From the NCBI RefSeq assembly GCF_024713975.1, contig NC_091113.1:15016501-15080500 (forward strand): DNA of 64,000 nt, read 5' to 3'. Every line of letters starts with the position of its first letter. The first letter of the stretch is position 1. The position numbers and the translations under genes are program-made. The notes below the pieces were generated by a model. That model ran no database searches. It worked only from the letters and a program-made list of their open reading frames with translations, and was not told the DNA's origin. This DNA is from Paralichthys olivaceus. Lineage: Eukaryota > Chordata > Actinopteri > Pleuronectiformes > Paralichthyidae. Below are positions 1-64,000 of the stretch, piece by piece.

Positions 1-545
1 GTTCTTACCTTTGCTGTACAAGCTCTTAAGAGTGACACAGACTCCACTTGTTGACTGTTCTCTGAGAGGAGAACCAGTGTGTTGTACACAGAACCGTCCC
101 CCCCAGTAGAAGCTCCTCAGACCCCTCGCCCGTCTTGTTTTCAGCCTCCCCCTCCTTTGACAACTCCCCTTAGTTTCTCTTGAGGTTGTTTGTGGCCGAG
201 TCTGCTGCTCTCAACCTCTTCATCTAATTAGCCTGCTTCAGTTCAGCCTGCAGAGACGGGATGTTTGGAGGTAATCTGACTCTCTCAGCAGATCAGCAGC
301 GCTGCAACTGTTCCTCTTCCTGCTGTGTGTGTGTGTTCACTTTCTCTGGCTACCAACTCCAGTTCTCAGGGAGTTTGTCTTTACCTCCTCCTGCTCCCCC
401 TCTTCTTTTACCCTCCCTCTCTCTTTCCAGCCTCTCCCCTGTCCAACCACCTCCAACCAAAATTGACTTGTTCACTGCTGCTTACGCCGTCTCTCACTCC
501 CCCTCACCCTCTGTGCTGTGTGTACATCTGAACACTCATTCACTG

Positions 546-546
<1 letters not shown>

Positions 547-583
<37 letters not shown>
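547..583. repeat. (CT)n microsatellite
   Basis: A nearly pure run of CT dinucleotides with one interruption. It generates Ser/Leu-rich spurious open frames on the plus strand. Confidence 0.9.
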
Positions 584-664
584 GTTGCTGGAGACCAGCT
601 GTGCCAGGGCCTCTTTTTTGTCTTTAGTCACCGTGGAGACGAGGATCCTTCTAAAAGGAGTTGG

Positions 665-728
665 GGGTGGGTGGGTGGGTGTGCATGTGTGTGTGTCTGG
701 CTATGCGTGTGTGTGTGTGTGTGTGTGC
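665..728. repeat. (GGGT)n / (GT)n compound microsatellite
   Basis: A short GGGT run grades into GT repeats interrupted by CATG and CTGGCTATGC. Low-complexity DNA with no coding meaning. Confidence 0.85.
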
Positions 729-1794
729 ATCCATCTGGTGTCCCATATTCCTCAAGAGCACGCACATTTGCCTTAGCGTCTTTTATTTCCTCCATGGCAA
801 TTTATGGGAAGTTGTACAGCAGACATTTTCAGTAATGGAGAGATTACTGATAAATTCATCAGATGGTTAATTTTCCTATGAAAGTTCCTCCTCTATTGAC
901 TCCTGCATCAGAGTTGAGGCCTGCTGTGTTCCAGGAAGGGTCTACTGGAACATCGGCTTTGATGAAAATCTATTGTGTGTGTGTGTCAACTAAAGGATAT
1001 TTGGACTTTCCGTGCTTATTCCATTCTTCCCAAAATGGCCATTACTCATTTCCTAAAACCTTATCAGAACACAACTCAGAGTTCCTACGTGGTCATTTAC
1101 ACATCCAGTAGCATGGAGCAATACACTTCACTCAACATGTTGTAAATAGAACACTGACATATTACAACTTTAGAAAGTCAATATGTGAGCAGATGTCCTC
1201 TGTCCAACTGACATGGGGTCAAATTAGCATTTATTTAGTATTAATTACGTTGATTCTTCTTTTTGCTGCGTTTGAGTCTTCACCTTCTCCCAATAGAAAT
1301 ATCTGATTAGATTTTGAATTGAAAATAAGTCACAAGCTGAAACAAAACAGAGACAGACTGTAAGGGAAATGTAACATGTTGATCATGCAGAATGTACTCA
1401 TGTTCATTTCCCACATGATTGATCGTGATTGAATCTTTACAATGTAACCTTGATCATGAATCCGGTGCAACTGATTGAATCTTGACCTGATTGCCTAAGC
1501 TGAGGCATTGTTGCCCTGATGTCACCCAAAGATCCTGACCTTTGGCTCAGAAACAACCTCAATCAGAGGGGGAGGAACGAGCCAAATGCATAAAGAGAAA
1601 GAACAGCCTCACATCGGCGTGCATATTACAAGCTAACATTTGTCTTGTGTACCATGCTCTGAGCATTAAAGTGTGACAATACTGTAAGAGAATTTTGTCT
1701 CGTTCCTCGTTGTCAGAGTGGGAGTGCAGAATTGCCACAACACAGACAGAACCAGAAAGATGCAAAAATGCTGCAACTATTAAACAGATTTTCA

Positions 1795-1900
1795 GACTTG
1801 GTGGAATGGGACATGGCACGGGTCAGGGCAGGACCCATTACACTTTTGGGTGGATCCAGACAAAGATAAAGGAACTTTTTTTTCCATGGACTATTTCTGG
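1795..1900 (+). repeat. Interspersed repeat, GGACATGGCACGGGTCAGG family
   Basis: The block with TGGGACATGGCACGGGTCAGG-like sequence, followed by ACCCATTAC and GGTGGATCCAGACAAAG, matches the layout of a dispersed element seen again in this window. Plus-orientation kin lie at 36425-36560, and reverse-orientation kin at about 11780-12085 and 39345-39470. The family is common in spiny-finned fish by recollection. Boundaries are approximate and no coding capacity is visible. Confidence 0.5.
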
Positions 1901-3880
1901 GATCTGGCGTTTTCAGGGGACTGATATTTATAATTGTTTGAAATTTGTTGCAGCGTAGCTGAATGTAGCTGCTATAGATCTTTTTTCAAGTGACATGGTA
2001 AAACTCATTGTTTGTTCAGTTTTAATTGGAGCCTGTGAAAGACTTCCTATTTACACAATTCAGACTTTGAGCTCAGTCAGCCCTGTACAGTCATCACTTA
2101 ACAGGAAATAACCTCTCACAGCTAATATTGTGTCAAAACCAAAAACAAGATTTGTCATCCTTCAGTATCCTCAAGTATGACAACTCTGAAGTTCAAAATA
2201 CAGTCTGTAAATATTCATCCCATCTTAAGTTTAAACAAGAAATCTATCTTGTGGACTGCTGCTGTGAAGGGGTCAACATGGCAGATCTCCTCGCATATTT
2301 GATTTTGGATATGTTTTTACACATGGTGCCCTTCATGACACAAGCTGGATCAAACCACCAACCTGGAAACAATCTGCTCACCCATCTGAGCCATGGCTCT
2401 CTCAAGAGAACGATGGATGTATTTGTGTAGATGTCATTGCCATTCATGGTAAGGGTCAGTAGTTTATGAGTAAGTAGGGAGCATGTTGTGCAACAATAAG
2501 CTCATTTGCATAGAGCTGGTCTCTACACAGCCTGTGTTTCAGTGGGTAACATGACAGCAATTTAACCCTGCGACCCCTGGTGCTGTCAGACACAGAGCAG
2601 CCTTTACAGCCTGAACTTTAATAAGCATGACTCACTCCACAGCTTCATTTTCATCCTGATGTACACACATTTACAGAACTCATAAACACTAAGTCTCCAA
2701 TAAGTCCTTCTATTACTGTATTATTATTATACTACCATGTATTTGCAGAGTAGATCAATGCTTAGACATATGACATCAGTCATCAAAAAGTTTCAGGATG
2801 GTCAAATATTATTATTATTATTAAGTAAATGCCAAGAATGCAATTACAGTTTATCTCAATTGTTTTTTGTAATTAAATCTTCTCCAAACAACATTTTAAA
2901 ACCAATAGATTTTTTATGTCAAAGAGAAAGAAACCCCGCAAATCCTTAGCATTTGAAAAGCTAACAACTGCAAATGTTTGTTATTTGACCTGGTAAATGA
3001 CACAAACTTAGTGATTATTTGCATAACTTTACATTGACATACCTTCATATCAACAACGCTGCCTTTTAATAATCAATGATTCCGAAGTAAATAGTGACAA
3101 TGGAGGGAATTACGTTTCTAGTTATTTAATTCAACAATCAATCACAACATTTAAATGTAAACTACCAACGTTAAAATTGGAGTAAATGGTCATTGGCCCT
3201 GATGGCTCAGTGCTGGTTTTGTTTTGATGCTATGTCCCTCCCAAACATCATATTGATATCTTATGAGGAGTCCACATGGGTCTGTTCTTGGTCCACTTCA
3301 TTTATTACTAGTTGACCAATTTTTCCACAGACACCTCAGAGGTCACACTGCTGTGTCTCGTGGTGTGGAAGGTTTCTTCATCTCTTTTTTGAACTGACAA
3401 GATAGTAAGATATTGATTTACAGACAGAAAATATGTATATGTATGTATATGTACAATGTATAGTGTTGTCATATGCTACTAAAACCTCATCCATTAACCC
3501 ACATAGTCAAGCTGATGATGCACATGTACAGGGTTAAATTACAGACAATACTTTTATCGTATAAACATTTGTATTGCAAATTTCCTCATCCCTCCCTCCT
3601 CCTTTCTATTGAAACAAAGCTGTCCTGAACTCTGGGCGGATGTCTGTTTTGAATCAAATTTCTTGTTTAACCCTTTGTTAATCTTGTTCTCCAAAGGTTT
3701 TTCTCCAGTGAACTGTAACCAGTTGTTGGCTGTGCAAGTGGGTGTGTATGTGCTGCTTTGATAAAGTACAGAAATATAATCAATAAAGAACCGCAGATCA
3801 GATCCACCCCTGCTGCACCCTAAACATGCTCCAGAGCAGTCACAGCAACAACAGCTGGTATTGATAAGGCAGCTATTTCA

Positions 3881-3903
<23 letters not shown>
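3881..3903. repeat. (GT)n microsatellite
   Basis: About eleven uninterrupted GT units followed by a short GA run. Confidence 0.9.
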
Positions 3904-3911
<8 letters not shown>

Positions 3912-5599
3912 GACATTACTGTTATAGTCCCTGTTATATATCAGATGGTCCTGCTATCAGGAAGGTTAAAAACAGCTCTGTTGACTCAATCTTATTTCAG
4001 TGTGTCATATCACCATGTTATACAAAAGGACATCCATGTGGTTGAATCCTGTCAGAGGGGTTTCAAACAGCACTAGGAAGGTTAATATGGAGCTTCACTA
4101 TTCACAGTCCAGCAGCAAAATAGCCCAAAAATCCAGTCAATCCTTGTAGAACTTGTCGAGGGGCATACTTTGATCCCTCTTTCACAGAACCATGACTCTT
4201 TCACTAAAGAACATATTTTGGAGGTTTTTCTAAACAGGGACCTGAGGAGTCTGTGTGTCAAACAAAGGTTAAACTGGCTAACTATTACATTGTTATATTG
4301 TTATTTCCATTCCTATGAATACTATCTATTACACCTTCGATCCACAGCAGAAAATATGATGATTGAATGTTCTATCCACTTTATCACCTTAATAATTATG
4401 TTCTGAGTCGTATGTAATGATGATAGGAGTTGCTGCAGTGTGTGATGTTTGTGACACAGCAATTCAGAATTGAGGGAATTGAACATTCTAATGGAACATG
4501 CAGGCATGTGCAAATATAAAACCCCAGCTTGCCATCTAGTGGTGTGAATACCATATAACACTGCTTGTAGCAGAGTGTGGGGAACACTCACTGGATTCCT
4601 TCCCATGATGCAGGTGTGCTACTACAGCTGAAAGAGGGGCTGCAAGAACATTTACTTTAGTCCACAGTAATGACAATTTCGTGAAAACCCCTTTAAATGA
4701 GACTGACTGGTTATCGGTTGAGTGCATGAGTTGGCAGGAACTTGATATATCAACTCCAGGCACCAACTTGGTTTGACAGGATGTTGCCAAGTTGGGAGTC
4801 AGTGTTTGAGCTGTCTTTCCACTACACAGTCTGGGCAGCTTTATCAGTGTGCTACATTAACTGAGATGAACGACAGGGCATTGAGATACACTAAAATCTC
4901 CCAGGGATTAAACATTTGCTCAGATAGATTAGCCTTTATGCAATTACGTATAAATGTTGCAGGCATTTGTGGTCCACCATCATCCAAATCTAATGTAGCC
5001 TAAGAGCTGTTGCAATGTTTAAATGCTGTTTGAAAATTTCAGTTTTCATTCTTCTTTGTAACTGATCAGAGGACTCAATTTGATTGGTTCCTAAAGTGCA
5101 CCTGTCTTGTCAAAAATGCCACTTACTAACAACACTAATAATAAATAAGACAATTTGTAGGAATTTTCATTTCAAGTATTGTGTAATCAATTTGCTTGAA
5201 TAATACATTTTCAAATTATGTTCAATGAAGTTAGGCTTTGCTCAAAACATTAGAGCTAAGATTAAACAAGCACTGACTTAAATGTGCTCCTTACTGAATC
5301 AGGAATTCTGCACGGGTGGACATATAATCGGCCCCTATGTAATTTGTAGCTCCTTCAATGGCGCAGATTTGGAAAAAAAATCCTAGCAGCTCTGCCACTG
5401 AGACGAGTGAAAACGTAAGGTTAACAATGATGCTCACGAGCAGCTCTGCTACGTTTTATTAGCATGATGCTCAGAACAGGGAGAGAGAGAGCTGTGGTTG
5501 CAGAATCCCCAGGGAGAGTGACGGGAGTGACAGAGGCAACAATGAGAGACTAGTAAAATTTCGGTAAATGTGTGTGTCATCTGCATAACACATTTTGTT

Positions 5600-5960
5600 G
5601 TTTTCTTTAAACTGAGCTAGTGCGGAGATGTTGAACAGAAGAGGCCCCAGAATGGAGCCATGGGGAACTCCTCATTTTTGTCCACTCAGATGTGGACAAA
5701 AACAAGAGATAATTCATGTGGGATTCAAACCAGGTAATTGCTGTGGCAGGAGGTTCCAGTTGTTGAGGTCGAATGCAGCAGAGATCAATCAATCAATCAA
5801 TTACATTTTATTTGTATAGTCCATATTCACACATCACGATTTGTCTCATAGGGCTTTAACAAGGTGTGACATCCTCTGCCCTTCACCCTCAACAAGACAA
5901 AGGAAAAACTACCAAAGAAACATTTGAACAGGGGAAAAGAACATAGAAACCTCAGTTAAA
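5600..5960 (+). repeat. Composite interspersed repeat upstream of cdr2l
   Basis: The left part carries GAGGCCCCAGAATGGAGCC and GGATTCAAACCAGGTAATTG. The right part begins with an ATCA tetranucleotide run and continues as ATTTTATTTGTATAG, GGGCTTTAACAAGGTGTGAC and AGGAAAAACTACC. Both parts resemble repeats that recur in percomorph genomes. A related left part occurs near 9068. The ATCA run may be the microsatellite tail of a short retroposon. Class not determined. Confidence 0.6.
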
Positions 5961-6039
5961 GATCCAATTAAACACGTTTTTGTACTGGATGTGGGGTGAA
6001 AACTGAGGTGCAACGTGACGCTTACGAGCAGCACTTGAA

Positions 6040-6399
6040 GGCATCATGGGCGCGCAGCTGATAACAGGGACGAGCTGTGGTTGTTGCAACATCGCTGCCA
6101 CGTCCGAGGATCCTCTGCTGCGGCTCTGAGCGCCGGGATGGGCCGGTGCCGGGCGGAGATGGGGGGATGACGGGTGGGAGTGACCGAGGAAACACGGAGG
6201 AGAGGAGGGAGGAAAGAGGAAACACGTAGAGACACGACACACCAACAAAAAAACAGTCTGCGTGCAGCTCCAGACTCTAGGAGCGTCCGCTGCCTCCTGG
6301 AGGAGCCTGACCGCCGGAGAGCTCCATTGTTCGGACGCGCACAGGCTCGATTCTCCGGGTTCCTCCCACCCCTCTGGTTCTGGACGAAGGGGGTCACCC
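6040..6399 (+). promoter_or_regulatory. cdr2l: CpG-rich promoter/5'UTR of cdr2l
   Basis: GC and CpG content rise sharply compared with the AT-rich flanks (runs such as GGGCGCGCAG, CGGGATGGGCCGGTGCCGGG and GAGCGTCCGC) and remain high up to the first coding ATG. No TATA box was evident. This is where a CpG-island promoter and untranslated exon would be expected. The transcription start is inferred, not seen. Confidence 0.55.
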
Positions 6400-17653
<11,254 letters not shown>

Positions 17654-17771
17654 TGGTTCACTGTTTGGTTGATTAGAGGACGGTAATGTGTCTGAGAATA
17701 GGTTTAGTGTAAACATTCTTATAGAGGGCGCTATTGCGGAAACTGCTAAATTCTAGTATAGTTCACTTTCG

Positions 17772-18376
17772 CTGCATCCACACTAATATGTTTTTGTTCG
17801 AAAACGCATCAACCACAGATTCACGTGGCATCCCACTACTCTGCAGTTTGGAAACGTTGCTTGACCTGTTTTAGTCTGAAACTCTGGGGCTATGTTTTAG
17901 TCTGGACGGGCAGAAATGGAGATTTTTAGGAACAATGACATAGATATTTACCCCTGCTTGCTGATTGGGTCTTTTTGGTCATGACGTCATGACTCACAAA
18001 TTTGTCAGGCTCCTATCACATGAACCTCTTTCATTAGAAAACAAACGGCAGTTGCCTTAGCTACCAATGCAGAACGCAACATGGATCATCAATTACTAGT
18101 GTTGCGCAGTTAAATTCTGTATTTTACAATGATATAACTGTTAACATGAGTACGAGGCAAGCTATTATTGGAGCAATCTGCTACAATTCCCGTGTCCAGT
18201 GGGACGAGCATGGCTTCCTGTTTGCATCCGGACACATGCCCAGTGTATGCGAGTGGTCACATTATATGCGTTTTCAGGCGTGTTGGTATGCACAGGGATA
18301 AAAAACTGATACTGAGCCTAAACGATATGTGGACAAAGGTCGTTTTAGTTTGAATACGTATTCATATGGATGTAGT
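17772..18376. repeat. MITE-like element with imperfect terminal inverted repeats
   Basis: The left end reads CTGCATCCACACTAATATG. The reverse complement of the right end reads CTACATCCATATGAATACG, about 14 of 19 matching. The interior is non-coding and includes GTTTTAGTCTGGACGGGCAG. This is the layout of a non-autonomous DNA transposon. A target duplication was not identified with confidence. Confidence 0.55.
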
Positions 18377-18631
18377 CTTTATCTGAGGTCAAACTAGACT
18401 GCATGGCTTTAATCCGGAATTGAAACCTTCCAGCATACACAAGTATCTGATTTGCATGTGATCAATTTCAAAACCCTGCAGAATTTAGTTGAATGCAGTA
18501 TATAAAACATGAATTCATCTGTTGAGAACTATAGATTACTCCCCTCTTATCATTTGATTCAGTGTTTCTACTTGATATATTCTGGCTTCCCTGCCTTAAT
18601 ACCGTGGGCATATACTACACCACAATAACAC

Positions 18632-18637
18632 AATAAA
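18632..18637 (+). terminator. cdr2l: Candidate cdr2l polyadenylation signal AATAAA
   Basis: A canonical hexamer in CAATAAAAGC about 0.98 kb after the stop codon. It lies beyond the 17772-18376 element, so the 3'UTR would have to contain that repeat. A non-canonical upstream site is equally possible. Confidence 0.3.
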
Positions 18638-18765
18638 AGCAACATGTCTGTGATGCTCACAACTGCACTTAATGCTGAGGCTTAATGAGAAAATTGCTGC
18701 AGGAACATGAGTGGAAATCGATAGATTTGTTATTATAGCGGACTAACATTTGTGTGATTGCATTG

Positions 18766-19072
18766 AAGGTCCAGTGTGTAAGATTTAGGTTAAAGGGATT
18801 TTTGGCAGAAATTGAATATAAAATTATCCCAGTGATGTTTTCACTGATGTGTTTCATCTAAATTGTATGAATTACATGGAGGGGGGTCCTCTCTGTGGAG
18901 GCCGCCATGTTTTTTACTGTCATCCAAACTGGACAAACTAAAACCTTTTGAGTTTTCATGAAAACTGAAGTTCCCTGCAGGTTCTCTTTCATGTTTTGAA
19001 GGGGAGGGTGAAATGAAGGGTATTCAGCTGCAACATGCAACTTCACCTCTAAATTCTACACACTGAACCTTT
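18766..19072. repeat. MITE-like element (AAGGTCCAGTGTGTAAGA ends)
   Basis: Starts AAGGTCCAGTGTGTAAGATT and ends with its near-reverse complement (AATTCTACACACTGAACCTT), giving terminal inverted repeats of about 20 bp around a 270-bp non-coding core that includes GAGGCCGCCATGTTTTTTACT. Size and structure fit a non-autonomous DNA transposon of a type I recall as abundant in teleosts. Confidence 0.7.
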
Positions 19073-19429
19073 AAGAAAGATAAAGATTGACCCTCTCACA
19101 TATTGACGCAAATGACGCGTGTGTGTGTCTGTGCCTTTTGTGGAGTAGAATGACATTTTGAGAAGTCTTTGAAGGAGTTTTAATGAGAAGATCAAATCCA
19201 CTGTCATGCCTGGCTACAGCTAGTAGCTGATTTTCCTTGCATGGCAAAAAGACTGAAATCAGGGGGTAGTGGCGACATTGACACGTTTTGGTTGTACCAG
19301 ACTATTTCTTGGCCAGAAACAGTAACGCTCTGGAAGGTGGTTTCTATTAGTTTTGAATAGAGCCAAGTCCACAGTTTTGCTCTATTTCTATTCTTTGTTC
19401 TAAGCAAAGACTTAGATGGATGAGAAAAA

Positions 19430-20020
19430 TGTGTCTCAACCACCACCTGGTGGCTGGCTGCAGTATAGGACATAAATCCACCTCAATGTTAGATAGTCAG
19501 AATACACATCAAATACATTTACAAAAATACAAATAACATCATATAGTTTATGTCATTGTAGGTAGCTGTTATCACACTGATGTTAGGTCAAGTGCTCATT
19601 TTCAGGTAATTTTGATGTTAATTAGTTATTGGATGCTATAAAAACAGGCTGAAAAGTCATGATTGACAGCTGAGACTGACTCACGATTGGTTGAACACAT
19701 TTATTGGCGGTACCGTGCTACTGAGGCTCCATCCTCCTATGGCTAATGCATAGACTCTGGCTCTAAATGCACAAGATGGCAGCCTCCATGTCGGGATATT
19801 TTGGCTTCATTTCTGGATAGTGGGAGGAAGTAGAGATGCGTCGTCCAGCTTTATATACAGTCTCTATGGTGCTAAGCTAACCTGCTGCTGGCTGTGGCTT
19901 CATGTTTAACATACATACATTAAGTGGTATCAGTCTTTCTTCAGATACCTCAAACTGTCAGCGAGAAAGCAAATAATGATATTTCTAATTCGAAAATGTT
20001 CAACTGTGTTGCTGATTATG
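19430..20020 (+). repeat. Composite interspersed repeat
   Basis: Landmarks are CCACCTGGTGGCTGGCTGCAG, AATGCACAAGATGGCAGCCTC, ATATACAGTCTCTATGGTGC and GCTGGCTGTGGCTTCATG. They occur in this order in a repeat I recall from many fish genomes. A short piece of the same left end (TGGCTGGCTGCAGTAAAGGTC) lies near 10655 inside cdr2l intron 1. Classification uncertain. Confidence 0.5.
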
Positions 20021-20373
20021 TCGACGTGGTCTCAGCATTTAAAATCAAGTGAAAAAAGAGGTTGCTAACTGGGGAGCTTCAGAAAAGGCAGACTAGAGTT
20101 TTTGTTTCCTTTCAGAAATTATACATGTCCCTCTAAGTCACTTCAACTCTCTTATAAGAATTGCAGTAGGTCTTCATATGGACCACAACAAAGCTGTTGG
20201 GTCAAAAAGAAACCTGCCCATTGAAATTTAAGAAGCATTGCTGTTTATTCACTGTACAGAACAATACCTACAGTGTATGCTGCACGCTTATTTTACTTAC
20301 TAGATAACCGGTTCAACCAGCTGTGTCGGAGTGATGCTTCCACTAAATGCTAAAAAGCCGCTGCAGCAATGAT

Positions 20374-20556
20374 GCAACAATTGATGCATATCGTTGTTTT
20401 CACCTAGCAGTCTTACCAAACTATAAACTAACCTGCAACAATTGACACATATTGTTGTTTTCACCTAGCAGTCTTACCAAACTATAAATTAACCTGCAAC
20501 AATTGATGCATATTGTTGTTTTCACCTAGCAGTCTTACCAAACTATAAACTAACCT
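20374..20556. repeat. 3 x 61-bp tandem repeat
   Basis: Three head-to-tail copies begin at 20374, 20435 and 20496, each opening GCAACAATTGA and closing TATAAACTAACCT or its one-base variant. Copies differ at only a few positions, suggesting recent expansion. Each unit includes CACCTAGCAGTCTTACC. No coding capacity. Confidence 0.92.
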
Positions 20557-21353
20557 GCAAATATATTGCACCTTTTTTCACAGTATACAATACCTATGCC
20601 TTTTTTTCTAGGTAACGTCTTGCAGTGTGTATAAACCTTTGTTATTATGAATGTCACTCCAACTAATATTTTATATCCGATCCTTCTGTTAAATTCAAAA
20701 TGTAACGAAGCTTGAATCCTTTCCAGCTGACACCAGAAGAGGCCCTATGTGTGTTTTGAAAAAGGATGGATGATAATTCTGCAACCTGGTACTGAGGATA
20801 CAGAGGAGTCTGTTACATCCTGATGAAGTCAAGGTTAATTTACAGTTGCTGAAATGCAATTCCTGTGGATATGATGTATAAAGTGCATTGGAGGTCAATG
20901 CTCATGTCTGTTAGGATGATGGAAGTGGGGGACGAGGGATGAACATGTGTTAGTGTAGACAAACCAGAGCCTGGCTCTCAAGGTTTCTGTACCGTGATGT
21001 CTCACCAGTTTTGACGCCTCTTATTTTTCATATTTAGGATAACTAATACGAAATTGTGCCTGCGTATTTATTTGTGTGTGAATGTTTTACTTTTTCAGTG
21101 CCTATATGTGAATGTCACTAACATACTGTCCGAATAAACCCATTTCATTTGCTTTACTTACTTGTACATTATTAGTTGATAAGATATTGTCATTCAAGAT
21201 TACTCTGGTCATGTCATTATTGAACCCACTTTTAATAAAGCATTGATATAATGCACCCTGTTGTATTGTATTCACTGTTTCTACATTGATCGGAGAAATT
21301 AAAAAGAAAAATGTGCAGTGCAGCAAATTACTTCATTAATTCACAAGTGACTG

Positions 21354-21354
21354 A

Positions 21355-21380
<26 letters not shown>
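21354..21380. repeat. (TG)n microsatellite
   Basis: A run of about thirteen TG units, non-coding. Confidence 0.88.
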
Positions 21381-21385
<5 letters not shown>

Positions 21386-22055
21386 GTACTTGTGAAGACC
21401 ATTTCAAGCATAGACCTTAAAGAGAGGACATTTTTGCCGGTCCTCACTTTTTCAATGCACTGTTTGAGGGTTAAGACTTGGTTTTATGGTTAGAATTAGG
21501 TTTAGGCTAAGGTAAGGCATTTTGTTGTGTTTGTTAAGGTTAGGTTGAGGGACTAAGGAATGCATTATGCCAGTAAGTGTCCTCACAAGTATAGAGAGAG
21601 AAATGTGTGTAAGGTATATAAGGGGGGATTACATTTTTCAAAAGTAAAAAATGCTTCAAGTTGCATCTATAAAAATTGCTTTCAGTGGATATTGCTATAG
21701 CATGTAAGATTATGTAGGGAACATAGCAATGGTAATGAGGGGGACATCTCTCTGTTACTCCAAGGATATGGGCCCTGACCCCCTTCCTCTCCCCGCGTAA
21801 TCCGCCCCTGGTGATCACGCACCTTGATAAATCTTCAATTATAAAATAGTTCGGTAGATTATAGAAAACCAAACAACCCAACACATCAAATCAATAAAGC
21901 TGCGCTTATAGTAACTCACCATAACAGTCCCAGTTAGTCCCAGTTTGTACCGGAACTGGAAACCTGTGTTAGACTGCAACGATCGTGCTCATTCATAGCG
22001 TGTATGTATGTAAGATAGGTGTAAATACTATATATGTTTTTTCAATAGTCAATCT

Positions 22056-22128
22056 GACCGCGTGGCCTAATGGATAAGGCGTCTGACTTCGGATCAGAAG
22101 ATTGAGGGTTCGAGTCCCTTCGTGGTCG
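22056..22128 (+). tRNA. tRNA-Arg (anticodon TCG)
   Basis: A complete 73-nt cloverleaf without an intron. The seven-pair acceptor stem is GACCGCG with CGTGGTC (one G-T pair). The D arm lies around GCCTAATGGATAAGGC. The anticodon stem TCTGA/TCAGA holds loop CTTCGGA with anticodon TCG at 22089-22091, reading CGA. The T arm contains the B box GGTTCGAGTCC and the discriminator is G. A TTTTT run at 22130-22134 is the RNA polymerase III terminator. CCA is not encoded, as usual in eukaryotes. It appears intact and functional. Confidence 0.97.
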
Positions 22129-22199
22129 CTTTTTGCTTTTGGCCAGCGGATGTAATTCATTGTGAAAGTGCATCACATCGGTTTTATACATTTCTTGTT

Positions 22200-22370
22200 C
22201 ACAATATTTACGAGAAATGACATAAGTAGAAATAAATGTAGAAATAAATGTAGAAATAAATTTGGAAATAAATGCATAAACAAATGTGGAAATAAATAAA
22301 TAAATGTGGAAATAACTAAATAAATGTCTTAATTTATTTCCACATTTATTTATTTCTGTATTTCTGTGTC
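22200..22370. repeat. AATAAATG-type tandem repeat with a long perfect hairpin
   Basis: Short tandem units built from GTAGAAATAAAT and GTGGAAATAAAT lead into an inverted repeat with arms 22294-22315 and 22334-22355. The arms are 22 bp, perfectly complementary, and separated by 18 nt. The element sits between two tRNA genes. It resembles the end of a palindromic AT-rich MITE; origin not determined. Confidence 0.75.
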
Positions 22371-22465
22371 ATATGCAAATGAGTAGGGGCGGCCCTGACC
22401 TCAGTCTTGAGCAGGATTGGTCAATTGAGCAATCCAGACAGAAGCAATCTGTTCCTAACGAATCT

Positions 22466-22499
22466 TCTGTGTGTTTGTGTGTGTGTTTGTGTGTTTGTG

Positions 22500-22565
<66 letters not shown>

Positions 22566-22590
22566 TGTGTGTTTGTGTGTGTGTGTGTGT
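22466..22590. repeat. (GT)n microsatellite with TTGT interruptions
   Basis: About 125 bp of GT units punctuated by regular TTTGTG steps. Immediately downstream is a 52-bp block that recurs after another GT tract at 56537 (see findings). Its translations in both directions are artefacts. Confidence 0.93.
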
Positions 22591-22733
22591 TTTGGAGGGG
22601 GATAGGGAAGGGAAGGAATCAAAAGTATAGCAATGGAGGGAGATCGAAAAGAGCGACTCAGTCAAAATAGAAACAGTAACAATACATCCGGTTCTGAGTA
22701 TATAACCAATCTAGTTAGAAGTAGGCGATATAC

Positions 22734-22805
22734 AGCAGAGTGGCGCAGCGGAAGCGTGCTGGGCCCATAACCCAGAGGTCGATGGATCGAAACCATCCTC
22801 TGCTA
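22734..22805 (+). tRNA. Initiator tRNA-Met (anticodon CAT)
   Basis: A 72-nt intronless cloverleaf. The acceptor stem AGCAGAG/CTCTGCT begins with A1-T72, a eukaryotic initiator hallmark. The anticodon stem has the initiator G-C pairs (GGG/CCC) and anticodon CAT at 22766-22768. The T loop reads ATCGAAA, with A replacing the usual T54, also initiator-specific. The discriminator is A. A long T run from 22807 terminates polymerase III. It is therefore an initiator and not an elongator methionine tRNA. Confidence 0.97.
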
Positions 22806-23315
22806 ATTTTTTTTTTTTTTTCTTTTTTGAAAACTGGATCATTGGATTTACAAACTCTAGGGACAAATACATATTTAGATTCATGCTGATTGCAAGTAAA
22901 AGAGCTAATAGACAGAAAATCCCAGATGGAGGATTTTGTGGAGGTGTTAAATAGTGTAGAGGTTTGACGGAGCTAAAGAGAATGAATCAAATATGCTACC
23001 AATTAAATCAGACCTTATTAAAAGAAGAGAACGGACGATAGAGCCCCTTAGTTCAAAGCTACACATGTAAATATGTTCTTTGTTGTTGTTATATTTGTTT
23101 CTAAAGTAAAATCTTGACTATCTATGTGGACATAAATATTAGTTACAGGAGCGCTGATGGATACAAGTAGGAGTTTAAAAACTGCTTTTATTATTATCAT
23201 TCACTCTGTGTATGCATATGAAAAGAAGTGGGCTGTTATGGAGATATTTGATGTTAAATATTGAATTGTTTACAAGCGACTTCACTTATTGTTCATGTAT
23301 AAAAGCAAGAAAAAT

Positions 23316-23346
<31 letters not shown>

Positions 23347-23526
23347 GGAAAGAGAATGTGGAAGTGAAAAGTCATCTACCCTCTACTTTTTTTTATTTAT
23401 CTGGGGTTTATCCGGTGTTTACAACGAAAAATGTATGATTTCTATACTAAATTAATGACAAATCACTGGAGATATTATTTTTTATTGACAAAACAACAAT
23501 GGGAGGTAGAAACAGCTGTAAATCAA
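22806..23526. other. Short intergenic spacer between tRNA-iMet and mrpl58 3' end
   Basis: AT-rich and non-coding, with a (TA)n tract at 23319-23346. It should contain the 3'UTR of mrpl58 on the minus strand. No other feature was recognised. Confidence 0.6.
23319..23346. repeat. (TA)n microsatellite
   Basis: Fourteen uninterrupted TA units in the spacer downstream of mrpl58. Confidence 0.9.
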
Positions 23527-26094
23527 TCAGTCAAAACCCACTCGTCTGCTCTGCTTGACTGTTGAGTGAATCTTCTTCTGTTTGAGTCGCTCCTTGTTCC
23601 TCTTTTCTAACCTGCACGACATATATCTTGCATTAGACACATTGACTATCAAGATGAACAGAAAAGAAAACAATGTGCTCTGATACGAGGTCATACCTGG
23701 CTGCCCTCAGAGCTACGTCTTCCGCCGTTGGTTCGTGGGGTTTCTTGCTAGCTTCGGCGATAATGGCGGAAATCTTCTGTACGCAGTCTGAGAGGTTTCT
23801 GTGCTGACTCCTGCTCAGCTCTGAGGTCACCAGCAGCTCTCCGGCCTTATTGATGCGGTTTTGGTTCTGTGCCACAACGCAGAAAATGAGTATGTTTGCT
23901 CTCTATGGTTTCACAATGTACTGTAAAAAGGTACAAAAGTACAAACAGCAGCAAATACAGATGCCATTCCAATATAAACAGAACTTCTATGTGTACTGTT
24001 ACAGACTGAATATGTCATTCAAACATTCACAGTGTAGGTTGGAGAAGGTGTGTGAATCTCTAAACTAATGATTTCAGGCCTAATCCCAATAAAGATGGAC
24101 GAACCTCAAGACCAGACTTCCAGAGAATTCATTGATTATAAAATGTCATCCAGTCTTTATCTAAGTCATAAGTATAGATAAACACAATGTGGTGTGTAAC
24201 AACACACAATTATACTGTATTTTTTATATCCACCTGTGGAGGTGAAGGGGCGGAGAGAGCACCTTCACCTGCACCACAGAGGATCAATCAGCACAGGTGA
24301 GAGCTGTTAGCTGATTGATCCTCAGACTTTAAAAGGAGGCAGCAGAGCTGACCTCAGCCTACTACAAGAGACAGAACCAGGTTACAAGCATGCTTTTATT
24401 GATTGCCCTGATTACCTGATTCTGCCCAGCTGTCGGATCACCAGCTGAGCCACTCCTCCCTGTTGTCCAGCAGTTGGCGCCCTAACCATACCCCACCGCC
24501 ACACCACCGTTTACACAAATGTCAGTGATGGACACTTTCCTGAGGCCACAACATTTAAAAACAAACCTTTTCAAAGATTTTCTGTCGAACGTCCTCTTGG
24601 ATCCAGTCTGCTGTTTTCACGTGGAATCGAACCTCAGCTTTTGTGCTGACTGTAGATTGAGATGACATCACACAGGACATGTCAAACATACACGTACACA
24701 ATGACAGTGTGCATGACAGAACACATCGAAGGTCCAAGGCCTTGTAGACAGTGTCAGGACTCATATGTCGTTTTGGCTGTTGATATTATTATCCATTATT
24801 TCAATCAACAAAGTCAAACATTTGAACCTTTGTTGACATGTTGACCACCAGGACCACTGCTTCTGCTGTAAGACACGGTCAGACGCTCTACAAGCAAGAA
24901 GGAGAATAAAAGCACGGTTTAAAAAAAGAATAAAGTTACTTAATTGTTCTGTTTTAGTACAAATATATTTGTATTTACCCACTGGAATGTGCACTGGAGT
25001 GTCCTGAGAAAGAAAAATGAATAAATAAAAATCTATTGCCATACTGTACATAAAGGATTTAAGTCTTATAAAATTTTATGATTTTATTTGATCATCAAGG
25101 GGAAAACACATATTCATCCAAATCCAGTATGTATAAATTGCAGTTGTTTTCACTCCTGCATTATATGTGTCTCAAGGACCCTGTGGAACGATGTGGTGAT
25201 GTTGTGAGTCAATGTATCACTGCTAATAAAAAAAATGCATATGGTTTAACCACAGTGTTCCAGTGTGATTTGTTTACCTGAATGAGGTTAAGACCTGGGT
25301 TAAATACAGTTCACGAGCAATACTCTGTATCAGTCTGCGGACCACTGGTGGTCCGTGAGCGACCCCTGGTGGTCCCAGAGGTGACAAGTAACATATCATG
25401 TTTTAAAATTTTAAATGTCAGCGTTTTTATTTCAGTGTTTCTCAAACTGCCTGCGACATATATGTGTTGTTTTCAATATCAAATGAACTAGCATGTAAAA
25501 TCAAAACATATGTTTTGTGGGATTGTCTGACTTGAGCAGTGCAGTAGACCGGTTTGCGACACCGCAACCGTTTTACGTCAAAATAAGTGTGACCCTGGCG
25601 TAACTTCGGGATAGTGCCTGTGCAAAGCATGGATGTATGGTGCAAAGCATGGATGTATGGTGCAAAGCATGGATGCATGGTGCAAAGCTTCAGATGAAAA
25701 TTCTGACACGACTGGAAAAGCCGTCGAGTCCCAGGATGATGGTTTAACGCCAGCGACGTCGTCAAACTCGACATGAACGTGAAAAATGGTCTGGAAATGT
25801 TTGAGAAACACTGCTCTATATCAATGACATTCCAGGTCATAGACGGCTCCGTAAAGGTTTTTATATTAAACAAACTGAGAGTTGAACGTTAAACAGATGA
25901 TCGTTATAGCAAAGTAACGACATGTCACTAACCTGTGTTTCGTCTGAGTCTCGGCTCCCAAACCGAACACTCGTCTGTATCGTTTTGTTTTTGTCTCCTG
26001 ATAGAACCGTGTTAGGTTTCATCTGCCTGGGAAACACGTTTGTTCCTGCGACGCGACAAAGCAAATAACACTGTCGCACTATGGGCGCCGCCAT
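23527..26094 (-). CDS. mrpl58: Mitochondrial peptidyl-tRNA hydrolase Mrpl58 (Ict1)
   Basis: A codon-independent release factor-like hydrolase built into the large mitoribosomal subunit, which frees peptides from stalled mitoribosomes. Minus-strand exons are 26094-25933, 25003-24979, 24887-24828, 24649-24567, 23866-23697 and 23611-23527. All have GT-AG borders and the frame closes to 194 residues (human 206). Residues 1-30 are basic and hydrophobic, as a mitochondrial presequence would be. The catalytic GGQ is at residues 76-78 within [15 protein letters not shown]. Next come [15 protein letters not shown] and a basic C-terminus ([18 protein letters not shown]) of the type that occupies the mRNA channel. 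Exon 2 is only 25 nt. The gene converges on cdr2l, matching the human neighbour pair CDR2L-MRPL58. Confidence 0.96.
24240..24530 (+). mobile_element. LTR-like fragment in mrpl58 intron 4
   Basis: On the plus strand, opposite to mrpl58, the block has a 14-bp perfect inverted repeat (24279-24292 with 24310-24323) and a TATA-like TTTAAAAGGAGG. It ends in CAGTTGGCGCCCTAACC, which resembles the TGGCGCC primer-binding start next to the 5' LTR of many retroelements. No flanking coding region or second LTR was found. A solo or truncated LTR is the best guess; another non-coding repeat cannot be excluded. Confidence 0.4.
25619..25690. repeat. 20-bp tandem repeat, 3.5 copies, in mrpl58 intron 1
   Basis: Unit TGCAAAGCATGGATGTATGG repeats at 25621, 25641 and 25661, with one substitution in the third copy, then a half unit. 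It lies in the first intron of mrpl58. Confidence 0.93.
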
Positions 26095-26112
26095 GTTGGT
26101 GTGACGTCATTC
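26090..26112 (-). promoter_or_regulatory. mrpl58: CRE and YY1-like motifs at the mrpl58 start codon
   Basis: A full palindromic CRE, TGACGTCA, lies at 26102-26109, only 8 bp upstream of the mrpl58 ATG. The start codon sits in CAACATGGCGGC, close to the YY1 consensus AAnATGGCGGC. Such elements at the first codons are typical of housekeeping promoters, including mitochondrial ribosomal protein genes. Function is inferred from motif identity and position. Confidence 0.5.
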
Positions 26113-26299
26113 TAACGCAGGCCAATGAAGAACTCTGTACTAACGACACTGTCCGCGTGAACATCTCTCCTTTCGTTAAATCTTTTACAACAATTGTATT
26201 TGAATTTGTTCTGAAGTATCGATGTGGTAAAAGGTCCAAGATAAAAATGTCAAAACTTTACTAAGTGTTCACTGTGGTGGAAAACAAGGTGGAAGAATT

Positions 26300-26670
26300 A
26301 GAATAAGAATTAAAATGCCTTTATTGTCGGAGCAGGGGTGTACAATGAAATTATAGTGCCACTCCTTCACAGTGCAAACATATAGTATGTAGCTGTATTG
26401 CACAGTGGATGGGTGGGTATTGCACATGAATGAGTAATGCACAGCAGTGATTATTGCACAGTATATGATTAATACATATGTATTGTACAGTGGCTGGGGA
26501 TAAAGTCTGTGAGTCAGACTGTAAATCAGTGCCTGTTAGAGTTCAGGGTGGTTGTGGCTTTGGAGACAAAACTGTTTTTGAGTCTGTTTGTCTTGGCTTT
26601 GATGCATCTGTAGCGCCTGGCCATAGGGCAGCAGGTCAAACAGTTCAAAGCCAGGATGTGAACTGTCTTT
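26300..26670 (+). repeat. Interspersed repeat fragment
   Basis: Landmarks are ATGCCTTTATTGTC, repeated TATTGCACAG-type units, GAGTCTGTTTGTCTTGGC, TTGATGCATCTGTAGCGCC and GGCCAGGATGTGAACTGTC-like sequence. They match a dispersed fish repeat that I recall but cannot classify. Short overlapping frames on both strands are remnants or chance. Confidence 0.55.
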
Positions 26671-26915
26671 GGTGAAATACCCATTCGAGATAAATAGTAA
26701 AATACAATACCACCAAAATGAAAATAACACAATGAGCTATAAAGCATCATTAAATTCAGCAGTAGTCTTTATTGGCTGCTTTATTCTATATATACATGGA
26801 GTACCTGTAGGACAGTGCAGTGCTTGTTTTTATACATTTTACCTTGTAGATGAAAATATTTAACTGTAACTCTCGATCCCACATCATGATTCTAATGTGA
26901 AGCTGTCAAAAAGTC

Positions 26916-26987
26916 AGGTTCCACCGAGATTTGAACTCGGATCGCTGGATTCAGAGTCCAGAGTGCTAACCATTACACCATGGAACC
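26916..26987 (-). tRNA. tRNA-Gln (anticodon CTG)
   Basis: Reading the minus strand from 26987, a 72-nt cloverleaf has acceptor stem GGTTCCA/TGGAACC and a D arm around GTGTAATGGTTAGCAC. The anticodon arm CTGGA-CTCTGAA-TCCAG carries anticodon CTG, and the T arm has GAGTTCGAATCTC. The discriminator is T. A TTTTT terminator (plus strand AAAAA at 26908-26912) follows directly. No intron. The gene lies in the mrpl58-daglb divergent spacer. Confidence 0.97.
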
Positions 26988-27820
26988 GCTGTGCACACGT
27001 GTGTACCTGAAAACAATTATAAAGGATCTAGATGAATTCAAACAAATAAATACATTTGATAATAATAATAATAATATTTTAATAATCCACTTCTGATCGC
27101 CTGATCCTAACCCGCTACGAGCAGGGACTATTGTTACGTGCCCGTAGCGGAACGAAAAAAACGGAACTGTCATCGGACGGTCTCTGTTGCAATCGGGTCT
27201 CCCCAGCGGTCAGACACTTGGTTTCTGAGGAAAACAAAACAAACCAGCGCCTCTATTTAACCATCGGATTGTATTTAAACATCAATAACTAGCAGGTACC
27301 GTTCGTTAAGAAGCCAGGCGTCGGTATAGAAACAGATAAACAACAGTAGCCTTTGTCGAACGGGATTAACGATCATTTTCTCAGAATAGCTTGAGAGTAT
27401 TTTTAGCGAGAAAGCTAAACGTTACGAGATAGTCACGCGACGGCATACATTCTGCTAGCTGTCGTTATCTAACCCACATTATCCAGCATTAGTCAAACTA
27501 ACTATTTGTTGACAGATCGTGGACATCTTAGACTCTGACACACACAAAGAAATAGGCAACGTTGGCGGAAACACGCCCGTCTTCTTCTTAACCCTATCTT
27601 GTAGATTACACTGCAGCCAGGAGTCACCTGAGGTTTATTGAGCAACAAAGTAGAACGTGACAAACGTAGCTGCGGCTCGTAAAGTGTAGCTCCAGCTCCT
27701 ACGGCTGTGAAGTCATGTATGACGCGAGCTGCCCATTGCTCAACAGCGTTCTGCTCAGCTTGTAGCGGTGGAGAGGTTTGGTTTCCATCACTGGGAGATT
27801 TCGGCTCGTTTAGCTGCAAC

Positions 27821-30800
27821 ATGCCTGGGATGGTGGTGTTCGGTCGGCGGTGGGGGATCGCCAGTGACGACCTTGTCTTCCCCGGCTGCTTTGAAATATT
27901 CGTCCGCGTGCTTTGGTAGGTTGCTTAACCTCTTACGCGATGTTACAGCAGCAGTCCTACTTATAGGTTTAATAATGATGATGAAACTCATTGACTGACC
28001 TGTTGTCTTCATCTGCTGCTGCCTCTCCTCAGGTGGATTGGCACTGTGGTCCTCTACACCTACCACAGGGGCCACTTCGAATGTAATGGGAAAGGAGTCC
28101 TGCACACCTACCTGGTGGGACTGCTGGTTGTGCTCGGGCTCATCATCCTGTCATTATGGGCTATTGTCTATGTCAGTGCCCAAGGTAAATCAATTGTCTT
28201 CTACATTACGTCTTGTGAGCATAATGTTTAAAGGTGGTTAGACCTCAGTAATCCGTACTTTCACTTTATTTCGCCCACAGCATCAATAGTGTCCAAACTT
28301 GTTTAATCTGGGTTATGCAATCGAGGAAATTTGCAACCCAGTTCCTCTTTTACTACCTTGGAGAAAGTGGTGGGAGACGATTGCTCAAAGTTCACTATTT
28401 TGTTACGGACACACACTTGCACAAAATGTACAAGAGTGCCATTTGTCATATTTATGCAGCTGTAAACTTAAATGAAGGAAAGATCGAGTTCAGGTCAGTT
28501 GTTGTATAATAATATGTATATGTAAGTTATTGCATATTTTCCAGAGGTGAGTAAACAAACAGTTGTAGGTATCAGATATTGTTGGACGTTTTTTTAATTT
28601 TTGATGTATTGATTGTACCGTGTTACTTTCATGAGGCAGCTCCTTGTTGACTTAAGCCTTGATTCTGATTGGTGTTCTAACAGCACATCGATAAAATGAA
28701 TTTCAAGCAGTAATTTACACTGACGTCCTTTGCAACGTCACAATCTTCAGCTGCACTACAGCACACAAAACAGCCATCTGTCAGTGGTGCGAAGCACTTT
28801 GTTTCAGTGATATCTATGATCATTTCCCAGGAACCATCACAAACCCTGGCCTGCGCCGCTCTATCCCTGCCCTGGTGTACCTGCGAGCTCTGCTCTACAT
28901 TCCTGAGCTGGTGTGGGCATGTCTGGGAGCCGTTTGGGTTTCTGACGATAGCAAAGGCTGCGATCTTGCCACAGTGGGTTCTGTCATCGCAGCAGTGATT
29001 GCCAGGTGGGTTGTGATGCCATATTCGCATTTTAGAATTAGAAACAAGTGTGTGTGTGTTTTGAGACATCATCTTCCTTTCTTCATCACAACAGCTGGAT
29101 CATCCTGCTCTTTACGGTGGTTGGCGTGGTGTTTGTGTTTGACCCCCTGGGTAACCCCCGTCCTCAGCCCCCTGCCATGGAACCTCTGGGTGTACGAGAC
29201 ATGGAGAGCACCGAGGGCACCCAGTTCTTCTCCACAGCTCGCTCCATCGCCACCAAGGTGTGGGAGAACAGGCTGCGGCTCCTGTGCTGTTGTCTGCCGC
29301 AGGATGAAAGCAACCGAGCGGCGTTCTCCAGCATCTCCCAGCTCTTGAGCGGATTCTTCTCGGTAAGAGCTATCTTCACTTTTTAGGATGCAGCCTTTGA
29401 TAATATTGATCTACAAATTCCAGAAATCTCAATCTGCCTATTCCATGCATATTCCAAGAACCGTTCATGTAACCGGTTTCACACTTTACATTTGTATTGT
29501 TAAGGGCCCAAAGAGGCGTAGTATTGAATTTAGTGCCATTTGAACATGTGATACGTTAAATATTAATAAACTTTAAAAAAAAATGTGACCAGCGCTCTGT
29601 AGCACTGGAGGCCGGGACTCATGAATGTAAGTTTTTTATCACGACTACAGCACATTAACAACAACAGCAGTGACAACCGATTCTCCAATTCAGGGTTCTA
29701 CATGCTGAGATGAGTTTAACCGAACTTTGACAAAATAGGTGAACAGCTAAGGTGGTGCAGCTTCAGGGTTCTGTGGACTAAGTCCTGCAGCCGGTCTGTT
29801 CTCTCCATGGCTCAATTACTGCAGGTCACTTTAACACTTTCAGAAAGAAATCTGCAACCAGCATCACTGCCAAACAAACAGCTCATTCCAAACAGGCAGG
29901 TTTCCAACAGGCACTGCACTAGTAATATATAATACACAGAGAAAGACGAAATCAAATTGCATCGTTTGAATTGTAAAGTAACTGATAATGCCACAAAACT
30001 CATTATAATATGCTTTCTCTGTGTTTATTTGTGTGTGTGTGTGTGACAGGACACAGATCTGGTCCCCAGTGACATAGCAGCTGGTTTGGCTCTGCTGCAC
30101 CAGGAGCAGGATAAAATGGAGCAAAGCAGGGACCCAGACGAAATAGTGCCTCACAGTCCATCCTCTCCCATTGTAAGTACCAGAGCCCGTCAGTCATGTA
30201 GCTGCACTAGACATCTGACCTGGCATCAGTTCCTACTGTAACTTGTCTTTTATTGTTTTGAAGGGAGAAGACTTGGAGACAGAGTTGGAGAAAGCAGCTC
30301 ACTGTATGCAGTTTGCTGCAGCAGCCTATGGCTGGCCGCTGTACATTTTCTCCAACCCCCTCACTGGGCCCTGCAAACTCAGTGGAGACTGGTAAGATGA
30401 ACTCTTTCTGTCTGTGAGAGGAGCTGCCAGGTTAGATTAGTTAAACCCGCTTCATAATAATAATCTTATAGATAATGTTCATGTGACAGCAGATCATTTG
30501 GCAACTAAGTTCATTTCAGAGCCACAGACAAAAAAAACGTTTAAACTTTTTACACTCAATGCAACTTTTGCACATTAAATGTTGAACAGCCCAAGAATGA
30601 AATCATTCATTAAGTAAATTGTTATTACAGTTTATCTTTTTGTGTACTTTTTTCACATTTCAAATAGCTGTACACAGCAACAGAGGTGCATCATTGTTGA
30701 TCTCTTATTTTTCTCTTGTAGCCAGAGATAAAGGTTACTAAAGTCTCAGGATGGTAACTCACATGTGTGTATGTGCGTTACAGCTGTAGGAGTCATGCAG

Positions 30801-33800
30801 CTGAGTATGACATCGTAGGAGGAGACCACCTTGGCTGTCACTTCTCCTCCATCCTGCAGAGCACTGGTTTGCAGTACAGAGACTTCATCTATGTCAGCTT
30901 TCACAACCAGGTAGGAATACTTCTCTGTGTTTTAATTGTAGACGTCACTGCCCCTCTGCCAGTGTCAGTTCACCTCAAACTGTGTGCTCATAGTCTGTTA
31001 ATCATCTAAACAAGCAGGTTTTTTGTTTTCAGATCTATGAGATCCCCTTTTTCGTGGCCCTGGATCACAAGCGAGAGGCCGTTCTGGTGGCCGTCAGAGG
31101 AACACTGTCACTGCGGGTGAGTTGGAACTAGATGATAGCTTTATGTTAGCTTTGTGTTGTTAGAACACAAACTGGGTTCTGTCATGTGAGCTTGTGAGAG
31201 GGGGATGTAGATAATTTTCCTTTCTGAGTAATGACATCTGCCCTTTCATGTAACTGAGGTACATTTGTAATGCAAATGTTGTCCTCCCGTTTCCTCTTAA
31301 AGTTCTGTATCACATCCCTGTTTGTTAGATGACAGAGTAGTGTCTAAGTAGAGTGATAAATATAGGTGCCATTTGGTCGACATCTCCTTCAGAAATAAAA
31401 TACAGAGAGGGAAGTGAGAGTGGGTAAGTGAGGCCACATGTGAGTAGTGCATGATCAAACCTCAAAACTCTGAAGGTAAAAGGTTATTGTGTTTGACAAC
31501 AGAGGATTTCATTCATTCAGTACCAAACTTTTGTGTCTCTCCCTGAAAATGGAAAAAAAAAAGCCTAACCCCTGATACAGGCGGATGTTTCAGTCAGCGG
31601 TTCAAACGGTGTGTGTGAGAGAGAGACATCTGAGGGACAGGAGAGGATAGGGGACGTCTCAGAATGGCAGACATGTAGTGGATTAGGGGTTTAGTTTCAG
31701 AAAAGATCAGATTTCCATTCATGAACAGTTGCATGTAGCAGAGGGCCGCCCATCTTTCATGAGAAGGTTTCTAACCTTTTTAAATATTTATAAATGTCAT
31801 GATGGAGAGACGTCCGAAACAGCTGACTCTATAAGCATGGGCCCTGTGAGGTCCAGGACAGTTTGAAACACTAGGTGGCGTTATGAGCCATCTGTAACCC
31901 ATAAATGAAATTCTTTTATAAATTTGTTAGGAAATGTGATTTTAAAATCAGCATCAATGTGTTTCTTCAAAGAACAGTCATATAATTTAGTTTAACTGCA
32001 GTGCCACATTCCCAGTGCATTGTGTATCTCGGTGTGTATGTCCTGCAGGACGTCCTGACAGACCTGTCTGCTGAATGTGAGAACTTGCCTATAGAAGGAG
32101 TGATGGGAGCCTGCTATGCTCACAAGGTAAATGCCCATTTCTTTGGTGACAGTCCTCATGTCTTAATGTGTAACGTGTTCCTGTAGAGAGTAATGCTGCT
32201 GTCCCCCCTGACTAACACAGGGCATGTGCCAGGCAGCCAGTTACATCTACAAGAAGCTGGTCAACGATGGCATCCTGAACCAGGCGTTTTCTGTCGCACC
32301 GGTAAGAAGTGACGCTGAGCTGCATTTCAGCCATAGAGGGCGTCGTTATGTTTTATTTCAGTTGGACCCCTGCTGGCAGATCCTATTTGGAGGAATGAGA
32401 TGTTAAGATTTAAGTTTTGTTTGTTATATGCAGTTAACACAGGGTCAACAGTACAATTAAAGGTGTTGGACAAGAAGAAACCAGTCAGCTCAGCAATGCA
32501 AAAGTTAAATCAAAATAAAAGAAACTTGCAAGGTAGATAGAGCTTAATATAAAAAAAGTCAAATACAATACAGAACTAAAAGTATAACCATTCGAAGGTG
32601 CAGACATTCGTTGCAAATTAAGTAAAATGATAATGACCATTGTCTTGTCTAATTTCAAACTGAACTGTATTTTCTGTGTGCAAAGGCTTATTATTAAATT
32701 ATGATATTTGCAGTTTATTGTCAAGAGCATCAGATTTGCGGAGAAAATCACTTGTGAATAATCTTCTGAATAACTATGCTGTGTGTTTGCTTGTTCTTGT
32801 GTTTGCAGGAGTATAAACTGGTCATCACTGGTCACAGTCTGGGCGCTGGCACAGCTTCACTGCTCGCCATACTCCTGCGCAATTCTTTCCCCACCCTGCA
32901 GTGCTACGCATTTTCTCCACCAGGGGGACTCCTGAGGTAAGGAGGAGAGAAGCTGTAGACAGCGGGGAGAGTAAAGTCTTCAGCTGGGTCTTATTTTACA
33001 TAAAATTAGCCAAAAAGAACCCTAATAAAAATATAATATATGAATAAGATTTTATCAATTAACAAATAGCTGACAGACCTGGACAGCAAAATTTGATGTA
33101 AAAGGTGATAGGGATTAATCTTTTTTAGAATGGATTAGAATTCCTTTGATGGTCATTGCAGTACATCAACAGTTATACCAATAAGTATTTATAGAATAAT
33201 AAACTATAATAAGAAATTAAGAAATATACTGAATGATATGTACAGGTGTAACTTATGAAAACTGTAAGAAAGTTTATTCTAACAGTATTTGATATTTGAA
33301 GTACCAGACGTGGTATTTGATCGGTACATAGATTCTTGCAGTATCAGAAGTATTTCAGATCAGTATCAGAACATCTGTATTTGGAATTAATAGATGCATA
33401 ACTATTGTTAACAAATGTACTTGTTGTACTCTCCCTCCAATGTTTTCTTTTGTGTATTTTGTGCAGTAAAGCCTTAACTGATTACTCAAAGGACTTTGTG
33501 GTGTCTGTCGTGTTGGGAAAGGATCTGGTTCCCAGGTAACACCGATGCCTTTCATTCCTCATATACTTCTTAGTTATTCCATCGTGTTGAAAATGAATCA
33601 CGAGCAAACATTGTGTGATACCTGCCAGTTTCTTGAAGCAGGTTATGTTGAAATTGTGCATTATTTAAGGTCAATTCGTATTAGCAGCACTGCAAACTCT
33701 TGTCTCCCAAAAAAGGCCAATATGAATGTGCTGTGGTGCACAGACTATTATAGACTGTCTTGTGATGGAGATTCTATATTTGGCTCTGCCCTGTTATTAC

Positions 33801-35443
33801 AGAAGGAGAGTATGACTCGCATGTTCCTTTTTTTTCTGTGCTGTATTTGCCCTTTGCACCCTCTATGTAATAATCCAGCTGTTCTCTTTATTTTTGTACA
33901 GACTCAGCATTCCGAACATGGAGGATCTGAAGAGAAGGATTCTTAAAATAGTTTCAAACTGCAATAAACCCAAAGTAATAACCGTTCAATGCAGAGTCAT
34001 ATATTCTTCTCACAACAGTAAACAAAGTTTCTCCGAACTTCATTATTCATCTTTTTTTCCTGTCTGCGTCTCAGTACCGCATCCTGCTACAGGGATGTTG
34101 GTATGAGCTGTTCGGAGGAGACCCGGATGATTTCCCCACGGAGATGGAAAACAGGAGGGAGGAGGAGCTCAGCCAGCCGCTGATGGGGGAGGAGTCACTG
34201 ATGATTCGCCACTCATCATCCTATCAGAGCCTCGCCTCAGATGACTCGCCTGCCCACAAGGCGGTTAATTTACCCCTGTTCCCACCTGGACGCATTCTGC
34301 ACATCACAGAGGACGGGCCGTCAAGGAGGTGTGTCAAACGATTAAATAGAAATTCATAATTTTCAGGCTTAGATGAGTTTTGCTTTGCTCCTCCTACTTT
34401 AGCAGTGCTGAGGCCGAGATGCGCAATGTGGCTCCTGCAAAATAGTGTCACACATGAGGATGTGAGCATTGTCATTAAAATGGTAACTTCAGACATGTAC
34501 TGAAAGAGTCAAGCAGGCAGGCCAACCTTACTGCATAATCGGAACCTTTGTCAAAAAGTGGAGGAGCACGCCTCATGAAATTCATTTCCTAATGACCCTA
34601 AAAGAATGTTTTTTGGAGTGTTGGTTGAAGAAAACAAGACGTTTGAAAACGACCTCTTGGATTGGACATTTTTCACAAATTGTCCAAATGAAATGAACCA
34701 ATTTAAGATAGAGTTGGTAATCCTGTTAGCTCTAGCAGGCTACACTTCAAAACAAATGCAACCGTCCATCCCACCCCCTCCCCGTGGCCATCTCGTCAAA
34801 ACTCCGCCCCCAAAACACATGAATGTTTACTTACAGAAAACTGCTAAAAGCTGACTCTTCTATTAGGACCAAAATAAATTCATGTTTGTGTTTATTACAG
34901 TTTATAGAGTGTATTTATTGATGGCTATCTGGACGTGAAGAGGATTTCAACAAATGAAATAAAGTGGAAATAAATTACCCACCCTACCTTGAATCCAAAA
35001 TTGGCAGATTAATCAACAGTAAGAAATAATTGTACAGTTGCTTTATTGTGCAACAGACACTTCAACCACAACTTCATGTATTTCATCTCTTTCAGATGAA
35101 TCTGCAGAAACTGTGACCAGTTACATGTGTTTGCAGATGCTGACAGTCAATCAACAATGCGATATTTAAATACAGTACAAACTGAAATCAAGATGTGTAT
35201 CAGCATCTGACGTCTGTGCATTTTTCTTTCTCTGTCTCTGTCTTCAGATCCTGTTTTTCCCAGGCCAGGTACCGCGCCGAGTGGTCCAATGAAATGGCTT
35301 TCAGGAGCATTCTGATCAGCCCCAGGATGCTTTCGGATCACATGCCTGACGCTGTGCTTCGAGCGCTCAACAGTCTGACCAGAGATAGGCCCTTCTCCCT
35401 CTGCCCGTCGTCTCTCAGCATCAGCCAGCACAACACTATCTGA
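27821..35443 (+). CDS. daglb: sn-1-specific diacylglycerol lipase beta
   Basis: Hydrolyses diacylglycerol to 2-arachidonoylglycerol, the main endocannabinoid precursor of eicosanoids, at cell membranes. Fifteen exons: 27821-27915, 28033-28184, 28831-29005, 29095-29362, 30050-30172, 30264-30391, 30784-30910, 31033-31116, 32049-32126, 32221-32301, 32809-32936, 33467-33535, 33902-33974, 34075-34328 and 35248-35443. The frame closes at 676 residues (human DAGLB 672). Four hydrophobic helices fill residues about 20-160, followed by a Cys-rich LLCCCLP segment and the alpha/beta-hydrolase fold. The nucleophile elbow is GHSLG with Ser447, Asp499 lies in GKDLVPR and His643 in SDHMPD. All fit the family triad with a four-residue offset from human. 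The N-terminus [11 protein letters not shown] and the absence of a long C-tail separate it from DAGLA. Confidence 0.97.
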
Positions 35444-36393
35444 CGTGTCCCAAACACACTGACTCCTTGTCCTGTCTGCTAAGCCTACTACTGTTTATAT
35501 AAATATGTAAGCCATTTGAGTTTCTCCTGATCCAGGATCATTTCAACTACTTCACTCGGCCTGAAGGTTCTCTTTACAACCATGTTGGTCCCAGGCCTTA
35601 GTAGCGAGCTTTTTAAGTATAAACATTTGCAGTTGATTGTAATGAAAAATGAAAACACATGAAAGATGTATCTGTTGTGATCTGCATGAATGAAAAGAAA
35701 CATGCCGGAGCACCAGGACTTGATTGTTAAGTTGCACTTTTAATTATTTGATGTAAATAATTTGTTTTCTCCCAGCTCTCTGAGTTATTTCAAGAGCAAA
35801 TCATGCCATGATCTTTGAATGTGCATTGTGCCGTTGTAATGTGAGTGTTCTACATCTTATGTTTGTATGTGCGTGTTGTATGTTTGGTGGAGGCTGCCCC
35901 CCCTCCTCCTCGTGCACTCAGCAGTGTCGGCTCTGCTCTTCCTTAAACGTGGAGATGGCTGAGGAGCAGCCTCATTCTGTGTGAGGAGGTTACTCTGACC
36001 TCCACATGTGGACTTCAGCTTCACATCTCCATTGTATTAGTAACTGTGGTTAGTCTGTCCTGTGTTTAACGTCTTGAGACATCAGGGTGAACAGTGCCTA
36101 TGCATTACAAAAAAAAGTCAGAATTGTTTTTCAGAAAGACTGAAGAGTGCTGTGTGTTTACAGTAAGTTGTTCAGCATTTTTCTCCAATGCAGTTTGAGT
36201 AGTGCACAGTGTTTGGTATAAACATGATAGATGTAAGTGGTAGAAAGATTGTTCATTTTGTGGAAACCTGTTTACTTGCCATGGATATTGCATATTTTAT
36301 TTCAGGTAATATATTGTTTAAATAATAAACCGATGCCTGCATAACTATCTCACATCCCCTATGAAAGGAGTTGGACTCGTCAGTGCGAATAAA
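35444..36393 (+). other. daglb: daglb 3'UTR with candidate poly(A) signals
   Basis: Non-coding sequence after the stop codon. Two canonical hexamers, AATAAA at 36324-36329 and 36388-36393, are placed for alternative or tandem polyadenylation. The second lies just before a dispersed repeat starts, so the transcript probably ends near 36.4 kb. Minus-strand frames here look like chance. Confidence 0.6.
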
Positions 36394-36424
36394 AGCTTCT
36401 CCTGAAGTGCTCTTTATCTGTTTA

Positions 36425-36560
36425 TTATTACCTTCGCCAAGGAGGTTATGTTTTGTCTTTTTTGGTTAGTTGTTTAGCAGGATTACTTAATACTTGATGG
36501 ATTAACAAGAAACCTCAAGGATGTGGTATGGGTCAGGGAACAAATCATTTAATTCTGCTG
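36425..36560 (+). repeat. Interspersed repeat, CGCCAAGGAGGTTATG type
   Basis: Opens TTCGCCAAGGAGGTTATG, continues with TTAGCAGGATTACTTAA and ends with GGGTCAGGGAACAAATCATT. This is the best preserved plus-strand copy of the family also seen at 1795, 11780-12085 and 39345-39470. Confidence 0.6.
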
Positions 36561-37252
36561 CATAATATTTAATAATTTCAAAATTGTTCTTATATATTCC
36601 AGAAACATCTGTATGTGGAACACATATCTTAAGAACCTGTCATCTAATGGCCTTCACACTAGGCGTGTTAGCCCAAACAGCAAACCAGTCAACAATAATA
36701 TCCAGCCTGCCAGCACATTTTGATACTTGATTATTTTGTGATGATCCCTGCCACGGCAGAAACATTCATAGAATCACTTCCTCTTTAGCAGTTTGTCTAT
36801 CAAGTAAAAGCACAACTTATCTTTTTAAAGTTGTGAACTTGGGTCTCAAGATTGTGTCGGTTGCTGAACAGACCTCTGACATAACCAACAAAACACAGAC
36901 TATAAAAAGCTCTTGCAGATCAACCAGGTAGGATGAACAGAACATTTCAAACAAACATGTTTAGAACAGGTGCTGCACTAGTGATAATGATAGAGATAGA
37001 GGAAGTATGGGCTCTTCTGAGTGCCATACTAGTTCTCTTCCTAAAATGATAAAAACAAAACTATGATCTCTGAAAAAAACCTGTTGAACCAGTGAAAAAG
37101 GGAATAAACTTTTAAAATCTCAAAACAGTGAGATTGATCTCCAGACTGAAGCCACATGAGCCAACAGGAGGGCTGTGTAAACAGTTAGAAATATTTGCAA
37201 TAAACACATCTCTATGGATTACTCAGTTTGCCTTGCATCCCTCTTTAGTATG

Positions 37253-38096
37253 TGACGTCACCGCGACGTCCCGTCACTGACACGTGACACATTCAGGTGG
37301 TGCTCGTAAGCTCCTGTTTCAGAGGTGGGACATGGTTAAATTCCACTGCGGATAGTTGATGTATGCAGTATTAAGAGTTAGCTCAACAACAGATTCCTAC
37401 TGTTGACTGTGAATGAGTCCTTGTGAGAGAGATGAGCTCCAAACAATAACTTTCTTTTTGTTTACCAGGGAGCTGAATGTGACACATGACAGCGGAACAT
37501 GCACCGATTTGACGTCTGATATTTACGATGTTTTTTTAATCAGTAGATCCCCGCCCCTCAAACGTCACACAACAGAAATTTATGAAAGCAACAGGTCAGG
37601 TGAAAATATTCTCTCAGTTTATTTACTACAGGGCTGGCAGCATCTATTTGTGGTGTTCAACGCCACGCGTCAACATCGTCTAATGATTTTAATGACGCGT
37701 AGGTTCTTTTTTTTTTAGAAAGCATCGCATTCTCTGTGGAGCTAACTACTGAAAGGTTTCCACTTTCCGGACAGCGCGTGAAGGCACCGGCAGGATCATC
37801 TGTTGGACAGGGAAACTCACCAGGAGCCAAGTGAAGAGTTTTCAGTGTCGCTAGCTCTCAGGCTAGCAGCGTTCAACTCAGCCGTCCGCTCAGCTCCGGC
37901 ACACAGACCCGCTGGAAACATTTATAAAGTATAGAGTCGTGTCCGTGCGACTAACAACATGCGAGCCATGTTTTAGAAACTGTTGTTTTTGTTGCGCCTA
38001 AAGTGAGAAGGCGGACAGGACAGCCGCTGGCCAGCTGAAGCTCGCGGCTAGCTCGTCAACGTTAGCCGGGGGAGAGAGGAGCGGAGGCGAGTGAAA
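37253..38096 (+). promoter_or_regulatory. spag9: spag9 main promoter and 5'UTR region
   Basis: A palindromic CRE TGACGTCA is at 37253-37260 and an E-box in GACACGTGACA at 37279-37289. CpG density then rises steadily from about 37740 to the start codon at 38097 (GCGCGTGAAGGCACCGG, CAGCCGTCCGCTCAGC). No TATA box was convincing. The transcription start is probably in the CpG-rich part; the two motifs may be distal elements. Confidence 0.5.
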
Positions 38097-41000
38097 ATGG
38101 AGCTGGACGACGTGGTCCTCTACCAGGACGACTCGGGCAACTCTGCCATGATGTCCGAGCGGGTCTCCGGCTTGGCCAGCTCCATCTACCGCGAGTTCGA
38201 GCGCCTCATCGAGAGGTACGGCGAGGACGTGGTGAAGGAGCTGATGCCGCTGGTCGTCGCCGTGCTGGAGAACTTGGACTCGGTGTTCGCTGTCAACCAG
38301 GAGCACGAAGTGGAGCTGGAGCTGCTGAAGGAGGACAACGAGCAGCTGGTCACCCAGTACGAGCGAGAGAAGGCTCTGAGGAAACACGCCGAGGAGGTGG
38401 GTTCACCGACACAGCCGCCAAACTAACTCACAACCCCGGATTACAGATTATCAACCGTGTTGTGCACTTTGATTTGAAGCTTGGACGCGGAACTCCATTC
38501 CAAAATGTGGCAACCCACTTTGGAGCTGCTGATCTTCTCCATATCAAATCTCATTAACTGCGAATAAAGTATATTTTTTATAAATCTTAGAACTCATTCT
38601 TTAATTCGGCACACCTACACACCCCTCAAAGTACATAATGGTTGAGCAATTACAGTTTACAAACTGCTTACAAAGTATTTGTATGTCACATGGTGAATTG
38701 AGAGAGGGTAAACATTACGCGCTAAAATCCGTGGAAAGAATCACCGGTGGATGTGTTGGATGTGCTGTTTTACGACACTTTTACGTTTGTAATATAAAAA
38801 GTGATCACACATATGAACAATGCTGCAGAACAACCTGTACCACTGTGTTGGTCTGTGTGTCACCATGGATGCTGCTCTCTGGGAGCCACTGTGACAGTGA
38901 AGGCTGCTACACTGGTTGATTTCACACACCACTCCTAGTTAAGCATGTAATATCCCAACAGTGATTTGCAGTCAAGCCTCAGGTATTTGCAGAGCAGTCA
39001 CCGATTTGGTTTTGAAGCAGTGGCTTTGTGTCACTCCCCAACTAATACAACACGTTAGACTTTAGGCTGATCGCTGGAGCAAGGATCCTATTATTGTCAT
39101 TGCGCAGAGCACAACAAGATTATTTTCAACAGTCCAGGTAGTGCATTCACACAACAAGCAATGTTTACATGAAACACAGGCAAAATATCAATTCTCTAAT
39201 ATACTTGGAAGGAATATTTGTGACTGAACAATAACTAGATAAAGACCCCCCCACAAAAATACTTATTTTGATTCACAAAATCCAGAATCACTGTCCAGAT
39301 GTCTCAGAAACGTGGAATAAAATGAATTTTTCACAATGTGAAAAAACTCCTGGATCTTCCCCCTGATCTGGATTTTCACCATAATTTAATGGGTTTGTTC
39401 CCTGACCCATAACACACCCTTCCTACTTTATTGTAATGCTATGGTTTTGTGCGTTTCTCGCTTAATTCCTCGTGACTGTCCTGTAGTCTGTGTGCTGTCT
39501 CTTGCTACATCCTCCTCACAAAGAGATCTGACATAAGTTTTGAATTCACAGACAATAAGCATTTGTAGAATCTGTTGCAAGAAGTGCACAATTTTTTTCT
39601 ATGCTGGTCTATCAGGACAAACATAACTCTCAGCTGTGCTCCTGTAAATACATGTCATCATGTTTCCCTCTCGCCCTCAGACTAACAACACCTATTAGCA
39701 TAGAGTAATGAGTTCCCATCATATCCAAATATGTAAGAAGATCTCACTTACTGTACTGTAACAAAAACTTACACACTAACAATACTATGGTGCATGATCA
39801 TACAAGTGATAAAGAGATTGCTTGCAATGTGTCTCAGGAATCATTAAAGTTAAACATTTTTTTTGTTAATTTACAAATAGATAGCAAGCAAAAGACAATA
39901 AAACCTTAAACCATGAATGTTGAACCACAGATTTAAATCAAGGGAAGTTAGAAAGAAAATGGCGTCTCTCTTAATGCATATTTAAAATGTATTATTATTA
40001 TATTTCTTAAAATATATGTAGCTGTTTATTAAGTGTCATTATCTCCCCTTGAGAGAACTCAGAAATGAAGTGAGAGCAGTCTGTTGGTTAGTGAACCAAC
40101 AGTGTGTACTTTCCATCCAGGTGGTGATAGAGTCTGATGTATCTGCACATAACTGTAAAAAGGAAATTAAGAAATCTGAGTATTAATTGCTTCATAATGT
40201 TTTAATATGGCTTAAACTTTATCAGATATTTGCCCTTTGCTCTTCGGTGACTGCTGCTGTAGCCTCAATGCTTAGTCACCCTCGCAAAAATCTTTGGATC
40301 ACTGTTGACATGTGTTATGTTCATGCAGTAAGACCTTGAATATATGTTTGGGTCAGGGTTTATTTTCAGCTCAATTCAGACTTTTTGAGAAATATGTTCC
40401 CTGAAAAATAGGTCACCAAATAGGTTTCAGAAAAAAGATATTAAGCCTTACTGTTAATAAAACCAAAATTCCAAAATGCATGTCTCAATGAATTTTAGTT
40501 GTGATTTTGTGATTTCAAAGCTGTAACACACTTCTTCTCTTAATCCTCCCTGGTCCTCATGTTAGGGCATTATACAAACAAGCAGCCCCTCACTCAGCCA
40601 TCTGTACTGCAAGGGGTTTGCGCTTAATCAGCCTTATTATTTTACCAGCCTTCTTACGCTTCTAATCCCAGCAAATCAGTGGTGGCCAACGTGGTTTAGA
40701 CTGGAAACAGGATTAACATATCACAGAACAAGATAAATCAAACAAGTAGCTAAATATCAGGATTTGGACATCACAGCCGGATATATTCATGTGCTGTTGT
40801 AGTTTTCCAGTTGTTGATATTCGATTTGATAGTTACATGTTGAAAGACAAGCACAACAGGTCACACAGCAGTGTGTTAAGTCATGTTGTAACATGTTGAC
40901 ACGGCTTTTACATAGACCAGTACATGTGGGATTTTCCATTGGTATGTTATGGGCTCATCAGTCTTTCCCCCTTTGGCTCCTGTGTGTTAAATACCTCAGT

Positions 41001-44000
41001 CGGACAGCCACTTAGTTTTCATGTTGCTGTGATCAGTATTATTCTCATGAGATGATGTCATAGGTCTTGTCCTTTGACTTGACATCCTCTCTGTAGTCGA
41101 GGTCAGCTTCTGTGCATGTCAGCACCGGAACTCGAATGAATAGTCATAATTCAGGATGTGGCATTTATGGCTATAGTATGTTGTGACTGTACTGAGATAA
41201 GTTAATACACAGAACAGTTTGTTTTCCCAGCCATTCTATTCAGATGTGCAGTATTGCTTGGTTTAAAGGCAGGGTGTGACTTTGTTTTTGTTATATTGGT
41301 GTCACTACCCCATTTTCTTTGTGTATATCAGGAAAACCAGGAAACCAGCTCAGAAATGTGACCAAGCACTCAATAATAATGAGGAGCGTATTTACACATT
41401 ATTTTGATAATGGTTTTTCAAAAGTAAAAAGTTATATACATTTTATGTATTAAAAAAATAAAATAAACAGCACCTTTCTATCATATTAAGTTAATCCAAA
41501 AAATGCAGTAGCAATCAGCAATAATTGATGACAGTTGTTTCTTAAGCATGCAAAACGAATGCAAACTTACCAGGGGCTCCCACATTTCCCCCCAAAAGTA
41601 TAATTAACATTAAAATCTGACTCTTCCCTCATGAGCTCTGTGCAAAAACCATCCTACAGATGAATACATCTTGGTGAATAATATGGGCAGTACTGTAATG
41701 TTTTTCCTGGGTTATTCTGTTTAAGTGTAAGTGTCTGCAGCCAATCCTCCACCAAGGTTGACTATACTGCTGCTGCTGAATTCTCTTCTATATGCATCCT
41801 TCTGTCCATTGCAGTCCAGTTTTATATTGACCTCCAAATGCAGAAATCCACATCCAGTCCACATACACAGGCCCTTTTATTGGGTCAAAATGTATACCAT
41901 TTGCAAATCACATGGTTAAACCATCGCAACAATGAAATAAATTAATAACCCATTCAGACTCTTGCAATTGAAAGTTTCTCCGCAATACGAAAGTATTTTT
42001 CTACTCGAAGGAGGCAAATGAGTAGCCTGGCACACACTTGAGTATTAAGCTTCTCATTTGGGCAAAAGTTCTCTGTAGATGCAAAGAAGCAGAATAATCT
42101 TACCAAACAAAAACATAGCATGACCAAGTCCTGCTTTTCCCTGCTCCAAGTCCAGAGGAACACGTTCTTTTAAGTAGTTTGTTAAAGCAGTGTAGAGGAA
42201 AAGGCAAGGCAGGAAATACTTGAGGAAAAAAGCAGCACTTCCCTTAGTTCTTCTGTCCAGTGAGGGTTGTCTGCTGACCAGCAGAACTACTTAGATAAAA
42301 TGTCAGCGATTAATCCTTCCTCTTTTTCATCCTAAGATATTTGTATTCTTTTTGTTTTTTCAGTTTTGCAATTGTTGCATGTTACAAATGTCATTACCAC
42401 ACAGACTCGCTCGTAGTGAATCCAGTGGACTTAAATCGTCTGTATTCTCTCTTGGGCTCACCAGGACATTCTCTTGAGTTTTACCAGGGTGCTGGAAGGA
42501 AAAACTTGGGAGAATTCTTGTAGCAACTGACTTGGACATTTCCATTCTCACACATGGCCCCTCTGGTAGTTCCTGGAGAATATCTGGAGTTCATTGCAGG
42601 TTTGAAAGCAGCTTGAGACGTAAACAACGCCGCTGCTGAACATCATTAGTTAGCATTGTCGCTGTGACTGACAACACTCTCCCAGAGCTGTCACAGAGTC
42701 TGTCTCACTGGCTGAAGTCAGTTTAGTTTTTTAGTTTTTTTATTTGACCACCATGTTTATCAGCAGCTTCAGTTCTCATGATGACACAGAGCCTCTGGAC
42801 AGTCACTCACAAGTCACTTGATCACAGTAGGCCAATAAGTTGTCATCAAAATGGCAGTATCCTCATATCAACCTTCATATCATTGACCATGTCACAATAA
42901 TTTTGTTATCCTAGAACTAACTTACCTAGAATTAGACACACTGCACTGGTTCTTCTGTCAGTTTACTGTCTAGTGGCCGTGGCCTTGAAGTCTACCCCTG
43001 AAAGTGTTTTGTGGACTCAAACACTTCACCCACCCCTCCATCGGCACAGTGGTGAGTGGATAATGGGTGATTTTTTATTTTTGGATGACCCATCCCTTTA
43101 AACACTCTAGTGTCCCCAAATGTCCCAATAGCAACCCACAGCCAAAAACACTAAGGGAGAGTCGATTTCACTCTCTCTCAATTGAGTGCCACTACAGTGG
43201 AGCTCTGTGTATGTGTGTGTGTGTGTGTGCACATTTTCTGCAGCCATATGTGTTTGTGTGTATGAAAGTGTGTGTGTTTGCACTCAGGGACAAAGGGAGC
43301 CTTATGCATGAAGCACAGGGGGAAGAGTGGATGTTGAAACGCTGGAACATTCATTCTCTGGAGCATTGTCATATGCACAAGCCTCCTTCCTGGGTCATAT
43401 GATGAGCTGCATGATAAGAAAGGAAGATGTTGGGACTTCTAATGAATGTGTTGAATCTGGAGGAGGGGCTGTTGATGTGTCATTCATAACACTATAAGCC
43501 AATCTGTCATTAGGGGAAGTAGGCTGCTTTTTATGGTTAATTGATGTAAGTTTAAGGAGGGGTGTCCAGTTTATCCAAATAAATGTGCAGGCAGCATTTT
43601 AAAAATACAAACCATGGCTTGTAATTTGATTTTTTGTTTTACTGAACACACAAACTGCTTTTGGACATGCAGTGAACTTTGGAGAATCTGCAGACATTCT
43701 CCGGAGGGACTGTAAATGAGAAAACAAATGCCAGAGTAAGAGTCTTTGGGGTTCTCCAAAATTTCTCCTGACAGTCCCCTATTAAAACTCCTTAGAGCCC
43801 CTGTGAGTGGGTGAGTGGGTGGGTGTGTCCATTTTAACACATGACAGATGCAAAACTTAAAAATATCAAATATCAAAACTTTGCCATATACACAGAAGAC
43901 ACAGCGGGGAAGATGTCAAGAGCTTTTGGTCAAAAGTGCCAAGCTAGAGTCGATGTGCTGTAAATAAAATAATATATAACAATTATACATTTAATCATAC

Positions 44001-47000
44001 CTTTGTCTGCTGCGCCACACCTCATCTTAATGCCCTGGAGATACTTGTATTGTTGTGAATATGTCTGCTGCATCTCCTGCTGCATTTTTCACATATGAAA
44101 GGCAAACTCCGGAGAAAGTCTGCAGCTAATCATGTTGACATTCCCTGGAGTTTATGTCTGAAAACAGCTTTACAGTTATTACAGTCATTCCCTCCCCCCG
44201 TGAGCCCACTGCTATGTTCATGCTCTTAGTAGATTTAGATTGGAAATGCTGCTTTAATACCGCACTTCTTAAGATGCTCCCAACAAACTTGTGTGTTATT
44301 TGTTAGCAGTTGATAAAGAGAACATTCAAAGACGATTAATGGCAAAATGACCTCCACTGATATAATTTCCAAAGGGAGAGGAAAAAAAACATCTCATCCC
44401 CTCAAAGAGTGGATTGTGCTAAAAATAAAAATGGAGAAAATCAAAAACAGGCTTGGTTTTTAGGGACAGTTCACAAAGGCATCTTGAAGAAACACCTTTT
44501 GTTAGACACATCTAATCACTGTGCCTTGCGTATGAGCACTTGAAAGAGGGCCCTCAGGTGATCCTCATCTCCCTGTAGATGACTTCTATACCCTGCCCTG
44601 GGCCCGACCACATGGCCTCTTGTCCACATGAGTACCCACATCACAAGACTGCATGTTCACAGGCATAAAAACTCTGCCTGTTGTCTGACGTGACTCAGCT
44701 GATTAGCAGGAGTTAAAAGATGGTCTCCTAAAAACACAAATCAACCTAGAGATCAACATAGATACTTTTATTAACATTGGTGTCCACCTTGGGTTTTAGT
44801 GATTTTCTAACACTTATTTGCTATGTAATGTGTTCTAACTTAACTTGTTGTCAAGCTGCCTTAACTCTGCTCCACTGAGTGGGTGGGGTTGATGACAGAG
44901 CCCGTGGTAATATTTTCTAATGCTTTCTTTTGGGCAACTGAAAATATGAAGTTAACTATCATAGAAAACCAGAAAATATTCACATTAAAAAGGGAAACTG
45001 TATTGAAATTCCAGCAGTAAGGCTAATGATAATGTCGGATCAGTATCTGTGCTGATAATGACTGATAACTGCTGATAATTGAGCAAAAATCTTAAGAAAT
45101 CTGCCATGATGTTGAATATTAATTGGCTAGACTAAGATGGTGAACATGGTAAACATTAATCAGAATGTTAGCATTAGCATGATAATCAAGAAAATCAGTC
45201 AGCCAAATTAAACACTAATAAAAAAAAAAGTGGTTTCACCCCAGCTCACTTTTTAAAACTTAATATTATATATAAATATCAACACTAAATAAACATGTTA
45301 AAGTCATTTAAGTCTTTGGAATGTTGCATATCCACTATTTATTTACTGTATCCAATTGAGAAGAGTTTTATAACATGTTCCTTCTCTATTGAGTGCCTTC
45401 CAGCAAAACTCTTATTTCCTTCACTTAATCTTGGTATTTGACCCACTTTCCAGAGTTTCTTCTGAACGTATCTAATCACACAGAGTAAATTGATATCAGG
45501 GAGCGGTGGTTGACCCAGTATTAAATGGATTAGGTTTGGCCAGCATGGTGGGTTAGTGGCCCTGAGACAGTTTAGCAAACTGAGACTCTTTTGACTCTGT
45601 CCCAGTTTATGAATATTAGTCTCATCATTCTAATGATTTTCTCCTTGTTTGTTCTTAATCAAATTTTTTCAGCCTTAAAAACAAAGTTCAGCAGAAACCC
45701 TGAAGTAATGGTGGGTAGAACAACCTTGACACTGATATCAACAGTAACTAACTTGCCCATCTGAGTGTGTCTTTCTCCACTCAGACACATTGTAGGCTGT
45801 AGCCTTTTCTTTGTGAGAAAGCTGGTGCTGTGCACCTGTTGTGTGGAGAGGTTAGATGACTTTAACAATGGCCAGAAGACAGATGCTGTGATACTTTGGT
45901 TTTCACTGGTATCAGCACTGTTAGCATTAGCAGATCTTTATCATATACACACACTCAAAACATTTGGCCTGCAAGCACTCATTCCAGTCTTAACTCTTAA
46001 CATTGATATTTCCACGCACATACATGCATGTGTGTTATTTCTGCCTCCTGTTGCTGCCAATAACAAATCAACTTAACGCTGTGTCCTGTCGTCATCACCT
46101 GTGTGGCCTGCAAGTCTGATGTCCGTGTGGTGTCAGTTCGTGGGTAGTAGTGTTAAGTCTTAGTTCGAATGGAGAAAATGAATGAATCAGTTCATTTAGT
46201 TGCAGCTGTAAAGGTATGACTACCAGCATCACCAACTTCAGGCGCAGTACTTGACTAGTTCAAATGTGCCAAAGGAACGTCCTTGTCGTTCAATCATGAT
46301 ATCACCCGAGGTGAAGACTGCAGCAATCCTGTGAGCCACTTTCACTTCTTTTTATTCTTCAATTGTTAAAATTCAGTCTCAGCTCCTGCCAATTGGTCCG
46401 AAACGTCTTTTAAACTGCAAGATCCAAACCATAGTTAATATAGACTAAATTTTGGACTGGATCGTAGTCTGACACACTTGGATTGGACAAAATTGAAAAA
46501 TATAAAGGTCTGGACAACACAAGGTAGGTGTGAAATCATTCTGAGTTCTCAGTGCGTCTATAGTAATGTGTGTGTGTTTCCCTTTTGTCTGCAGAGGTAC
46601 ATCACCCTCGAAGATTCTCAGGACGGTGAGAAGAAAGACCTCCAGCGTCAACTGGTGACATTGGAGTCTCACACACGTCAACTCGAGCTAAAGGCTAAAA
46701 ATTATGCAGAACACAGTAAGTCCATCACATTGTGTGTCCGTGACAAGTTTTACTGTACTGACTCTACACAGACCACATACCCTGTGAGAATCACTGACAG
46801 TTTGCAGGTCTTGTGACTGTTTGTTAGCCTGATGTGCCAGAGGGCAGATAGACTTCCATGTCCCTACTGAATAAAATCCATTAGTAACACACTATGAGTG
46901 TTTGCCTGCCAAATCTGCTAAATGAGCTGTACTCGGGAAGACCGAAAGAAAGGGTCCGGGAAACAAGAGAAATTTAGGGTGCAAAGGATTTTCCTGTAGT

Positions 47001-50000
47001 TTTACGAAAAACATTTTATAAGTAGGATATTTCAAGGTGATACAAATTGCTTAATTGATAAAAGATACATGTACAAGAGTTTTTCCAAAGAAGGAGAGAA
47101 TGTAAATGTAAAGGACGGTTCAATCTTCCTTGAGTCAGAGTGTCGCCCTAACAACCCTCATGATTTGTGCATGACTGCACTGTTGACATTGTGTGACTGC
47201 TTTTTTGTTCCACTGCAGAGTCGTAACATACGCCTTGGTCATGCTAGCGGAAAACTTGAGACGCCCAGTGAATGTCATTTTATTTCTATGTGACACTTTG
47301 CCCTTTTTTCTTTTTGAGACTTTCCTTTGTCTGTAATTATGGTTAAGGACTGAAATGATGGCAGTGACTTCCTAAGCTGTTTGATCATGTCAGTGGGACA
47401 CACACATACACACAAGTAAGACACAACAAGCCTTTTTAACTATTTGTATGTTAATTTTTTTTTTAGACTAATATAGTAATTTTATAATTTTATTTATATA
47501 GCACATATTTTGAAAAGTTTTGAACATGGGTCTGAAGATTTTACCGGTTACTTAACCTCTAAAATATCCGACATGCAATGTACTGAAAAATAACACCCGT
47601 CAATTATCGCACACACGTAAACAGTAATTAAGCAAATTCAGTTTCATATTATGAAAAACCTTGACTATAAAATCTTCATTGTAGATAAACTTCGTAGGAT
47701 GAACACAGTTTTTTAACTTAACTCTGCACCATAGACTGTTTTTTAAAAAAGCTTATAGATGAGATTTGTTAGAAGCTAGAGAGATAGTTAGATGAATTAT
47801 GCATGAAGATGTTACTTGGTTTCAACCCGGCTTGGGATTCCCCAGCTCAACCGAATGCGTTTATCTCAGAGCGGTAGACATGAGAACTCTCCAGGTCAAC
47901 AGATTTCACAGCCTGAGTACACTCTGTAACAAACTCCAATGACCATAAATACTCTTTATCGACTGACAGTACTGTTCAGTGTTGAATCAGAGTGGCTACT
48001 CCCAAACAATCACTTGTTGACTTCAAATTATGGTTTAAATCTTAACCACTGCCTCCAGAACCAGCACTTCACCAACGCCATATTTTTCAGATGAATATTC
48101 AGGTGTTTGAATGAGGGACTTTTCCTCCAGCATCACTTCCTTTTATGCTTCACATCTCTGTGTCTGACCTGATATATTTCTGCTCCACTCTTTAACCACA
48201 AGTTCCTCTATCAGCCCTCTCAAAGCCACGCTAAATCACAGTTAACAGCATTCCATGCAGCAGCTTGCAGAAATGTTGTTCCTCACGTAGGTGTTGAATT
48301 CTTCTATATTCGGTATGTGAGCCTTGTTACTGACTCAAACTTGTGTTGAAAGACATTCATCTAATAGTAGTGTAGATGTAGTCTAAGAATGGCAGGTTGT
48401 GTGAATTAGCTGCATTAACTGTCAGCAGACGTGGACCACAGAGAATGTTTTGTGAGAAGACACTTCATGGCTGGTATGTAATTAGGACTCTCTCTTGACT
48501 CCTAATAACCAACAGCACCTGAGAGACACAAACACTTGAATCAGTAAGTTACAGTTTATTGTCAGGTCTCTGTCTAATACACTGTTTTATTCTTATTGAT
48601 AATAAACATGGAAATGTACTGTTTGAAACTTGTATTGTTGACACTAATATCTAAAGTAGTATAAAGAACACAGCGTCAACCTATTGCTCCTCTTGACATT
48701 TCTTTAGTAGTCTACAAAAAGCCACTAAAAGAGATTTGTCACAATGCCAATATACAATTTAAAATGAGTAATCCACTTTTGATTTTTAAAGGAATATTTA
48801 AATGATTTTTATTTGTGACAAGTGTGAAATTATTTCTCCTTTGTTAGCTTAATCTGATTAATGTTTTGGTGATTAATAATGTGCAGCTCTTTGATAACAG
48901 TATAGGCAGGCATATATTAGCATTTGCTTCTGTCCAAACCTTTTCATTCAATATATAATGTAAAGACTCTTTAGACTTTGTTTTCCATATTGTTTATACT
49001 TTTTGTACAATATATGATGATGTTTGAATAATCATTTTTCAAAATCACTTCTGCTGTTGATGTGTTAAATAATAAGGCATGTCTCAACTCATAGATGACT
49101 TGTCTGATTGACAGGTGAAATAATCCTGTCCAGGCTTCATTTGTTAATCAGGGTGAGCGTAGGGTGGTGTTGATGCACAGTGGCCCTCTTGTGGCTCTGA
49201 GATGTCATTACAGCAAGTCATTCCTTTATCGCAACAAAAATGTTTTTCAAAGAATGTGTCAAACAATTTTGTTGATTCATATTGTGTTTTCAGAATCTGG
49301 GTGAAATCTTGAAGCTTTTCTGATCGTGTGAACATGTGAGTTATTGATTTCTTTCTCATCCAGTTAGCAGACTCGATGAAAGAGAAGCAGAGATCAAAAA
49401 GGAATATAACACCCTTCATCAGAGACACACTGAGGTGAGTTGTTTGTTTGAGTGAGGGGCATCTGTACACTGCAGAAAAGAAACAAACTAAAGCTGAAGA
49501 CAAATCAACGATCATGTACTATCATTCATGTAATATCCCCAGATATTCCTTTTCATGATCGAAGGAAGGTACAAAAGTCTCAATTCCTGAAGGTTAATAG
49601 ACAGACGGGGAGATGTTGACGCACTATTTCATAAATCTGTGCTGTGACACAACATAATGGCTTGAGATGAATTTACCTGTGCACAGCTCACTGTGGTAAC
49701 TTAAAGGTAGGGTTTGTAATTTGTTTCTGAAACACTGCACACAGCAACAGATCTTTTTTACAATACAGGCCCTCTTGAATTTTAGATCAAAGAAAACAAA
49801 ATGAAAACTATTATAGAAGATAGAGGAAAGACAGATTTGGAGGTGCAGTAATAGAATGATGATTGAATAGACTGGAGAAGCAGGTGTGGTTATAACTATA
49901 AAAATATGAATTCTCTGAACAATATTTATGTTATCTGCTGGGCCTTTGGTCCACCCCTGCTTGTTAATTCATTTTGCATCACTAACAGATGCTTCGGTGT

Positions 50001-53000
50001 CCAAACACACAGGCTCCAGCCGTCAACTGCTTATCTCAGTAATGTTGAATAGAGTCAAATAAAAGCTTTTAACACGTTTGTGAATCTGACTGTCACAGAT
50101 GTGTCTGAACAGCATTTACTTAGTCAGACAGTGTTAAGATGTTAAGGGTTCTCGTGACCATTTATAATCAAACATGCTGTATTCTGCTAACAACATAGTA
50201 GAACAGTATTAACATTAGATACCAATATAATATATGAAAGATGTATATAACTTCTCTTCTGTATACTATTTAGTGTGTAATTGCTGATTCATTGACTTGG
50301 TGTTTGTCCTTTACCTCCTAGATGATCCACAGCTACATGGAGCACCTGGAGCGGACGAAACACCAGCATGCTGTGACACCAGCAGAGCCCACAGATACAG
50401 GCACAGTCACATCAACCAGGTCACGGTGAGACGACACTTCAAACTGTGTTAATTCATAACCACCGTACGCACACAAACAGAAGTTGCATAGAAGTCTCTG
50501 CAGCGTTCAGGTGAGGGGTGGAGCAGGAGGCAGGACAAACTGTACTAATTATTTTTGTTTTCATTGACATTGGGTGTCAGCTCTTATCATCACAAGCTTT
50601 CGAATCTCGTTGTCTTTATTTTATATTTGTTTTTTTCAGTTTTGTTTCTGTTGCCTGTTACAAACATTATCAACACGCCCACTTGCTTAAAGACTATTCA
50701 CGTACACGTAAACAGATTGTCTACTCGCAGTTGGTTTCTTAGTTACATAAAATAAAAAACAATGACTAAAAGTAAGATGAGGGAATTATTTTCTTATACT
50801 GTAAATTAGGTTCAACTTTTTTGCCTTCACCACTGGTTGTCAAGTCATGACTGATGAGAATCAACCAGGAGGCAAATGCGGGTAACTGCATCATTGTTTG
50901 CTAACGTCTCAGATTTCAAACTGAAACAGTGCCAACAGTGTTTCCAAATGTCTCCATTTTATTAGCCAATAGCCTGGATACAAGGAGTAAAAGTAGTAGT
51001 GTGGATGTAGCCTCACACTATACCCCAGTAAGCCGTTATATCATTTTGAACCCAATTCCTGAAACTCTGTTGATTAAAACTGTATTTAGCTCAATCTTTC
51101 ACTACACTCACCCTTTCATAAGAAGAATATAAAGTTCAGTATAAAATGGGTTTCAAGACTTAACGAGAAGAATACTTGCAGTATTTTAGGTTTTCAGGTT
51201 GGCAACTCTGAAGTGAATCAGTTTTGATGAAACTTTATCCCCATTCACAAATATCCTCCCACTGGCAAGAAAAAGAAAGATGCCAGACCCGTGTCCGCAG
51301 AGACACTGAATGAATGCAAGGAAACTGAATTAACTGGAAGGCAGCATCATTTAAATGCAAAAACAGAACTGCATATAATGTAAAACCGTGTGATTGTCCG
51401 TAAAGTTGAGCGTGGCTCGAGTGTTTTTAAACGAATTGTCATGATTGCAGACCATACGAAAGATAGACTGTGATTGAAGACAGCAGGTTGAAGATACACT
51501 GGGAAGCTGTGGGGCAGATAGAGGATGTTGTAGAGGTTGTGTAAACAGAGGCAGTAGTTTGGCTGCTGTCGGCTGCTGTCGGACTAATCTGCTTTGATGG
51601 GATGATGTGATTTGTGCTTCAATGCTCATTTGCAGAGCAGATTATGAATGAGCACCATGCAGCGGAGAGCCAGGAGGTCAGCAGAACCCCCACTTCATAT
51701 AAACATGAATTCCCTTTGTCATTAGGCCGGAAGTATTTCTTTTATTTTGACAACGTGGTTAACACTGATGTACAATTCCCCATTTTTTTGTTTGTTTATC
51801 TCATTTGCTTGCTCGCAATGATTGGAATGTCTCTGTGTGGTAGTTTTTTCACAACAATACAGATATTAGCACGCTGTAATAAAACTACAAACACGACCAA
51901 CATGGAACTGATAACTGATCATCTACAAACACCATGTTCAGAGGTAATCTTAGTACACTCGGCTAGGCTGTGGGAAAGACTACCTTCTGTCATCATCTCC
52001 TGTAGTTCAAGAGATATAGTGACATTTTAATGGTTTATTCTTTATGAGGCTACTTCACCTTATCTTTATGGGAAAGTGCAAGTTATTCCTGGACTGATAT
52101 TCTGTCTCAAACACCATTTATTATGGTCTTAAAAGGCTTAAATTTAACTTGTTGAAACCTACAGAAAGATTTTTGATTGATCGTGAAACAATAATCGGTC
52201 CGAGAATTTTGGCTATTAGGTGGTCCTTCATGTGTGGCACAAGATGGATTTGCCTTAAAAATGTGTCCACGTGCTATACCACCCCCAAATCTGGTCTAAG
52301 TGATCAGATCTCAAGATGAGTTAAAAACGCATTTGGGTGTGTTCACGTCTGTACTTAAAGCTGAACACATGTGATCAGATAACTCAGGTCGGATGTTAAT
52401 ACCAGGTCTGAGTCTGATGCCTCATTAGCAACACTTTCTTTTTACCACCAAAATGAATCACAACTAAACAATTTAAAATGCCATGATATTAAAATGCTAA
52501 CACCCTAAATTATAATGGTATAGATGTTAACCATCAGTAAGCATTGTTACTGTTAGCATGTTAGCAAGCTTATGTTAGTTTAGTGCAAGAGATTTTTTAC
52601 ATAGGTGTGTATTTTAACGAACATTTATTAAACATGATCTCAATTCAGCTCATTGTGCAACTTGGCTGCACCAATGACAAAGTAGGTTTGGCCGTAATGA
52701 TTCATTTTTAACAGACAGAAACCACTTCTCATTGTGACATGTGCAAAATAGTTTTCTTACATCCACCATATGTACTGTTGTAGAATTTAATAATACTTTT
52801 TTCTTCATATTATGCCGACCCAATCTCTCTCTCTCACACTTCCTATCAGTCTCCCTGTTTTGCAGCCAATCGGCTGTAGCCTGAGAGGAGGCATATGGAA
52901 CGAGCTGCCTCAGCATCCAAAAGAGGGCGAGGGAGATGAGGAGAGAGAGAGAGAGAGAGAGAGTGAGGGAGGGGTGGTGGGTTCTACTTGCAGTGAGAGA

Positions 53001-54000
53001 GGGCAAGCGTCAGAGTGTTCTAGACTGCACAGCGGCAGCCGTGTCGCATTTTGGCAGAGAATAGGAAGAGTGAAGGAAAAGAGGAGCCGTTGTTACTCTC
53101 ATCATCTCTCTGTGGATGTGCTGCTGTGTGCTGCTACTGCCCTGCTTTCATCAATCAGTGCTGCTGCTGAAGCCACCAGGATTACTGTAGTTGGGGTCTG
53201 CTGCCAGCGGTTGCTCTGCATTTGGCCTGCGCTCACTCTCTGTCGGCTTCACTTCTGAGCTGCAGCATACACTGCTGCCTACCAGCGACAAGGGTACTTC
53301 TGACCTCATCACATAGGTGTGGTGGTTACGGTCCAACCAAAAACAGCAGAGAGAATTTGGCGCTGTGACCCCTCCTCCCAACCAATCTGCTTTCATCACC
53401 TGTGCCCCCAAACCCCCTGGACCTCGGGGAGGCACTGGAACGTGACCTGGGGGGGCCATGAGCCCCGGGTGCATGCTGCTGTTTGTTTTTGGCTTTGTAG
53501 GGGGAGCGGTGGTCATCAACTCTGCCGTACTGGTCTCTCTGTCAGTGCTGCTGCTGGTTCACTACTCTGTCTCTACCGGCGGCTTACCTGCCCTGCCCTC
53601 CTTACCCTCCTTACCCAGACCCAACAGGTACAACTAGTATGTGTTTGTGTGATTTTATTTTACTGCGCAAGTGTGTGAAAGAGATGCACTTTCATTTATT
53701 TTGTCTTACTTTGTAGCCGCTGACAATTTGTAGCCATGTAGCCATTTGCCATGTGGGTGTGATATAGTCAGGCAGTATGAGACCGCACACTAAAAGTAGG
53801 TCAAGAGAGAGAGGTATTATTGGCAGAGTCAAATCTAGACCCCACACTGCTTGTGATGTTTTTAGTCCTCCAAAGTTTATCGCCATTTATGATTACTCAT
53901 AAATAAAACATCTTTTCAATACTGAGTGTGTGATTGTACCTCACCAGTCGGTTTAAAAAAACAAAAGGGAGCTGGTCACCATCAGTGCCCTGCATGTGAC

Positions 54001-54036
<36 letters not shown>

Positions 54037-56480
54037 ATGGTGGTGTGTCCATTGTTTCTTTTGGGCCTGATGCTTTTCATCAATGCCTGCCGGCTGCTGT
54101 TTTCACTGTGGCAGCCATTCTTCCCCTTGCGCTGTACAATATGTTTTTCATACCTAGTCAGAGGAGTGAGAATAGCTGCTGGTGTGTACTCGCTCTGCTG
54201 CAGTGTGGGGTCCAGTGATTTTGTGTTGCTGCTCTTTTCATGGGTCTTGTTGGTCTTTTGGTGTTTAGAGTCGCCAGGGTTTGAATTTAACCACATCCAT
54301 GCAAATGTGACACTGTAGGTGAGTTTTAATAGAATAGTTGTGAGAGAAGGCAGTACAGCATAATTAGAAGTGCTGCCTTTGACACAAAAGACATAAACTA
54401 ATTAATACACCAACAACAAATAGATAACCAATAAATACTTTAAAATAGAAGAGTGGACCTATGTGTCATTGCATTGAATGGGTATTGTACTTGGAGTCAC
54501 TGCGAATGCTAACATCCTCATCATCATCAAAGTAATGACCTGGAGATGGTAACAGGTGTTTGTTTAGTCCCACTGATGTCTTCCTTCCTCTGTGTGATGT
54601 CCTTCAGCCAACACTGAATCCATCTCCGTTCCAGAGGCAGATACAAATTTAATTGTTACTGGCTGAGCTAATAACTGGGAGGTAATGGAGCTTATGAGGC
54701 AAGCAGCTTTATTCCTCCTCACACCACTTCAGTGCCAAACGGTCTGAATGGAATCTTTGCTACAACACCTTTCTGTGAAGAGTGTCGTCACACAGCTTGT
54801 TTGACTGGTTACCTTATGCTGACCTTCCATTGCCCTGGAACATGGCATACGGAAGGATCCACCTGTTGGAGCATTTGTTCTTGGGGATTTGAAGGAGTCC
54901 TCATAATGGGACAGTCTAGTCACGCAGCTGTGACGCATTTAATCTTCAGATGCAGCCAACAAAGGATGCAGCTCCTGAATTGAGACCCTGCTTTTAATGT
55001 AGAATATCTTGTCAGAAGTATGTTACCTAACTGAATTTTTTAAGTAGTGTGTCCAACAAAGCTCTCACTATGTGTGTAACAACTCAGAAAAGAATAGCTG
55101 TGATACAGAAGTCAACAATCCTGTATCACAGTGCCTGAAGATGTACCTGATCCCACCTCAAAAAGGTATAACTGAAAGATGTGAAGTGGCTCAAAAAGGA
55201 ATGTCTGAAGGGGGCGACCTGATATCTTAAATTTGATTGGGTATACACCCATAGTATACACCACATGGACACAGTTTGACCTCCCAAACACTCTTTTTCA
55301 CGTATTTCCTGTCCCTGTCCAATAAAATGGAATTGTAGAGGTAGTTGCACCCCTACATCCCACATTTAAGTCTAATCTACCAAGTGTAACTTACTCTGAC
55401 ATTCAGACATGATAGAGTGTGAAATGTGTCCATCTCCCAAACATTTGTTTTTTGCTCTCTTTCAAAATTGTCTCGTCTTTGTGTGTGACCCTTCACTCTG
55501 TTTGTTTCGGTCTCCAGGAAAGAGCGTCCAATCTCCATGGGCCTATTCCAACTTCCTGGGACTGAAGGTATGACCCCTGACCCCCAGAGGGTACCTGTGG
55601 ACACCCCGTCTGACCCGTGGAGATTCAACAACCTCAGCCACCCACGGTCTAACACTAGCCTAAAGGTATGACACACAGAAAACCGGAGTTTTAAAAAGAA
55701 CAGCTTCTCTTTATATCATCAGTTATAAATTTTAAAGTTACTGTCAGAAGTTGGCGTGTAGAACTTCCCACGGATCAGAAGGGTGACATCATCCCTAGTT
55801 CACTTAAAAGAGGTTGTGTAAACAAAATACAAACACCAAAGAAAGAGTACATTTCTTTTCAGAGAGAAAGGATTGTTCTGTGTGTCCAGAATTTTAAAGT
55901 AGTGTGTGTGTGTGTTGGGTGGCTTGGAGCCCAGAAGGCTGGGGAAGTGGTACCATTCTGGGGCCTGGCTTAACCTCGTGGGAGGGTGGAAAGGACAGAG
56001 TCTCTTCACTTTGTTGCTGTAGGAAACCATGCTGCAAGCAAGGCTCCATCATGAATATTAATGACCACGCTTATACAATTTTAATTTATTTGATTTGTTA
56101 CACTAGGACAGGGTCAGGTGAATATTGCAATGAGTGGGACGGTGGTTTGACTTTTGGTAAAGTATCATTTAAACCAAGTTTTTTTACTTATTTATATTAT
56201 TTGATAATTGGCAGTCAAGGTGATTGATAGTTGTTAGACTCCTTTTGAGGACCTCACTAATAGTTCTGGAGTAAAGTAAAGTTGCTATAGTGTTGCAGTG
56301 CAAAGCATCCTTCTCCCTCAGTGCCTACACTCTCACAAACACACAATTTTACTAGACACCCTCTGTTTGGACACACAGCAGTGTCTTTGTGTTTTTTCCT
56401 CTGACTTGACATTTTTCAAAGATTTACAGTTGGTGAGATCCACCCTCTCACCATGTGGACGAGTGTGTGTTTGTGCGTGC

Positions 56481-56517
<37 letters not shown>

Positions 56518-59500
56518 CGTGCGTGCTTTTGTGTGTTTTGGAGGGGGATAGGGAAGGGATGGAATCAAAAGAATAGCAATGGAGGGAAGCTTCCCCCCCA
56601 TTGGCTGCTCAGTGCTACTATAGCAACAACAGGGTGACAGCAGCATGACAGCAGACAAAAGAGGTGAAAGGAAATACACCCATCAGTGCAGAGAGGAGAC
56701 TAGCTTGGCTCAGAGAGGGAACAGAGAATACATCTGTATGGTGGCCGAGACACCTCAATCAAGCGCGGAAAATACGAATGCAAAAGCCACAACACAACTA
56801 CGAAAGGCACACATTGGAAACACAACCACAATGAAGTTAGCAACAGTGGAAGTTGATTACTGTAAAGTAAAAAACTGTTCAAGCCAGTTGCAGCTTAAAT
56901 GTAATGACTATGTATTTGAGTTGTCATGATATAGATGCTTGGAATTAATGTACAAGATGATCTTTTTATTCATTGCTTTTAGGTTTTTCGTTAATACCCC
57001 TAACAGAAGATCCGAGTTTAGTTATCCTGACTGATATTTATCAGCTACTGTGCTATATATATTAGACTGAAGCCACTGGTATTAGACCAAAATAATACAA
57101 GGTTGAAGAATCTGCATGCCACTCAGGACTGATTAGAGTTGGTAAAACCCTGATGTATGATTTGTTGTGTAAAATGATTTTTCTTTCAGCTTGACTGCCA
57201 GAGGAAGCAATAGATACTGCTCATTTCTTAGTTGACTTGTGGAAAAAAAAAAGCCTGTAAATCTATCCCACTTAGTTATTGTAGGTTTTAAGCTTTTAAG
57301 CTGCCTTTTAGTTTTATTATTTTCTCCATACACATTCTACAGCACATCCACTTGCTTTGATTTATGTTTTCTCATAAAAAAAAACATTAATCAGCAAGGT
57401 CTTTAATATCCATCATTTTGAGGAGCAGTTCTCCTCAATCAGAATGGAAGGTGAAAGCACGCAGAAGAAATCGTCCAATGAGGAGGCTGATCATGACCAG
57501 GTAGATCTGTCTCACATGAAGAACTATAACCCTGGTTTTACCAAACTAACCCAGTTTGTGCTCCATTGACTGCAGTTGTGGTGAAGTGTGATTGTATTCA
57601 GTGATGCTAACACACTGGCGCTGGCCTTGCCGCGTATCTCAGTGAAACTGCATGTGGCTGATATGCCATCGTCATGTCTTCATCTGGCCTCAAATTCATA
57701 TTTTAACAGTTTTAAGTTGGGTATGAGTTGGGTCAGTGGCTCAAAGCGTCTTAAGACAGTTGGTCTGAAAACTGAAATCAAATGATTCACATTGCCAGAA
57801 TGAGTATGACTTCAAGAGGCTGCAACATCCTTCCTTCCTTCTTATCTGCGTCACAGAGTAAGTTTGGCTTAGTTACTAGTTACTCTCTTGGTTACGTGGC
57901 ATCACTGAGCACTGAACATCGATGATCCTGGACACCAAGCACTAAAGCTGGTTATCATTTGGCCCAGTTATTTATACAGTGACATAGTGAAAACAAGCAG
58001 ACAACAAATACCCTTACACTTATTCTCAGGTCATATTTTTTTCATGTCCGTGCTGAGCATTGTCTTGAAATTATTCTTCTGTGCTTGAAAAAATTCACTT
58101 CCATGCTACATATGCATATATGCCAATACTTTAAACTTCCTTGACACACAAATACAGTAATTACTGTATTCACTTAGCATGTTTGATGGCTTATGCATGA
58201 GAAATAACTTACACAAAGGAAAAGTGTATCTCTAGTAAGAAATACAAGTAAAATAATAAAATGAAAATACATTAAAAAAGAATGGGGGGACCAGAGCTAT
58301 GGCATTACCCATATTAAAAGTGAGAACTTTCAATAAACATTTCTGTTTGCTATTAAGATAAAAAAAAAATCAAGTCCCTGTCAATCACATTATCAAGGAG
58401 TATCCTTAATATATAAAGTTCAAGGTTGTGGTAATATTTCTAATATTTTCTTTTTTGAGTTTAATTTGTGAATGATGTGATTTTTATTTATTTATTTCAA
58501 TATATCTTTCAACTTAATAATGTTTCCTTTGCTGTGTCATTGTGTGAAGTGTGTGTGTGTGTGTGTGTAGTATACTGTAAGCTGCACATAACCATAGAGC
58601 TTGAAGAGAGGGACATTTTCAATGTTACATAAATAAATGTGTAATGTTGGCATCATGACGATCATAGTTCCATGTTCTTATTTCCTGTGTTATTTCCATT
58701 GACTCTTCTTCCTCCCCTCCTTTCCTTCATCTCAAGGATGAAATGACCAGTGTGAATCGCAGAGGCTCCAAAACCAGTTCTCCAAACAACCAATCAAATG
58801 TTTCCAAAAGTGGGGCTCCAGTTTCTTCTCAAGCTGGAGAATCTTCTCAGGACGGTACCTCTATATCAAATACCCCCACATCCTCATGCACACTATCTCC
58901 TCATGATGGCGCGTCCACCGGCACAAGTTCCATGTCCAGTCACATGGGTGGATCAGCTTCTGCTACACCTCTGTCTACCACTGCTTCAGATGTGGCCATG
59001 GAGTCTGTGGACACTCCTCTGCAGGAACAGGAGGCTTCAGACGGGCTCAACAGGAACCTGGACAGGAGCAGCGGAAAGCCGGAGAGTAATAAGAACATTG
59101 CAGCGGTGCAGGAAAAGCAGCAGGGTCAGAGTGGACATGACGGCCAGGAGTCTGCTTCTACTTCTCTCGAAGGTGAAGGTCAATACTGCAACACCTTGAA
59201 TATCACATTATGTAATCAAACATTTTTCTACCAGTATTTTACTTTTGTCCATATATTTGAAGCTAAGATATTCCTTTCTTCTGGTTTTACTAGACGGAGC
59301 AGACAACCTGGAGAAGTCTGAGGTGCAGGCTATCATAGAATCCACTCCTGAACTGGACATGGATCTTGATGGCTGCATAGGAACAAGGTGCGTGACCGGT
59401 GGTTAGAGATTTTGTTACTGAAGGAATAAGGCGGGTATTCCTCTCAACCCTAAACTTATGAAAATGTTAAATGCAATATACTGGTATTAATGTTAACTGA

Positions 59501-62500
59501 TATTTAAAAATATTTCAATATTGATACTATATTAAACACATATTGTGTAAATAATCCAGTGCCTCTTAAATCATATACATTCCTGTCCATGGTGATGCTT
59601 TTACTGGCTCACACTGCAACGTAGTAGGTATGAGTTGTTACTATTACTATTCTCTTTGAATTAGAACCTTAAGTTTTATTTACAACCCTTGAAAATGAAA
59701 GTCCAGCTGCAGAAATGGATATATCCGCTAAATGACATGTAATGTAATGTAATATTGTCAGAAATTATTTTAGCCACGTGACAACCCTTATAGCCATAAT
59801 AAATAAAATTATCACAGTGCAATATCACATCTCTTCATCATAGTAACACTGTCCTCTGTCTTGCCCCCTCATGTGTCCACCCTCATGTGTCCATGCAGCA
59901 CACCAGTTAAAGGCGGCATAGAGAATCTAGCATTCGACCGGAACACTGACTCTCTGTTTGAGGAGCTGTCGTCGGCAGGAAACGACCTGATAGGAGACAT
60001 GGACGAAGGCGCGGACCTGCTGGGTAAGACACTCAAATCTCTCACAATTTACCATGTGGCCACTTTTACAAACGATTCTCTCCCCCTGTCGTTTTCTCTT
60101 AATCTACTTTTCTTTGGCTGTCGGGCTTTACCATCCTTGCAGATGAGTTTTCTGGTGTGTATCAGTTAATTCTCTCCAGATTCCCTAGCTCCTTGTGTTT
60201 GTTTCCATTGTGACCTTTTTTATGGGTAGAACATATTATTTTGGTGTGAAACAGTGTTACATTTAGGCTAGATAGTTAGGCTAGCAGTTGAAACTATTTA
60301 ACTCACAGGAAAAGTGAACCATGTTTTATTGAGTCTCATAAACCTCCTTCTCATTTGCATCGTCCATTGCGTGACTCTCAGATTTCAACTTTCTAGGTAA
60401 GAATGAAATATGTTCGTGTGTAGAATAGAAATAGGAAACACTTCTTCACAGATGTAATTTTCAATGATATTATTTTATTTTCCCCTTTCACAAGGCAGCT
60501 TGTGATTCTTTGTTTGTGTTCACATTATGGCTGATCCTTTTTAGGTATGGGTCGGGAAGTTGAACATCTTATCCATGAGAACACCCAGCTGCTGGAGACC
60601 AAGTCAGTGCTTGTTATAATTTTTTTTTTAACCATCTCTGTCTTGTTTATATATGTGGAGAGATAATGACATAAAAAACTGGATGAAAAAGCTCCTTATC
60701 ATTTTTCTATTCCATGTTCTACTATTTAGACTGTATAGGCTTGTTATTGTGGGTCATTAATGACATATTATCACAAAACTGAAGCGTGAGACCCTGAAAC
60801 ATTAAGTAAGTTGTCAGTTTCATAATGCACCTGCAGTTAAGATTGTGGAGCTGTTATTTTCCTGATCTTATTTGAAAATGTGCACTTCAGAGCACTGATT
60901 GGTACAAATGATTAAAATGTAATATTATATGACCTGCCGTTGTCTCTACACTTCTCAAAGAAATATTGACATAATTTTGTCCTTCTCCTGTTGCACTTAA
61001 TTCTAAAGGTTGATGCAGACAATGAGCTAAATTTTACATCTTCAGGAGGACTAATTAATTAATCTGCTTACCTGCTTCATCTCTAACAATCAGGACAGTG
61101 CTGCCACCTTCTGTTTAATGAAGATACGACATGAGAAAACATGCTATCATTCACGATTTCATTCATATATGTGTGTTCAGAAACGCTTTGAATGTGGTGA
61201 AAAATGACCTGATCGCTCGCCTGGATGAACTGTCCTGTGAGAAGGAGGTTCTTCGGGGAGAGCTGGATGCTGTCACTCAGGCCAAATCTGTACTTGAGGA
61301 GAAGAACAAAGAATTAGAGGAAGAACTGAAGAAGTGAGTTACTTTGGACTTTGGAACACAATAAACAAATCTATTTATCTACTGCTTTAAATATTAGATA
61401 TACTTTATAGACATGGACGCTGAAAATATTGAAGCTACGTACTCTCTTGCAGGTTTCGAGCAGAGATGGAGGATGCCAAACAGAAAGTCAAGATTGAAAA
61501 TGAGGATGATGTGAGTCTTTTATCTTTCCAGTGTCAGTTTGGGTATGAATCACAACATTATAGCATATTGAGGTAAAACAATTCTTGCAAGTATTTTTAA
61601 ACACAACCTAATAAACTCCATAACAGCCAAGTCCTGTCACATTTACCTGAAACGCTTCATAGCATGTGCCATGTATTGTCTACACACATGTACTCTCACA
61701 GATGGTTTTGAACAGTGGTTCACTGGTGTCATGCTTGTGTTGTGCCTACAGAGTGATGTGCCTACAGCGCAGAGGAAGCGCTTCACCAGGGTGGAGATGG
61801 CCAGGGTCCTGATGGAGAGGAACCAGTACAAGGAGAGACTGATGGAGCTGCAGGAGGCGGTCAGATGGACAGAGATGATAAGGTAAGACAGAAGAAACCA
61901 AGGAAAGTAGTGGACAACATGAAGTCATGGCAAATTAATGATCACTTTTATGTACTAACTGTTGTAATCAGATTTTTTTTTATTGAAAGTCTAATTTTGT
62001 AAATTATAGCACACTTGCAATAACAATAATAGAAATATGAGGATCTGGATGCATTGAGAAGTTCTGTGCATTTGAATTGCCGATGGGTGAACTGTAGTCG
62101 AATCGTGAGGCTAGTGAAGAGTCACAGCTCTAATTCGAAGTGAATTTTCTTTCCCAGGGCGTCGAAGGAGAATCCAGCTCTTCCAGAGAAGAAGAAATCC
62201 AGCCTCTGGCAGTTGTAAGCTCCTCTTTTCTCTTCTTTTGTTCTGGTAACTGAACCTCAGTGTGATCACTTTGTTATTTAAGTGTTTCACTGTTCACTTT
62301 TCTTTTTGTATTCCATGTTGATTGGTTGTTCTCCAGGATGTAGGTAAATCTCTGACACATTAACATGTGTCTTATCTTGACTGCTTCTGACAACAAACTT
62401 GTAACAGAGGAGAGCCAGTCAGGAAACAGTGGCTCTGATCTCAGATCTGAGCTGCCACAGTAGTCTTTTGATTCTTTTATTTGCTGTCTGATTTATATGT

Positions 62501-63522
62501 TGGGACATTGCACTAGTTTGCTGACTGAGGAACTGAATCTGGTAAAGACTGATATTCTGTCATTTGATCCAGGCTCTCCTTTGTTGAGTTTAACCAGGAA
62601 TGACTTTGGTTTGGTTTGAAGGACTGTTATCTGGGGGCAGATATTTTGGCTAAGAGGTTGCTTTGCTTATAAGAGAAACAAATTCTGATAAATCCACTGT
62701 CTCCTCTGCCCTGTTTCTGTGTGTCCCTCTATATTCTGCCTGGCATTGTGGCGTCTGTGCACAGGAGGTGTGTTGGCAGGGTTACTTTAGTGATGGGAGA
62801 GAAGGCAGAGAAATGGGGTTAAACTTAACACTTGAGAAATTAATATTATGTATAGGTTTCAGATGAACACCATCTGTGTCTTAGTATTTAATAGGATTTT
62901 GGTAAATCTGTTGCTTCTACTAAAACTGATAGATGCATCATTATATTTCACAGTAGAGTTAGAAGAAAATGAAGAGTGTGGTTTTTTTGCCAGGCCATTT
63001 TTGCTGTTTGTCGTTCACTAACATCCTAGTCAGTGCACATTATTAACCTCGCACACCCTGCTCTCCAATAGTCTGAGTGGACATCAGCTCTGATGCTTTG
63101 CATTGTGGGCGACAGGTCAATGACTTCATGAGTAGTTACTATCAAAATGAATATTGGTTACCTGCTACCTGTATGCAAGCTGGCATGGTGTATTAGCATG
63201 GGGAAGGTCTTTTTACCCTTAAATGTTGATCCCTGCCTTTTGCTGCTGGAGCTACTGCTTTTGTCCACCCCTCTATATGTTTGTTTGTGTGCTTCTTCTT
63301 TTTTGTCTTGTCCTCCCCACTTCCCCGCCCTTACACCTCCAGTTTCAGCCGTTTGTTCAGCTCGTCGGGCGGAGCAGCCAAGAAGCCGGCGACGGATGCG
63401 GCAGTGAACGTCAAGTACAACGCGCCCACCTCTCAGATTCAGCCATCCGTCAAGAAGAGGAGCACCACCCTGCAGCAGCTGCCAAGTGACAAGAGCAAAG
63501 CTTTTGATTTTCTCAATGAGGA
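38097..63522 (+). CDS. spag9: Spag9 / JIP4 scaffold protein, 5' part
   Basis: JNK-interacting scaffold that links vesicles and lysosomes to kinesin-1 and dynein. Exons: 38097-38396, 46595-46715, 49364-49434, 50322-50425, 55518-55665, 58737-59172, 59294-59387, 59899-60023, 60545-60602, 61181-61333, 61453-61510, 61752-61882, 62158-62214 and 63343-63522. They join in frame to about 678 residues and are cut by the window edge (human about 1320). Residues 1-100 form the RH1 domain ([37 protein letters not shown]), followed by coiled coil. [13 protein letters not shown] is the JNK-binding segment, then comes a Ser/Thr-rich linker. [17 protein letters not shown] begins the second leucine zipper, and [20 protein letters not shown] is RH2, the Rab-binding domain. 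[18 protein letters not shown] follows. The C-terminal WD40-like region lies outside. Teleosts carry two spag9 copies; which one this is cannot be told. Confidence 0.96.
39345..39470 (-). repeat. Reverse copy of the AAGGAGGTTATG-type repeat
   Basis: Plus-strand CTCCTGGATCTTCCCCCTGATC, ATTTAATGGGTTTGTTCCC and GACCCATAACACACCCTTCC are reverse complements of landmarks in the 36425 and 1795 copies. Diverged and non-coding. Confidence 0.45.
43208..43228. repeat. (GT)n microsatellite
   Basis: Short GT tract in spag9 intron 1, followed by further imperfect GT-rich sequence to about 43280. Confidence 0.8.
52800..53457 (+). promoter_or_regulatory. spag9: Presumed internal promoter/5'UTR of the membrane-anchored spag9 isoform
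   Basis: The 650 bp before the alternative start codon are GC-richer than the surrounding intron. They carry a (GA)n tract at 52939-52966 and a CTGCTG-rich stretch near 53115-53170, and lead without an evident acceptor-to-ATG intron into the exon. The promoter assignment is inferred from the presence of the alternative first coding exon; no TATA box was identified. Confidence 0.45.
52939..52966. repeat. (GA)n tract
   Basis: Pure GA dinucleotide run; GAGA-type purine tracts are common in promoters, and this one lies about 0.5 kb before the alternative spag9 start codon. Confidence 0.85.
53458..53627 (+). CDS. spag9: Alternative first coding exon of spag9 (membrane-anchor N-terminus)
   Basis: Starts [16 protein letters not shown], then [19 protein letters not shown]: about 57 residues with one long hydrophobic stretch (roughly 6-37) suited to a signal anchor. 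The exon ends CCCAACAG|GTACAA in phase 2, exactly the phase of exon 4. It therefore joins the KERPISMGL exon at 55518 to give NRKERP. By recollection, mammalian SPAG9 has an isoform starting with almost the same residues, which supports a real, conserved exon. The resulting protein lacks RH1 and the first coiled coil but keeps the JNK-binding segment, second zipper and RH2. Confidence 0.9.
54004..54033. repeat. (CT)n microsatellite
   Basis: Fifteen uninterrupted CT units 0.4 kb after the alternative first exon of spag9, within the intron. Confidence 0.9.
56464..56524. repeat. (GT)n microsatellite with GCGT variants
   Basis: GT repeat in spag9 intron 5. The block directly after it (56537-56587) is nearly identical to 22590-22641. 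Confidence 0.92.
57423..57500 (+). CDS. spag9: Candidate spag9 cassette exon (78 nt)
   Basis: Between exon 5 (ends phase 0) and the exon at 58737 (starts phase 0), an AG at 57421-57422 and a GTAGAT donor at 57501 bracket 26 open codons. The part [19 protein letters not shown] is acidic and Ser-rich. Human SPAG9 has a short acidic segment (containing KAVEQE) at this point before DELSDV. Multiple alternative AGs lie close by. This is a candidate, not an established exon. Confidence 0.45.
58550..58569. repeat. (GT)n microsatellite
   Basis: Short GT tract in the intron 170 bp upstream of the spag9 Ser/Thr-rich exon. Confidence 0.8.
60143..60154 (+). CDS. spag9: Candidate 12-nt microexon of spag9
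   Basis: CCATCCTTGCAG precedes ATGAGTTTTCTG, followed by donor GTGTGT. Inserted between the exons ending CTGCTGG and beginning GTATGGG, it keeps phase 1 and adds four residues, changing LLGMG to LLDEFSGMG. The paralogue JIP3 has LLGEFSV at the same place by recollection, which is strong support for a conserved alternative microexon. Confidence 0.65.
60382..60396 (+). CDS. spag9: Candidate 15-nt microexon of spag9
   Basis: GTGACTCTCAG precedes ATTTCAACTTTCTAG, followed by the strong donor GTAAGAAT. It is phase compatible on both sides and adds DFNFL just before GMGREVE. JIP3 carries DDFFGMGKE here by recollection. A TGC lies 13 nt before the acceptor AG, as in SRRM4-type neural microexons. 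It can be used alone or with the 12-nt exon without frame shift. Confidence 0.7.
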   Translation: MSTF

Positions 63523-64000
63523 GTAAGTCACTCAGGGGAGATAATGATGGTAATATCCGGCACTGTGACCAGGGCATCAAATTCCCATTGACTTTGGAAT
63601 TTGAAAATCTGATAAAGATTTCATATTTTTATTGTTTATTTCACTCACAGCAACACTGTGTAACTTTTTACCTTAAAAAGCAGCTTCAAATTAGTTTGAT
63701 TACTAAATGAACAAGGGCATGTAAAAACACACATTAATGCCTTTCATTAATGCCTGCACATCAGTCAACGTGTGATTTTAGTTAAAAAGTTAATTATACA
63801 CAAAGTGAAATTATTAAAAATAAAACATGAATACACCAAAATATACAGAACTTGAAATAATAAAATAAACATATTTCTATGCCAAATAGAAAACGTAAAT
63901 GCACATCCCTTTAATCAGCCAACTGATCAATAATATGAGCTCTAATAAATAGCGATGTTATATATTACAGATGAGAAAGAAGCTTCAGTAACTTCTCATC
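63523..64000 (+). other. spag9: spag9 intron, cut by window end
   Basis: Donor GTAAGTCA follows the exon ending in NEE. The remaining 478 bp are AT-rich intron with no further exon recognised. The protein should continue with a TEAS-type sequence beyond the window. Confidence 0.85.

Follow-up and report, generated by a model that had tools for sequence, protein, structure and literature searches.

Known isoforms of JIP4/SPAG9

The SPAG9 scaffold proteins JLP, JIP4 (1142 aa) and SPAG9 (766 aa) are described in the available text of PMC5341948 as splice variants, the latter two without the N-terminal epitope of JLP, and short JIP4/SPAG9 forms with N-termini that differ from that of JLP have already been published (PMC5341948, PMC2211295, available portions). 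The long SPAG9 isoform, JLP, opens with the RH1-LZI part at exon 1 and has no hydrophobic N-terminus, unlike the short form, and the two have exons 5 onward in common. The available sections of PMC6831827 assign the binding of kinesin heavy chain and dynein light intermediate chain to RH1-LZI, that of dynactin p150 and kinesin light chain to LZII, and the recruitment of Rabs to RH2. JIP4 has been characterised as assembling a p38 module, not a JNK module (Kelkar 2005, as cited in the accessible part of PMC5341948), and its recruitment to lysosomes and macropinosomes is ascribed, in the portions available, to partners such as TMEM55B and Phafin2 (PMC8325962, PMC5691037).

The spag9 gene in the window

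The window, the 64-kb stretch of DNA analysed here, lies on contig C21 of an assembly in which the whole-genome searches covered 25 contigs and 588 Mb. It carries exons 1 to 14 of spag9 on the forward strand, and the rest of the gene lies outside, up to about position 70110 on the window's numbering. Among the matches listed, the closest database proteins to this gene were from percomorph fish. The features relevant to the present analysis are as follows.

38097..38396, + strand: spag9 exon 1, the main first exon, which starts the long RH1-bearing isoform (translation, splice phase)
46595..46715, + strand: spag9 exon 2, long isoform only (ag/gt sites, phase)
49364..49434, + strand: spag9 exon 3, long isoform only (ag/gt sites, phase)
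50322..50425, + strand: spag9 exon 4, ending in phase 2 (ag/gt sites, phase)
52860..53457, + strand: putative alternative promoter/5' UTR, G+C-rich and CpG-poor, with CCAAT at 52866 and 53382 (composition)
53443..53445, + strand: in-frame TGA upstream of the E1b ATG (sequence)
53458..53627, + strand: E1b, putative alternative first coding exon, predicted hydrophobic helix at residues 3-39 (frame, homology, model)
55518..55665, + strand: spag9 exon 5, with the acceptor shared by exon 4 and E1b, giving the basic flank RKER
58737..63522, + strand: spag9 exons 6 to 14, shared by the two isoforms, with LZII by Pfam

A hydrophobic exon opened by an ATG, which we call E1b, lies within intron 4 at 53458..53627 (+) and contains 56 codons plus 2 bases. 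Its donor GT is at 53628 and is in phase 2, as is the donor of exon 4, so either exon can be joined in frame to exon 5 (55518), and the junction of E1b with exon 5 restores the Arg codon of RKERP. The coordinates, the ATG at 53458, the donor, the acceptor before 55518 and the phase shared with exon 4 are all as originally predicted. When both strands of the window were scanned for ATG frames no shorter than 35 aa that had a 19-residue Kyte-Doolittle mean of at least 2.3 and a phase-2 AG/GT donor, E1b was the sole passing place, the reverse strand gave none, and the passing frame contained two in-frame ATGs (53458 and 53473). A protein search with the E1b start returned as best match an annotated fish JIP4 (E = 1.4e-36, 96% identity over residues 1-75), and we regard this match as decisive for E1b being more than a chance reading frame. 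The exon is real, and the observation on which the original prediction was built is confirmed. We consider it likely that E1b serves spag9 as an alternative first coding exon, from which a short JIP4/SPAG9-type isoform starts, and that its N-terminus is an uncleaved signal-anchor helix with the scaffold in the cytosol.

The domain content of the two products was compared using Pfam. RH1 was detected in the spliced long N-terminus (E 1.3e-18) and not in the short N-terminal part, where JIP_LZII is kept, in agreement with the expectation of a short product without RH1. Judging by the UniRef names of relatives, an RH2-type segment probably lies in exons 6-14. The claim that RH1 binds motors and Rabs holds for motors, but Rabs are assigned to RH2, which is downstream and common to both isoforms (PMC6831827, available sections). 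Similarly, the anchored form was expected to keep the JNK-binding and RH2 segments; RH2 would indeed be kept, but JNK binding is functionally doubtful given the p38 module (PMC5341948, accessible part). As a whole, the earlier interpretation of this locus is partly supported.

Distribution of E1b-type N-termini

The short E1b isoform is not new, and judging from database proteins it is already annotated across many jawed vertebrates. The best 120 of 128 matches to the E1b N-terminus were JIP4/SPAG9-like, as were the best 120 of 127 matches to a bamboo shark N-terminus. Most of the matches listed carry the name JIP4 or SPAG9; some others are entered as hypothetical, unnamed or RH2-domain proteins, and one catfish entry is named JIP3. 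All organisms named among them are jawed vertebrates (two JIP4-like entries carry no organism), and E1b-type N-termini occur in teleosts, sturgeon, sharks, a ray, frogs, lizards, turtles, crocodilians, birds and mammals. Lamprey, hagfish and invertebrate entries were absent among the matches listed, for which candidates were limited to 0.55-1.75x the query length. Two sequence clusters, named for a marmot and a crow, hold 292 and 231 sequences, respectively. Over the first 75 residues, identity to JIP4/SPAG9 proteins reaches 96% in fish and is 73-75% in mammals.

Mammalian SPAG9 short isoforms have an N-terminus unlike that of long JLP, and, as predicted, begin almost identically to the fish product and continue into RKERP as it does. 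The tail of the fish E1b is proline- and leucine-rich, whereas mammals have GVPALTQNLPRIL there. The published JIP4 and SPAG9 cDNAs presumably begin with these E1b-type residues. In a Sceloporus protein, E1b is separated from the common exon by a further short stretch, SPSPMPTVVRTLN, which may represent an additional small exon. The peptide MSPGCMLL was not found by a literature text search, and scans of viral and prokaryote contigs gave no relative. The only match from a sequence search of the PDB, to a vasopressin receptor chain (residues 39-71, E 0.05), was weak and was taken as chance.

For measures of conservation, 70 sequences were chosen from 121 proteins, about one for each species or gene copy, with that of the window among them, and 69 were counted; Myxocyprinus, which has a one-residue deletion, was not in the count, and a Sinocyclocheilus grahami protein with the same deletion was not among the 70. 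These two cypriniforms (S. grahami and Myxocyprinus asiaticus) lack I20 in an otherwise near-frozen helix, and the sequences are perhaps relaxed duplicate copies.

A predicted membrane anchor

The N-terminus encoded by E1b is likely to be a membrane anchor. Its best 19-mer has a Kyte-Doolittle value of 2.42, whereas no 19-mer of the long isoform, over exons 1-14, exceeds 1.48, and AlphaFold2 models E1b alone as one helix spanning residues 3-39, with mean pLDDT values of 93, 97, 97 and 87 for successive tens of residues 1-40. In a full-length AlphaFold2 model of a damselfish homologue (23 sequences), the N-terminus has a pLDDT of about 30 and no helix there, the overall mean being 42. In this fish, there are no charged residues before the helix, and R54, R57, K58 and R60 follow it; across the sample, a basic residue before the helix is seen as R4 in 4/69 sequences and as R5 in 4/69. 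Under the positive-inside rule a basic flank stays cytosolic, and the pattern of charges favours a topology in which the scaffold would be cytosolic and the N-terminus in the lumen or outside. In sequence and model, the predicted E1b product resembles type III (reverse signal-anchor) proteins, which have a short uncharged N-terminus, a long hydrophobic helix and a basic C-terminal flank.

The available text of PMC11773325 mentions a transmembrane feature of JIP4, and that of PMC5691037 repeats an earlier description of the protein as primarily cytosolic with a membrane-bound fraction. The cytosolic description counts against an anchor, yet antibodies that recognise all SPAG9 variants have been used (PMC5341948, accessible part). 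No test of an anchor appears in the available portions of these three papers or of PMC8588810, PMC8325962, PMC3327670, PMC2211295, PMC6831827, PMC8938451 and PMC11473802, and publication elsewhere is possible.

The helix might alternatively not span the membrane, and instead form a hairpin or monotopic segment in one leaflet (of the ER or lipid droplets) or serve as an oligomerising helix. Several features are consistent with this: glycines 12, 15 and 16 along with N21, S22, S27 and S29 sit inside the hydrophobic run and are invariant in 69/69 sequences, and the modelled helix, at 37 residues, exceeds what a bilayer needs. Summed Hessa values, calculated from central values without position terms, are borderline for segments of 19-23 residues (best +0.16 to +0.45 kcal/mol), which we attribute to the G, N and S residues, and reach -0.37 for 31 residues. 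However, AlphaFold2 gives a single continuous helix with no turn, and the charge asymmetry across the helix also speaks against a non-spanning arrangement, which we regard as rather unlikely.

A cleavable signal peptide, cut near S39/T40 and releasing a luminal or surface product, is improbable. The hydrophobic stretch does begin near residue 5, S37 (69/69) and S39 (68/69) fit the -3,-1 rule, and a luminal or surface product would suit the history of the protein as a 'sperm antigen'. Against cleavage, the hydrophobic run of about 30 residues is long for a signal-peptide core, this fish has no basic n-region and carries its basic residues after the helix instead, and the remainder of the protein is an adaptor, parts of which have cytosolic motors, Rabs and kinases as known binding partners. 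An uncleaved signal-anchor helix is the topology we prefer.

Conservation of the helix

The strong conservation of E1b from fish to mammals, on which the original prediction relied, was borne out and extends as far as sharks and a ray. Among the 20 bulky hydrophobic positions, 14 are invariant in the 69 sequences, and so are N21, S22, S27, S29, H35 and S37, together with the three glycines (12, 15 and 16). Over 153 pairs from 18 species, residues 1-40 have a mean pairwise identity of 0.931, which ranks first among 10 protein segments, one of which had only 3 usable pairs; for the same species, the values are 0.690 for E1b residues 41-56, 0.651 for exon 5 and 0.849 for LZII. All such figures are upper estimates, since the protein search favours similar sequences and those sharing exact words. 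By these segment means, E1b would rank as the most conserved part of the protein, but in a sliding-window scan of 23 sequences the E1b segment was outscored by 122 of the 1083 40-residue windows and by 64 of the 1093 30-residue windows. Its conservation along the protein is high but not top.

Substitutions in the core are mostly conservative (V/I, F/L, Y/F), and conservation drops after the helix while still inside E1b. A generic anchor would be expected to swap L, I, V and F freely, which the E1b helix mostly does not do, and the strictness of its conservation suggests a specific membrane role. Because it is stricter than usual for a generic anchor, the conservation could also be that of a DNA or RNA element (a promoter, enhancer or splicing signal) rather than of the peptide, but both the conservative nature of the core changes and the fall in conservation after the helix within the same exon make this highly improbable.

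Start exon or cassette

Immediately upstream of the E1b ATG, the in-frame codons are GCC, GGG, GGG and CCT, preceded by TGA at 53443, and the 12 bases between the TGA and the ATG contain no AG. A cassette carrying the ATG would for this reason be unreadable from exon 4, and the stop codon argues for a translation start at E1b. On this sequence evidence, an exon with its own start appears a much better reading than a cassette, although a non-coding exon further upstream is possible.

The region preceding E1b was examined for promoter features. Its G+C fraction is 0.559 (52860-53457), compared with 0.379 and 0.422 in the flanking intron, while its CpG observed/expected ratio (0.347) is not above the window mean of 0.406, and that of the main first exon region is 0.941. 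Four CCAAT pentamers occur within 52500-53460, of which that at 52866 fits the NF-Y consensus, and TATAWA is absent from both strands of the same interval. A promoter directly upstream of E1b is plausible; the original description of 0.6 kb of promoter-like sequence stands for the raised G+C but not for the CpG ratio or a TATA motif, and is weakly supported.

That E1b might be an in-frame cassette of the long isoform, producing an RH1 scaffold with an internal membrane segment, is hardly tenable: automatic gene models from Menidia, Xenentodon, Prochilodus, Lerista, Hippocampus and Pogonophryne do fuse RH1-type exons to E1b, and an AG at 53461-53462, within the first codons of E1b, would leave an open frame following exon 4, but no pyrimidine tract is present in the 20 bases preceding that AG (CGTGACCTGGGGGGGCCATG), any cassette containing the ATG is halted by the TGA, and the linking peptides vary widely among the six models, as in stitched predictions. 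These six models are probably stitched first exons.

Paralogues

Searched against the whole genome, the E1b peptide matched only itself. Exon 1 gave seven matches, comprising itself, two strong ones on contig C5 (89% and 79%) and four weak RH1-type matches (34-38%). The locus starting at C5:15722042 is nearer to spag9 than the other C5 locus in nearly every exon compared (for example, 85% versus 58% identity for exon 8, and 98% versus 88% for exon 12), and is most likely the spag9 ohnolog. It is compact, with exons 1 to 12 in about 12 kb, and its intron 4 (about 0.33 kb) contains no E1b-type exon.

The second locus, from C5:16582782, is most likely mapk8ip3 and lies 0.86 Mb from the probable ohnolog on the same contig. 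JIP3, the product of MAPK8IP3, is a scaffold of the same type, and most spag9 exon peptides were matched in order at this locus; unlike spag9, no E1b-like exon was found there. An E1b profile search of 50 kb and 60 kb of sequence at the two C5 paralogues gave a best E of 0.73, and the extent of mapk8ip3 intron 4 is uncertain, since exon 5 was matched only weakly (E 1.1). A 27-residue match in that intron (E 0.3) was rejected, as it lacks strong hydrophobicity and no profile hit was better than E 0.73. From these searches, E1b appears to have been retained by one ohnolog only and lost from the other.

At C13:8874649-8878155, two matches lie within 3.5 kb, a weak one of RH1 type (38%) and one of exon-12 type (65%); the locus is probably a RILP-family gene.

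A proposed role for the short isoform

In the scheme we propose, the hydrophobic E1b N-terminus would replace the RH1-LZI part (exons 1-4) and insert as a single uncleaved signal-anchor helix, so that the short N-terminus would be luminal or external and the whole scaffold (LZII, RH2 and beta-propeller) would stay in the cytosol. A pool of the scaffold would then be held permanently on a membrane without the motor contacts of RH1-LZI, by its own anchor and not by recruitment via TMEM55B, Phafin2 or similar partners. Since the helix is nearly invariant, it may, beyond being hydrophobic, also recognise a partner helix, a lipid or a compartment.

More tentatively, and with less confidence than we place in the anchor, jawed vertebrates may keep a constitutively membrane-integral JIP4, whose helix would be a sequence-specific module (N21, S22, S27, S29, H35 and glycines 12, 15 and 16) binding one partner helix or lipid. 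After the teleost duplication, just one of the spag9 copies would have kept this module, in the present fish at least, so that the copies may have divided membrane-anchored and cytosolic roles between them. If correct, a self-anchored isoform without RH1-LZI motor contacts would behave unlike partner-recruited JIP4, and reagents that do not separate the isoforms, a concern raised in the available text of PMC5341948, would blur the anchored and cytosolic forms. The present analysis adds how deeply and how strictly the exon is conserved, an in-frame stop in favour of a start at E1b, and the apparent loss from the ohnolog.

Other features in the window

Coding exons for coiled-coil protein occur at 16005-17650 (+) and seem to resemble CDR2L; Pfam reported nothing above its cut-offs for 16766-17650. 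Hydrophobic reading frames at about 27700-29350 (+) are reminiscent of the N-terminus of diacylglycerol lipase, and two of these frames gave no Pfam family above cut-off. Three tRNA genes were detected by ARAGORN and Rfam, at 22056-22129 (Arg-TCG), 22734-22805 (Met-CAT) and 26916-26987 (Gln-CTG, - strand).
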